Shown: one piece after another, positions 1 to 42,220 of the stretch | Layout: every line of letters starts with the position of its first letter | Position numbering within the stretch: position 1 is the first letter of the stretch | Source of the DNA: a virus | Length of the DNA stretch: 42,220 bases | Strand: one strand, 5' to 3' | IMG/VR virus record: IMGVR_UViG_3300027906_000046 | Span: 1 to 42,220 of that record | Notes under the pieces: model-generated | Told to the model about the DNA's origin: nothing | Databases searched by the model: none | The model's input: only the letters and a program-made list of their open reading frames with translations | Position numbers and translations under genes: made by a program

Positions 1-650
1 TTTCTAGTTTTAACTCTTAAAGCATCATTACTAGCTTTATTAAATTCTTCTACTTTTACAAATCTACTAGTATTTTTAAAATTAATGCTTTTAATTCCTA
101 TAGTTTTTGCTAATTCTTTTGCTTCTGCTACTTGATGTATATTATGATCAAAAATTAAATAATCCCAATGAGCTTCACCGCCTGCTTCAACAAATGCTGT
201 AACATTTTCAATAATTTTATCCCAGTTACTATTAACACGATATAAATGATTAGTATCTTTAAGACCGTCTACACTAATTGTTATTGAATGCTTTGGCCCA
301 TCTAAGATGTTTGCTAACTTTCTCCACCAGTCTGGTGTTCTAGCACTAGCATTGGTTACAATACCTATTCCTTCAATTCCTGTGCTTTTTACAAATTCTA
401 AACATTCTAAAAAATTATTACTAGCAATACTATCACCATAATTACCACACCAGAAAACATGATTAACGTGTTTAACAACATCAGGCGTTAGTATTCTTTT
501 ATAATCATCTAAAGACATTTCGTCTATAGGCATATAAGGATTTACTTTGCCGTCATCTGTAACTCTAGCACATTGGGGACAAAGTAAATTACATTTACTA
601 GTATGTTCAAAATGTATTTGTGTTATTTCGTTGAGATCAAGATAATTCAT
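1..650 (-). CDS. Radical SAM protein, C-terminal part cut off by window edge
   Basis: The frame opens at an ATG at 650 and runs off the left end of the window, giving about 216 residues. C20, C24 and C27 form the CxxxCxxC motif that binds the radical SAM [4Fe-4S] cluster, preceded by a short N-terminal strand as in typical members. Later segments such as TISVDG and GIVTNAS fit the strands of a radical SAM TIM barrel. The arrangement resembles SPASM/Twitch-type enzymes that modify peptides or sugars, but the C-terminal cysteines that would show this lie outside the window. The ribosome binding site is weak. The substrate is unknown. A bidirectional-looking terminator at 688-719 separates it from the upstream small gene, so it probably has its own promoter near 655-685, which I cannot define. 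Confidence 0.85.
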   Translation of the reverse strand, partial: MNYLDLNEITQIHFEHTSKCNLLCPQCARVTDDGKVNPYMPIDEMSLDDYKRILTPDVVKHVNHVFWCGNYGDSIASNNFLECLEFVKSTGIEGIGIVTNASARTPDWWRKLANILDGPKHSITISVDGLKDTNHLYRVNSNWDKIIENVTAFVEAGGEAHWDYLIFDHNIHQVAEAKELAKTIGIKSINFKNTSRFVKVEEFNKASNDALRVKTR

Positions 651-687
651 TATATATGTACTTATCTTAAAGTGAGAGGGTGGTCAA

Positions 688-719
688 AAAAATAGGCACT
701 ATAAAAAGTGCCTATTTTT
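688..719 (-). terminator. Rho-independent terminator after the 737-1087 gene
   Basis: A perfect 13-bp inverted repeat (688-700 against 707-719) encloses a 6-base loop. Read on the minus strand it is followed by seven T residues, a classic intrinsic terminator. It lies 18 bases past the stop of the small gene upstream. The stem is AT-rich at its base, so it could also act on the plus strand. Confidence 0.9.
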
Positions 720-736
720 AATAGTTTTAAACTATA

Positions 737-1087
737 TTAGGATACAGCCGCCGCTGTTAAGATTCCTAATTTAGTAGCTGTTACTGTAGCACCTGATAAG
801 TCAACTCCGTCAACTGTACCTAAAGCTCTAATAGCCGCCTGCATAGTTGCCGCGTCTAAAGATCCTTCAACAGCGAAAGTTTGCTGTGTGTTAGAATCAA
901 GCATTGGTCCAATCGCTACAATAGTATTAGTATTACCAATTACTTTATGGCTTGACGCTTGAGCGCCTTCTGGGCCAGTTGAAGCATTAGTGGCAACATA
1001 GTCTACTGTAAAGAATGACATATCCGCTCCCATCATCTCTGTATTTGATGACGCTGTAGCAGGATGTGATCTTGTTACTGTTGGCAT
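737..1087 (-). CDS. Small late protein, possible virion component, 116 aa
   Basis: Function not recognised. The 116-residue product is rich in Ala, Thr, Ser, Val and Gly, has no cysteine, no signal peptide and no membrane segment. That composition is common in phage decoration or tail-associated proteins. The ATG at 1087 is preceded by an AAGGAG-like ribosome binding site. A late-type promoter box (GATAAATA) lies about 62 bases upstream and a strong terminator directly downstream, so it is a monocistronic late unit. That arrangement suggests high, independent expression and hence a structural role, which is inference. It is not obviously related in sequence to the neighbouring 97-residue protein, although that gene has the same promoter-gene-terminator layout. 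Confidence 0.7.
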   Translation of the reverse strand: MPTVTRSHPATASSNTEMMGADMSFFTVDYVATNASTGPEGAQASSHKVIGNTNTIVAIGPMLDSNTQQTFAVEGSLDAATMQAAIRALGTVDGVDLSGATVTATKLGILTAAAVS

Positions 1088-1148
1088 AATATTCTCCTTG
1101 AAATTATATTAACCTAAGTAGGTATATTTTAACCTACTTTAATGCTTT

Positions 1149-1156
1149 TATTTATC
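1149..1156 (-). promoter_or_regulatory. T4-type late promoter (GATAAATA)
   Basis: The minus strand reads GATAAATA, matching the NATAAATA late-promoter box used by T4-like phages (T4 itself uses TATAAATA at about -10). It sits about 62 bases upstream of the start at 1087 and just downstream of the terminator of the previous gene, exactly where a new transcript is needed. Confidence 0.6.
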
Positions 1157-1161
1157 ATAAA

Positions 1162-1183
1162 GAAAGGGCCCGTAGGCCCTTTC
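1162..1183 (-). terminator. Rho-independent terminator after the 1209-1502 gene
   Basis: A 9-bp GC-rich perfect stem (1162-1170 with 1175-1183) carries a 4-base loop. The minus strand continues as a T-rich stretch after the stem. It lies 26 bases past the stop codon of the upstream gene and immediately before the next late promoter. Confidence 0.88.
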
Positions 1184-1208
1184 CGTAATTGTGTATAACT
1201 TCTAACTA

Positions 1209-1502
1209 TTAGTTAAAGTATGCTACAACAGCCGCCGTAACACCAGTAACTCCACCAAAATTAGAACCTGCCGCCGGAGCCGCACCTTCTGATAATACGT
1301 GAACTACATCTGAAGCACCAGCATTGAAACCACCAGTAGTATCGTCACCGATACCAACGATAGTTGCTGTAAGGCCTATGAAAGCGATACATGAATCAAG
1401 CTCTGCTTGTGTTAAGTTAGATTTAGATAAGCTAGTTAAAGCTACTTCTTTTCCTGCGAACATAACGCCAGCGGCGCCATGTACTCTTGTTAAATCTGCC
1501 AT
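1209..1502 (-). CDS. Small late protein, possible virion component, 97 aa
   Basis: Function not recognised. The product has 97 residues, rich in Ala, Gly, Thr and Val, with one cysteine and no signal peptide or clear membrane segment. The ATG at 1502 has a GGAGACT ribosome binding site seven bases upstream. A perfect T4 late promoter box lies about 44 bases upstream, and a GC-rich terminator follows the stop. The gene is therefore transcribed alone, late in infection, which points to an abundant structural protein such as a head decoration or tail-associated protein. This is inferred from context only. A 82-codon reading frame on the opposite strand is a shadow of this gene. Confidence 0.7.
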   Translation of the reverse strand: MADLTRVHGAAGVMFAGKEVALTSLSKSNLTQAELDSCIAFIGLTATIVGIGDDTTGGFNAGASDVVHVLSEGAAPAAGSNFGGVTGVTAAVVAYFN

Positions 1503-1545
1503 TTTAAGTCTCCTAAATTTTTATTCGCTAGTGCGAACATACAAG

Positions 1546-1553
1546 TATTTATA
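1546..1553 (-). promoter_or_regulatory. T4-type late promoter (TATAAATA)
   Basis: The minus strand carries TATAAATA, a perfect match to the T4 late-promoter consensus, about 44 bases upstream of the ATG at 1502. It lies between the stop at 1582 of the preceding operon and the small gene it serves. Confidence 0.8.
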
Positions 1554-1581
1554 CGATTTTGGAGATTTTTAACTACTAAGA

Positions 1582-2238
1582 TTAATTTTTAATACCGCCT
1601 ATACGGTCTTTTAAACGTGGGTCTCGTATAGCTTTGTATAAGGCCGCTCCTGCTACTGCTCCCCATACAAGTGGATTTTTAGATAATGGGCTCTTAGCTT
1701 GATCCATTCCCAAGCCACCCTTTTTAACTGTTTTAACATACATAGGCGTTAAGTCACTGCCTCTAGCATTGTGATTTAAAGCAAAGCCTAATCTAGTGGC
1801 CGCTACTTTACGCTCATTTGGTAACATTCTAGGCCAGTCAGCAATAATACGTCTCATTTGATTTGTAGTACCACTTCTAACACCTAAGCCTCTTTGAATC
1901 ATTATTAATGCTCTACGATCTGCTTGAGTATCTTTTCTACCATTAACAATGTCCATTAAATATCTTTTTACTTGAGCTTGTGGCGTTTTATCAACACTTG
2001 CTAACAAATTGTGTAAATCTGTTGCTCCTGCTCGTACACCATCAAATCCTGCGAATCTCATAGTGCTTCTAGCATAGGCTTTAGCTTGGGCTGGGTTTTC
2101 ATATTTCATTACTTGTAATCCAAGTAAATGAGAATATAATGTATCACCTAAACGTGCTTGACTGCTAACATTGATCCTTTTAGGATCTTTAAACATTCTA
2201 GCTTCGCCTAATTCTTCTTTTATAAATTCAAATGCCAT
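1582..2238 (-). CDS. Putative packaged head protein, 218 aa
   Basis: No enzyme family recognised. The product is basic, mostly helical in appearance, and ends with a short hydrophobic stretch near residues 190-202. Its N-terminus (MAFEFIKEELGEAR) resembles the capsid-targeting peptide of T4 internal proteins, which ends at an (I/L)xE cleavage site for the gp21 prohead protease; LGE followed by Ala at residues 10-13 fits. The ATG overlaps the stop of the upstream gene as TAATG, so it is translationally coupled to the ligase-like gene. It is the last gene of a late operon driven from 4359-4366. A role as an internal head protein is inference from the N-terminus and operon. Confidence 0.75.
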   Translation of the reverse strand: MAFEFIKEELGEARMFKDPKRINVSSQARLGDTLYSHLLGLQVMKYENPAQAKAYARSTMRFAGFDGVRAGATDLHNLLASVDKTPQAQVKRYLMDIVNGRKDTQADRRALIMIQRGLGVRSGTTNQMRRIIADWPRMLPNERKVAATRLGFALNHNARGSDLTPMYVKTVKKGGLGMDQAKSPLSKNPLVWGAVAGAALYKAIRDPRLKDRIGGIKN

Positions 2239-3503
2239 TATTTGCTCCAGCTCTTTGCTTGATTGAAGTTTGCTTGGTTAAACTCTAATCTATCATTAAG
2301 TTTTACAGCACCACCTTCAATACCAAATGCTACAAAGCCTTCAGGATTTGTAACTTTATATCCTGAGTCTGTTTTTAAGAACGTACCTACGTTCTGTTCT
2401 ATTAATTCTAATTTCTTTAACAGTTTTAATTTAAGTTGTATAACTTGTTTATATACGGCCATAACTGCTAGTAAGTTATTTAAGTTATCATCTACAAATT
2501 GTTCTAACTGTAAATTACGTTCAATTCTTTTTTGTGCCGCAGGTCCTTCTGGTCCACTTTTAAGTCCTTCAATTTCTTTGTCCATTCTCTCTTTAAAGTA
2601 TACTACAAAGTCTTTAACAAATGCTGTTGGATCACCTATACTTTGTCCTGCTGTAATTTTTTTATTAATAAATGGTTTAACCCATTTAGCTAAATCAGGT
2701 TGCTGTAAAAATGAATTAAATCTTTCTTTATCTACTTTACCAAGTGTATTTTTACTTTGTCCTAATGCTTGTACTATTGTTTGGTTTTCACCTTTTGTTA
2801 ATGTTGCTTTACCACTAACGTCTTTATAATAAGCATCATCTACCCAAACACTAGGTACTTTCTTTAAATTGTTTACACTAGCACCAAATTCAGCTTTCAT
2901 ATCAGATAACGTTTCACCTGAGTATGTTGTATGAAAAACAACACCAATTTTTGCTTGTCTAATTGTTTTACCAATCTCGCTGTCTATTGGAACAGCATAG
3001 GTAATAGTATTAGGTGTAAATGTTATACAGGCTTCGCCATTAATATTTGATTCTTCTATTGAATCAGTAGTAAACATCATATCACCTTGTAATACTTTTT
3101 GAATTCCTAATTTACTTAATTCTGATAATGCTATTTTAAGTTTAGCATTTAATCCTTCCCCAGGATACCACTTGTCAATATCAGCATTAGTTTTGGCCGC
3201 CTTTTGTTCATTCTTACCAAATACTGCTTTAGTACCTACAAAAAACTTACCATCTACTGGATCTGTACCAACAAATACTGCTGGAGAACCGTCCCATTTA
3301 ACTGTTACTTGACTTTGTGCTTTACCGCCTGTATAAAGCATACCTCTAAGAGCATCAATATATTTTAGAGATGAAATAGCACCATCGTATCCATTATTTA
3401 AAATTAAATCTTCTAAATGTTCTAAATGTAAATTTTTGTTAGGATCGGACGCTTCTAGTAATGTTTGCCATGTACGAGGCTTGAGTACTTCTGTTATTAA
3501 CAT
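2238..3503 (-). CDS. Nucleotidyltransferase/ligase-like phage protein with putative capsid-targeting N-terminus
   Basis: The 421-residue protein carries a KWDG tetrapeptide at 69-72, matching motif I (KxDG, the adenylated lysine) of ATP-dependent DNA/RNA ligases and capping enzymes. FFVGTK follows at 87-92, GDMMF at 140-144 resembles motif III, EGFVAFG at 388-394 resembles motif IV, and AVKLNDR at 399-405 resembles motif V. A long helical insert of about 240 residues separates motifs III and IV, which is unusual. I recall similar proteins in marine T4-like phages annotated only as conserved or DUF proteins. The first residues (MLITEV, then TLLEAS at 14-19) contain (I/L)xE sites like those cut by the T4 prohead protease. 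It lies in a late operon with other probable head proteins. Ligase activity and packaging are both inference. Confidence 0.8.
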   Translation of the reverse strand: MLITEVLKPRTWQTLLEASDPNKNLHLEHLEDLILNNGYDGAISSLKYIDALRGMLYTGGKAQSQVTVKWDGSPAVFVGTDPVDGKFFVGTKAVFGKNEQKAAKTNADIDKWYPGEGLNAKLKIALSELSKLGIQKVLQGDMMFTTDSIEESNINGEACITFTPNTITYAVPIDSEIGKTIRQAKIGVVFHTTYSGETLSDMKAEFGASVNNLKKVPSVWVDDAYYKDVSGKATLTKGENQTIVQALGQSKNTLGKVDKERFNSFLQQPDLAKWVKPFINKKITAGQSIGDPTAFVKDFVVYFKERMDKEIEGLKSGPEGPAAQKRIERNLQLEQFVDDNLNNLLAVMAVYKQVIQLKLKLLKKLELIEQNVGTFLKTDSGYKVTNPEGFVAFGIEGGAVKLNDRLEFNQANFNQAKSWSK

Positions 3504-3504
3504 T

Positions 3505-4101
3505 TTATTTCCCTAATTCTGCGGATATTTGTTTACTTGCCATTCTACCAGTTTTTAAATTTATCCATTGAGCACCAGCCCACTCATATGGAGCACCGTC
3601 TGATGCTTTTTTAAGTGTACCTTTTGCTATGTTTGAACCCTGGTTTTGTGCCGCAGATGGATCTGGGTCTCCTTGAGGAGCAGGCATATTTTCTTGTACT
3701 TCTTTAGAAATTTCACTAGGTAGTTTATCTTGTACTTGTTCAATGTAAGATTGCATTTCTACTGATGACTTAGGCTTTAACATAATAGCTATTACTATTC
3801 TTAAAATAGCATTGGCGCCTTTTTTATCTGTATCAACACCAAACTCTGTTGATGCTTTTTTATATGATATTTTAGCTGAACTTGAACCATAAAATCTGTC
3901 AATCCATGCTTGTAATAAGCCAGCTGGATTTGATTTAGCATGATCACTATGTTTTGCTACAACATCTTTCCAGGCTTTATAATGACGTGCTGTCATATCA
4001 ATAACTTCGCCTATTTGGCCACCCTTACCGGATATGCCACCTGATAACTTGTAACTACCTTTACTGTAGCTCTTTACGTTATCAATTTCATTAATCTTCA
4101 T
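3505..4101 (-). CDS. Putative head or structural protein, 198 aa
   Basis: Function not recognised. The protein begins MKINEI, another (I/L)xE N-terminus like the T4 capsid-targeting peptides. It is basic in its first half, has an internal low-complexity Pro/Gln/Asp/Asn segment near residues 141-155, and a C-terminal part with an aromatic WAGAQW motif near 174-179. The ATG lies 11 bases inside the upstream gene with an AGGAAA ribosome binding site. It is second in the four-gene late operon. A role in the prohead or mature virion is likely from context but not shown by any known domain. Confidence 0.7.
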   Translation of the reverse strand: MKINEIDNVKSYSKGSYKLSGGISGKGGQIGEVIDMTARHYKAWKDVVAKHSDHAKSNPAGLLQAWIDRFYGSSSAKISYKKASTEFGVDTDKKGANAILRIVIAIMLKPKSSVEMQSYIEQVQDKLPSEISKEVQENMPAPQGDPDPSAAQNQGSNIAKGTLKKASDGAPYEWAGAQWINLKTGRMASKQISAELGK

Positions 4102-4339
4102 GCTTTAATTTCCTAATTCCTCTAGTGAATTTGACTGGCTCTTGTTTCCTAATGGCCGCTAAAAATCGTTTTTCTAGGTCTACTGCTGTTTCTTCATTGA
4201 AATTTTCTTTTATCATATTGATTAAATTAATCGATGATTGGATTAGGTGAGTTGCTCTACTTTCTACCACGTGTTTACGATCCCTATCGTACGATATAGA
4301 ATCTAATTCTTCTAGTAATGATCTTGTTTTTCTTTTCAT
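4091..4339 (-). CDS. Conserved small phage protein, 82 aa
   Basis: Function not recognised. The 82-residue product is highly charged and predicted all-helical, with an N-terminal basic stretch (MKRKTR) and a C-terminal basic tail. I recall similar short proteins in cyanophage-type T4-like genomes, without a known role. It is the first gene of the late operon 4339 to 1582: a NATAAATA box lies about 20 bases upstream and a GGGAGA ribosome binding site precedes the ATG. Its position ahead of three putative head proteins suggests a virion or assembly role. Confidence 0.75.
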   Translation of the reverse strand: MKRKTRSLLEELDSISYDRDRKHVVESRATHLIQSSINLINMIKENFNEETAVDLEKRFLAAIRKQEPVKFTRGIRKLKHED

Positions 4340-4358
4340 TAGAGTCTCCCTGTAATGT

Positions 4359-4366
4359 TATTTATT
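4359..4366 (-). promoter_or_regulatory. Late promoter (AATAAATA) of the head-protein operon
   Basis: The minus strand reads AATAAATA, matching NATAAATA. It lies about 20 bases before the ATG at 4339 and is the only plausible start for the operon 4339-1582. The region 4340-4461 separates two divergent genes and holds no other feature I can define apart from a ribosome binding site for the plus-strand gene. Confidence 0.65.
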
Positions 4367-4461
4367 GAATTTTCTCCAGTTCTATTAATATCTTGTATAC
4401 AGTTTTTTCGCTAAAATCGTTAAATATAGTATATTAATAGTAATCAGTAGGAGTAAACATT

Positions 4462-5181
4462 ATGAATAGAAGTAGTCATTTCGCTAATTTGGCAGGATTA
4501 GTGTATGAAGAATTCGACGCTAAATTAACAGCTAAACTAAAAAAGGTCGGATATACTAAAGTACAATTTATAAGCAAAGACGGTGCTCAAGTAGTAGTAT
4601 TAACAAACAAAGATGAGCAGGTGTTAGCTTTCAGAGGTACAGAGCCAAAAGAGTTTAATGATATCAAAGCTGACCTAAAAGCATGGAAGAGCAAGTCTAG
4701 AACTGAAGGTAGAGTACATGATGGCTTTTATGATGAAGTTAATAAGGTCTGGAAAGACATAAAAGAGAAATTAAGCACAACAAAACCATTATATATTTGT
4801 GGTCACAGTTTAGGTGGAGCAATGGCAACAATCGCCGCTAGTAGATTACAAAATAAATGTAAAGAATTATACACGTTTGGATCACCTAGAGTTGGTAATA
4901 AAAAATGGGTAGAAAGTGTTAATGTTAAACACTACAGATGGCGTAATAATAACGATCTAGTTACTAAAGTACCTTTATGGATTATGGGTTTTAGACACCA
5001 TGGAGATATGATGTACATTAACCATTACGGTAATTTGAGAAACGGTTTATCTAAATGGCAATTATTTAAAGACTGGGCCAGAGGACATTGGGCGGCCATT
5101 AAAAACTTTGAACTGTTTGACGGTTTAAGAGATCACGGTATGGCTAACTACGTTAAGAATACTGCTAAAATAAACAAATAA
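4462..5181 (+). CDS. Class 3 lipase-like alpha/beta hydrolase
   Basis: The 239-residue product has the nucleophile elbow GHSLGG at 114-119 (Ser116), the FRGTE block at 58-62 and the HDGF block at 86-89, all typical of class 3 (fungal-type) lipases. D165 in the NNDLVTKVP segment and a histidine around 179-188 complete a plausible Ser-Asp-His triad. There is no signal peptide, so it would act in the cytoplasm, or be carried in the virion. An AGGAG ribosome binding site precedes the ATG. It is transcribed alone and divergently from the head-protein operon; a weak TAAATA box near 4420 could serve it. Substrate may be host phospholipids or another ester. Its stop lies one base from the convergent GNAT gene. 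Confidence 0.85.
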   Translation: MNRSSHFANLAGLVYEEFDAKLTAKLKKVGYTKVQFISKDGAQVVVLTNKDEQVLAFRGTEPKEFNDIKADLKAWKSKSRTEGRVHDGFYDEVNKVWKDIKEKLSTTKPLYICGHSLGGAMATIAASRLQNKCKELYTFGSPRVGNKKWVESVNVKHYRWRNNNDLVTKVPLWIMGFRHHGDMMYINHYGNLRNGLSKWQLFKDWARGHWAAIKNFELFDGLRDHGMANYVKNTAKINK

Positions 5182-5182
5182 T

Positions 5183-5656
5183 TTAATCTAACTTATACTC
5201 AAAATTTTGAGTTTCATCGTTAATATGAACTTGCTTGGCACCATTTCTAATATGGAAATGTGTTGCCATAGGTGTTAGTGGAGATAATGTAACTAATCTT
5301 TCTACATTATTTTGTTTAGCCCATTCTCCTAATTTTTTAATAATTTCTTTTCCTGCTCCTCTTTTACGAGACCATACAGTATAAGCAATAGCAATTTTAC
5401 CATCTTCTGTTCTACTCATATAATCCATTTCTCTTACTGTATAAGGAACTTCTGGGCAAATAGCTACACAGACAATAGCTTCAATTTCATCTTGAAACTT
5501 TAATCCAAATATTTTTCTACCATGTGTAATTCTAAAACCTAAAGTAAGTTCGGGTCTTACAGGATCCTCTGATACATCAATATCATCTAGTTCAACTAGC
5601 TCGGTCCCTTTAACCCATCTGAAAAAGTCGTCTGTTTTATCTTTAAATATTTTCAA
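5183..5656 (-). CDS. GNAT-family N-acetyltransferase
   Basis: The 157-residue product shows the GNAT fold: motif A near 95-110 has R-K-R-G-A-G-K, matching the (Q/R)xxGx(G/A) pyrophosphate loop for acetyl-CoA, followed by a helix. The later FHIRNGAKQV segment fits motif B, where the family often has a 'Y..GF' type element. The start appears to be TTG at 5656, with a strong GAGAGG ribosome binding site six to seven bases upstream; there is no better ATG. Substrate is unknown; phage GNATs may acetylate proteins or small molecules. It is the last gene of the early minus-strand group that starts at 6604. Confidence 0.8.
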   Translation of the reverse strand: MKIFKDKTDDFFRWVKGTELVELDDIDVSEDPVRPELTLGFRITHGRKIFGLKFQDEIEAIVCVAICPEVPYTVREMDYMSRTEDGKIAIAYTVWSRKRGAGKEIIKKLGEWAKQNNVERLVTLSPLTPMATHFHIRNGAKQVHINDETQNFEYKLD

Positions 5657-5683
5657 TGTAATCCTCTCTTAAATTAATACTTA

Positions 5684-5836
5684 TTAGTACGCCATTATCA
5701 TTAATATTATTATGGCAATAAACAATATTCCAAATATAATCATAACACCTTTAAATAAGTTTCCTATAGCACCAGGAAAGTTTTTAGAGGCGTACATTAA
5801 TACTAAAATTAATAATAAAAAACCTACAAAAGACAT
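5684..5836 (-). CDS. Small membrane protein, 50 aa, two hydrophobic segments
   Basis: A 50-codon frame starts with ATG one base after the stop of the upstream gene (TAA-T-ATG) and ends 27 bases before the GNAT start. Residues 3-15 and 31-49 are strongly hydrophobic, joined by a short charged/polar loop (YASKNFPGAIGNLFKG). It would be a two-pass inner-membrane peptide. The ribosome binding site is weak, so translation is probably coupled to the upstream gene. The composition is far from random for AT-rich DNA because the loop is polar and both flanks are uninterrupted hydrophobic runs. Function unknown. Confidence 0.6.
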   Translation of the reverse strand: MSFVGFLLLILVLMYASKNFPGAIGNLFKGVMIIFGILFIAIIILMIMAY

Positions 5837-5837
5837 A

Positions 5838-6350
5838 TTAATTTAATACCTCAGTAAATTCTTTTTCAAAAGAGTAAGGAAGACCAAGACTAAAACAAAT
5901 ATATCCTTTGTCTTGTTCTTTATCTAAATCCTCACCTTGTAAAATCCATTTAATTGCTGTCTTACGATCACCAGCACCATCTTTAATTGTGTTTAAAATC
6001 TGCCCTTCAAATGCTTTTACTCTAACAGCCTCTTCTTCTGCTTCACGTTTAGCTTCAGCTTCAGCTTGATTCCACCAATAATCTAATTCTTTCTTAAATT
6101 CTTCATCACTCATACCATCCGTATTAGCAACAACCGTACGAGCATAAGATTTAGAAGTTGCTTGTGAAACTGCTTCGTAAAGAGAACATTCGTCTTGATA
6201 ACGATCAAATTGAGCAGGTGTATAAACACCATATTGAGCCCAATGGTCTAAATCTTCTACAACCATACCAATCCAAACATTAGGATTTGATTCCATTTCT
6301 GCTTTATGCTTAGAGTTAATATTTTTGATGTGTGTAGTAAGATCTGACAT
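5838..6350 (-). CDS. Conserved phage protein, acidic, 170 aa
   Basis: Function not recognised. The product is acidic, with a Glu/Ala-rich predicted coiled region near residues 95-115. The start is placed at the ATG at 6350, not the further upstream frame opening at 6389, because GGAG lies ten bases upstream and the preceding gene stops at 6353, two bases before. No membrane segment, signal or catalytic motif is visible. It is the second gene of an early operon driven by the sigma70-type promoter at 6632-6659, so a role in host takeover or early metabolism is possible. Confidence 0.7.
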   Translation of the reverse strand: MSDLTTHIKNINSKHKAEMESNPNVWIGMVVEDLDHWAQYGVYTPAQFDRYQDECSLYEAVSQATSKSYARTVVANTDGMSDEEFKKELDYWWNQAEAEAKREAEEEAVRVKAFEGQILNTIKDGAGDRKTAIKWILQGEDLDKEQDKGYICFSLGLPYSFEKEFTEVLN

Positions 6351-6352
6351 AA

Positions 6353-6604
6353 TTATTTCTCCACTACGTCCATGGCCCACTGATCCCATGGTTCCGTTTT
6401 TGTTGCTTTTAGTAAATTAAAATCTACGGTGAAATTTTTATTCAACACTTCATCTTCCATAACCTCTTTAATAATTCTAAGGTCATCTGTGTCGTCGGTA
6501 TCGATCCATAAAGTTCCGTGTTGCCAAAATATATTAGGAAGTTCCTTATTTTCTTTATGGAACCTCTCTTTAATTTCAACAGTTGAGTGAGTTTCTAATC
6601 CCAT
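6353..6604 (-). CDS. Early phage protein, acidic, 83 aa
   Basis: Function not recognised. The 83-residue product is acidic with Asp/Thr repeats in the middle (TDDTDD) and several tryptophans. It is the first gene behind a strong extended -10 sigma70 promoter, and a good GGAG ribosome binding site lies about nine bases before the ATG. Small acidic first-genes behind strong early promoters are often host-takeover proteins in T4-like phages; that is inference from position only. Confidence 0.7.
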   Translation of the reverse strand: MGLETHSTVEIKERFHKENKELPNIFWQHGTLWIDTDDTDDLRIIKEVMEDEVLNKNFTVDFNLLKATKTEPWDQWAMDVVEK

Positions 6605-6631
6605 TTTTTGCTCCTTTTTAACTATACTTAC

Positions 6632-6659
6632 AGTATAGCATCTTTGGAGATAAAGTCAA
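6632..6659 (-). promoter_or_regulatory. Early sigma70 promoter with extended -10
   Basis: On the minus strand TTGACT (6654-6659) and TATACT (6632-6637) are 16 bases apart, with TGC directly before the -10 box (extended -10). The segment AAAGATGC before the -10 is shared with the promoters at 15548 and, nearly, 11656. It lies about 28 bases upstream of the ATG at 6604. Confidence 0.85.
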
Positions 6660-6701
6660 CCAGAAAAATAGGTAAAAAATACACTACATATAGTGATTTT
6701 T

Positions 6702-7364
6702 TTACAAACGATACAATATCTTGTCGATTGTGCCTGAAGTTAATGTTCTAGAAAATCTAACGTGGCTGTAAACACCATTAAAGTTAATATAAACGTTATC
6801 TGATTGGTTTGTATAGTTCTTTGTAGTGATTTCAAACCATTCATCTGTGTCTAATTCGCTTATAGCCGCCATACTTCCCTCAATTTTTAAAGACCCTGTA
6901 AAGTCTGTAAAATATACTTGAGCTGTATGTAAGGCTGAATTCTGATTTAAACTTGGTGAAGCTTCAACTGAAACAGCATTATTATCAGGCAATGTAATAG
7001 TTTGTGACTCTCTAAACTCTGTATATGGACCATCAATAACTTCAATGTTACCCATAGCACCATACTGATCATCTACAAAAATTACTCCTCTTTCACCACT
7101 AGTATTATCTAAAATACTGTAGTTTAAAAACTGCCCATCAACCTTTAATAAGTCGCTTTCAGTTACATCAAATTGTACTTTACCCTTTGAGGCATTAGTA
7201 ATTGTACCTGTTTTGCTTATTAACGTTTTACGATTCTCTTGATCTAGGATATTAAAGACAAATGTTTTACCAGTAATATCTACAGGCTTTTGATCGTTGT
7301 TTTTCATTTCTATTACAAGAGGGTTTTTAACACCCTTATAAACTTTTAAATTACGAGCATACAT
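6702..7364 (-). CDS. Probable virion structural protein (late), about 220 aa
   Basis: The frame is open from 7451, but the ATG at 7364 has AGGA eight bases upstream and gives an N-terminus (MYARNLKVYKG) like phage tail or baseplate-associated proteins I recall from marine T4-like phages. Starting at 7451 would add 29 residues and has a weaker ribosome binding site. The N-terminal part looks like an Ig/beta-sandwich domain (KVYKGVKNPLVIEM, then alternating strands) as in baseplate upper-protein-like modules; the C-terminal half is also beta-rich. A late promoter lies at 7476-7483. The long untranslated leader that follows from the later start is a reason for doubt about the start. Confidence 0.7.
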   Translation of the reverse strand: MYARNLKVYKGVKNPLVIEMKNNDQKPVDITGKTFVFNILDQENRKTLISKTGTITNASKGKVQFDVTESDLLKVDGQFLNYSILDNTSGERGVIFVDDQYGAMGNIEVIDGPYTEFRESQTITLPDNNAVSVEASPSLNQNSALHTAQVYFTDFTGSLKIEGSMAAISELDTDEWFEITTKNYTNQSDNVYINFNGVYSHVRFSRTLTSGTIDKILYRL

Positions 7365-7475
7365 AGTCATATTCCTGTTCGGTGTGGACCCAATAGTGGT
7401 ATATACTACTGAGTGGTTTTGTTCTACTAAATAGGTTGTAGTTTTTAGCATTATAAAATTACCTTTATTATACTG

Positions 7476-7483
7476 TATTTATG
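7476..7483 (-). promoter_or_regulatory. Late promoter (CATAAATA)
   Basis: The minus strand reads CATAAATA, matching NATAAATA, in the short region between the divergent genes at 7451/7364 (minus) and 7492 (plus). It is correctly oriented for the structural gene. Confidence 0.6.
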
Positions 7484-7491
7484 GAGCGGAA

Positions 7492-7866
7492 GTGAATAAA
7501 TTTGAAAAGTTACAAAAGAAATTCCCATTTCTTAGTCATGTAACCTATGCTAACAATGAATATGTTGGAATCATACAAAACTATGATAAACATTGCCTAA
7601 GCATATACGATATAGAGCGATTAAAAACCATTGATGAGAAAAAACTATTCTTAGATATGGGTGATGTGTGGTGGAATGAGTCTAATAGACTAATACCTAT
7701 TAACATATTTTTAAAGAAAGATTTCGCTTATTTTAAGATATGCCTTAGCACATTCATTGCTAAAGATTGTGAGGTTCTCGCTGGACCTCAAATTTCATTA
7801 AAAAATATCAGCGAAAAAAGAGTAAAGAAAAGAAGTATACAATTAGTTAAGAAGGCAAATTCCTAA
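7492..7866 (+). CDS. Conserved marine T4-like phage protein, 124 aa
   Basis: Function not recognised, but the sequence pattern (an N-terminal KFEKLQKKFPFLSHVTYANNEY block, a DVWWNESNR centre and a basic [12 protein letters not shown]-terminus) is one I recall as strongly conserved in cyanophage-type T4-like genomes. The start is GTG at 7492 with GGAG about seven bases upstream. The basic C-terminus suggests nucleic acid contact. The 3' end overlaps the convergent gene by 20 bases. It is the only plus-strand gene between 5.2 and 16.3 kb. Confidence 0.8.
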   Translation: MNKFEKLQKKFPFLSHVTYANNEYVGIIQNYDKHCLSIYDIERLKTIDEKKLFLDMGDVWWNESNRLIPINIFLKKDFAYFKICLSTFIAKDCEVLAGPQISLKNISEKRVKKRSIQLVKKANS

Positions 7867-8530
7867 ACTTATCTAATTCAAATTGTTGAATTGGTTTAGT
7901 ATTAGCATCTAGTAACTCTATGTTTCTTTTTGCCCAATCCATGTATCCTGTTTTCTGTCTAAAATCTTGATCATCTACACTTATTCTAGAATCAGGATAT
8001 CTACTAGAATAATACTCCCTATATAATTTATAAGTTTCTACAGTATCCTCTGGTCTAACAATAGTAGATCTATCATCTTTCATTTGAATACAAACAGCCC
8101 AATGATGAATCCATTCATCATTATCACAATCAAGCCATTGAAAAACTGGTTTCCTAAATATCCCATAATCCCAATGAGTAGGAAACCAGTCAGAACTTTT
8201 AGCATAGTTTCTTCTACCTAATCTTGGTAAATTTCTATCTGGGTTTCCTCCTAAGAATTTAAAGTCGGGGTTTGAATTTTGTAATTCATTTTTTAGATGC
8301 TGTTCTGAATTAAAAGTTAGTCTACATTCTTCAGACCATTCCCAGTCTAGTTTTTCTAAACGTTCTGCTTGTTTGTACAAATAGTCTTGTCCGGGAAATC
8401 CATTAATAGTATTGTATCTATTAATATCATTTTCTTTATGCTTCTCTTCGTTAAGTTTACAACAAATATACTCACCACCTTGTCCCGGATGGTACACTAG
8501 TACTCTTTGATGATCTTTGAACCAACTCAT
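7847..8530 (-). CDS. Sulfotransferase-like or P-loop-like phage protein, 227 aa
   Basis: The N-terminus runs [16 protein letters not shown], similar in pattern to the start of the protein at 35331-36032 (IVYPVGAGGQFLAY) and to phage proteins with a sulfotransferase-type phosphosulfate loop after the first strand. No canonical GxxxxGK(S/T) is present. The rest is rich in Trp and charged residues, with a possible helical C-terminus. A sulfotransferase-like fold is inference from this N-terminal pattern only. The ATG overlaps the stop of the ferredoxin gene (ATGA), so it is coupled to it, and the stop overlaps the convergent gene at 7492-7866. Confidence 0.6.
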
Positions 8531-8907
8531 TCCTCAGACTTTCCTGGTGGCATAGCTTTCTCGCTGAATAGATGCTTCTTTCCTTCTGGAAAATTATCAG
8601 GATGATATTTTTCATGCTCTGGCATAGGGTCATCATTTTCTGTTATAACAGGCCAAGCATTCTTTTCAATGAACTCAGCATTGTTATATTTTAACCAATA
8701 AGCTAACTCTTCTGGGTCTTTACTAGAATCTGTATCTGCCCAAATTGCCTCTACTGGACATTCAGGTTCACATACTCCACAGTCAATACATTCATCAGGA
8801 TTAATTACTAAAGTATTTTCGCCTTCGTAAAAACAGTCAACTGGGCATACCTCTACACAGTCTTTGTGTTTACACAAGACACACTTGTCGTCTACTAGGT
8901 AAGTCAT
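8527..8907 (-). CDS. fdxA: FdxA-type 7Fe ferredoxin
   Basis: The 126-residue product aligns by eye with Azotobacter vinelandii ferredoxin I. By analogy, C9, C17 and C50 would bind a [3Fe-4S] cluster and C21, C40, C43 and C46 a [4Fe-4S] cluster; C12 and C25 match the additional cysteines of that family. The segments [14 protein letters not shown] and [14 protein letters not shown] are hallmark sequences. The C-terminal extension (about residues 60-126) is acidic and polar as in bacterial FdxA. It is a small cytoplasmic electron carrier. The partner enzyme is unknown; a phage radical SAM protein lies at the left edge and ThyX uses flavin and NADPH, so neither link is established. The gene was probably acquired from a host. 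Confidence 0.92.
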
Positions 8908-9090
8908 TTATTCCATTAAGTTTTTGTTTTTTCTGGGATTGTAAAGTTTGATACTATCTGGTGCTGGTTTAATCCAACTAGATGTTTTTTTAAATCTAAT
9001 CCAAGTATTATTAGCAAACCAAACTCCAGCAATAAAGGATATTGCCATTACGGAACATATTGCTAATAAGTGCCAAATTAAAAAGTTCAT
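8908..9090 (-). CDS. Single-pass membrane protein, 60 aa
   Basis: A hydrophobic segment spans residues 4-26 (start of MNFLIWHLL), followed by a basic, proline-containing tail. The ATG at 9090 has a perfect GGAG ribosome binding site and overlaps the stop of the DnaE-like gene as ATGA; its stop abuts the ferredoxin start. Inner-membrane location with the tail in the cytoplasm is predicted from the positive charges after the segment. Function unknown. Confidence 0.6.
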   Translation of the reverse strand: MNFLIWHLLAICSVMAISFIAGVWFANNTWIRFKKTSSWIKPAPDSIKLYNPRKNKNLME

Positions 9091-9659
9091 ATTGTCTCCT
9101 TTTCTTCTAATAAGTTTATATGGATTGCTACTAAATGAGCATAAGCCACGGCGTGTGCCTTTTTAAAATAGTAACTGCCATCAGCTGGCTTTGTCCATAC
9201 CTTTTCAGCAATTTGTTTCCAATCTAAATTTTGTAACTTTGCCTTACCAGGTCTCATTACTGCTAGAAACATTGCCATTCTAGTCATGCTATCAGGTTTT
9301 AGTTTAACCATCAGCTTGTGATGTCCATTAACGTGTATAACTTGATCACAAAATTCTTCACTTTCCCAAAGCCTTGCCCAATTAGGTTCTTTAGCAAGAA
9401 GACGTTCCATGTGTTCTTCGTCTTTTATACCTTGGTATACATTTACGTTTAAAAAATCTACTTTAAAGTATCCTCTATCTTCTGCTGTTTCATGATCGAT
9501 ACTTGCTTGACCTGACATAGGATCTACAGGTATATCAATAAAATAAGCACCTGTATTGTGTTTCTTACCATCGCTTAACGTTGCTGGTATATATTTTAAC
9601 TTGCTTAATATATCTTCTCTATTAGCAAAGTCTATATCAATGTCTGGTAATTTGTTCAT
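9087..9659 (-). CDS. DNA polymerase III alpha-like fragment, 190 aa
   Basis: The start is set at the ATG at 9659, which overlaps the stop of the upstream gene (ATGA), rather than 48 bases further upstream. The protein begins MNKLPDIDIDF and ends with a KKAHAVAYAHLVA segment; both are hallmarks of the finger region of bacterial replicative polymerase DnaE (typically LPDIDIDF and KSHAxAYA). The PHP and palm domains are absent, so no polymerase activity is expected. I recall similar short proteins in cyanophage-type genomes. It could be a decoy, a clamp or DNA-binding module, or a remnant. The middle portion (GYFKVDFLNV) is also DnaE-like. Operon with the zinc-finger and gp62-like genes. Confidence 0.8.
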   Translation of the reverse strand: MNKLPDIDIDFANREDILSKLKYIPATLSDGKKHNTGAYFIDIPVDPMSGQASIDHETAEDRGYFKVDFLNVNVYQGIKDEEHMERLLAKEPNWARLWESEEFCDQVIHVNGHHKLMVKLKPDSMTRMAMFLAVMRPGKAKLQNLDWKQIAEKVWTKPADGSYYFKKAHAVAYAHLVAIHINLLEEKETI

Positions 9660-9931
9660 ATGATGAATAACTGTAAAAACGCCCAAAAGTTCATTGCTAC
9701 AAACCAACTAATAAGAACAATAGCACTAGAACGTCTAATGTATGTACTTATCAAACCCAATATACTACCTACTAGATAAAGTGGTACAAATATATGAGTT
9801 GCTGGATTTAAGATTGTAAAACTTAGAACAGCACTTCCTATTATTAATACTATTGCTTCTCCTAATTCACAATAAAAAGCAATAGGGCTTAATCTATAAC
9901 TTTCTTTAAAATAATTAACCACATACTCCAT
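9656..9931 (-). CDS. Small membrane protein, three hydrophobic segments, 91 aa
   Basis: Three hydrophobic stretches are visible near residues 20-40, 45-62 and 70-88. No motif recognised. The stop overlaps the start of the DnaE-like gene, and the start overlaps the end of the zinc-finger gene, so it belongs to the same operon. Location in the inner membrane is predicted; function unknown. Confidence 0.6.
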   Translation of the reverse strand: MEYVVNYFKESYRLSPIAFYCELGEAIVLIIGSAVLSFTILNPATHIFVPLYLVGSILGLISTYIRRSSAIVLISWFVAMNFWAFLQLFII

Positions 9932-10662
9932 TAAAACCCTACTTCCTTTAAAGTCTCTTTTACAATTTTAGATTCTTTGTTAAATTTAATAAGATGCTGT
10001 CTCCAGTAGTCAGGATCTATATACGGGTAAACTAATTGTACTTGTTCTTCATTAAACTTTCCTAAACATTCTTTACCTGTATCTGTACTAAAAATTACCC
10101 ATGGACTAATACGTCCATTAATAATATCTTGAACTATTTTATTTTTGTTATTAGCTATAAAGTAACTCTTAATGTCTACTCCGGCTGTATCAGCCCAAGT
10201 TTCCATTGTAACTAAACTCCTAGATAAAGCATCTTCCCAATGCTCTGTTTTTAAATATGAACCTAACCAATCTAAATAATACTGCTCTTTACACCAGTGA
10301 TCTAATTTAAACTTACTGTTAATTACATACTCAATATATTTCTGTGTGTTTATGATTTTATAATCAATCATAAACTTGCCGAATTTACAAAAAGCATTAT
10401 AATAATTACTTCCTATAAAATCTTTATACCCTTTGTTTGTTGAGTTTGATTGTGTTTGTTTAAAGAAATACAAATAAGCCTGTAAACCTAATTGAACGTG
10501 TTTATCGTTTTTCTGTTCCCAACGTCTTTTAGCTTCACACATATGAGCTAACAATGTTGATTCTTTTACAAAACTTCTTTCACAATATTTACAAGTATAT
10601 GATTTCTGAGATTTGTAATTAGTAACAACGTCTTTCACAATTTCAACCATTTGTTCATTCAC
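9931..10662 (-). CDS. Zinc-finger-containing conserved phage protein, 243 aa
   Basis: Residues 24-42 form a CxxC-x12-HxC pattern (C24, C27, H40, C42) with hydrophobic residues placed as in a C2H2-type finger, an uncommon domain in phages, though the last spacing is shorter than classical fingers. The remaining 200 residues are helical, with many Trp and Tyr, and contain an SPWVIF motif near 195. I recall a similar zinc-finger protein next to replication genes in cyanophage-type T4-like phages. DNA or RNA binding is inferred. It is translated in overlap with the gp62-like gene upstream and is part of the early/replication operon. Confidence 0.8.
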   Translation of the reverse strand: MNEQMVEIVKDVVTNYKSQKSYTCKYCERSFVKESTLLAHMCEAKRRWEQKNDKHVQLGLQAYLYFFKQTQSNSTNKGYKDFIGSNYYNAFCKFGKFMIDYKIINTQKYIEYVINSKFKLDHWCKEQYYLDWLGSYLKTEHWEDALSRSLVTMETWADTAGVDIKSYFIANNKNKIVQDIINGRISPWVIFSTDTGKECLGKFNEEQVQLVYPYIDPDYWRQHLIKFNKESKIVKETLKEVGF

Positions 10663-11135
10663 TTTAGCTCGGCCTTTATATCTTTATCGTCCCAGCCAAG
10701 TAAAATTAACTGTTCCTTTAGTTCTTTTTTAGTTACGATAGTTGCTAGTAATTGAACTTCATCCTCTTTCATATTAGGATACAGTTTTCTAATAGTTTTA
10801 TCGAAACCGCTTTTGCTAGATTTTGCTTTTTTCTTGTGAGGTATCCATTCGTGGTATTGTGTTCCCATTTGAGGACTAATTGTCGTCAATAGTAACCAAT
10901 GTAACTTTGGATGCTTACTACTACTTATGTCAAAAAAATTCTTATTAGTACGTTCGTTTGTTGCTCTTAGATACCATTGTTGTAATAAGTTTTCACCTTT
11001 AACACTACTAGCATATCTATTATATAAGAATGGACTAAATGCTTTCTTTTCTTCGTCTGTTAGCCTATCCCAAAACTTTCTATCTTTTTTATCGATAGCT
11101 GGTAGTACCTTGTTTAGTGGTAAACTCATCCCCAT
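10659..11135 (-). CDS. Possible gp62-like clamp-loader small subunit, 158 aa
   Basis: The placement in a replication operon and several features (an SPFLYNRYASSV block, a KHPKLHWLLLTTI block and a C-terminal KKELKEQLILLG helix) resemble the overall pattern of gp62 of marine T4-like phages, which with gp44 loads the sliding clamp gp45. The similarity to T4 gp62 itself is too weak to claim by eye. The start at 11135 is preferred over 11129 because AGGA lies six bases upstream. gp44 and gp45 are not in the window. Alternatively this is an unrelated replication-associated protein. Confidence 0.55.
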   Translation of the reverse strand: MGMSLPLNKVLPAIDKKDRKFWDRLTDEEKKAFSPFLYNRYASSVKGENLLQQWYLRATNERTNKNFFDISSSKHPKLHWLLLTTISPQMGTQYHEWIPHKKKAKSSKSGFDKTIRKLYPNMKEDEVQLLATIVTKKELKEQLILLGWDDKDIKAELK

Positions 11136-11632
11136 ACTTTTCCTACATCTACAATCTCATTGTTTCTTGTTACTTCTTTAACAAAGAAAGCACATTTAGG
11201 TTTAGGCCCATCGTGTAACGGAACAGCAAGAAGCTGACCTGCTTTTAACTTTGGAAAGAACCATCTTACTTCTTGATAGACATCTACAATTTCAACATCA
11301 TAGAAATCTGGTTTAAAATCAGTTAACTGATTAAACACAAACGCCTTGAAGCCTCTATCATTAATACTTGTTAAACTTAAAACTTCTAGGTCTCCGTGAT
11401 CTTCTTCACCAATAAGCATACACCAATCTAGTGGCATCTTAATTTGGTGATCTCCAATCTTTAATACTAGTGCCGGACTATTAAAACTCTCTAAAAATAT
11501 AAGTGGTATAAAGAAATAATCTGGATCTTGTGGATTTGAATTATCTAATACACCAAACCTCATATCTTCTACTTGGTCGGGGACTTCTGTCATCGGAAAA
11601 CATTTATTATCTAATGTTAATATTTGACTCAT
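11126..11632 (-). CDS. Conserved marine T4-like phage protein, 168 aa
   Basis: Function not recognised. Residues about 60-75 (KIGDHQIKMPLDWCML) and LTSINDRGFKAFVFN near 85-100 form blocks I recall as conserved in cyanophage-type genomes beside replication genes. The product is soluble and acidic. It is served by its own extended -10 sigma70 promoter located within the end of uvsW (11656-11684), and an AGGAT ribosome binding site lies before the ATG. It is the first gene of the operon containing the gp62-like, zinc-finger, DnaE-like and ferredoxin genes. Confidence 0.75.
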   Translation of the reverse strand: MSQILTLDNKCFPMTEVPDQVEDMRFGVLDNSNPQDPDYFFIPLIFLESFNSPALVLKIGDHQIKMPLDWCMLIGEEDHGDLEVLSLTSINDRGFKAFVFNQLTDFKPDFYDVEIVDVYQEVRWFFPKLKAGQLLAVPLHDGPKPKCAFFVKEVTRNNEIVDVGKVWG

Positions 11633-11655
11633 TTTTTATCCTTTTATTTAAATGT

Positions 11656-11684
11656 AGTATAACATCTTTATTTCTCCCAGTCAA
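11656..11684 (-). promoter_or_regulatory. Early sigma70 promoter with extended -10
   Basis: On the minus strand TTGACT (11679-11684) and TATACT (11656-11661) are 17 bases apart, with TGT directly before the -10 and AAAGATG just upstream. It overlaps the last codons of uvsW and starts a transcript for 11632 to about 7847. Confidence 0.85.
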
Positions 11685-13131
11685 CTTTTTCTACTTGGAA
11701 TGGGTAATTAGCTTCTCTATAAAATGCTTTACGTTTGGTTAAATGCCTTTTGGCAAATTTACAAGTACTGGTTATGTCCCATACTTGTACAAAATCTTTA
11801 TCTTCTGCTTTACGAATACCACGTCCTATCGACTGAATAACTCTAACAAAAGACTTGCCTGGCTCAAGAAGAACCAGATTAAAAATACGTGGAATATTAA
11901 TGCCAACAGCGGCCACACCATATGTAGCCACGATAATTTTCCCGTCAACTTCTGCGATTTCGTCATATTCTGTTTTTCTATCTTCACCTTTTGTAACTCC
12001 TGATATGAATACTGCTTTGTCACCAAGCCTTTCTACAAGTTCATTACCAGCACTAATTCTATCAACAAGTATTAAAGTATTTCCTGACTCAGATATTTTT
12101 CCAAATAACTTTGCCATATAGTCTAATCTCTTTTTGTTTGTTAATAGATATTTTAATTCTTGCTGATAACCACCATAGTCACCAAAATCTTGTAATTGTA
12201 CAACATTAACATTACAGTTTGCTAGTACACCTCTATCTTGTAATTCACTAGCTTGTATTCTTTGTGTTACATCTCCCAAACTAACCAAAAGACTCATCCA
12301 TTCAAACTTTTCTTTTGGTATTGTTCCTGTTAATCCCCATCTAATAGGAACCTGTGCCATAACACCTGTCAGTAATTGTTTTAACACATCTGCTTTTGCC
12401 ATATGTACTTCGTCTACCATAACACATACTACATCTTCTAAAAACTCATCAATAGGTATTAATGCTTCACTGTTTTTAGTTTTCTTTAGTAGTATGTTTA
12501 AACTTTGCCAAGTACAAATGGTGTGTGTTTTACCAAACTCTTTTCTATCGCCAAAGAACACACCAACATCAAGACCCATATTAATATAATCTTCTTCTGT
12601 TTGTGTTACTAATGATTTATTAGGTACAATTACAATACTTCTACCATATGGTTCTATCTTTTGACTTAATACTGCCGTTATTAAAGTCTTACCAGCACCT
12701 GTGGCAATTTCTTGTATGCTTTGTGGGTTTTCTAAAAACTTATTAATTGTATCTACTTGATAATCTCGTAATACAATTGGTTCGCCTGCCATAGGATGTT
12801 TTTCAGGCCATGTCTTGTTACTATATGATTGTTCTTCAACTTTCTCAAATTGAAAATTAGTTCTATATTCTCTTTGATCGTTTAACTCTATATCATAATT
12901 TAATTCATCTAGTACAGGAATAATATCTGGTAACAAATTAGTAAACGAAGAACCACCTAGCTGAAAAAATCCTATCTTGCCGTCCCACCTACCTAATCGT
13001 ACTGCTGGTAGATACCTAGCATAAGGAACTTCAAATTTAAATTTGTTAGTTAGCTTCTTACGAGCATTTAAATCTAACCCTTCAAACTTGACGTTTACTT
13101 CGTCTTTAATATGTAATATACATTTACTCAT
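11668..13131 (-). CDS. uvsW: UvsW superfamily 2 helicase
   Basis: The 487-residue product carries all core SF2 helicase motifs: Walker A ATGAGKT at 143-149, the DEVH box at 240-243, LTGT (motif III) near 271, and the QSIGRGIR motif VI near 440. The N-terminal 110 residues hold the UvsW-type domain with RWDGKIGFF, seen in phage branch-migration helicases. UvsW unwinds branched and R-loop DNA, switching T4 from origin-dependent to recombination-dependent replication. Its ATG overlaps the stop of the upstream gene (TAATG). Size is close to T4 UvsW (about 500). The 3' end contains the promoter of the next gene. Confidence 0.95.
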   Translation of the reverse strand: MSKCILHIKDEVNVKFEGLDLNARKKLTNKFKFEVPYARYLPAVRLGRWDGKIGFFQLGGSSFTNLLPDIIPVLDELNYDIELNDQREYRTNFQFEKVEEQSYSNKTWPEKHPMAGEPIVLRDYQVDTINKFLENPQSIQEIATGAGKTLITAVLSQKIEPYGRSIVIVPNKSLVTQTEEDYINMGLDVGVFFGDRKEFGKTHTICTWQSLNILLKKTKNSEALIPIDEFLEDVVCVMVDEVHMAKADVLKQLLTGVMAQVPIRWGLTGTIPKEKFEWMSLLVSLGDVTQRIQASELQDRGVLANCNVNVVQLQDFGDYGGYQQELKYLLTNKKRLDYMAKLFGKISESGNTLILVDRISAGNELVERLGDKAVFISGVTKGEDRKTEYDEIAEVDGKIIVATYGVAAVGINIPRIFNLVLLEPGKSFVRVIQSIGRGIRKAEDKDFVQVWDITSTCKFAKRHLTKRKAFYREANYPFQVEKVDWEK

Positions 13132-14360
13132 TAAAATAATTCATCACTATCTATTATTTTCTCTTCATCTGATTGTGGCCTTGTTTCAATAACTTTATTA
13201 GACATCCATACATTCCTTTTACTAAACATACCTTGCCCTATTGTTACATCAGCAACAAAGTTCCAATCTGTATTTTGTAATCTACTCATTCTATCAGTTA
13301 TTAAAACCTTTGTATCCTTATCTGGCTTTTCAACAACATCATCTGTTACGTTATCAAATGCTGACGACTTGCCGTTAATACATAAACCTTTAGCAGAACC
13401 AAATTTGTTCTTATACATTCTTACAATCTTTTCTACTTCTTTTACATTAGATTGAGAATGACTCGACATACCTACTGCTATTTTTTCATATCCTAAACCC
13501 AGACAAGCAAAAATAATAGTAGCACAATCGTGGTCAACAACAACACGATTATTTTCTAATATCGTTCTTTCTATTGTAGTAAAATTATACTTGGTTAAAA
13601 CGTCTTTGTCAAGCTCAATACCCAACAATCCACAATTTTTAATTTGAGATAATACAGATTGTCCTTTAATATTATTGTCCCAATACTCTTGTAACGATTC
13701 TGGAGCATTGACTAAAGTTAAAAAGGATTCATTACATAATTCCGATTCTGTAATTTTAGCATAAGGAATATATTTTAGTCTATTATCTAAAATTTTTCTA
13801 ATCTCTTTTTGATACTGCTCTATTTCTTCTGATATTTCGAAGCCATTATTATATGACCAGTTATATAACATAACAAAATTACTTTCGTTATTATTAATGT
13901 ACCAAACTTTTTCCTCTGGCACCCAACGAGAAGTTCCGTTATGGAATAATTTTTCGTCACGTAAAAAAGTATTTACATCCTTAATCATATCTTGATTATA
14001 AGGGAATTTTAAATAGATAAAATCTTCATCCATTGTCATCTTTTTTGTACGATCTACTTTTCTTTCAGCCTGACTAAAAACTGGTTCTTTAGCAATCTGT
14101 GTTACGTCAATTCCTATACGTCTAAATTGCTTACGATACTTGTCTGTTAGTTTAACTGCTAGTTCACGTTGCCTACTAGTCATACCTTGTTTATTAGCAA
14201 TAAACGAACTCACATTATTAACAAAGTTTACGTCATACCTTGCTAGTTTAATATATGATCCAATACGAATACCTTTAACTTTAGGTATAACAGGAGGCTC
14301 AGTATAGCCTGCCATTATTTCTATACAGTACTCAATGTTTTCAGGTAATTTTAAACTCAT
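13131..14360 (-). CDS. UvsW-partner protein with HARP-like segment, 409 aa
   Basis: No complete domain recognised. Residues about 110-170 (FIYLKFPYNQDMIKDVNTF, then RWVPEEKVWYI) match the pattern of HARP/SMARCAL1-type DNA-recognition modules, in which a helix is followed by RW.P....W. The C-terminal third has strand-helix units resembling a degenerate helicase domain (IIFACLGLGYEKIAVGMSS, KVLITDRMS) but there is no Walker A or DExH. A possible function is to guide UvsW to branched DNA. The gene is translationally coupled to uvsW (TAATG). An AGGGGA ribosome binding site precedes the ATG; a promoter must lie between 14361 and 14409 but is not clear. Confidence 0.75.
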   Translation of the reverse strand: MSLKLPENIEYCIEIMAGYTEPPVIPKVKGIRIGSYIKLARYDVNFVNNVSSFIANKQGMTSRQRELAVKLTDKYRKQFRRIGIDVTQIAKEPVFSQAERKVDRTKKMTMDEDFIYLKFPYNQDMIKDVNTFLRDEKLFHNGTSRWVPEEKVWYINNNESNFVMLYNWSYNNGFEISEEIEQYQKEIRKILDNRLKYIPYAKITESELCNESFLTLVNAPESLQEYWDNNIKGQSVLSQIKNCGLLGIELDKDVLTKYNFTTIERTILENNRVVVDHDCATIIFACLGLGYEKIAVGMSSHSQSNVKEVEKIVRMYKNKFGSAKGLCINGKSSAFDNVTDDVVEKPDKDTKVLITDRMSRLQNTDWNFVADVTIGQGMFSKRNVWMSNKVIETRPQSDEEKIIDSDELF

Positions 14361-14409
14361 AGAATCCCCTATGTTATTTAATTCTCTAAATTGCTCGTTT
14401 TAAAAAAAA

Positions 14410-14438
14410 GGGAGAGTTATTTGTGGAACAACTCTCCC
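14410..14438 (-). terminator. Rho-independent terminator after the AAA+ gene
   Basis: A 9-bp GC-rich perfect stem (14410-14418 with 14430-14438) with an 11-base loop is followed on the minus strand by eight T residues. It lies 20 bases past the stop at 14459, and separates the AAA+ transcript from the HARP-like/uvsW unit. Confidence 0.9.
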
Positions 14439-14458
14439 AGGTGCTTGGTAAGGAGCAA

Positions 14459-15499
14459 CTATACCCGTTTCATACAGGTTGATACAGCCAAGCTCTGCCA
14501 CTTCTCTGAGATCTTTTTAAGGTCTCCCACTTTAAGAGCGGTCCTTAAACTCATCTCACGAAGTCTGTTTCGGTTTTCGTAAACAAAAGCAAGAATTTCA
14601 TCTTCATCTTCTTTCTTAAAACCGTATCCTTCAAACAAATCACCTTTGTCAGCAATCTGTTTAATTCTAAGATACTTGTCTCTCATTGTATCAAGAGTAA
14701 GATCTAAATAGTGACATCTTGACATAAGTGCCTCTAGGTGATCTTGTAGTTTCTTAGATTTAACATTTTCAAACTTAATGTTTGTAATAAAACAAGCTGA
14801 ACCTTTAAATTCAAACTCGTTTGGAATACCTTCTGCTCTAAGTTTGGCACTATCGGCACTCCACATTAGTTTACGTTTCTTACCACTATCTAAAGCGGCC
14901 TTTAAAATGTTCAAAGCCAAGTCATCTAGTAATACAGAGTCACAGTCATCAAACACAATAACATTACCTGGATCACTATATTCGTAAAGTTTAGCATAAA
15001 GTCCTAAGGCCGTCATAGCACCTTTAACTACTTCATACTTTCTTTTACCATTAGCTAGATCATCAAATAAGCTATGATCATCTAGTGTCTGTTCAACACC
15101 GTATGATTTACCAACCCCTGGAGGGCCTGTAACAATCAAAGCACGGATGTCGCCATTTTTTAGACTGGCCGCCATTTCGTTTAAAATTTCGAAACGTTCA
15201 TCAATTTCTTTAATTCGTTTCTCGTCATCTTCTTGTGAACTTGGTGAACCATCATCTGTATCACCGTGTCCTAAAGAATCACATTGTTTAAAATAATCCT
15301 GCTCATCTTCGATAAACTCAAAACCACTTGGCTTAACTGTAACCCTAATTTTACTAAAATCAGGACCAAATACTTTTGAACCATCAACAGTAAGGAACAT
15401 ACCCTTCTTTCCAGAAGTCATATTCTTTATGAGTGGGAAAATGATGTTCTCAACAGGTTTGTTTCTGTAAGAACCTTTCTTGATATTAACATATGACAT
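14459..15499 (-). CDS. AAA+ ATPase, 346 aa
   Basis: The Walker A motif GPPGVGKS is at 125-132, Walker B (VIVFDD) at 180-185, a sensor-1-like segment ACFITNI at about 226-232 and an arginine-rich stretch (MSRCHYLDL) follows, all in AAA+ order. The N-terminal 110 residues contain an acidic linker (residues 72-100). It is not the clamp-loader gp44 by any motif I can see (no SRC box in the expected place, although SRC occurs in MSRCH). It might remodel a phage or host protein complex. A perfect sigma70 promoter and strong terminator frame it, so it is an independent early gene. GGAG precedes the ATG. Confidence 0.88.
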   Translation of the reverse strand: MSYVNIKKGSYRNKPVENIIFPLIKNMTSGKKGMFLTVDGSKVFGPDFSKIRVTVKPSGFEFIEDEQDYFKQCDSLGHGDTDDGSPSSQEDDEKRIKEIDERFEILNEMAASLKNGDIRALIVTGPPGVGKSYGVEQTLDDHSLFDDLANGKRKYEVVKGAMTALGLYAKLYEYSDPGNVIVFDDCDSVLLDDLALNILKAALDSGKKRKLMWSADSAKLRAEGIPNEFEFKGSACFITNIKFENVKSKKLQDHLEALMSRCHYLDLTLDTMRDKYLRIKQIADKGDLFEGYGFKKEDEDEILAFVYENRNRLREMSLRTALKVGDLKKISEKWQSLAVSTCMKRV

Positions 15500-15547
15500 A
15501 TAGTTACTCCTTTTTCATTGTCTATTGTTTTTTTAACTTACTCTACT

Positions 15548-15575
15548 ATTATAGCATCTTTAGACCTGCTGTCAA
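15548..15575 (-). promoter_or_regulatory. Early sigma70 promoter, near-perfect, extended -10
   Basis: On the minus strand TTGACA (15570-15575) and TATAAT (15548-15553), both perfect consensus, are 16 bases apart; the bases before the -10 are AAAGATGC, which gives an extended -10 (TGC). It starts the AAA+ gene at 15499. Confidence 0.93.
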
Positions 15576-15617
15576 CCATTTTGACGTCTTTTTTTCACTT
15601 GTAAATCCTTGATTTTA

Positions 15618-16202
15618 TTAGGTTTTTAATCTTTTTTCCGCCTCAAGCCATTTGAGCCAGTCTTTTTGGGCTGATTTGAACGACGATTTCCAGTCGTTTT
15701 TGGAGTTTTCGTTAGCATTATCTGAAACATATTTAAAACAACGAAACTTTACCCCCATTTTAGCACATACAACGGCTAAAGCATAGGCTTCCATATCTAC
15801 TAAATCTACATTAGCATATTCAAACCAAGGATCATCTTCACTTACAAAGCTATCTCCTGTACCTAAAGTTATGCTTGAATTTGAATGTAACATAATAGCA
15901 TGGTCGATTCCACTTGCTTCTTGATATGGTGTAACGCCACGTGGTTCTAATGGTTCAGTTATCATATCACGTTGTAAAATAACGTCTACTTCTACTAATC
16001 CTGAACACTTTCCGTTTACTGATCCTGCTGTTCCAAAGTTAATAACTTCTTTTGGTGGTTCATCATGACTCAGCATAAGTTTTTTAGTTAGCTCGTATGT
16101 GGCATTAATTTTTCCTACGCCAGTATATACTACATCAAACCCAGCCGGAACGGCAGAGTTTGGAAATTCATCTTGTAATGCTATAGCTAATAATGTTGTC
16201 AA
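15618..16202 (-). CDS. MTA/SAH-nucleosidase-like phosphorylase-superfamily protein
   Basis: The 194-residue product is in the PNP/UDP phosphorylase superfamily: GVGKINA (residues near 26-32), a GTAGS loop near 52-56, a VDMEA motif (about 138-142) and a CFKYVSDNA segment near the C-terminus match 5'-methylthioadenosine/S-adenosylhomocysteine nucleosidases. Those enzymes hydrolyse the adenine-ribose bond of MTA or SAH. The start is TTG at 16202, supported by AAGGAG eight bases upstream; an extension of 26 codons upstream has no ribosome binding site and overlaps the promoter. A near-perfect sigma70 promoter (16231-16259) lies just upstream. It is not fused to any other domain. Conversion of SAH by such an enzyme would relieve inhibition of the several methyltransferases in the window; that link is inference. 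Confidence 0.85.
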   Translation of the reverse strand: MTTLLAIALQDEFPNSAVPAGFDVVYTGVGKINATYELTKKLMLSHDEPPKEVINFGTAGSVNGKCSGLVEVDVILQRDMITEPLEPRGVTPYQEASGIDHAIMLHSNSSITLGTGDSFVSEDDPWFEYANVDLVDMEAYALAVVCAKMGVKFRCFKYVSDNANENSKNDWKSSFKSAQKDWLKWLEAEKRLKT

Positions 16203-16214
16203 TCTGTATCTCCT

Positions 16215-16222
16215 TATAAATA
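16215..16222 (+). promoter_or_regulatory. Late promoter (TATAAATA), plus strand
   Basis: A perfect T4 late consensus TATAAATA on the plus strand, overlapping the ribosome binding site region of the divergent nucleosidase gene. It is about 96 bases upstream of the plus-strand oxygenase start. Together with the second box at 16291 it makes this a divergent early/late switch region. Confidence 0.6.
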
Positions 16223-16230
16223 ACTTTGTT

Positions 16231-16259
16231 ATTGTAACACAAACTGTAGGTTGTGTCAA
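16231..16259 (-). promoter_or_regulatory. Early sigma70 promoter of nucleosidase gene
   Basis: On the minus strand TTGACA (16254-16259) and TACAAT (16231-16236) are 17 bases apart, with TGT before the -10 box (extended -10). It lies 29 bases before the TTG start. Confidence 0.88.
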
Positions 16260-16290
16260 GCCAATAATACACTCACCCATTATATACCCA

Positions 16291-16298
16291 GATAAATA
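16291..16298 (+). promoter_or_regulatory. Late promoter (GATAAATA) of plus-strand cassette
   Basis: GATAAATA matches NATAAATA and lies 20 bases before the ATG at 16318, followed by an AAAGGA ribosome binding site at 16303-16308. It is the best candidate for late transcription of the four-gene cassette 16318-20089. Confidence 0.65.
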
Positions 16299-16317
16299 TT
16301 GTAAAGGAAATCACCAC

Positions 16318-17076
16318 ATGGAACTAGACGGAAAACAAATTCCTATGCCAGGGGACTTTGGCATTAATCCCTTAGACGATCAAGATACATACGACTGGAT
16401 TAGAGATAACAGTCATCCTAAAAAAGAACATTTCGGATTTGGTTTACCATGGCTTATGCTAGACTTTCCTACTTGGCCACATAAAGAGATGGCCGAAGAA
16501 GCAAAACAGCTAGATAAAAAAGGTTTAATACCAACATACAATGATGGTAGTAATCAAGGCTGGTCTGCTGTAGCACTTTATGGGTTAAGTTCCGACTCTA
16601 CATTACCACCAGAAGAATATGGCTATGCTAACTACAACGAAGCAAGAGCCGCCGGAGCATTAAAGTGGACAGAGATAGCAGACGAATGTCCTATTACAGC
16701 AAACTTTTTTAAAAACGATTTCAATTACAAAAGATATAACAGAATTAGATTTATGGTGTTAAGACCTGGCGGTGTTATTCGTTGGCACAATGATGTTCCA
16801 GAAGGCGAAGATCCTACATTTGATTTAGGTGTTGTTAATATTAGTTTAACAAATCCTAATAAGTGTTTCTTCCATATGGGTCAATGGGGCAACATTCCAG
16901 TTACAGACGGATGTATGTGGTTGTTTGGTAATAACCACTATCATACAGTTATTAATATGAGTAATGAAACTAGATATCATATGATTGCTAGTGGAACACC
17001 AGATGAAAGATTTTGGGCTCCTGTAACTGCTAAAAGTTTTAGACGCCAATGGTGGGGACAATACAAGGAACAATAA
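16318..17076 (+). CDS. Aspartyl/asparaginyl beta-hydroxylase-like 2-oxoglutarate oxygenase
   Basis: The 252-residue protein has the HxD iron motif at H157/D159 (RWHNDV), a second histidine at 207 or 209 (HYHTV) and an arginine at 219 (TRYHM) placed to bind 2-oxoglutarate. This is the arrangement of the aspartyl/asparaginyl beta-hydroxylase family. The start is set at the ATG at 16318, which has AAAGGA upstream, rather than the longer frame opening at 16099. The substrate (a protein side chain or small molecule) is unknown. It heads a plus-strand late cassette, and overlaps the next gene as TAATG. Confidence 0.85.
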   Translation: MELDGKQIPMPGDFGINPLDDQDTYDWIRDNSHPKKEHFGFGLPWLMLDFPTWPHKEMAEEAKQLDKKGLIPTYNDGSNQGWSAVALYGLSSDSTLPPEEYGYANYNEARAAGALKWTEIADECPITANFFKNDFNYKRYNRIRFMVLRPGGVIRWHNDVPEGEDPTFDLGVVNISLTNPNKCFFHMGQWGNIPVTDGCMWLFGNNHYHTVINMSNETRYHMIASGTPDERFWAPVTAKSFRRQWWGQYKEQ

Positions 17077-17798
17077 TGATTAGTTGGAGTTTTATAAAAA
17101 ATCAAGTATCTTTAATTCATTGGGATTATAAAAAATTCTTAGATGAAAAAGTAGATACACTAGACAATGCTGGTGAGTTAGCGTCAAAACTTACTACAGC
17201 AAATCATGACGAACTAAAAGATATGTTCGCTTTTGAATATACTGGACCTGTTGTAGAATTAGGTGTTATAAAATCAATTCACAAATCAGATTCTAAATTT
17301 GCTATTATACAAACACCTGGTAGTGTAATAGCACGAGAGTTTACAATTAGAGCTATGAACTATATGGAAAAGAATCCTAACTGTAGTGTACTGTGTCATT
17401 ATGTACATAAAAGTGACGACACAGGAGATAGATGGTGGGGTATTATGCCATATGTATTAGTTGTAAACTTAGAACATTTTCAAAAAGCAGGCAGACTGTT
17501 TTTTGGTAACAGACGAGATACCGCCGAAAGTGATCAAGTATTTCCAAAAGTAATTAATGATGACGGCATTTTAAAATCTGAAGGAGAAATGACTAGACAA
17601 CCTGACAGTAAATTGTTCTATGGTTGGAATTGGATTAGTAAATTCTTATTACAAGGGTATGAAGTTCATATGTTTGATGATAGAATTAATCCTTTTAGAC
17701 AATTTGTTTATTACGAATCAGATAAAGACATGGGCCATCATAATTGGTTAATCGAAAATATGAATGATTACATAGAGGACGGTGAAGTTGAGTTCTGA
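17076..17798 (+). CDS. Unknown protein of the plus-strand cassette, possibly glycosyltransferase-like, 240 aa
   Basis: Start set at the ATG at 17076, overlapping the oxygenase stop as TAATG; a further 9 codons upstream are part of that gene. No catalytic motif is certain. A segment PYVLVVNLEHFQKAG (about residues 128-142) followed by LFFGNRR resembles the pattern of several glycosyltransferase-like families in which a binding strand precedes a charged loop, but this is weak. The C-terminal portion is acidic, rich in Asp, Asn and Trp. The gene lies between an oxygenase and two paralogous unknown genes, suggesting a shared pathway on the same substrate. Confidence 0.7.
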   Translation: MISWSFIKNQVSLIHWDYKKFLDEKVDTLDNAGELASKLTTANHDELKDMFAFEYTGPVVELGVIKSIHKSDSKFAIIQTPGSVIAREFTIRAMNYMEKNPNCSVLCHYVHKSDDTGDRWWGIMPYVLVVNLEHFQKAGRLFFGNRRDTAESDQVFPKVINDDGILKSEGEMTRQPDSKLFYGWNWISKFLLQGYEVHMFDDRINPFRQFVYYESDKDMGHHNWLIENMNDYIEDGEVEF

Positions 17799-18960
17799 GT
17801 TTAACAAAGATTTTGATAAGTTTAAAATAGAAGGTAACGATTATCCTAATGCTCAAAGAATATTAGAATCTGTTGTAGACTTAATATTAGTAAACCCCAA
17901 CGAAGAAACATCTTTTTATAGCTTAATTGTTTCCAATGTTATTAACAATATAAAGAACGTTAAAACGTTAGAAGAAGCGTTAACGTTTGAAAGCAAGTAT
18001 GCTATTATTGTAGAAAACAATGCTGAGTTTAGCGAAACAATGTTTATTGAAATGTTAATCAAAAATAAACAAGAAGAAAAAGCTATTAGTACAGGAAACA
18101 TTCATTTATTAAAACTAGGACAATTATTAGAAGATTGTATTACAGATAAAACACTAGAAGAACTTTCATCACAAGATAGACCCATTTGTAAAGATCTAGT
18201 AACACTACGAATACAAGAAGAAATTAGTCCTTGGGTTAATAATTTGTTTGCTTTTAATACAGAAAAATACTACAACCCTTTTAGTAAACTAAAAAATAAA
18301 AAGTTTGATCATTATGTTATGGTTGCTTCAGGTTGGTTATGGGCTTGGCAATTAACAGCAAACAAGTGGAACCCCGAAGAAGAATACTTAACACTATTTG
18401 ATATTAGTAGTACAAATTTACTACACTTAAGAAACATAGTAGAGAAATGGTCTCCGTGGGACCAGTCTTTTACTGACTTCATTTTAGAAAATCCTTTAGC
18501 TAAAGAAATATTCATTTACTCAGGTTGGATTGAAGGTGACGATATAGAAGTAACCAGAAATCACTTAACTGATTTATGGAAACAAGAAATGACACGTTGG
18601 GCTTCTTTAAATCATAGTGATGACCCTGAAGTTGGTTGGGAATTGTTTTTAGACTTTTTCCGTAGATTTCAAAAAGCATCTGCTTTAGGAAAAATTTCAT
18701 ATGTTAATATGAATGTTATCTCAGACAATTTCTTAGCTAAAAAACTAGCTACATATACTAACGGCAGATCTTATTGGTTTATTAGTAATATCTTTACTAG
18801 CTATGCTAGTAGAATGTGGTCAGCTGGAAGTAAAGATAACGAGTTAGTTTGGTACGAAACATTTAAGAAAAGATTAAACAAAGATGATGTTGTGTTTGGA
18901 AGATTCCCTCAATACAAAAACAACATTATAGAAATGGTTAAAGAGTTAGATGTTATATAA
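17782..18960 (+). CDS. Unknown Rossmann-like protein, paralogue 1, 392 aa
   Basis: No known family by eye. It is a paralogue of the next gene: blocks of matching spacing are YVMVASGWLWAW (178-189) with FVLLPSGLKFAW, LTLFDISS (203-210) with LVLYDCSS, FILENPLAKEIFIYSG (233-248) with WALEHPVAKSILVQTG, ISYVNMNVISD with ISWVTLNIVTD, and YWFISNIF with LFWMSNVF. The pattern of hydrophobic strand, SG loop, then hD.S strand end resembles a Rossmann-like methyltransferase or nucleotide-binding fold; this is inference. The start is GTG at 17782 or TTG at 17788; GAGG at 17775 fits the TTG better. Overlaps the preceding gene by 17 bases. The N-terminal 170 residues are shared weakly or not at all. Confidence 0.75.
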   Translation: MKLSSEFNKDFDKFKIEGNDYPNAQRILESVVDLILVNPNEETSFYSLIVSNVINNIKNVKTLEEALTFESKYAIIVENNAEFSETMFIEMLIKNKQEEKAISTGNIHLLKLGQLLEDCITDKTLEELSSQDRPICKDLVTLRIQEEISPWVNNLFAFNTEKYYNPFSKLKNKKFDHYVMVASGWLWAWQLTANKWNPEEEYLTLFDISSTNLLHLRNIVEKWSPWDQSFTDFILENPLAKEIFIYSGWIEGDDIEVTRNHLTDLWKQEMTRWASLNHSDDPEVGWELFLDFFRRFQKASALGKISYVNMNVISDNFLAKKLATYTNGRSYWFISNIFTSYASRMWSAGSKDNELVWYETFKKRLNKDDVVFGRFPQYKNNIIEMVKELDVI

Positions 18961-20089
18961 CGATTATTTTGATATAATGAGATACGAGTATTCTATTGTT
19001 TTAGAAGAAGGACTCAATGACAATACAAATTTTTTTGCTAAAATGTCTTCTTATGCTATAAGCGATCGTATATACAAAACTGCTGAAGAATGTCAAACTA
19101 AAGGATATTTTCATATTACTAGTAATAACAAAAACATTAACGAAGATTTATTAATGCTTTTGTTAAAAGAACAACATCTAAAAAAAGCATCAAAAGTAAA
19201 AAGCCCTTGTGGTACTATTACAAGTTACTATAATGAATTTACTAACAATGAAGTTACCATTGATAATAAAGAGTGGAACGAAGTATTAGGTGTTGCTGTT
19301 GAATGGCAAACAGACGACTATATAAGAAACAAACTTACTATGAGCTTAGGAGGTTACACTTTAGTTCATCATTTGTTTAATACAGAAAATTATAGAGAGT
19401 CTGAAATTAAAAAAGCTAAATCAAAAGGAGGACAGTTTGATCAGTTTGTATTATTACCTAGTGGATTAAAATTTGCTTGGTTGCTACATCAATTAGACTG
19501 GGAATGGCATAAAAGATTAGTACTATATGATTGTAGTAGTTTGCCTATTTCTTTTGCTAAAGAAATGATTATTGACTGGGATGGAAAGCAACCATTACAT
19601 GAATGGGCTTTAGAACATCCAGTTGCTAAAAGTATCCTAGTACAAACAGGACAATGTACAGAAGGTTGTAGACCAGGTGCTGGTCCTAGAGAATGGGATA
19701 GAATGTGGAAAGAAGAATGTGAAAAATGGGGAGGAGTTGAAAACATTACTAAAACAATGAATAAACTTCAACACGCCGAATTAATGGGTAACATATCATG
19801 GGTTACATTAAACATAGTTACAGATACTATGGGACAAGATGTGTTGTTTAACTCTTTAGAAAACAAACAAACATTGTTCTGGATGAGTAACGTATTTGAT
19901 ACTGCTACAATTGGTTCTATTGTAGCCGGCGACAAAAATAAACTTTATGACGTATCAGCAAGACACGACTTATGTCTATCAACTTACAATACATTAAAAA
20001 ATAAACTTCCTAGCCCTACTTTTATTACAGGTAGTGTTCCGGACATTAATAGTGATGACGGTTGGAAGGGTTCTGATTGGAAGATTTAA
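18950..20089 (+). CDS. Unknown Rossmann-like protein, paralogue 2, 379 aa
   Basis: Paralogue of the preceding gene from about residue 165 on (see that entry), so the pair arose by tandem duplication. Notable differences include QTGQCTEGCRPGAGP (residues 231-245), a Cys/Gly loop absent in paralogue 1, and DWDG at 209-212 where paralogue 1 has SPWD. Starts at the ATG at 18950, 11 bases inside the previous gene; the ribosome binding site is weak. Its stop overlaps the convergent FkbM gene in a short palindrome. The C-terminus is acidic and Trp-containing. Function unknown; a methyltransferase-like role on the cassette's substrate is speculative. Confidence 0.75.
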   Translation: MLYNDYFDIMRYEYSIVLEEGLNDNTNFFAKMSSYAISDRIYKTAEECQTKGYFHITSNNKNINEDLLMLLLKEQHLKKASKVKSPCGTITSYYNEFTNNEVTIDNKEWNEVLGVAVEWQTDDYIRNKLTMSLGGYTLVHHLFNTENYRESEIKKAKSKGGQFDQFVLLPSGLKFAWLLHQLDWEWHKRLVLYDCSSLPISFAKEMIIDWDGKQPLHEWALEHPVAKSILVQTGQCTEGCRPGAGPREWDRMWKEECEKWGGVENITKTMNKLQHAELMGNISWVTLNIVTDTMGQDVLFNSLENKQTLFWMSNVFDTATIGSIVAGDKNKLYDVSARHDLCLSTYNTLKNKLPSPTFITGSVPDINSDDGWKGSDWKI

Positions 20090-20919
20090 ATTAGCTTGTT
20101 TTTGTTAATTTGATCAACTGATACTCTGTCATACATTTTCTTATAAGTATCTTCTCTATCTGTAACTGGCTCTAAATAATCAAATTTTACTTTTAACTTC
20201 GGTGATAGTATTAGTATGTTAATAACACCACTAGTACCAAATATATTCTTTTCGTAATTATTGTAATTGTCCGGGTTATAATTTCTAACAGGGCACCAAT
20301 AAAATTTATGATATCCTAGTTTTGTAAATCTATCCCATAGAGGTGCTAAATGAGTTTCTGTGTTACATTCAATAAAACAAGTAGGCAAGTGTTTTGCTAG
20401 TGTATGTTTAGCACCTTTAAACACATCAAGTTCTTCACCTTCTACATCACACTTAATTAAATCTAATCTTTCAAACTGTATTTGATCTAATCTCATAGTA
20501 GGAACTAACGACATATATTCACTGCTAGAGTTTAAACTTGATTCGCCATAATTTCCAGGCTTCTGTGGATTGTAGTTACTTAAATATCTTTCTCCAGCAC
20601 TTCTACTTAAAGCATAAGGAAATACTGTAGCATTAGTAACTTTGTTATCTAATAAATTACGTTCTAATAATCCTCTAGAATATTCGTTAGGTTCAAAGGC
20701 GTGTACATGGCCTTTATGAGCAAATTTAGTAAAAGGTACTGTATGAGTTCCTATGTTAGCACCTATATCAGCTATATGCCAGTCAGATTCAATAATATGA
20801 TCTAAACACATAATCTCCCATTCACAGTATTCGCCATATACTGCCATACTTTTTCCTATGATAATATCATTATCAAAAAAAGTAAAATTACCGTGTCTAC
20901 ACTTTTTCTTTGTTATCAT
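20086..20919 (-). CDS. FkbM-family SAM-dependent methyltransferase
   Basis: The 277-residue product has motif I DIGANIGTHT (about residues 51-60), an acidic HAFEPNE motif II (about 73-79), and LDLIKCDVEGEELDVFKGA (about 152-170), the signature of FkbM-type O-methyltransferases. These add methyl groups to sugars or polyketides, using SAM. The C-terminal tail (about residues 220-277) is less typical. Its ATG overlaps the stop of the glycosyltransferase upstream, so it works in a glycan-modifying operon. Confidence 0.92.
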   Translation of the reverse strand: MITKKKCRHGNFTFFDNDIIIGKSMAVYGEYCEWEIMCLDHIIESDWHIADIGANIGTHTVPFTKFAHKGHVHAFEPNEYSRGLLERNLLDNKVTNATVFPYALSRSAGERYLSNYNPQKPGNYGESSLNSSSEYMSLVPTMRLDQIQFERLDLIKCDVEGEELDVFKGAKHTLAKHLPTCFIECNTETHLAPLWDRFTKLGYHKFYWCPVRNYNPDNYNNYEKNIFGTSGVINILILSPKLKVKFDYLEPVTDREDTYKKMYDRVSVDQINKNKLI

Positions 20920-21620
20920 ACCCAGTGTTCTTTTATAATTGGATCGTCAGCTATATCGCCAGGATTTGGATTTCCATGAAATACTAATATACTTGTTTCA
21001 GGGTTTATTATTGTTTCGTTAGAAACATATTCTTGTGTTCCCATACGTTTTAATCCACCATTAAGAACTTCCCATTTATAACTCATAGCCCATTCTTTAG
21101 GCCACCATGAGCGGTCCTCTTCTAATATCCTAGTTAACCAGTCTTGATCTCCTTTAAATTTTTTAATAATATTATCTTTGTTTTCAACAAAGTCTTTGTA
21201 AAATCTAGTATAACCATTTGCTTCAAATTTCATTACACTACTGTTGCTAACATAGTATTTAGGCATTCCGTGCCGATTAAAATCTTGGCATATATTAAAA
21301 TCGGTAGGTCTATGGTTGAAAAACTTATCTAAATTATTAACAACGACTGTATCCAAGTCTAAATATAATATTTGTCCATTCCAGTTATGTTCATTAAATA
21401 AATGAGCTTTGTACCACCACTTATTTTTGCCGTTTTCTAATTCTTCATCAACAGGAATACCAATAGGTATTACATTAGGGTTATTAACTTCTTGAGGATG
21501 AGTTGTTAAACAATAAAAATTAAAAGGCTGTGTTATGTTTCTCTTTACACTATTGTAAAGTTTGTCTACATAAGACATAGTATACTTTGGCTTAATCCAA
21601 ACACAGGCTACATTAATCAT
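20916..21620 (-). CDS. Glycosyltransferase (GT-A fold)
   Basis: The 234-residue product contains the DLDTVV segment (about 98-103) with a DxD motif for metal-nucleotide sugar binding, and FHGNPNPGD near residue 215, a C-terminal pattern of the same family. Start by the ATG at 21620; overlaps of four bases with both neighbours. It probably transfers a sugar onto a phage or host glycan. The substrate is unknown. Confidence 0.85.
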   Translation of the reverse strand: MINVACVWIKPKYTMSYVDKLYNSVKRNITQPFNFYCLTTHPQEVNNPNVIPIGIPVDEELENGKNKWWYKAHLFNEHNWNGQILYLDLDTVVVNNLDKFFNHRPTDFNICQDFNRHGMPKYYVSNSSVMKFEANGYTRFYKDFVENKDNIIKKFKGDQDWLTRILEEDRSWWPKEWAMSYKWEVLNGGLKRMGTQEYVSNETIINPETSILVFHGNPNPGDIADDPIIKEHWV

Positions 21621-21970
21621 TTTATCTTAGAACCTACTGTACGCCTTTTAATGTCGCTATGATTAAATTCAGCCCAGTACAATTCAAAAGCTACTCCATC
21701 TTCTACACCTTCAAACTGATGTACCATTCCAGGCTTAACCTGTGTAAAATCTCCTGCTTCAAGAATAGTTTCATCTACTAAACCTTCTTGATCATTACTT
21801 TGCCAAACCCTAACAATCATTTTGCCTCGTTCAACAAAGAAACCATTCCATTTAAACTCGTGTTCGTGTTCTGAACATTTAAAACCTTTTTTAAATTCAA
21901 TACGATGAAACTCTAGTACACCGTTAGCATGAATAAGTTCTGTCTGTCCCCAAATTTTTCCTGCTTTCAT
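21617..21970 (-). CDS. Cupin-fold protein
   Basis: The 117-residue protein has the cupin pattern: H34-E-H36-E38 (CSEHEHEFKW) followed by GKMIVRVW, then EAGDFTQVKPGMVHQFEG with a second histidine near 83-84. Small single-domain cupins in phage glycan clusters resemble the C-terminal cupin of mannose-6-phosphate isomerase and other sugar-nucleotide enzymes. The exact reaction cannot be read from the sequence. Operon with glycosyltransferase and ThyX; overlapping starts and stops. Confidence 0.8.
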   Translation of the reverse strand: MKAGKIWGQTELIHANGVLEFHRIEFKKGFKCSEHEHEFKWNGFFVERGKMIVRVWQSNDQEGLVDETILEAGDFTQVKPGMVHQFEGVEDGVAFELYWAEFNHSDIKRRTVGSKIK

Positions 21971-22641
21971 TATTCGTTTCCTAATGTATCCATAAGAGGA
22001 AATATTTTACTAATAATATCAGCACAGGCATGAGCTATATCCATATGCTCTTTTTGTGTACCATTAGCACCTCTTAATTCAATATAATGTACCCAGCTTC
22101 GTAATGTGCCATTCATATATAATCTTGTTTTAGTCATACCTTCTGGCAATACTACACGGGCTTGTTCTTTAGCAATACCATTACTAATTGCCCAGTTATA
22201 AGCATCTTCTGACGCTTGTTGTACTGCTGATTGCTTTTTAAACCATTCCATAGTTAAATGTACATCTTCAGTTTCAATACTATTTTGTCTATTTTTAGTA
22301 TCTTGTAATCTAGCATCTCTCATCTCATACCAATCTTCCATAGTAGTTGGATCAGCATAACGTTGACTAAATTCTTGGAAACTAAAACTTCTGTGCCTAA
22401 CTATTTGGTGTGCTATATCTCTTGTTGTTTCTATTTCTAAACAAGCACTAACCATTTCAAGTGGAGACCAATGTTGATGTTGTATTAAATACTTGATCAA
22501 ACGTTCACTTGTTTGTTTGTTTATTTGGTTTGCTGGATTGCTTACTTTGGCACAATAGGCTACCAAGTCTTGTACATTATCCAATCCAAGATTTTTAAAT
22601 TCTTCTGTGGGTGCTGAATACGATACTAATTTTACTTTCAT
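21970..22641 (-). CDS. thyX: Flavin-dependent thymidylate synthase ThyX
   Basis: The ThyX signature RHRSFSFQEFSQRY is at 82-95 (consensus RHRxxSxxxxSxRY). ThyX makes dTMP from dUMP using methylene-tetrahydrofolate, FAD and NADPH. Length (223) is typical. TAATG overlap with the SGNH gene upstream. Many marine T4-like phages carry thyX to feed DNA synthesis. Downstream it overlaps the cupin gene by one base. Confident call. Confidence 0.97.
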   Translation of the reverse strand: MKVKLVSYSAPTEEFKNLGLDNVQDLVAYCAKVSNPANQINKQTSERLIKYLIQHQHWSPLEMVSACLEIETTRDIAHQIVRHRSFSFQEFSQRYADPTTMEDWYEMRDARLQDTKNRQNSIETEDVHLTMEWFKKQSAVQQASEDAYNWAISNGIAKEQARVVLPEGMTKTRLYMNGTLRSWVHYIELRGANGTQKEHMDIAHACADIISKIFPLMDTLGNE

Positions 22642-23222
22642 TATAATTTAAACTCTTCTTTCATACTTTCAAAATACTTTATGTGGCACATTTCGTTCGG
22701 GTGTCCTTTGGGCTCTATACCATACTGGTCAGCGTAATCCATCAATGTTGAAGATGTATGCCAGTTAGTGCCATGAAGGGTTTTAAATCGACTAGTAGAA
22801 CGTGAAATGCCTGAAAAGAAATATATTTTGTTGCCTAACACTTGACAATATTTTTCAAACTGCTTAAAACGTTTAATATAATATTGTTCTAATGTATCTT
22901 CATTATAGCACCATTTAAAGTAAAGGTCAAGACTTTCTTTTAATCCAGGGAGTTTACTTTTTTCATTTATACTATACGTCTGCATTTCATCTGCTACTGA
23001 TACGTGTGGCCAAAAGATTCTTGATATATCAGTAATACCTACTAGTACAGTATGTCCTGGTTTTACTTGTTCAAATGCTTCAAGTAAAATCTCATCATTG
23101 CCGGCACCTATACGTCCAAAATTAAATAATGGTTCACCAATATGTTCAGCAAACAATTTAGGTATTATTTGTTTACCTTCTAGCTCTTCTCCGGCTACTA
23201 TGCTACAACCAAAGGCTAACAT
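22641..23222 (-). CDS. SGNH/GDSL-type hydrolase-like protein
   Basis: The N-terminal GCSIVAG at 5-11 resembles block I of SGNH hydrolases (Ser7 as nucleophile). GAGND at 39-43 resembles block III, and GHPNEMCH at 173-180 resembles block V. The usual Asp two residues before the block V histidine is replaced (PKGHPN), so activity is not certain. These enzymes act as esterases or acetylesterases on sugars. Located between purine phosphorylase and ThyX, with short overlaps on both sides. Confidence 0.75.
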   Translation of the reverse strand: MLAFGCSIVAGEELEGKQIIPKLFAEHIGEPLFNFGRIGAGNDEILLEAFEQVKPGHTVLVGITDISRIFWPHVSVADEMQTYSINEKSKLPGLKESLDLYFKWCYNEDTLEQYYIKRFKQFEKYCQVLGNKIYFFSGISRSTSRFKTLHGTNWHTSSTLMDYADQYGIEPKGHPNEMCHIKYFESMKEEFKL

Positions 23223-23926
23223 ACCGTTTCTAAAACAGTTGTGACCATATCATCAAAACTGCTTTGCCTTTCTTGAGCAGACATAGAATCTCCTCCATCT
23301 AAATGATCGCTCACAGTACTAACGGCTAATGCTTTTTTGCCAAATCTCATAGCTAAAGTGTATAGTAAATGAGCTTCCATTTCAACAGCAAGTATTCCTA
23401 CGTCTGCTAAAGGTTTCCACCAATCTTCTTCTGGCTGGTAAAAATAGTCTGTGCTAACAATACTACCTACATGATACTTTGCTGTCTTAGGTATGTTGCT
23501 AACAAAATCTTTTAATAATTCATAATCGGCACAAGGACAAAATTTTACATCAGTATATAAACTAGATAATATTTTACTAGACATATCACTATCAGTAGAG
23601 GCTGTCATGGCAACAACAATGTCTCCTAACTTAACGTTTTTTGCTAATCCTCCACAGCTACCAACTCTTATAATATTTTTTACATCATAAAAGTTATAAA
23701 GTTCATGAGCATATATTCCTAAACTAGGTTGTCCCATGCCACTAGCTTGGACACTAACTCTTGAATCATTATAATATCCAGTGTATCCTAAACAGTTTCT
23801 TACACCGTTTACTTGCTTATAATCTGTTAAAAATGTTTCAGCAATCCATTTAGCTCTAAGAGGATCGCCTGGCATTAAAACTGTAGGAGCATAATCTCCT
23901 TTTTGTGCTTCAATGTGTGGTGTCAT
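23216..23926 (-). CDS. deoD: DeoD-type purine nucleoside phosphorylase
   Basis: The 236-residue product matches DeoD along its length: TPHIEAQKGDYAPTVLMPGDP at the N-terminus, GSCGG near residues 89-93, a VEMEA motif near 178-182 and SDH near 204-206 (catalytic Asp). E. coli DeoD is 239 residues. It cleaves purine nucleosides with phosphate to bases and ribose-1-phosphate. In a phage it can recycle host RNA/DNA purines for replication. Four-base-type overlaps link it with SGNH and HAD genes. Confidence 0.93.
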   Translation of the reverse strand: MTPHIEAQKGDYAPTVLMPGDPLRAKWIAETFLTDYKQVNGVRNCLGYTGYYNDSRVSVQASGMGQPSLGIYAHELYNFYDVKNIIRVGSCGGLAKNVKLGDIVVAMTASTDSDMSSKILSSLYTDVKFCPCADYELLKDFVSNIPKTAKYHVGSIVSTDYFYQPEEDWWKPLADVGILAVEMEAHLLYTLAMRFGKKALAVSTVSDHLDGGDSMSAQERQSSFDDMVTTVLETVC

Positions 23927-24491
23927 TTATTACTCCGTATAACTCTTTCCAACTTGTTACCCTAAGACCTTCCCACCTTTTATTGTATGGATGGTCCATA
24001 ATAATACTTTTTAATCCAGCGTCTTGTCCACTAACAGCATGACTTACGCTATCTTCGATCCACCAGTGTCCTGTATCACCATAATGTTCAGCAAGGTAGT
24101 CTCCTTTGCCTCCTGTAAAACTTAAACTGGCATCAATTTTATCAAACACATCTCCAAACAAGTGTGTTAAATTCTTTTTTCTTAAAGTTTGAGCATATTT
24201 GTCAATATGTAAACTACTAACAACATCAAAACGCCATCCTTCTTCAGCAAGTCGTGTAACATATTCTACACTATCTCTAAAAGCAGGCAAGTAACCTACT
24301 GATGCTGACTCATTAAAACTTTTTATAGTATCAATCATATCTTCTTCACTAATACCATAACGTATTGTTTGATTAAAACTATGATCTGTGTCTGGTTGCC
24401 TTTGAAATCCTTGTTCGCTCATCCAAATGTCGTAAGCATAACACCAATCTAATAATACACCATCACAATCTGTTATAATTTTCTTACTCAT
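23910..24491 (-). CDS. HAD-family phosphatase-like protein
   Basis: Residues 8-12 are DCDGV, the HAD nucleophile motif (DxDGx), with D8 as nucleophile. SSLHIDK (about 92-98) is motif II-like and WWIEDSVSHA (about 138-147) is motif IV-like. HAD enzymes dephosphorylate sugar or nucleotide phosphates. The gene sits between the nucleotidyltransferase and the purine phosphorylase, so its substrate could be either a sugar phosphate in nucleotide-sugar synthesis or a nucleotide. No more specific call is justified. Confidence 0.85.
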   Translation of the reverse strand: MSKKIITDCDGVLLDWCYAYDIWMSEQGFQRQPDTDHSFNQTIRYGISEEDMIDTIKSFNESASVGYLPAFRDSVEYVTRLAEEGWRFDVVSSLHIDKYAQTLRKKNLTHLFGDVFDKIDASLSFTGGKGDYLAEHYGDTGHWWIEDSVSHAVSGQDAGLKSIIMDHPYNKRWEGLRVTSWKELYGVINDTTH

Positions 24492-25212
24492 GAGTTGCTA
24501 ACAATCTTCTTATTTCTTCCCAAGTACCTAAGTCAGTATAATCATCAACTTTAATACCTTTACTTTGGAATATAGGTGTACTTTTAATTTCATCAACATT
24601 TACTCTTTGGTTTAATGTACTCTTTTCCATAAAAGCAATACATTCATCAAATGCTCTACGTCTAAAAGCAAAGCTACACCAAAAAGCATTAAACCTTTCG
24701 AAGTCTTGTTCTGGCTTATCTTCATACAATACTACTTTGCCTTCGGGGTCAATACTCAAAGCACCTTTAGTTTTTAACATATCAGGATTTGTTTCTTCTT
24801 TGTAAAAAAATGTAAAGCCAGTTTCAGTTAAACTGTTTTCTAATGCTTCTACTAAATCTACATTAGGTGGTAATTTCATAATAGTATCAGGTAACAGTAT
24901 AACATTATGCTCACCAAACAAATGTCTAGCACTTTTTATAGCACCTGTGTATTCAAATTCGTTTGGATTTTGATAAGTGAAACTTATATTATACCTATCT
25001 TTATATCTTGCTAGATATTCTACTATTTCTGTTTTTTCTTCGTTAACAACAATAACAAATTCAACATCTTTACGACCATAATCTCTAAAAAAGTCAAAAC
25101 TGTGATCTATTAATGCTTGTTCTTTGTCAAGTCTTAATATTTCTTTTGGGTAAGGCAGGTTCAAACGTGTGCCTTTGCCGGCGGCCGGCATAATAACTGT
25201 TAATTTACTCAT
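24484..25212 (-). CDS. Sugar-nucleotidyltransferase (RmlA/HddC-like)
   Basis: The N-terminal AAGKGTRL (about 10-17) and PYPKEIL (about 20-26) are the nucleotide-binding signature of NTP-transferases that make NDP-sugars from sugar-1-phosphate. A DDYTDLGTWEE C-terminal segment (about 224-234) is typical of these enzymes. The start is at the ATG at 25212; one codon more upstream would be a TTG. The sugar and nucleotide are not determinable. It is coupled to the HAD gene and to the gene at 25205-25840. Confidence 0.9.
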   Translation of the reverse strand: MSKLTVIMPAAGKGTRLNLPYPKEILRLDKEQALIDHSFDFFRDYGRKDVEFVIVVNEEKTEIVEYLARYKDRYNISFTYQNPNEFEYTGAIKSARHLFGEHNVILLPDTIMKLPPNVDLVEALENSLTETGFTFFYKEETNPDMLKTKGALSIDPEGKVVLYEDKPEQDFERFNAFWCSFAFRRRAFDECIAFMEKSTLNQRVNVDEIKSTPIFQSKGIKVDDYTDLGTWEEIRRLLATHE

Positions 25213-25840
25213 CAATGTAATACCTCAATACTTTCAATTTTTGTTCTGGAGTGTGATTCTGAGATGTCCCGGCAGTAATCCAGCAAGTTTGTTCTTTTAG
25301 TTTTTTATAAGTGTTAATGTTTTTAAATTGTTCTTCTGCTAAAACGTTGTGGTGAGTTAAATTTTCCTCTTGCCACATATTCATCTCGTGGTCGCTTTCA
25401 GGAGGATTAGCAATCATTACTTTTGCTTGTTCAACAACACGTTTAGCACCCTCTGGTGTGAAAATTGCCGCCGATACACCACCTATAAAACCACGTTTCA
25501 TTCGACCAATTCTTAACTGCTCTACAGTATGTTCACCAAATATTTGTGTTTTAACTGCTAAACAATTTATCTGTGTTTCTAATATTGGTTCTCCTCTTTC
25601 ATAAGGCAAGTTTAACCAACGTAAAAGATAAAAATGTTTTCTAATAGGATCTGCTGGCATTGATTTTGTAACGTCTTTCCACTCTACACCAAATGCTTGA
25701 CACCTATGTTGCTGTTCAATTGTAGGTTTATATATAGCAACATACTTTTTCATGTCAGGATAGAACTTGTTAGCCTGGTGAGCCCACAAATGAAAGTAAA
25801 GATCAAAATATTTTGAGTCTGCCGCACAGTATAATATCAT
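25205..25840 (-). CDS. Glycosyltransferase-like conserved protein, 211 aa
   Basis: No clear catalytic motif. The N-terminal segment (MILYCAADSKYFDLY) and the alternating strand-helix pattern suggest a GT-A-like fold, but no DxD is seen; the corresponding position reads EPILETQINC (about 84-93). It may be a glycosyltransferase of an unrecognised family or an inactive relative. It overlaps its neighbours by four to eight bases in the sugar-nucleotide cluster. Confidence 0.6.
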   Translation of the reverse strand: MILYCAADSKYFDLYFHLWAHQANKFYPDMKKYVAIYKPTIEQQHRCQAFGVEWKDVTKSMPADPIRKHFYLLRWLNLPYERGEPILETQINCLAVKTQIFGEHTVEQLRIGRMKRGFIGGVSAAIFTPEGAKRVVEQAKVMIANPPESDHEMNMWQEENLTHHNVLAEEQFKNINTYKKLKEQTCWITAGTSQNHTPEQKLKVLRYYIDE

Positions 25841-26637
25841 TCTTCCTCGCTATCCCAACGCTCTATATCATCTTCTGTTAATTTATCAGTTTCACCTTTC
25901 CATATTTCAATAATATGTGCCGGCTTATCTGAACTATTTCTACCTTTATGCCAAACACTTTTTACTATATCAATAGGATTATTAGGATGAAGTGTCCATA
26001 CAGCAGGTCCATCATACGGATCAGTTATACCTTGCTTAATTAAAACTTCAGCATTACCACTAACTAGATTCCAAGTTTCGCTTCTATGTTCGTGCCTTTG
26101 CATCGACAAAGCACTATGTGGATTAATAACTAATTCTTTTACCATAAAATTTTTACCTTTGTACAAATTTCTATAATGTCCCCAACTTCTTACTGTCTTT
26201 GGAGCCTTCCATTCTTCTAATATCCAGCTACTTGAATTCTTTTTATCTTCACCGCCTACACCAAAAGCAAATTCAACACTAGCATGGTCACCATATGTTA
26301 TATATTCTGGTGTTGTAGTATCTGTTCTGTCACCTCCGTTAGCAAATACTATTTTAGTATTATGACCATTTGTACTCATTAAGTAAAAAATGGCGTTACA
26401 GGCGCTATCATCAGCATCATCAAAAGCAATTACATCATCTACACAGGATAACTCCTGTACTACTGCCATTCTTTCTTCAAATGGCATAAACGGTCTACCT
26501 TTTTTACGTCTTAACCATTCGTCTGAATTAAGACCTACAACAAGTTTATCACCTAAGCCTTTAGCTGACTTAAAGTAAGCAATATGACCGCTATGTAGAG
26601 GATCAAATCCTCCTGTAACGAGTACTACTTTAGCCAT
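25837..26637 (-). CDS. Cytidylyltransferase-cupin fusion
   Basis: Residues 1-130 are a nucleotidyltransferase of the cytidylyltransferase/HldE C-terminal type: GGFDPLHSGH at 9-18 with the HxGH box at 15-18, then GLNSDEWLRRKKG and the GGDR motif at 101-104. Residues 150-215 form a cupin of the mannose-6-phosphate isomerase type II kind, with H182xH184 and E187. Such a fusion (an activator of a sugar phosphate joined to a sugar-binding cupin) is unusual. It suggests an enzyme that makes and positions a nucleotide-sugar. The C-terminal tail is acidic. A weak AGGAT ribosome binding site precedes the ATG at 26637. Confidence 0.88.
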   Translation of the reverse strand: MAKVVLVTGGFDPLHSGHIAYFKSAKGLGDKLVVGLNSDEWLRRKKGRPFMPFEERMAVVQELSCVDDVIAFDDADDSACNAIFYLMSTNGHNTKIVFANGGDRTDTTTPEYITYGDHASVEFAFGVGGEDKKNSSSWILEEWKAPKTVRSWGHYRNLYKGKNFMVKELVINPHSALSMQRHEHRSETWNLVSGNAEVLIKQGITDPYDGPAVWTLHPNNPIDIVKSVWHKGRNSSDKPAHIIEIWKGETDKLTEDDIERWDSEEE

Positions 26638-26645
26638 TAATAATC

Positions 26646-27335
26646 CTATTGACTAGAATATAAATTAATGACTTCCTTTTTCCATACATCACTGTATTCA
26701 CAATCTCTCTTATTATCGAACCAAGGTCCGCCTTCTGTATAATGTAGTACTTTTGGCTTACCGTCTTTTGGTTCTTGATACCAACCGACTAACCAATTAT
26801 AGCTACAATTCAATTCACCAACTTCTGAATCATCGAGCCAACTAAACCTATGGATATATTTTCCTGTAGTTTCAGGATTATTAATAAGCTCTTTTGTTAA
26901 TCTTTTATTACTAGGGTGGCCACAGTTAAACAAAACCATAGAACTCCAGTTTTTCCTAGGATATTGTAACTGTAATTGCCCATCCATTTTAGTTCCTTCT
27001 TCTGGTGTGTAATCATGTTGTACACACATCACAGCATACTTGTCATCTGCTTGATTAAATATCTCTTGAGCATCAACTAAAAAGACCATATCACAATCGC
27101 AGAATATGGCCCAACCTTTATAGTCGTTTAAGTATGGTACTAAAAATCTAGTAAATGTAAATTCTGTACTAGCGAGTTTATCTACATCTCTAGTATAAAC
27201 TCCTTTATCTCTTAATTCTTGTTGTTTTAGTGGGAACACTTCTATATCTTTTGATCTATTTAAAATACTATGCTCACAAACTTGGTAAGCTATATCTTCT
27301 CTACTATCCCAGCCAACATAAACTCTATTCTTCAT
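26646..27335 (-). CDS. Glycosyltransferase (GT-A, DCD motif)
   Basis: The N-terminal YVGWDSREDIAY and the FCDCDMVFL segment (about 93-101) with a DxD-type motif are typical of a family of small glycosyltransferases common in marine bacteria and phages. The substrate is unknown. It lies in a run of three glycosyltransferase genes, with a 10-base overlap with the next. Confidence 0.85.
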   Translation of the reverse strand: MKNRVYVGWDSREDIAYQVCEHSILNRSKDIEVFPLKQQELRDKGVYTRDVDKLASTEFTFTRFLVPYLNDYKGWAIFCDCDMVFLVDAQEIFNQADDKYAVMCVQHDYTPEEGTKMDGQLQLQYPRKNWSSMVLFNCGHPSNKRLTKELINNPETTGKYIHRFSWLDDSEVGELNCSYNWLVGWYQEPKDGKPKVLHYTEGGPWFDNKRDCEYSDVWKKEVINLYSSQ

Positions 27336-28065
27336 TGTTATCTCTTTCTTTACCTGTAAATTCTAAACTACGCCCTAGTATTTTCCTTGGGCCTTTTGTA
27401 TGGTCGTAAACTTGTCCTAATACACTTCTACATTGAACGTGACCTTTTTTGTTATCACTTATATTATAATTTAGTGTACCTCTTTCTTCAAATCTAAACC
27501 TTACTTCGTCCCATATCCAACTGTCGTGCCATTCCTTTTCATTGTATAGCATATCAGAATTATACATTTCTTGAACCGCTTCAGCAAAGTATTTGGTGTG
27601 CGGGTGTTTTAAATTAAAATATAGATAACCACACTCGCTGTAATCTGGTCGTGGTCTACCTAAGTAAGTCATCATATATCCATCACGATGTATTTTTTGT
27701 TTCATCCAATCTACATCTATAGGATTATAAAATACACTATCAGCATCTATACATATTAAGCCGTCTGTGCCTGCTTCTATTTGTTTTAATATTTCGTGTG
27801 TATATACATAAACTTTATAACAAAATCTAACAGCATCAAATTTAAAAGTACTGCCTTTTAAATCTGGTACTTTTCTGCTTCCATTTCTTTCAACAAATTC
27901 TTTACATTTAGGAATAAGATCAAATGTATTAAACGTTTCTACATTAGGTATTTCGTCTTCACTATAAACAATTAGTTCAAAAGGCCAATTATAAGTTGAC
28001 ATAAATCTATGAGCATACTCATCATATAAACGTTTATTAAAAGTTGTTACTGTTTTTATGTTCAC
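27325..28065 (-). CDS. Glycosyltransferase-like protein (DADS motif)
   Basis: MNIKTVTTFNKRLYDEYAHRF at the N-terminus is similar to the next gene's MKIHCVTTFSNDGYKQYAHRM, so the two are paralogues. CIDADSVFY (about 102-110) supplies the DxD motif. The start is GTG at 28065, overlapping the preceding stop as GTGA and with an AGAGGA ribosome binding site. The donor and acceptor sugars are unknown. Confidence 0.82.
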   Translation of the reverse strand: MNIKTVTTFNKRLYDEYAHRFMSTYNWPFELIVYSEDEIPNVETFNTFDLIPKCKEFVERNGSRKVPDLKGSTFKFDAVRFCYKVYVYTHEILKQIEAGTDGLICIDADSVFYNPIDVDWMKQKIHRDGYMMTYLGRPRPDYSECGYLYFNLKHPHTKYFAEAVQEMYNSDMLYNEKEWHDSWIWDEVRFRFEERGTLNYNISDNKKGHVQCRSVLGQVYDHTKGPRKILGRSLEFTGKERDNNEE

Positions 28066-28679
28066 TTGCTAATCCTCTTTAACACTTCGTTATCTTTTAA
28101 ATTATTAAACAAATGAGCACCTATTCTTTCTCTTGATTTATCATAAGCATCTTTATCTGTGTGAGCAGGTGAATCCCATATTTTATCTCTTCGGTATTCA
28201 TCTAAAAAGTATTTTAAAAACTCTCTAGCATCTCCATGATCTAAGTTAATCATATGAAATCCAGTTTCTGTAGGATCTAGTGAACAAGCACCGAGATAGC
28301 CTTCTACTAGACTTGCTAACTCAGGTGCTGTCATAGGACTATGTGTAATAGTATCAGCATCTAGAAAAATTACAATTTGCTCTTTTAAATTAATGTGCTT
28401 ATCACAACAATCTCCAAAAGCAAAAACTTTATGACTAAACTTAATACCGTCACTTGGATTATTTTTATTTCTTGCTTTGAAGCTTTCTAGTTCCTTGTTA
28501 TTGAAAGCCCACATTTTAACATATCTAGGATATAGCTTGTTCCATTGAGGAGCAGGCATATCATGGTATACATGGAGGGTAATATCGCTAGGCCAGTGTT
28601 CAATCCACGAATCTAACATTCGGTGGGCGTATTGCTTGTATCCATCATTACTAAAAGTTGTTACACAATGTATTTTCAT
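28062..28679 (-). CDS. Glycosyltransferase-like protein, paralogue of the next gene
   Basis: The 205-residue product has an N-terminal segment (CVTTFSNDGYKQYAHRML) similar to the 27325-28065 protein and a VIFLDADTIT segment (about 102-111) with a DxD-type motif. It is shorter than its paralogue by about 40 residues. Role in glycan synthesis is inferred. Confidence 0.82.
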   Translation of the reverse strand: MKIHCVTTFSNDGYKQYAHRMLDSWIEHWPSDITLHVYHDMPAPQWNKLYPRYVKMWAFNNKELESFKARNKNNPSDGIKFSHKVFAFGDCCDKHINLKEQIVIFLDADTITHSPMTAPELASLVEGYLGACSLDPTETGFHMINLDHGDAREFLKYFLDEYRRDKIWDSPAHTDKDAYDKSRERIGAHLFNNLKDNEVLKRISK

Positions 28680-28695
28680 AATCGTATTGTCCGGT

Positions 28696-28890
28696 TTACT
28701 GTCTTACTAATGTATGTATCGAATTATTTTTTAGGTGATCCAAAAGGTGATGTTGATTGGAAATGGCATTTAAAACGTCTAAATATCTTATCTGTAGCAC
28801 TTTGATACCATTGTCTAATAAATCCGCTTGTACGTCGGGTATATGCTGTCTTAGACCATATAAATTAGTGTATTTTACGTTATATTCCAT
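28696..28890 (-). CDS. Small protein between glycan genes, 64 aa
   Basis: Function not recognised. The 64-residue product is soluble with a mixed composition. The ATG overlaps the end of the upstream gene by about 11 bases, and the stop lies 17 bases before the next start, which is the spacing of a genuine operon member; the frame is not needed as a spacer. Codon use looks like the neighbours. An alternative is a chance frame, but the tight fit argues for a real gene. Confidence 0.5.
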   Translation of the reverse strand: MEYNVKYTNLYGLRQHIPDVQADLLDNGIKVLQIRYLDVLNAISNQHHLLDHLKNNSIHTLVRQ

Positions 28891-29755
28891 GATGTTCTTT
28901 TAATAAATTCCAAGCTGTTCCGTCTTTCATTTCAGATAGCCTATACTGATGATAAGCTAAAGCATTAAACCAATTTTGCCTATCTGGTTCTTCTTTCATT
29001 ATGTTTTTGTCTATGTCACCAAACCTAAAACTTAAAGAATGTGAGGCGGCGTTACTGTGACTAATCACAGGAATACCTTGAGCAATAGCATCTACTACTA
29101 CTCCGCTATTATAAGCTACTACACAATAAGCACCATCTAAATCTTGTTGTAAAGTATTGCTACTTACAAGATGCTCCATTGCTTGAATTTGTTGCTTTAC
29201 TACATCTGGTGGTAAAGGATATCCTTTATCATCACAAGCTATTACAGGTGGTTTGTATCTAATCTTAATTGCTCTATCAGTTTTAGACTTAATAAGTTGT
29301 ACTGTATTGTCTAACCAATCTGTAGAATTTGTATACCAAGCTGTTGGCTGTGTTGGTGGAAGAATTAATATATACCCGTTGTCTTTTTTCTTCCAAGGTT
29401 GAATATCAAGTTGTTTACTAAAGTAAAAATTAAATCTATCAGCTGGCCATTTTTTGTTTATTTCTTTTATATTGAGCCCATTCTTGGTTATACGATACCA
29501 AGGATCAGGTCCTGTTTTATGCCCGCCTTGGAAATAAGCGTGGTCAATATGTAAGTAATTAATACCTTTGCTTTCTGCTTGTCTAAATACTTCAGCTGTG
29601 CCTCTTAAAAAACCAAAACTAGTAACTGTACTAGCATCACCTGGTAGGCCGTTTTTTAAATCACTTATATCAATAGATACTCCATTTGAACCTTTGATAA
29701 AAGCGTCTACTACTACTTGAGTATGGCTCTTACTAGTACTATAACCGTATAACAT
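28880..29755 (-). CDS. Capsule/Kdo-transferase-like GT-B protein, 291 aa
   Basis: The C-terminal half contains YNSGVVVDAIAQGIPVISH (about 219-237), the SGxxxDAxxxGIPVI pattern of Kdo-transferase/capsule-synthesis GT-B enzymes that bind the nucleotide-sugar. Residues 105-115 have a strand-helix pattern. Its C-terminus (W..A.AYHQYRLSEMKDGTAWNLL) matches that of the divergent gene at 29805-30698 (LAHTEWTVEEISEGLPW), so the two are homologous. CTAAATA in the region between them could be a late promoter box for the minus strand; it is a partial match only. Confidence 0.78.
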   Translation of the reverse strand: MLYGYSTSKSHTQVVVDAFIKGSNGVSIDISDLKNGLPGDASTVTSFGFLRGTAEVFRQAESKGINYLHIDHAYFQGGHKTGPDPWYRITKNGLNIKEINKKWPADRFNFYFSKQLDIQPWKKKDNGYILILPPTQPTAWYTNSTDWLDNTVQLIKSKTDRAIKIRYKPPVIACDDKGYPLPPDVVKQQIQAMEHLVSSNTLQQDLDGAYCVVAYNSGVVVDAIAQGIPVISHSNAASHSLSFRFGDIDKNIMKEEPDRQNWFNALAYHQYRLSEMKDGTAWNLLKEHHGI

Positions 29756-29804
29756 TGATTTCCATTTCTCGAATTAACTACTCATATTTAGTGTAAATAC
29801 TTTT

Positions 29805-30698
29805 ATGAAGGTTTCTTTCTTTACTCAAAATTCTAGCAAGGCAGGTAGGCCAATTTTCGAAGCTATGATGAAAGCTGTCAACGAATGGAAGTGTAATGAC
29901 GTTGTAGTTGAAAACGACATGAATGCCGACGTTGCCGTAATTTGGTCATTACTGTGGAACGGAAGAATGGCTCCTAACAGAGCTGTTTGGAATGAATTTC
30001 ATAAACAAGGTAAGCCTGTTGTAGTTTTAGAAGTAGGTGGATTAAATCGTAATGTTACGTGGAAAGTTGGCATCAATGGTATTAATGCTAAAGCTGACTT
30101 TTGTAATAAAACAGATTTAGATGTTGATCGACCAAGTAAGCTAGGAATAAAATTAAAGGCTTGGAACTTGCTCGGAGATAATATTATTATTTGTGGGCAA
30201 CATCAAAAAAGTGATCAATGGCGTAACTTGCCACATATAGATCAATACTACGAAAATAGAATATTAGAAATTAGAAATCATACAGACATTCCAATACTAA
30301 TAAGAGATCATCCTCGTCATAAAAGAGGAATACACTATACTGAAGAAATTAATTTAAAGAAAAAATATGGTGTAAAATATACTGATGCTAGTCAGATAGA
30401 AGGCACATACGATAACTTTGATTTTAATAAAGCACTAGAAACAGCTAAACTAGTTGTTAGTGAAAGTAGTAACCCTGCCATGGAGGCTACTATAAACGGA
30501 GTAGCGGCCTGGACTGGTCCTGAAAGTTTAACTTATCCTGTTAGTGTTCATCCTAAAGATTTAGATAATTTAAGACCAAATAGAGAACAATGGCTAATAG
30601 AGTTAGCACATACTGAATGGACAGTTGAAGAAATTAGTGAAGGTTTACCTTGGTCTAGACTGTGGAGTAGTCTACAAGGGTACCGTCAACCCAACTAA
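29805..30698 (+). CDS. Capsule/Kdo-transferase-like GT-B protein, 297 aa
   Basis: Divergent homologue of the 28880-29755 protein. Features include ICGQHQKSDQW (about 128-138), IPILIRDHPRHKR (about 160-172), SESSNPAMEATINGVAAW (about 224-241) corresponding to the donor-binding S..xxAxxxG pattern, and the C-terminal W..LAHTEWTVEEI..G.PW block. The plus-strand position, while its neighbours are on the minus strand, suggests independent insertion or inversion. Start ATG at 29805 with no clear ribosome binding site. Its end overlaps the convergent methyltransferase by 44 bases. Confidence 0.75.
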   Translation: MKVSFFTQNSSKAGRPIFEAMMKAVNEWKCNDVVVENDMNADVAVIWSLLWNGRMAPNRAVWNEFHKQGKPVVVLEVGGLNRNVTWKVGINGINAKADFCNKTDLDVDRPSKLGIKLKAWNLLGDNIIICGQHQKSDQWRNLPHIDQYYENRILEIRNHTDIPILIRDHPRHKRGIHYTEEINLKKKYGVKYTDASQIEGTYDNFDFNKALETAKLVVSESSNPAMEATINGVAAWTGPESLTYPVSVHPKDLDNLRPNREQWLIELAHTEWTVEEISEGLPWSRLWSSLQGYRQPN

Positions 30699-31431
30699 GA
30701 AGTAAATTCTTATTAGAAATAAATCCAAACTTATTAAGTTGTTGTACCATTGAGTTAGGTAAACGATCCATTTCCATTAAGTCATAAGGTGTAACATCAT
30801 CAATACCATAAGTATCATCTGACGTTTTATATACAATAGCATTTACTAGATTGCTATTTTTTTCTTGCATGAAGTAAGCATCTTTACAATCATAACCTGC
30901 TAATGCCAAGCCATGAATAAGATTTACAATATTAATATCTGTGTGACAATCTGGATAAAGCCTATAATCAGGCTCACCGTAAAACATATTATTAATTCTA
31001 GGAACTGTTATACATAACATACCTTCTTTTTCTTGTAACTCATTCATTTTTAATAATGCTTCATAAAAGTTACTGTATTTGTGTAGAACACTATGACACC
31101 ATAATACATCAAACTTTTTACTGTCAGCTTTATTAAACGATTCCCAAAAATTCTTTGATGTTCTAACATAGTTTACTCTTTCCATGTCTTTAACTTCTTG
31201 TTTCATTTCGTCAGTTCGGCTACAAGCTGTTACGTCAATTTCTAAAGGTTTTGGATCCTTTTCATCGTCATCCATTCTTGTTGCCCACCATTCAGAATCT
31301 AATCCTATTCCTGATTCAATATCAAGAACATTTGAAACACTTGCCATCATTTCTGGATAGTCTTCTAAAGCAGATAAAAACCTCAGTGAATGAAGTCCTC
31401 TTGTTTGGTGGTTATTTAATAATAGGTCCAT
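30655..31431 (-). CDS. Class I SAM methyltransferase-like protein
   Basis: Residues 36-47 (NVLDIESGIGLD) form a motif I variant with an acidic residue and glycine loop; a second motif is FDVLWCHSVLHKY near 108-120 (motif IV-like) and MLCITVPRINNM near 137-148 is the motif V/VI strand. Methylates an unknown substrate; position at the end of the glycan block suggests sugar or lipid. The 3' end overlaps the plus-strand GT-B gene. The motif I is not the canonical DxGxG (it reads DIESGIG), so the binding of SAM should be regarded as likely but unproven. Confidence 0.8.
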   Translation of the reverse strand: MDLLLNNHQTRGLHSLRFLSALEDYPEMMASVSNVLDIESGIGLDSEWWATRMDDDEKDPKPLEIDVTACSRTDEMKQEVKDMERVNYVRTSKNFWESFNKADSKKFDVLWCHSVLHKYSNFYEALLKMNELQEKEGMLCITVPRINNMFYGEPDYRLYPDCHTDINIVNLIHGLALAGYDCKDAYFMQEKNSNLVNAIVYKTSDDTYGIDDVTPYDLMEMDRLPNSMVQQLNKFGFISNKNLLLSWVDGTLVDYSTV

Positions 31432-31690
31432 TTGATATCCCTGTTAACATTGATTGATACTTATAGTTATCAAAATATTCATTAGCCTTCTTATATTTTG
31501 TTATCAACGTATGTAACTTTGGTGTTGTATTAAATTTATTGTATTCAATTAAAGATCTATACATATCATTCATTAGTATCTCTAACGTGTTATACATAGT
31601 TCCTATTTCTACAGGTTTGTCTTTAAGTGTACCCCACTCATCTTTTTTCCATTCTGAGTAGAGCTTTCTTGCTTTACTACAAGCTAACAT
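31412..31690 (-). CDS. Conserved small protein downstream of UvsY-like gene, 92 aa
   Basis: Function not recognised. The product is basic, predicted helical, with no motif. It is in the uvsX operon: its start overlaps the end of the UvsY-like gene and its stop overlaps the methyltransferase start. Position suggests an accessory role in recombination. Confidence 0.65.
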   Translation of the reverse strand: MLACSKARKLYSEWKKDEWGTLKDKPVEIGTMYNTLEILMNDMYRSLIEYNKFNTTPKLHTLITKYKKANEYFDNYKYQSMLTGISNGPIIK

Positions 31691-32141
31691 CTTCCATACC
31701 TGCTGTTCTTAAACGAGTTATATGTCCTAATTGCCATTGTTTTGCCTCTAGACCTTTCATTATACCTAGCCATTTATTTCTCATTAAAGCTACTTCGTTA
31801 ATTAACGTTTCAAAATCAATTACTTCATCTTCTCCATCAACATACTTTTCAGCATCTCTTGTTGACAAAGCTCTAGCATAACTTTCTAGGTAATTTTTAA
31901 AATGTTTACGTCTAATTTTTCTTAATTGAATATTAAGAAAATTTAACACAGCCTCAATTTCTTGAAGCTGGCTAAATCTTATTTCTGTTTGAGCTGGAAG
32001 TTCTTTTAAGTTCTTTTCAATATTCCCATATATCCCTGACTCTTTCCTAGCGACTAATAACTCGCCTTCAAAGTGTTCTAAGAAATCTGGCAATACTGCT
32101 AGATTATGTGTTACTTTAGAGTACCAATTAGTTGTAATCAT
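31677..32141 (-). CDS. UvsY-like recombination mediator (probable), 154 aa
   Basis: The C-terminal half (FETLINEVALMRNKWLGIMKGLEAKQWQLGHITRLRTAGMED) resembles the end of T4 UvsY (YWGILLDFCSGALDAIKSRGFAIKHIQDMRAFEAG) by residue pattern and length, and the gene follows uvsX by one small gene. UvsY loads UvsX onto gp32-covered single-stranded DNA. I place the start at the ATG at 32141, which has GGAGACT directly upstream; the frame opens earlier at 32183, but those codons overlap the acidic tail of the previous gene. Similarity is distant, so the call is inference from context and pattern. Confidence 0.6.
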   Translation of the reverse strand: MITTNWYSKVTHNLAVLPDFLEHFEGELLVARKESGIYGNIEKNLKELPAQTEIRFSQLQEIEAVLNFLNIQLRKIRRKHFKNYLESYARALSTRDAEKYVDGEDEVIDFETLINEVALMRNKWLGIMKGLEAKQWQLGHITRLRTAGMEDVSL

Positions 32142-32397
32142 AGTCTCCGTCATCATCATAGTCTCCGTCGTCACCTTCCTCATAAAGAGGATCGTCTATC
32201 ACGTCGTCGATCAGTTCTTCCATTATGTCGTCCGATTCAGCTAATGCTTCTAGTGTTTCATCTTCTATACCATTATCTTGTAATGTTGTTAGAAAATGCT
32301 GACCTGCTCTAACTTTATCTTTTTCAGGAATATACTCTTGTAAGCACTTCCAAGTTTCAACTACTACGTCTGTAGTGAATGAAGTTTCTTCTGCCAT
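32128..32397 (-). CDS. Acidic small protein between uvsX and UvsY-like gene, 89 aa
   Basis: Function not recognised. A very acidic C-terminal tail (residues 62-87, mostly Asp, Glu, Gly, Tyr) follows a short helical part. I recall similar small acidic proteins after uvsX in marine T4-like phages. An acidic tail of this kind could contact basic DNA-binding partners or mimic DNA. It is four bases downstream of uvsX's stop and overlaps the UvsY-like start. Confidence 0.75.
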   Translation of the reverse strand: MAEETSFTTDVVVETWKCLQEYIPEKDKVRAGQHFLTTLQDNGIEDETLEALAESDDIMEELIDDVIDDPLYEEGDDGDYDDDGDYDYN

Positions 32398-32401
32398 AGT
32401 T

Positions 32402-33487
32402 TTACTCCGATGCTATGTTATCTTCTTGAGGTTCTTCGTCCCCAATGCTACTTATATTATCATCTTGAGTTTTACTACCGCCAGAAAGTATATCATCCAT
32501 TACTTTCTGAAGTCTTTCTCCAGTCCATTGCTTACGAAATTCTTTAATTTCTTCGCCAGCTAATGTAGTATATTTGAGCTTGTTGCCGTCTTTTAAAATA
32601 ATACCGTTCTTTTCAAACATTTCAAGTAATCCACTATAAGGATCCATTCCTCTATCATAAGGAATTTTTACTTGTACTGCTTCAAACGGTTTAGAGTAAC
32701 GAGTTTTCATTACTTTACAGCCTGCTCTAATACCTCGAACATCACTTATTTTATTTCCATCTTCATCTTCTTTTAGTTTCAATTTTTTCATTGCTACTAC
32801 AATACTTGAAGCATAGATAAATCCTTGTCCGCCTGATATCTTATCATCAGGGTCAAACATATCTTGTGAAGCATAAGTGTGATTTGTACACACCATACCT
32901 ACATTATAAGCACCAATCATATTAACAGTATTACGAACAAGAGCTGTTAAGGCTTTAGGTTTACGACCCATATCACCTTTCATATCACCCTTATCAAACT
33001 GATCTACATCTGTTGGTGTTAATAACATACCCAATGAATCAATTACAAATAATACTTTAGGACGTTCTTCACTATCCATTTCTTTGTAATCTTTCATAAA
33101 CTTGCTAATAGTTAAAGCAACATCATCTATCATACTCATTGATAATTTTAAAAGTTTGCTAGAATCTGTACTTACACCTAATGCTTGTAGCCAAGTTTCA
33201 TCTAAGGCATTCTCTGAGTCAACTAATACTACAAAGATACCTTGTTCTTGGGCGTGTTTTACAATATTTCCTGCCGCGAAATAACTTTTACCTGCTCCTG
33301 ATTCACCAGCAAATACAGTTACTTTGCCTAGTGGTACACCTCTATTAAAGTCGCCACTAATAAGGTAATTCAAACAATAATTACCTGTGCTGATCCAATC
33401 CGTTGGATCATGAAAGCCAACACTTAATCCGTCAATGGATTTTGTTATGTCTTTTCTAAATTTACTTACGTCGAATGGTTTTGGCAT
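32402..33487 (-). CDS. uvsX: UvsX RecA-like recombinase
   Basis: The 361-residue protein has Walker A GESGAGKS at 61-68 and RecA-core segments such as VLVDSENAL (about 85-93), VLFVIDSLGML (about 148-158) and ISGGQGF (near 218). It is close in length to T4 UvsX (about 390). It forms filaments on single-stranded DNA for strand exchange and recombination-dependent replication. The C-terminal 40 residues are acidic. It starts after a strong terminator, so it is probably read from its own start or by read-through from gp32; no sigma70 promoter is visible in the 64 bases upstream. Confidence 0.97.
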   Translation of the reverse strand: MPKPFDVSKFRKDITKSIDGLSVGFHDPTDWISTGNYCLNYLISGDFNRGVPLGKVTVFAGESGAGKSYFAAGNIVKHAQEQGIFVVLVDSENALDETWLQALGVSTDSSKLLKLSMSMIDDVALTISKFMKDYKEMDSEERPKVLFVIDSLGMLLTPTDVDQFDKGDMKGDMGRKPKALTALVRNTVNMIGAYNVGMVCTNHTYASQDMFDPDDKISGGQGFIYASSIVVAMKKLKLKEDEDGNKISDVRGIRAGCKVMKTRYSKPFEAVQVKIPYDRGMDPYSGLLEMFEKNGIILKDGNKLKYTTLAGEEIKEFRKQWTGERLQKVMDDILSGGSKTQDDNISSIGDEEPQEDNIASE

Positions 33488-33510
33488 ATCTTCCTTCCTT
33501 GATTAAAAAA

Positions 33511-33536
33511 GTGTAACAGGCCGAAACCTGTTACAC
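33511..33536 (-). terminator. Strong intrinsic terminator between gp32 and uvsX
   Basis: A perfect 10-bp stem (33511-33520 with 33527-33536) has a 6-base loop and is followed on the minus strand by TTTTTT. It lies 15 bases past the gp32 stop. It would limit read-through into uvsX, keeping gp32 more abundant than UvsX. Confidence 0.92.
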
Positions 33537-33550
33537 AGTTCTTACTAATA

Positions 33551-34564
33551 TTACTTCTGTTGTCTGTCACGGATCATAGCAAGAATATCATCTGCTCGTT
33601 TTGCCGAAGTACTTTCAACAGGTTGTGCTGGAGCCGGTTCAGTTTGAACTGGTTCAGCGGTTGGTGTTGGTGCTGGAGCAACAGTTTCAGTTGTAGTAGC
33701 AACAACAGGCTGTTCAACAGCCGGAGCGGGAGACGTTGTTGCTGTAGTTTTTGTTGTTGTTCCTTGTGGAGCACTTACACCAGCCGGACGATAATAAGCA
33801 CCATATTTCTCAGTATCGTAAGGCTTACCATCAACTGACTCTTCAAACATTTGTTTGATTATATTGAGTTCAGCTTCTGAAGGTTTCTTAGGTAAGAAAT
33901 CATTTAAAGTATACAAACCATGTTTGTCAATAGCCGACTGCTCTGCTTCACTTAATGGACTTTCTTTTCTAGCCCATTTCGAAGTTGAATAATCAGCATA
34001 TCCACCTTTAGTTGTTTTAGTTACACGGAAGTCTAATCCAGCTGTAGAATCAGTTGGTAATTCTTCCATTTCAGGATCCATTAAACTTGCTTTAATAATA
34101 TTAAACAGTTGTGGTCCCATAATAAATCTACGAATTGGATTTTCTGGAGTTGAATCTTCAGTTAGAGGATTTTCTCTAACAAATCCTTGAAAAACGTATG
34201 AACGTTTTTTCCAGTATTTACGACCCATGTCTTCTAGTGAGCTGTCTTTAAACCAAGGTCTAACCTCAGATAAAATTGGACATGAACCTACTGGTTCCCA
34301 CATTTCCATACAAGGTACTTGTACAGTTACAGGCTTACTATCAACTTGACCTTTAATACCTTGGAAAGGTAATCTAATCATTTGACGTTCTGCCCAGAAA
34401 AATGTATTACTAGAGTCTCCGTCAGGGAGAAATCTTAGTGTAGTACTTTCGTTTTCTTGGATATTCCAGTGTGGGAAAATGGCGTTGTCGCCACCTGTGT
34501 TACTGCCTGATTGGCGTGTTTCTTGAGCTTGTAACCTAGCTCGTATTTCTGCTAATGATGCCAT
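33551..34564 (-). CDS. 32: gp32 single-stranded DNA-binding protein
   Basis: The 337-residue product has the gp32-like core: FLPDGDSSNTFFWAER (about 46-61), a VQVPCMEMW...CP segment (about 81-96; C85 and C95 candidate zinc-site residues) and FVRENPLTEDS (about 129-139). The C-terminal third is a Pro/Thr/Ala-rich linker (about 255-315) followed by a helical basic tip (ADDILAMIRDRQQK), unlike the acidic tail of T4 gp32. It coats single-stranded DNA and organises replication and recombination. An early sigma70 promoter and a late box lie upstream. Confidence 0.92.
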   Translation of the reverse strand: MASLAEIRARLQAQETRQSGSNTGGDNAIFPHWNIQENESTTLRFLPDGDSSNTFFWAERQMIRLPFQGIKGQVDSKPVTVQVPCMEMWEPVGSCPILSEVRPWFKDSSLEDMGRKYWKKRSYVFQGFVRENPLTEDSTPENPIRRFIMGPQLFNIIKASLMDPEMEELPTDSTAGLDFRVTKTTKGGYADYSTSKWARKESPLSEAEQSAIDKHGLYTLNDFLPKKPSEAELNIIKQMFEESVDGKPYDTEKYGAYYRPAGVSAPQGTTTKTTATTSPAPAVEQPVVATTTETVAPAPTPTAEPVQTEPAPAQPVESTSAKRADDILAMIRDRQQK

Positions 34565-34634
34565 TATATGCCTCCTATGTGCCTTTGTTTATTTGCCTTG
34601 ATAAAACATAATTCCAATTATGTCTTAACATTTA

Positions 34635-34642
34635 TATTTATC
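34635..34642 (-). promoter_or_regulatory. Late promoter (GATAAATA) for gp32
   Basis: On the minus strand GATAAATA matches NATAAATA, about 71 bases upstream of the gp32 ATG at 34564. T4 gene 32 likewise has promoters for more than one period. It fits continued production of gp32 late in infection. Confidence 0.55.
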
Positions 34643-34694
34643 AATAATCTTTATAATCATTAATAATATTGGCTCTATCATTTAACTTTTACAT

Positions 34695-34722
34695 TATATA
34701 ACAGAACCGCTACTGAAGTCAA
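34695..34722 (-). promoter_or_regulatory. Early sigma70 promoter with extended -10 for gp32
   Basis: On the minus strand TTGACT (34717-34722) and TATATA (34695-34700) are 16 bases apart with TGT before the -10, an extended -10 site. An alternative -10 (TATAAT at 34693-34698) has an 18-base spacing. It begins transcription of gp32 with a leader of about 120 bases that may hold translational control; none was identified. Confidence 0.75.
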
Positions 34723-34728
34723 GTCTTT

Positions 34729-35325
34729 TTATAAACTTTTTCTCCATTCCGAGTATATACGATCGCTTTTAGCGTCCCATTTACACTCTAGTACTTCACA
34801 GCCGTATTTTTTAGCCCATTCGTAGTTAAGTTCGAATGTCCACGGAAAGAACTGTATTTCATCTACACCTTTCCAAGGATGATCTCCAATACCTGGATTT
34901 TGGCGCCAATATAACATACCGCCTGGCTTTACTAAACTAACTGCTTTTTCAACTTGTGGTTCAACATCTTCTGCTGTTCCAAAGTTCAAACTACCTAAAA
35001 CAAATGCTATATCCCATTGTTTGCCATTTGCTTCAAATTCTTCAATACTAACTACTTCGTCTGCTTTATCGTTAGCAGGATCAAATCCGTATAGTTGGTC
35101 ACCTAACTTTTCTTTAAATTCATTAAACCCACAGCCAATATCAATCACAGTATCGTTAGGTCCTACTTTATCTAATAATGCCCAACCACTATGTTCATAA
35201 TGCTTGTAATTTGGTTTCCAGTTATTGCCAAAGTATTTGTTTACTGTTGCTTTATCCACTTTATTTCCCCCTTGATCTCTTTTCCAATGATTTCTAAAAT
35301 AATCATTAAGTTTATTTTTATCCAT
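34729..35325 (-). CDS. SAM methyltransferase, paralogue of 38840-39532
   Basis: Motif I DIGCGFNEF (about 61-69) and LVKPGGMLYWR (about 130-140, the post-motif strand) mark a class I SAM methyltransferase. FDPANDKADEV (75-85) is motif II. Residues KYFGNNWKP and YEHSGWALLDKV match the paralogue at 38840-39532 (KKYFTTTWQP, YKYSGLSIIDEV). Substrate unknown. The gene sits upstream of the gp32 promoter and is the last of the accessory block. Confidence 0.88.
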   Translation of the reverse strand: MDKNKLNDYFRNHWKRDQGGNKVDKATVNKYFGNNWKPNYKHYEHSGWALLDKVGPNDTVIDIGCGFNEFKEKLGDQLYGFDPANDKADEVVSIEEFEANGKQWDIAFVLGSLNFGTAEDVEPQVEKAVSLVKPGGMLYWRQNPGIGDHPWKGVDEIQFFPWTFELNYEWAKKYGCEVLECKWDAKSDRIYSEWRKSL

Positions 35326-35330
35326 TTAAC

Positions 35331-36032
35331 CTACTCTTGCTTAAATAAATTTATATCATCTACTATCTGTTCTAATAGACGTCTTTGTTTATGTGTCCAA
35401 CGTTTTATAACTTTTACAAACTCGTCAGCATCTACTTCTATATCTAAATCTTTTCCTAAACTAGTTATAAAATCTCTTTGCCATTTTTCAATAAACCAAG
35501 TGTTGTAACTAAAATCTCTATCTACGTCTACTTCTTTTATACGTCTTATGTATTCAGGGTAATCAGGACAGTTGTCATGAGATACTACTGACTCTCTATC
35601 TTCTTTTGGATGGTAAAGAAATTCTGATAGATACCAATATTTTCTTTTAGTTTGACTTTTCTTATGTTCAATAGTATCGTTATCATCATAAAGATTTTTC
35701 ATTCTGCTATTAACTAAACACCAAAAAAGTTCTCCAGGCGTATGAGGAGTAATTGATACAACGTAATCGCCTTTTAATTTTTTTCGAGCATTCCAAGGAT
35801 CGTGTGGTCCTTCTGATCCAAAAAGTGAAGCATCTATTTTTAAGTCAGGTAAAGGATCAAACTCATGTCCAGCACACCATTCAGGAACATACTTCCATCT
35901 ATTATGTCCTTGTTCATGTGGAACAAATCTATACTGGGCAACCTGATCTTTAAAGCCCTTTGATATAGCATAGGCTAAAAATTGTCCGCCGGCGCCTACA
36001 GGATATACTATTCTGAGATTAGTCTTCTTCAT
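35331..36032 (-). CDS. Sulfotransferase-like P-loop protein, 233 aa
   Basis: The N-terminal strand-loop IVYPVGAGGQFLAY resembles the P-loop-like phosphosulfate-binding loop of phage and bacterial sulfotransferases, and is similar to the start of the 7847-8530 protein. The later part is rich in charged and aromatic residues. Neither PAPS-binding nor acceptor residues are identifiable with certainty. It is first in a row of three proteins with related N-termini (35331, 36029, 36978), separated by one membrane-protein gene. ATGA overlap with the upstream gene. Confidence 0.65.
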   Translation of the reverse strand: MKKTNLRIVYPVGAGGQFLAYAISKGFKDQVAQYRFVPHEQGHNRWKYVPEWCAGHEFDPLPDLKIDASLFGSEGPHDPWNARKKLKGDYVVSITPHTPGELFWCLVNSRMKNLYDDNDTIEHKKSQTKRKYWYLSEFLYHPKEDRESVVSHDNCPDYPEYIRRIKEVDVDRDFSYNTWFIEKWQRDFITSLGKDLDIEVDADEFVKVIKRWTHKQRRLLEQIVDDINLFKQE

Positions 36033-36628
36033 GCTTCAGCTATCCAAACGTCTTTCTCAAATATAAAGTCAGCGTCAATATTAAATTCGTTTCTAAGCCA
36101 TTCACGGCCGGGCTGTCTTAAAGGTAAGTTATTCTTATATACAAATTCTAGTATTGCTTTATTTTGTTCTGTTATTTGGTGATTCATTGTAGTGTTATCT
36201 CTGTACCATTCGTAATTAGGATAACTAATATCCCAACCACCTGCTTCATGCCACCACTTGTAGCACTCGTTATCCGATCTATAACACATTACAATTTTGC
36301 TTTCTGGAAACGTTTCTTTAATTTCATTTAGATAATAAGCAAAGTTATGACTTAATATTAACTTAATATCATCTTCTTTACCAGAATAACTTTTTGCTAT
36401 TTCTTCTTTCCACAAGTCAAATGACCCTAACTCTTTATCTAACCATTGTCCGTTAAGCATACCAGGACCATAATAGTTTCCTTTATGTCCACTGTACTTG
36501 TGATGTGTGTATTGTTTTTCGGGTACTAAATCTGTATTATCAACGTTAGTACCATAATCTCTAATATGTTGACTTACACCACTCCAACGACTACCAGGTG
36601 CTCCTGTAAAAAATATCCAATTCTTCAT
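36029..36628 (-). CDS. Sulfotransferase-like P-loop protein, 199 aa
   Basis: The first strand leads into GAPGSRWSGV (about 8-17), a loop like the phosphosulfate-binding GxxGSRxS loop of sulfotransferases. IVMCYRSDNEC (about 102-112) corresponds to the RxxxS stretch that contacts the 3'-phosphate in that family. This makes it the best sulfotransferase candidate of the three neighbours. The acceptor is unknown. It overlaps the membrane protein upstream by four bases. Confidence 0.75.
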   Translation of the reverse strand: MKNWIFFTGAPGSRWSGVSQHIRDYGTNVDNTDLVPEKQYTHHKYSGHKGNYYGPGMLNGQWLDKELGSFDLWKEEIAKSYSGKEDDIKLILSHNFAYYLNEIKETFPESKIVMCYRSDNECYKWWHEAGGWDISYPNYEWYRDNTTMNHQITEQNKAILEFVYKNNLPLRQPGREWLRNEFNIDADFIFEKDVWIAEA

Positions 36629-36978
36629 GTATATACACTTCCTATTATAAAGTAGTCAACTATAAATGTTAGTTCAGCACCCAAAAATACTGCTACCCAA
36701 TAGTTGCCTATCCAATCCCATAACTGCTTGATTACCCACCAAGCACATAATACTCTTATAGAGTATAACACATCAGCCCATATTATGTCAAGCCATAAAA
36801 ATGAATCTGCTTCAAAATAGTTGTAAAATACTAAATTGTCGTATATAAAACTTAATTGGGCCATAAAGAATACAGCCCAATAGTAGTTTAAGTATTTGTT
36901 TAAAAACTTAACTAGCGGTCCAGAAACTGCTAGTCTATAGAATACATAGATGACGTTAGTTAACGCCAACTCAAACAT
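36625..36978 (-). CDS. Membrane protein with internal duplication, 117 aa
   Basis: Four hydrophobic segments are visible. The two halves are related: RLAVSGPLVKFLNKYLNYYW...AQLSFIYDN and RVLCAWWVIKQLWDWIGNYW...AELTFIVDY, each ending with an acidic residue in a hydrophobic context. This is an internal tandem duplication. It is in the same operon as tctC but is shorter than the typical TctB and lacks any certain TctB motif; it could still replace it, or be a separate holin-like or transport protein. The start overlaps the stop of the preceding gene as TAATG. Confidence 0.7.
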   Translation of the reverse strand: MFELALTNVIYVFYRLAVSGPLVKFLNKYLNYYWAVFFMAQLSFIYDNLVFYNYFEADSFLWLDIIWADVLYSIRVLCAWWVIKQLWDWIGNYWVAVFLGAELTFIVDYFIIGSVYT

Positions 36979-37643
36979 TATTTTACTCTAGACTCGTCAT
37001 GAGGTAAACTGCCATCATTTAACAGTCCATCTCTTTTACGTTTATCTAACCAGCTATGTTCAACACTATGAACATATTTGGCATTTGGATCTTTGTTAAG
37101 AATGTAGTGAAGTCTTTCATCACTAGCATTTACTGGAATATTAAGCAAAGTGTCTAACGACTTTAAATATTGATGTCTAAACAAGTACAGCAATTCTACA
37201 CTTAAGAAAACGTGAGGATATGCTGTAAGATCTTCAATCTTATTAAGAAAGTTGTGATAGCTTTCTACTCCTCTTTTTCTTAATTGTCCTTGTGCCATAA
37301 TATTTTGATCTCTACCAATAATACCAACTTGAAGATTACCTACTTTGTTCAGTTCGCTTAATACTTCTTTATAATTAGGATAGACTGTTTGCTTTTTTCC
37401 GTCTATAATATCTACATAAGGACCACTTACACTAAGAACCCAGTTATTACTAATAGACCAATCATAGTCTTTAATAGTTTCAGGCTTAGACCAAATATCT
37501 TTAAATGGTGCTGAATCGTGATTTATCCAGTATTCTCTTAACAGGTCATCCCAACCTGATACATCATCATGTAATGATAATGCTTTAGAGTAAAGGTGAT
37601 TACCAGACCCTTGAGGCCCGGTAATTACTAAAATGTTTGTCAT
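36978..37643 (-). CDS. P-loop (sulfotransferase- or kinase-like) protein, 221 aa
   Basis: The first strand leads to TGPQGSGNHL (about 8-17), a GxxGSG.. P-loop-like sequence in which the usual lysine is replaced by Asn-His. NLQVGIIGRDQN (about 103-114) corresponds to a Rxx..motif-type strand. It is most likely a sulfotransferase-like enzyme; a nucleotide kinase is an alternative. It is directly downstream of tctC (TAATG overlap) and upstream of the duplicated membrane protein. Confidence 0.65.
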   Translation of the reverse strand: MTNILVITGPQGSGNHLYSKALSLHDDVSGWDDLLREYWINHDSAPFKDIWSKPETIKDYDWSISNNWVLSVSGPYVDIIDGKKQTVYPNYKEVLSELNKVGNLQVGIIGRDQNIMAQGQLRKRGVESYHNFLNKIEDLTAYPHVFLSVELLYLFRHQYLKSLDTLLNIPVNASDERLHYILNKDPNAKYVHSVEHSWLDKRKRDGLLNDGSLPHDESRVK

Positions 37644-38695
37644 TATTTTACAAGTTTCTCTTTGTATACTGCTGGAATACTTAAAGCATCATTTGAAAAC
37701 TTAATTAAGTCTCTTAATGAGTCTTCTGTAATAAACGACATCAAAGTATCTCTTTGATTGTTGCCTGCTTCACCAATAATCCAATCATACTTTCCAACTT
37801 TCTTTTGGATAGCCTTGATTGCTTGAGGATCTTTAGACATCTCTAACAAAGCCGCCTGTAGTTTCTCAGCATTAGGATTGCCTTTGTTTACCCAGAACGC
37901 TTTTTGTAATGAATCACGGAATGATTTTACAAGTTTATAAGCATCATACATTGGTCCTGATGGAGCAACACCCCATTTTTCTTCAAATAGGATTTCCATT
38001 TGTAAACCTGGATAGTTAGGATCGTCAGCGTGTGATCCGTCTGCTTGTAGAATACCATGATGGAACCAAACTGATGTGTCTGGGTTAGAAGCAACGTGCT
38101 TCTTATATGCCGCAGGATTTTCTCTGTCAACAGTTAGCTCACCACGTTTAAATGCTAAACGTCTAGCGCCACCGTTACCAAATCCTGGTACCCAGTTAAC
38201 GTGTTCTTTAAAACAAGCTGAATACTCATCAATTGATTTTCCTGGTCCACATAATAACATTGCCATTCCCATAGCATCAGGTACACGACCCGACTTTGAA
38301 GCAAAGATAATGTTTTCCATGTCAGTATCAAATCTCTTACCAACAATAATGTTTAAGTTCATCATACCAATTGATTCCCAATCAGCATAGTTATAGTCTA
38401 CATCTTCTTGTAAGAATGATACACCGTTACCACCATGTGATACCATAACAATAGTATCATCAAATCTTAGTTCGTTTTGAAAGGCGTTAACTGCCGGGAT
38501 ATCTCTAGCACCTGGAAAGTTTCTAAGTTTTAAAGTATCTTCTGGCATAAACCTTTGTAGTTCTTTAAGAACAATTTCAGTCCATACAGTTGTTCCTGAA
38601 CCGGGCTTCTGCGGTACAACAAACGTAAACGTTTCAGCAAAAGCTGAACCTGTAATGCCTAGTGTTAATACTAAAGCCATTAATAGTTTTTTCAT
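37643..38695 (-). CDS. tctC: TctC-like periplasmic tricarboxylate-binding protein
   Basis: The start is set at the ATG at 38695, which gives a clear Sec signal peptide (MKKLLMALVLTLGITGSAFA, cleavage after AFA) with an AAGAGGA ribosome binding site; the open frame continues upstream to 38728. The mature protein begins with a FVVPQKPGSGTTVW loop and has the domain arrangement of the tripartite tricarboxylate transporter (Bug/TctC) substrate-binding proteins, length about 330. It would bind a carboxylate or similar solute in the periplasm and deliver it to TctA/TctB. Phage-borne, probably taken from a host. The large leader (38696-38840) has a candidate late promoter. Confidence 0.85.
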   Translation of the reverse strand: MKKLLMALVLTLGITGSAFAETFTFVVPQKPGSGTTVWTEIVLKELQRFMPEDTLKLRNFPGARDIPAVNAFQNELRFDDTIVMVSHGGNGVSFLQEDVDYNYADWESIGMMNLNIIVGKRFDTDMENIIFASKSGRVPDAMGMAMLLCGPGKSIDEYSACFKEHVNWVPGFGNGGARRLAFKRGELTVDRENPAAYKKHVASNPDTSVWFHHGILQADGSHADDPNYPGLQMEILFEEKWGVAPSGPMYDAYKLVKSFRDSLQKAFWVNKGNPNAEKLQAALLEMSKDPQAIKAIQKKVGKYDWIIGEAGNNQRDTLMSFITEDSLRDLIKFSNDALSIPAVYKEKLVK

Positions 38696-38839
38696 TTTAT
38701 TTTCCTCTTGATTGTCAGAATTCAACAAGGAGTACTTGTCTCTTTCTTTTACGTTGTTTTTGAAATTTACACTTTGAACTCTGACACTCGTCTAAGTTTG
38801 TGTAGTTGTGAAGTAGCAATACAGCTCTGTATTACAATT

Positions 38840-39532
38840 TTATTTATCGTTTTTTCTTAGTACAAAGTAATATCTTATACCTCGTTCATTTACTTCTTGT
38901 TCGAGGGTTAAAATACTACAATTTAAAGCACTAGCAGAATTAATAATAAACTCATTAGTCCAATTAAAAAATTCTATCCATTGTGCCTCAGGAGCCTTGT
39001 GCTGTTCTCCTGGGTTAACTCTAAAGTATAATAATCCGTTGGGCTTTGTTAAGTTAACAGCATTCTTTAATTCAGCATATATTGTATCTACAGTACCAAA
39101 ATTAATACTACCTAAACAAATAGTAACATCATATTGTTCAGGCGACTTGTATTCTAATATACTGCTATTAATATCTGCTCTTTCATTGTACGGATCTACA
39201 CCAATTAAGTTGTTTATCTTTCCTTTGAATTCATTATAGCCACAGCCTAAGTCTAAAACTTTTAAAGGATTTAAACTGTTAACTTCATCTATAATACTTA
39301 ATCCACTATACTTGTACTTTTTTGTAATAGGTTGCCACGTGGTGGTAAAATACTTTTTAAGTACGTGATAGTGGATAAGCTCTGTTAACTCTTTAACATT
39401 AGTAAACTCAATGTCTTTGATGTTAACACCAAAAGTTCCATTGATTGCCTGCTGTAAGAGTTTATTGTTATCTAATAGCTGTGGACTAGATTGAAACATA
39501 GTACACAGTCTATCTAAAACTCTACGATTCAT
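38840..39532 (-). CDS. SAM methyltransferase, paralogue of 34729-35325
   Basis: Motif I VLDLGCGYNEF (about 92-102) and GVDPYNERADI (about 111-121) are class I SAM methyltransferase motifs; LTKPNGLLYFRVNPGE (about 172-187) is the later strand-loop. It is paralogous to 34729-35325 with a longer N-terminus (about 70 residues extra). It sits in the tct operon between the SAP-like gene and tctC. Substrate unknown. Confidence 0.88.
   Translation of the reverse strand: MNRRVLDRLCTMFQSSPQLLDNNKLLQQAINGTFGVNIKDIEFTNVKELTELIHYHVLKKYFTTTWQPITKKYKYSGLSIIDEVNSLNPLKVLDLGCGYNEFKGKINNLIGVDPYNERADINSSILEYKSPEQYDVTICLGSINFGTVDTIYAELKNAVNLTKPNGLLYFRVNPGEQHKAPEAQWIEFFNWTNEFIINSASALNCSILTLEQEVNERGIRYYFVLRKNDK
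38841..38848 (-). promoter_or_regulatory. Candidate late promoter (GATAAATA) before tctC
   Basis: The minus strand reads GATAAATA (NATAAATA), about 146 bases upstream of the tctC ATG and overlapping the last codons of the preceding gene. Because it uses the codons for a C-terminal Asp-Lys-stop, chance is possible. The intergenic stretch 38696-38839 holds no gene I can find and no sigma70 promoter; a short inverted repeat (AATACAG/CTGTATT) near 38819-38835 lacks a T-run. Confidence 0.4.
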
Positions 39533-39540
39533 TAATTACC

Positions 39541-39819
39541 TTATAATGCTTTGTGTAATGTTACTACTAGTTTGTCTTTTTTAAGACGTCTATCTAGTTC
39601 AATACCTTTTTTTCTGCCTAGCTCTTCTAATTGAACTTTAGTTAATTTACCAAGTTCTTTTTTAGTAGGCTTTTTTCCTTTTTTAGCTGTAGTTTTTTTA
39701 GTTGTTACAGCTTTCTTTTTAACTTCATTAGTTAGCACTAATGGTTTAGCCATTTCTTTTGCTTTTTCTTTACCAAAGAAAATTTCAGTTAGAGTAGGCC
39801 ATCCTTTGAAAATACTCAT
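39541..39819 (-). CDS. Lys-rich protein with SAP-like C-terminus, 92 aa
   Basis: Residues 34-57 are a Lys/Thr/Ala-rich, histone-H1-like stretch (VKKKAVTTKKTTAKKGKK). The C-terminus (about 58-92: LTKVQLEELGRKKGIELDRRLKKDKLV) resembles the SAP or Rho N-terminal-type helix-extended loop-helix that binds nucleic acids. A DNA- or RNA-binding role is inferred. The unusual N-terminus (FKGWPTLTEIFFG) suggests an interaction site. Start ATG at 39819 with an AGGAG ribosome binding site. Confidence 0.7.
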   Translation of the reverse strand: MSIFKGWPTLTEIFFGKEKAKEMAKPLVLTNEVKKKAVTTKKTTAKKGKKPTKKELGKLTKVQLEELGRKKGIELDRRLKKDKLVVTLHKAL

Positions 39820-39829
39820 TGTATTTCTC

Positions 39830-40537
39830 CTATATGTCTACCACATTATCAAAACTACCAAACTGTACTAGATCTCTTGTAAGGTCTGTAGTTAGCCCAG
39901 TAATTTGTAACATTGGCCTATTGTCCCAACCCATGTTACAAGTGGCGTGTGGTATATCCCGCCACTCCCACGTTATACATTGTCCTTTGCTCCATTGATG
40001 CCAGTTGCTATTACCTAATTGAAATACTTGTCCGTGTTTCCAATCATCTAACATAATAACAAACCTTCTCATAAGCTCAGGGTTCTTATCTGCTTCTATT
40101 TCAACAAAACTATTTCCACGTTCTTTACGACCCGCGAAATTGTCTATATGCCAATTTAACATTTGTCCTGTTATTTGGTTATGGAACTTAATTGTTGTTT
40201 CTTCCATCCCAAAGTAATTAGCAATCTTTTTAAAAACTTCTATATCTTCTGCCTTTGTCCTTTTGAATACTTCCATATTAGGATTTGCTCCTGCTCTTTC
40301 TAAGTCGTATTCTTCTTGGTTGGCACTATAAATTCTTTCTTTTCCGTCTACTTTGTTTCGTGTAGCCCATGTACTTGTTACTACTCTTTCTAAGCATTCG
40401 TTAACAGCGTCTTCCCAATCACCATTAAACGTACAAACTTCTTGGTAATCTTTACTTTTTACATCTGGTTTAAAATGCCAGTTGCTCTGTTTCTTTGTAA
40501 AATCCCAACGGCTTTTACCCCAATCTTCACTTGTCAT
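39830..40537 (-). CDS. 2-oxoglutarate/Fe(II)-dependent oxygenase-like protein
   Basis: H130-x-D132 (WHID) provides the iron facial triad, H197 (IPHAT) the distal histidine, and R207 (NRPML) the 2-oxoglutarate carboxylate contact. Spacing of 65 residues from HxD to the distal histidine is usual. The segment RRFVIMLDDWKHGQVF is the core strand. It is the second such enzyme in the window, not closely similar to that at 16318. Its substrate is unknown. Starts with ATG 12 bases after the small gene 40550-40684. Confidence 0.82.
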   Translation of the reverse strand: MTSEDWGKSRWDFTKKQSNWHFKPDVKSKDYQEVCTFNGDWEDAVNECLERVVTSTWATRNKVDGKERIYSANQEEYDLERAGANPNMEVFKRTKAEDIEVFKKIANYFGMEETTIKFHNQITGQMLNWHIDNFAGRKERGNSFVEIEADKNPELMRRFVIMLDDWKHGQVFQLGNSNWHQWSKGQCITWEWRDIPHATCNMGWDNRPMLQITGLTTDLTRDLVQFGSFDNVVDI

Positions 40538-40549
40538 TATTTTTCCGAT

Positions 40550-40684
40550 CTACTTTATACTTCCGTTTAATACACGTTTACTATTCGGATGCCTTTTTGC
40601 TGTAAACGTGGCGTGGGACATATTTTTTTTAAAACGAGGTTGTCCTCTTACCGTTTTTATTCCTGGTACTGCTCTTTTTCCCAT
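40550..40684 (-). CDS. Small basic protein downstream of tctA, 44 aa
   Basis: The ATG overlaps the tctA stop (TAATG) and is preceded by a GGAG ribosome binding site eight to nine bases upstream; the stop lies 12 bases before the oxygenase start. The 44-residue product is strongly basic (many Lys and Arg, one Asp/Glu at most), with the segment NMSHATFTAKRHPNSKR near 21-37. A vague likeness to the N-terminal part of ribosomal protein bL28 (basic, GKR..G..., SHA) was noticed but cannot be substantiated by eye. Likely RNA-binding. Confidence 0.55.
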   Translation of the reverse strand: MGKRAVPGIKTVRGQPRFKKNMSHATFTAKRHPNSKRVLNGSIK

Positions 40685-42123
40685 TATGAATACTCCAATT
40701 TATTTTTTCTAGAAACACCGTATACAAACAAGCCAACAATCAGTACACACAATACTAAAAAGATAGGTCTTTGTAGTAATTTATCAAAAGTATAAATGTG
40801 TATTAAGTTTAATGTTAGCGATTCAAATTTAGTAGCAAGTATAAATGCCATAAGCATACCTGGTCTACTAAACTTATATTTTTTACAAACAACACCTAGT
40901 ACCGAACATATTGCTAGTATGGCATAGTCTTCCCAGCCGCCTGTATATTGTACACAGGCCCAAATTATAAATGCTACAATTAAAGGGAAATAATATATGT
41001 AAGGCACATAACAGATCTTAGCAATATATCTGTTAAATGCTATACAGATAACACCAACTAATACTGTTGCCCACATAAAGCCAAATGTTAAACTGTCAAA
41101 AAACTTTGTGTCGTAAGCAATCTCTTGAGCACCTAGTTCAAAGCCTAAGTACATAAACAGTCCCATAAGAACTGCGGCAAAACTTGCCCCTGGTATGCCA
41201 AACAATACTGTTGGAATCATACTAGTTGCTTTTTGTGAGTTGTTAGCACCTTCAGGTCCTACTACTCCTCTAATATTACCTTTACCAAATTCTTCATTAG
41301 GGTGAGTTGCTACTGTTGAACCATATGCCATCCAGTCTGCCATAGCACCACCAATGCCTGGTAAGAATCCTATAAAGGCTCCAATGGCTCCGCCACGTAG
41401 GGCGTCCCATTTCATTTTCCATACTACTTTAATACCTTCCCAAGTTTGTTTCACTTGAGTGTCTTCTTTCATATGAGCTACTTGTTGGCCTTTCCTCCAG
41501 CCATCTAATATTTCTGGGAAAGCAAATAGTCCAGCAACAAAAGGCATAAGTTGTACACCGTCGCCTAAGTATTCCCAACCACCTGTGTATCTATCAAAGT
41601 TTGTTAATGGATCAGTTCCTATAAGTCCTATTCCAAGTCCTACAAGAATTGCTATAATACTTCTAAACCAAAATCTGTTACTAACAAATCCTACACAGGC
41701 AAGAGCCATTACCATGAATGCCCATAACTCTGGAATACCAAAGTACATAATAAGTTGTACATACCAAGGCAATAAAGCAAAGGTTAGTGTACCCCATATA
41801 AGTCCGTTAAGTGTTGAAGTTGTAATTGCGGCCGTTAAAGCATAAGTGGCCTTGCCTTGTTTTGCTAACGGGTATCCGTCAACCATAGTTGCCGCGGCAG
41901 AATTGGCGCCTGGTATTCCTAGTAATATTCCTGAGTATGTGTCGCCTGTTGTACTGGCGGCTACTACTGCCATACAAAATATTACGCCTAAGTAAGGGTC
42001 AAATCCAAAGTAACTAATAAATCCAAATAAAGCTACTAGTCCTGTTGTAGCACCTGCACTTGGTACTAATCCTACAATTAGACCATATAGTGTTCCGGCT
42101 AATAGTGTGTAAATTTCTTCCAT
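40684..42123 (-). CDS. tctA: TctA-like tripartite tricarboxylate transporter membrane subunit
   Basis: The 479-residue protein has many hydrophobic segments and the conserved GLVPSAGATTG near residues 17-27, ILLGIPGANSAAATMVDG (about 65-82), GFLPGIGGAMADW (about 255-267), and a second FGIPGASFAAVLMGL repeat (about 308-322). These duplicated loop motifs identify TctA, the large subunit that moves carboxylates with sodium or protons. In bacteria it works with TctB (small, four-helix) and TctC (binding protein). TctC is present at 37643-38695; TctB is not evident. Start ATG at 42123. A CTAAATA box about 40 bases upstream is a weak late-promoter candidate. Confidence 0.93.
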   Translation of the reverse strand: MEEIYTLLAGTLYGLIVGLVPSAGATTGLVALFGFISYFGFDPYLGVIFCMAVVAASTTGDTYSGILLGIPGANSAAATMVDGYPLAKQGKATYALTAAITTSTLNGLIWGTLTFALLPWYVQLIMYFGIPELWAFMVMALACVGFVSNRFWFRSIIAILVGLGIGLIGTDPLTNFDRYTGGWEYLGDGVQLMPFVAGLFAFPEILDGWRKGQQVAHMKEDTQVKQTWEGIKVVWKMKWDALRGGAIGAFIGFLPGIGGAMADWMAYGSTVATHPNEEFGKGNIRGVVGPEGANNSQKATSMIPTVLFGIPGASFAAVLMGLFMYLGFELGAQEIAYDTKFFDSLTFGFMWATVLVGVICIAFNRYIAKICYVPYIYYFPLIVAFIIWACVQYTGGWEDYAILAICSVLGVVCKKYKFSRPGMLMAFILATKFESLTLNLIHIYTFDKLLQRPIFLVLCVLIVGLFVYGVSRKNKLEYS

Positions 42124-42220
42124 GTAGATATCTTTTTCTAATAATTGATACTAGTAATTATTTAGAAAAGCTAATTGATCTTTAAAAAGTGATTACTGTT
42201 GTTTTCTTTTGTGTATAGAT
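42124..42220. other. Upstream region of tctA, no gene seen
   Basis: No ORF was recognised in these 97 bases. On the minus strand a CTAAATA box (partial late-promoter match, near 42157-42164) lies upstream of tctA. No TTGACA/TATAAT pair was seen. Confidence 0.3.

What the first reader, a model, noticed from the sequence alone, without database searches (positions are those of the whole stretch)
2238..3503. Ligase/nucleotidyltransferase-like protein possibly packaged in the capsid
Seen: KWDG at 69-72, GDMMF at 140-144, EGFV at 388-391 and AVKLNDR at 399-405 in order, matching motifs I, III, IV, V of covalent nucleotidyltransferases; N-terminus MLITEV/LLEA resembles T4 prohead-protease targets. 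Inference: a nucleic acid or protein nucleotidylating enzyme carried in the head and injected, comparable to T4 Alt in logic but not in chemistry. A 240-residue insertion between motifs III and IV is odd.
Basis: partly seen in the sequence, partly recalled or inferred. Interest (0 to 1): 0.75.

Follow-up and report, generated by a model that had tools for sequence, protein, structure and literature searches.

The report
Ligase-like enzyme addressed to phage head
A marine T4-like phage gene of unknown function (family DUF6267) looks like a distant cousin of RNA ligases and carries a short front tag of the type that sends proteins into the phage head, so the virus may deliver a ready-made repair enzyme into the cell along with its DNA.

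Summary
It belongs to Pfam DUF6267 (E 5e-103), a family without assigned function. An AlphaFold model is confident (pLDDT 87) with a disordered leader. For an insert-less relative, 32 of the top 50 PDB matches are RNA/DNA ligases or capping enzymes, though each E-value is weak. The family shares T4 RNA ligase 1's post-motif-III PN-I-Y signature and EG-V...13...K spacing. In jumbo phages the same gene slot holds an RNA-ligase-like gene. Packaging: relatives carry leaders with T4 IPIII's capsid-targeting pattern (49/93 non-redundant relatives against 6/447 distant genes), and in four cyanophages the only ORFs with that leader (4 of 150 scanned) are NMNAT-like proteins found in virions by mass spectrometry. 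The window's own leader is an Alt-like tandem (LITE|V, LLE|A). Best reading: a head-packaged, Rnl1-like nucleotidyltransferase co-delivered with kinase/NMNAT/pol-beta partners, probably for RNA repair. Fold very likely, packaging likely, substrate a guess. DUF6267 itself has not been seen in a virion.

The parts
2238..3503 (-). DUF6267 protein, 421 aa, predicted covalent nucleotidyltransferase (ligase-like)
   Evidence: ORF; PF19782 E 5.1e-103; phrog_455; AF2 model pLDDT 86.8, pTM 0.83
3438..3503 (-). N-terminal leader, residues 1-22, with two prohead-protease-type sites LITE|V and LLE|A; predicted capsid-targeting propeptide
   Evidence: sequence; pLDDT <50 for residues 1-21; leaders of relatives
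3288..3299 (-). motif I K69-W-D-G72, predicted adenylated lysine K69
   Evidence: K, D, G invariant in 87/87; strand-turn-strand in the model
3228..3230 (-). K92, candidate motif Ia basic residue
   Evidence: invariant 87/87
3081..3089 (-). motif III QGD (139-141); Asp in place of the usual Glu
   Evidence: Q and D invariant, G 86/87; in strand 137-145
2997..3014 (-). PNTITY (164-169), matches the P-x-N-x-I-V..Y stretch after motif III of T4 RNA ligase 1 and PN[TS][IV].Y of jumbo-phage RNA-ligase-like proteins
   Evidence: P, N, T, Y invariant; T4 RnlA PTNRIVLAY; Atu_ph07 PNTVVY, Phosso PNSIRY
2400..2795 (-). helical insertion, residues 237-368, between the nucleotidyltransferase halves
   Evidence: AF2 secondary structure; shorter in L156
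2331..2342 (-). motif IV EGFV (388-391)
   Evidence: E, G, V invariant
2289..2309 (-). motif V AVKLNDR (399-405); K401 13 residues after E388 as in T4 Rnl1 (E227-K240)
   Evidence: K401, R405 invariant; spacing
1582..2238 (-). downstream operon gene, 218 aa, MAFEFIKEELGEA leader; homologue of Atu_ph07 gp064 and Phosso 448
   Evidence: tblastn 4e-5 / 4e-6; leader
3505..4101 (-). upstream operon gene, 198 aa, unknown
   Evidence: ORF; no phage match
4091..4339 (-). first operon gene, 82 aa, phrog_11854 'virion structural protein', SLLEEL leader
   Evidence: E 2.4e-16; synteny with jumbo phages
4359..4365 (-). ATAAATA, T4-late-promoter-like box just upstream of the operon (weak)

Best explanation
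The gene encodes a divergent covalent nucleotidyltransferase whose motif set is nearest to T4 RNA ligase 1 (Rnl1). It carries a cleavable N-terminal capsid address, is made late, is taken into the prohead, is trimmed by the gp21-type protease after Leu/Ile-x-Glu, and is injected with the DNA. Once inside, K69 would be adenylated and the enzyme would seal RNA ends, most plausibly tRNAs cut by host anticodon nucleases, together with co-packaged partners: a zeta/polynucleotide-kinase-type P-loop kinase (encoded a few genes downstream in the window's own lineage), and in other lineages NMNAT-like and pol-beta nucleotidyltransferases. Shown here: family membership, motif invariance, leader pattern, operon company. 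Inferred: superfamily fold (about 0.85), packaging (about 0.75), RNA-ligase/repair function (about 0.5-0.6).
For: Invariant catalytic residues in 87 relatives. Confident AF2 model with motifs I, III, IV, V on strands in ligase order. Insert-less relative: 32 of the top 50 PDB hits are RNA/DNA ligases or capping enzymes, Naegleria RNA ligase first; best non-family viral hit is an RNA ligase of Agrobacterium phage Atu_ph07, E 6.7e-3, prob 0.85. Rnl1-type PN.I.Y and E-13-K spacing. Synteny: in Atu_ph07 and Phosso the same slot, between phrog_11854 and the homologue of window 1582-2238, is held by an RNA-ligase-like gene (PF09414 E 0.002 / 0.085) followed by a gene that reads as a pol-beta NTase (GSGG...SGDIDV, my reading; no Pfam hit). 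Leaders: 101/110 relatives have [LI]xE before the folded core; the strict IPIII pattern is in 49/93 DUF6267, 26/273 near genes and 6/447 far genes (p 9e-37 and 5e-7); in T4 the regex finds IPII, IPIII and one other of 244 ORFs. Virion proteins proven by mass spectrometry with this leader: S-SZBM1_140, S-CREM2_154, S-SM1 GC190, S-SCSM1_91 (PMC9146016, PMC10665884, PMC3037559, PMC9602691); S-CREM2_156, a pol-beta NTase, is also in virions. gp21-type protease PF03420 in the relative with the 74%-identical homologue. Role of RNA ligase, kinase and pol-beta NTase in phage RNA repair: PMC7824862.
Against: No Foldseek PDB hit below E 0.001 for either model; hhalign to Rnl1/Rnl2 not above decoys. Motif III has Asp, and the second motif V lysine is absent. 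DUF6267 has not been reported in a virion; S-SZBM1_141 (no leader) was not detected although its neighbours were. The window's own leader does not match the strict IPIII pattern. The commonest partner is NMNAT-like (34/57 loci) and not a kinase (11/57), and one lineage fuses DUF6267 to NMNAT, which also fits an NAD-linked role. No substrate evidence.
Confidence: 0.42

Rival explanations
1. An NAD-linked enzyme: DUF6267 is a ligase-fold protein that uses NAD+ (or makes an adenylated intermediate) and works as one unit with the NMNAT-like protein, which turns the released NMN back into NAD+; the packaged pair protects or restores NAD+ and ligation capacity early in infection.
For: True DUF6267-NMNAT fusion of 591 aa in S-PM2d (Foldseek rank 1); NMNAT-like gene within a few genes downstream in 34/57 non-redundant loci; four NMNAT-like proteins in virions (PMC3037559). 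The invariant HxxH..ED stretch ahead of motif I has no counterpart in the ATP-dependent RNA ligase motifs I know and is unexplained.
Against: No NMNAT-like gene next to the window's DUF6267; its lineage has a zeta/PNK kinase there. No match to NAD+-dependent ligase models in Pfam.
Confidence: 0.2
2. An ordinary intracellular ligase that is not packaged; the leader is a chance N-terminal extension.
For: Cyanophage members often lack the leader (S-PM2, S-SZBM1, P-HM1) and lie among replication genes; S-SZBM1_141 not detected in virions.
Against: Leader pattern in 49/93 against 6/447 and its exact presence on MS-proven virion proteins; leader disordered in the model; neighbours include virion proteins.
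Confidence: 0.2
3. A packaged protein-modifying nucleotidyltransferase (AMPylator-like host take-over enzyme, the reader's Alt analogy).
For: Alt-like leader (MLITEV against T4 Alt MELITEL); the head route fits host take-over.
Against: I know of no protein-modifying member of this fold; the Rnl1-like signature and RNA-repair-type partners.
Confidence: 0.08
4. A catalytically dead scaffold or DNA-binding internal head protein.
For: Motif III Glu and the second motif V Lys are replaced.
Against: K69, D71, G72, D141, E388, K401 invariant over 33-96% identity, which is hard to keep without catalysis.
Confidence: 0.1

Closest known systems
Pfam DUF6267 (PF19782) / phrog_455 / T4-GC71 of cyanophages
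   Same: Full-length match, E 5e-103; same invariant residues; found in T4-like marine phage genomes
   Different: No function assigned; cyanophage members mostly lack the leader and some are fused to, or sit next to, NMNAT
T4 RNA ligase 1 (RnlA, Rnl1 family) and jumbo-phage RNA-ligase-like proteins (Atu_ph07 gp066, Phosso 446)
   Same: KxDG, acidic motif III, PN-I-Y type signature after motif III, EG-V; Lys 13 residues on as in T4 RnlA; same gene slot in the jumbo phages
   Different: No significant sequence or fold match; Asp in motif III; second motif V Lys missing; extra N-terminal HxxH stretch and helical insert; has a capsid-targeting-type leader, T4 RnlA has none
T4 internal head proteins (IPI-III, Alt) with capsid-targeting sequence
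   Same: Short N-terminal leader with aromatic/hydrophobic residues and L/I-x-E; gp21-type protease in relatives; Alt-like MLITEV
   Different: IPs are small non-enzymes, Alt is an ADP-ribosyltransferase; packaging of DUF6267 not yet seen
Virion-associated NMNAT-like 'cytidylyltransferase' (T4-GC190) of cyanophages
   Same: Same operon, sometimes fused, same leader type, proven in virions
   Different: HIGH-superfamily nucleotidyltransferase, unrelated fold

Membership tests
DUF6267 (PF19782) | profile match over full length | tested here: met
   E 5.1e-103, profile 1-376/376
Covalent nucleotidyltransferase (ligase/capping) superfamily | motif I KxDG, motif IV EGxV, motif V Lys, in order and conserved | tested here: met
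   invariant in 87/87
Covalent nucleotidyltransferase (ligase/capping) superfamily | motif III acidic residue (usually Glu) | tested here: met
   Asp141 invariant; conservative replacement
Covalent nucleotidyltransferase (ligase/capping) superfamily | fold | tested here: inconclusive
   32 of top 50 PDB hits are superfamily members but best E 0.44; full model no hit below 1e-3
Covalent nucleotidyltransferase (ligase/capping) superfamily | lysyl-NMP intermediate | not testable with these tools
   needs in vitro assay
Rnl1-type RNA ligase | P-x-N-x-I-V..Y signature after motif III; E-13-K spacing of motifs IV-V | tested here: met
   PNTITY and E388-K401 against PTNRIVLAY and E227-K240; shorter form in DUF6267
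Rnl1-type RNA ligase | significant profile similarity | tested here: not met
   hhalign not above decoys; the test was insensitive in the one control tried (T4 Rnl2 profile against Atu gp066 also fails)
Rnl1-type RNA ligase | RNA sealing activity | not testable with these tools
   needs in vitro assay
T4-type capsid-targeted internal head protein | leader with L/I-x-E cleavage motif before the folded domain | tested here: met
   LITE|V and LLE|A in the window protein; 101/110 relatives
T4-type capsid-targeted internal head protein | IPIII pattern at positions 4, 7, 8, 10 | tested here: not met
   window protein fails the strict pattern, although 49/93 relatives pass it; T4 Alt and IPI also fail it
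T4-type capsid-targeted internal head protein | gp21-type protease encoded by the phage | tested here: inconclusive
   PF03420 E 3.6e-26 in the 204-kb relative carrying a 74%-identical homologue; the window itself is a 42-kb fragment, so it could not be tested in this phage
T4-type capsid-targeted internal head protein | present in the virion | not testable with these tools
   no proteome of this phage; leaderless homologue S-SZBM1_141 not detected

The most novel reading that the evidence does not exclude
Marine T4-like phages pack a whole RNA-repair kit into the head (DUF6267 ligase, zeta/PNK-type end-healing kinase, pol-beta nucleotide-adding enzyme, NMNAT), each with an interchangeable capsid-targeting leader, and inject it so that cleaved tRNAs are mended before any phage gene is expressed. 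That would be a pre-loaded counter-defence, not one made after infection as in T4.
Probability: 0.28. Interest if true: 0.85.

Novelty: new variant of a known kind. Interest (0 to 1): 0.62.

Why it matters
DUF6267 is widespread (466 phage records; at least 592 viral-contig hits) in common ocean myophages and has no assigned function. A specific catalytic lysine, a specific leader and a specific route (head packaging and injection) make its role directly testable. The capsid-targeting pattern calibrated here (4 of 4 hits are proven virion proteins among 150 cyanophage ORFs scanned) also gives a simple sequence rule for predicting head-packaged enzymes in metagenomes.

Tried and rejected
Sequence searches of PDB with the single protein and with the profile: nothing relevant. 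NCBIfam and PADLOC: nothing for the protein. hhalign to T4 Rnl2 and Rnl1, and to jumbo-phage ligases, with 150 decoys (one of which turned out to be a truncated family member): not significant, though local matches to RnlA, Atu gp066 and Phosso 446 fall in motif register. Late-promoter scan: ATAAATA box upstream of the operon, but the motif is not over-represented in the window (TATAAATA 2 found, 10 expected), so weak. Protein AMPylator reading considered and rated low: no support beyond the Alt-like leader. A first attempt at neighbour clustering timed out and was replaced by direct phmmer counts. Papers: DUF6267, PF19782 and T4-GC71 do not occur in the library. Supplementary tables (S-SM1 virion list, Table S8 of PMC3037559) could not be opened, so whether T4-GC71 was detected in S-SM1 virions is unknown to me.

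Full report
WHAT IS THERE. The window is a 42,220-base fragment of a virus record from a T4-like marine phage; it holds a UvsW-type helicase and a RecA/UvsX-type gene. The finding's ORF runs 3503->2238 on the minus strand and encodes 421 aa. Pfam assigns nearly the whole protein to DUF6267 (E 5e-103), PHROGs to phrog_455, both without function. tblastn finds 466 phage records, nearly all cyanophages, plus Methylophilales, Pelagibacter and Stenotrophomonas phages; an alignment-based scan of viral contigs found at least 592 relatives.

IS IT A LIGASE-LIKE NUCLEOTIDYLTRANSFERASE? I aligned 87 relatives (33-96% identity). Only 31 columns are invariant, and they include every catalytic residue the motif reading predicts: K69, D71, G72 (motif I), D141 (III), E388, G389 (IV), K401 (V). 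The chance of 7 out of 7 is 6e-9. AlphaFold gives a confident model (pLDDT 86.8, pTM 0.83): motif I is a strand-turn-strand, motifs III, IV and V lie on strands, residues 1-21 are disordered, and a helical bundle (237-368) is inserted before motif IV. Because that bundle disturbs fold comparison, I also modelled a natural relative with a shorter insert (L156, 307 aa, pLDDT 83.8). By my reading of the names, 32 of its top 50 PDB matches are covalent nucleotidyltransferases: Naegleria RNA ligase first, then archaeal RNA ligase, chains of a Pnkp/Rnl/Hen1 complex, DNA ligases, capping enzymes, T4 Rnl1 and Rnl2. Many are repeat entries of one protein and no single match is significant (best E 0.44), so the enrichment, not any one hit, is the evidence. 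Profile-profile comparison with Rnl1 and Rnl2 does not rise above decoys, but it also fails between T4 Rnl2 and a jumbo-phage protein that Pfam links weakly to RNA ligase.

WHICH KIND OF LIGASE? Two details point to Rnl1. After motif III, T4 RnlA has PTNRIVLAY and RnlB has nothing similar; DUF6267 has PNTI.Y with P, N, T and Y invariant. Between motifs IV and V, T4 RnlA has EGYVAVMKDGSHFK, DUF6267 EGFVAFGIEGGAVK: E to K is 13 residues in both. Then synteny: the window operon is phrog_11854 (virion structural, 4091-4339), a 198-aa gene, DUF6267, and a 218-aa gene (1582-2238). The jumbo phages Atu_ph07 and Phosso have phrog_11854 or its homologue, a gene of about 240 aa, an RNA-ligase-like gene (KLDG, PN[TS][IV].Y, EGVV; PF09414 E 0.002 and 0.085), a gene that reads as a pol-beta nucleotidyltransferase (no Pfam hit), and the homologue of the 218-aa gene. 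DUF6267 sits in the ligase's slot. Phage RNA repair by ligase plus kinase plus pol-beta NTase is established knowledge (PMC7824862).

IS IT PACKAGED? In T4 IPIII the first ten residues MKTYQEFIAE suffice for packaging; residues 4 and 7 matter for targeting, 8 and 10 for cleavage (PMC9026906). Relatives of our protein start MYSFKQYLNEA, MINFNSFITED, MKFTEYLTES and so on, followed at once by the conserved core KNLHLEH. A strict pattern modelled on IPIII finds IPII, IPIII and one other among 244 T4 ORFs. Among 93 non-redundant loci it finds 49 of 93 DUF6267 proteins, 26 of 273 near neighbours and 6 of 447 more distant genes (sequences are related, so the p-values of 9e-37 and 5e-7 overstate independence). 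The best validation: in the held segments of S-SCSM1, S-CREM2, S-SZBM1 and S-SM1 (150 ORFs) the pattern hits exactly four ORFs, and all four are the NMNAT-like protein that the published mass-spectrometry work found in virions. S-CREM2 gp156, a pol-beta NTase, is also a virion protein and starts MKKLISEL, like T4 Alt's MELITEL. The window protein's own leader, MLITEVLKPRTWQTLLEASDPN, fails the strict pattern but has two L/I-x-E sites, the first Alt-like; other relatives have the same tandem (MKLFEIRNTAPRWQLCEAAEG). Within the window three of the four operon genes have such a site in the first 22 residues, against 2 of 56 other ORFs. A gp21-type protease is encoded by the relative with the 74%-identical homologue. 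Against: S-SZBM1's DUF6267 lacks a leader and was not detected while its NMNAT neighbour was. That fits the leader as the address, but it means no DUF6267 has yet been shown in a virion.

COMPANY. Downstream in the window's own lineage (L001, identical protein, which extends past the window) lies a 625-aa protein with a CTS-like start and a zeta-toxin/polynucleotide-kinase-type kinase domain (PF06414 1.7e-15; phrog_505 polynucleotide kinase 1.5e-7). Elsewhere: NMNAT-like (34 of 57 loci), zeta/PNK kinase (11), adenylate kinase (3), pol-beta NTase region (3). S-PM2d encodes DUF6267 and NMNAT as one 591-aa protein. So a set of nucleotide-handling enzymes shares the operon and, in many lineages, the address tag.

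CONCLUSION. Most likely a head-packaged, Rnl1-like covalent nucleotidyltransferase delivered with the DNA, with RNA (tRNA) repair as the leading function and an NAD-linked function with NMNAT as the main rival. Fold and packaging are good inferences; substrate is open. It is filed as a member only of DUF6267; for ligases it 'works like', with membership unproven.

Noticed in passing
window 40684-42123 and 37643-38728: A TctA-type tripartite tricarboxylate transporter subunit (PF01970 E 8e-98), and nearby an ORF with a signal-peptide-like start that reads like a solute-binding protein (no Pfam hit). Unusual cargo for a phage.
   Followed up: partly
L001:11326-13203: In the window's own lineage, just beyond the window: 625-aa protein with CTS-like start MSWHSLLNELDV and a C-terminal zeta-toxin/PNK-type kinase.
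   Followed up: partly
L114:2954-3541, L134:1239-1826, L136:7191-7769: Adenylate-kinase-like genes (PF00406 E 1e-38 for L114) with capsid-targeting-type leaders directly downstream of DUF6267; a packaged adenylate kinase would be new to me.
   Followed up: partly
L158:8013-8726 (S-CREM2 gp156): A virion protein annotated hypothetical is a pol-beta nucleotidyltransferase (PF01909, over cut-off) with an Alt-like start MKKLISEL.
   Followed up: yes
window 3408-3437 (residues 23-32): Strongly conserved KNLHLEHLED stretch (H26 and H29 invariant, E31 and D32 86/87) at the start of the core, ahead of motif I; not part of the ligase motifs I know and unexplained.
   Followed up: no
S-PM2 NC_006820 103025-104804 against LN828717 93485-95260: The original S-PM2 record splits DUF6267-NMNAT into two ORFs; the later S-PM2d record has one 591-aa ORF, so the split into T4-GC71 and T4-GC190 there may be a sequencing artefact.
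   Followed up: yes
window 8527-8907: Small ferredoxin-like protein with two Cys clusters ([26 protein letters not shown]), by reading only.
   Followed up: no
window 4462-5181: Class 3 lipase (PF01764 E 1.5e-23) on the opposite strand next to the operon; possible lysis or take-over gene.
   Followed up: no
window 20086-31431, e.g. 25837-26637: Long block of sugar-related genes by reading; 25837-26637 is a cytidylyltransferase fused to a mannose-6-phosphate-isomerase cupin, distinct from the NMNAT-like partner.
   Followed up: partly

Follow-up and report, generated by a model that had tools for sequence, protein, structure and literature searches.

The tctAC Locus and Its Phage Context

The window, i.e., the whole stretch of 42,220 bases analyzed here (GC 33.7%), is a T4-like virus record from IMG/VR with a block of minus-strand genes that includes tctA (40684..42123), coding for a 479-aa permease, and tctC (37643..38695), coding for a secreted 350-aa substrate-binding protein. 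Between these two lie the genes for a 235-aa protein that resembles 2OG-Fe(II) oxygenases by eye (39830..40537), a 92-aa SAP-like basic protein (39541..39819) and a 230-aa methyltransferase-like protein (38840..39532). On the other side of tctC are the genes for a 221-aa protein that, judging by the junction sequence, begins right where tctC stops (36978..37643), a 117-aa membrane protein built of two repeated halves (36625..36978) and a 199-aa protein with a nucleotide-binding-like start, GAPGSRWSG (36029..36628). An earlier note, made from the letters of this DNA, had described tctA and tctC as interleaved with methyltransferase, oxygenase and SAP-like genes. These genes are indeed present, but profile searches back their family labels more weakly: the methyltransferase-like protein matches Methyltransf_23 at an E of 3e-4, under the Pfam cut-off; the 235-aa and 92-aa proteins, like the 199-aa one, have no Pfam match; and the sole match of the SAP-like protein is to PHROG 3281 'endonuclease VII' (E 7e-4). 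The Pfam search likewise returned no family above the cut-off for the 221-aa protein. Families of the cassette recur beside tctAC in other viruses, with the methyltransferase-like family being the commonest neighbor (63 of 78 tctAC contigs), followed by the GAPGSRWSG (41/78) and the oxygenase-like (27/78) families. Elsewhere in the window (8527-8907), a 126-aa ORF with two cysteine clusters was judged by eye to be ferredoxin-like.

The wider genomic setting is provided by a 204-kb sister contig (IMGVR_UViG_3300013116_000108), whose tctA is 99% identical to that of the window. Here, genes for a virion structural protein and the large terminase directly precede tctA, those for the tail tube and sheath lie further upstream, and those for SSB and UvsX are found downstream of the tctAC cassette. 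This position of the cassette between terminase/structural and SSB/UvsX genes indicates phage DNA rather than host contamination. Thus, via the sister contig, tctA and tctC present themselves as phage auxiliary metabolic genes, i.e., metabolic genes of cellular type residing on bona fide phage DNA.

Identification of TctA and TctC

The permease is readily recognized: starting from an ATG, the window TctA matches the Pfam TctA model (PF01970) over residues 6-423 with an E of 8.1e-98 (a score of 328 bits where the cut-off is 28.9) and has two GIPGA motifs. Pairwise dN/dS values of 0.03-0.17 against its relatives point to purifying selection. By these sequence criteria, the product of 40684..42123 is an intact TctA permease, as had been claimed from the letters.

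The partner required more effort. Its ORF can be opened at a TTG (37643-38728), as originally read, but the ATG at 38695, which is preceded by a GAGG ribosome-binding site, is the likelier start and yields the 350-aa protein. A Sec signal is evident in this protein, with cleavage after AFA and before the following E. It matched no Pfam or PHROG family; moreover, the Pfam TctC model matched none of 44 virus TctCs at an E of 0.1, nor the two long SAR11 TctCs that were scanned. A profile search begun from the virus TctC reached BugD at an E of only 0.02. Sequence-level identification through Pfam, PHROGs and a PDB sequence search thus gave nothing significant, and the fold search alone was decisive. 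An AlphaFold2 model built from the 44 virus sequences (mean pLDDT 92) was compared with the PDB, where the 11 best matches are without exception members of the TctC/Bug family or periplasmic proteins that share this fold but are unnamed (VIA Z 19.9-21.9, with 267-275 aligned residues each), including Bug27, TphC, a terephthalate binder, Rpa4515, BugD, MatC, 2dvz and a Polaromonas TctC. The next match, PtxB, has a Z of 13.6, and Foldseek E-values to TctC/Bug structures go down to 1e-10. The uniformity of these top matches, together with the gap that follows them, identifies the 350-aa protein, as modeled, as a TctC/Bug substrate-binding protein by fold that sequence HMMs miss. The earlier claims of a phage-borne tctC and of a signal peptide on its product are therefore borne out. 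Of the HMM matches by which that note proposed to judge the two proteins, the one for TctA was obtained, while that for TctC failed at the level of sequence and was made good by fold.

As with tctA, tctC appears to be under purifying selection (pairwise dN/dS 0.07-0.15). In TctC proteins, the substrate carboxylate is held by two loops via two waters, with the signature P-F-x-A-G-G-x-x-D (PMC5812351). Across the 44 virus TctCs, both carboxylate-holding loops are nearly invariant, namely PQKPGxGT and SGxxP[ED], the second of which was assigned by topology. The first reads P-Q-K-P-G-x-G-T-[ST] in the virus proteins, with a hydroxyl residue in place of the signature aspartate, a type of substitution mentioned in the TTT review (PMC5812351). 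Three further motifs, RRLAFKRGEL, RENPAA and WFHHGIL, which include several arginines and histidines, are likewise nearly invariant. The uniformity of these arginine-rich motifs across divergent phages suggests, as far as sequence conservation can tell, that the virus TctCs share one anionic ligand.

Pairing and Spread among Viruses

Virus-type tctA is present at 513 or more loci in IMG/VR and virus-type tctC at 243, which is likewise a lower bound; with few exceptions the two genes are adjacent. In the 78 distinct tctA genes that share a locus with tctC, the latter follows the former at a median offset of -3 nt, meaning that the tctA stop and the tctC start codons overlap. At a few loci the order is reversed or, as in the window, other genes lie between the two. 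TctC and the 117-aa protein are both absent from 50,697 GenBank phage records, in which TctA matches are found solely at about 26-31% identity, and then in records that are unannotated or resemble prophages. One 182-kb virus record, G169 (IMGVR_UViG_3300026097_001223), codes for a second, conventional TctB-TctA pair (L201:8986-10919, corresponding to ~116,985-118,918 of the record) that has no obvious tctC beside it and lies about 45 kb from the record's own virus-type tctAC.

Absence of TctB and the Small Membrane Proteins

A TctB subunit, either separate or fused, is expected of a TTT. The Pfam TctB model finds none in the window and none in 29 of 30 tctAC-bearing virus records (including ones of 204, 184 and 328 kb), the exception being G169. 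The window and the virus loci together comprise 6,570 ORFs, and HMMs built on free TctBs or on fused TctB domains found none among these either, while recovering the control TctBs. A TctB concealed as a small ORF was ruled out with three HMMs. Because the virus records are mostly fragments, this absence is firm around tctAC and on the largest contigs, and less so genome-wide. The impression of the earlier note that tctB is missing therefore stands for the window and for the sister contig. On the latter, the structural protein and terminase that precede tctA also exclude the tctB that might have lain just beyond the edge of the window.

Two families of small membrane proteins are candidates for an accessory role with tctAC. 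The first is the 117-aa protein, which was correctly perceived as duplicated: its halves align with each other well above shuffled sequences, with a Z of 5.5 in the window and 8-15 in relatives, indicating an internal tandem duplication, and its gene has dN/dS values of 0.08-0.14, consistent with purifying selection. All records above 100 kb with this protein have tctA, while two records of 73-99 kb have the protein and lack tctA; in other phages its gene lies up to 11 kb away from tctA. The second is DUF6552 (PF20189), of 72-98 aa, which occurs just behind tctC in about 20 of the 78 tctAC contigs (e.g., L041:13167-13406). In the loci examined it trails tctA by 1-2 kb, and it is also found near tctA in G200, a record chosen via UvsX rather than tctA. 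The two never occur together in the 33 tctA-bearing records, 11 of which have neither, and both are absent from the tctA-negative UvsX controls. This exclusivity has a P of 0.004 over the 33 records and of about 0.08 once the records picked through the 117-aa protein are removed, both values ignoring the relatedness of the records. We considered either family as a divergent TctB, but neither displays profile similarity to it; for the 117-aa protein there is no Pfam match, and hhalign against TctB (PF07331), itself a very divergent family, gives a probability of 0.3%.

Cellular Relatives and Origin

Distant TctC relatives are present among 147 Pelagibacterales genomes. In several of the genomes with such a relative, TctB is detected inside a 651-668 aa frame, namely a TctA extended at its C-terminus by a stretch that Pfam matches best to TctB, at E-values of 8e-6 to 3e-4 (below the cut-off). 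The same architecture is seen more broadly in Alphaproteobacteria, where 8 loci with TctC relatives were examined: at 6 of them a long TctC (366-401 aa) adjoins a TctA-TctB fusion of 652-749 aa, a seventh shows no TctA within the fetched stretch, and the eighth has the conventional arrangement tctC-tctB-tctA. An alphaproteobacterial contig (L382:3659-9251) has three tandem TctC-like ORFs ahead of one TctA-TctB fusion.

In profile comparisons (hhalign), the virus TctC matches the long SAR11 TctC with 99.7% probability (E 6e-27), as against 5% for the conventional SAR11 TctC. In the TctA tree, the virus clade groups with the fusion clade and apart from conventional TctA with a support of 100/100, in a tree of limited cellular sampling for which the tree tool gave a long-branch warning. 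A single cellular subtype is thus indicated by both genes. The virus tctAC is most likely descended from the bacterial subtype combining a long TctC (352-401 aa in alphaproteobacterial/SAR11 systems) with a TctA-TctB fusion (651-749 aa), or has a common ancestor with it. The cellular and virus systems resemble each other in the TctC profile, the sister relationship of TctA and the adjacency of the two genes. They differ in that the 479-aa virus TctA is devoid of the TctB domain, ending where that domain begins in its closest cellular relatives, and in that the virus order is mostly tctA-tctC as opposed to the cellular tctC-tctAB. Either loss of TctB in the virus line or a later fusion in the cellular line may account for this difference.

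Hardly any of the sampled cells have virus-type TctC, and a simple recent capture of tctC from a host is thus unsupported. At an E of 1e-30, the Pelagibacterales and Alphaproteobacteria samples yielded it only in the seed genome, the match lying on a phage contig within a MAG. A TctA-profile scan of 84,980 species genomes, which used narrow peptide patterns, returned three loci, of which one lies on a phage contig. Virus-type tctAC is also seen on bacterial-looking contigs of a marine bacterium B5-7 MAG (L139:5995-8497) and an Omnitrophota MAG (L141:3168-4604), for which phage-to-host transfer and binning error are both possible explanations; no TctB lies beside tctAC in either or anywhere in the Omnitrophota genome, a draft MAG. 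In the class to which the B5-7 genome belongs, a further 368 sampled genomes have no virus-type TctC at an E of 1e-30.

Proposed Function and Alternatives

The simplest account of the TctC/TctA pair is organic-acid uptake in infected cells. We propose that TctC, secreted to the periplasm, would bind a small organic anion and pass it to TctA, which would bring it into the infected cell by means of an ion gradient; the phage might thereby sustain or redirect the carbon supply during replication. The pair would do so without a TctB of its own, as a two-part TTT importer descending from the fused subtype. We consider this reading probable, although transport activity, ion coupling, substrate, host, benefit to the phage and independence from TctB are what we infer. 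Weighing against it, the host or an unrecognized small membrane protein, such as the one that some tctAC phages have beside tctC, might supply the TctB function, and G169 holds a separate conventional TctB-TctA.

Supply by the host would mean that the phage gives permease and receptor while the host gives the small subunit, as the earlier note had entertained. This would explain why there is no phage tctB, and TctB is available in some plausible hosts, being present in 28 of 97 SAR11-order genomes; none was shown in the remaining 69, however, the free host TctBs pair with TctAs that the tree places far from that of the phage, and in the nearest type TctB is joined to TctA in one chain rather than being a free subunit. 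We therefore regard the feeding of a host TctB as unlikely, while the carboxylate-uptake role proposed alongside it remains likely on sequence grounds. Replacement of TctB as the third subunit by a small phage protein, namely the 117-aa one (as the earlier note had suggested) or DUF6552 elsewhere, is likewise unlikely. Both proteins are small and conserved, track tctA in the larger records or lie close behind it even in the UvsX-picked G200, exclude each other and are missing from the tctA-negative controls. Yet neither resembles TctB in profile, the 117-aa gene can be as far as 11 kb from tctA, a third of the tctA-bearing records (11/33) do without either, and the exclusivity is weak among records not chosen through the 117-aa protein. 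Finally, TctC and TctA might serve in sensing, or in blocking the envelope against other phages, instead of uptake: substrate-binding proteins can act as sensors (e.g., Bordetella BctC), and the methyltransferase- and oxygenase-like cassette around tctAC is of unexplained purpose. A sensor or blocker, however, would need no intact and strongly conserved permease tied to the receptor in nearly every locus, which renders this option very improbable. Returning to the two-part importer, we advance as a tentative generalization, with the odds close to balanced but leaning slightly against it, that tctAC has been kept across many marine T4-like phage lineages as a virus-specific, TctB-free two-component TTT that emerged from the fused subtype and is dedicated to one ligand.

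Relation to Known Systems and Significance

With the prototype TTT, TctCBA of Salmonella (TC 2.A.80; PMC5812351), the virus system shares the TctA permease family and the TctC/Bug fold; unlike the prototype, it lacks TctB, its TctC is longer and unmatched by the Pfam TctC model, and the loop signature P-F-x-A-G-G-x-x-D is altered as described above. TctB itself is uncharacterized, with no function known (PMC5812351, PMC13390454), and the functioning of TctA without TctB has been proposed previously for archaeal stand-alone TctAs (PMC5898192), most of which, in contrast to the virus system, also lack TctC. Among viruses, a domain hit to tctA has been recorded on contigs of SUP05 viruses (eLife 2014, PMC4164917), and an OMZ myovirus scaffold that carries norB/nirK has neighboring genes annotated for tricarboxylate transport (PMC8115048). 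These reports likewise concern tctA-type genes on marine virus contigs, and their passages on those contigs mention neither a pairing with TctC nor a lack of TctB nor where in cells the genes came from. In the open-access literature, which leaves preprints and subscription papers aside, we found no report of a TctC partner, of TctB loss or of a link to the fused subtype. Thus, the occurrence of tctA on marine virus contigs was known before, and what the sequence comparisons appear to add is the TctC partner, the absence of TctB and the fused-subtype link.

The best-known phage uptake genes concern phosphate, with the phage-borne phosphate-binding protein PstS being a known phosphorus auxiliary metabolic gene. 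In both cases the phage provides a periplasmic binding protein for nutrient uptake; virus tctAC differs in giving the binding protein and the permease together and in its putative substrate class, organic anions. Here, a virus supplies both the receptor and the permease of a putative organic-anion importer, and this on at least hundreds of marine virus contigs. As a natural and conserved TctB-less system standing beside cellular relatives with a fused TctB, it makes the need for TctB directly testable. If the proposed function is true, marine phages would alter the choice of dissolved organic acids imported by infected cells.
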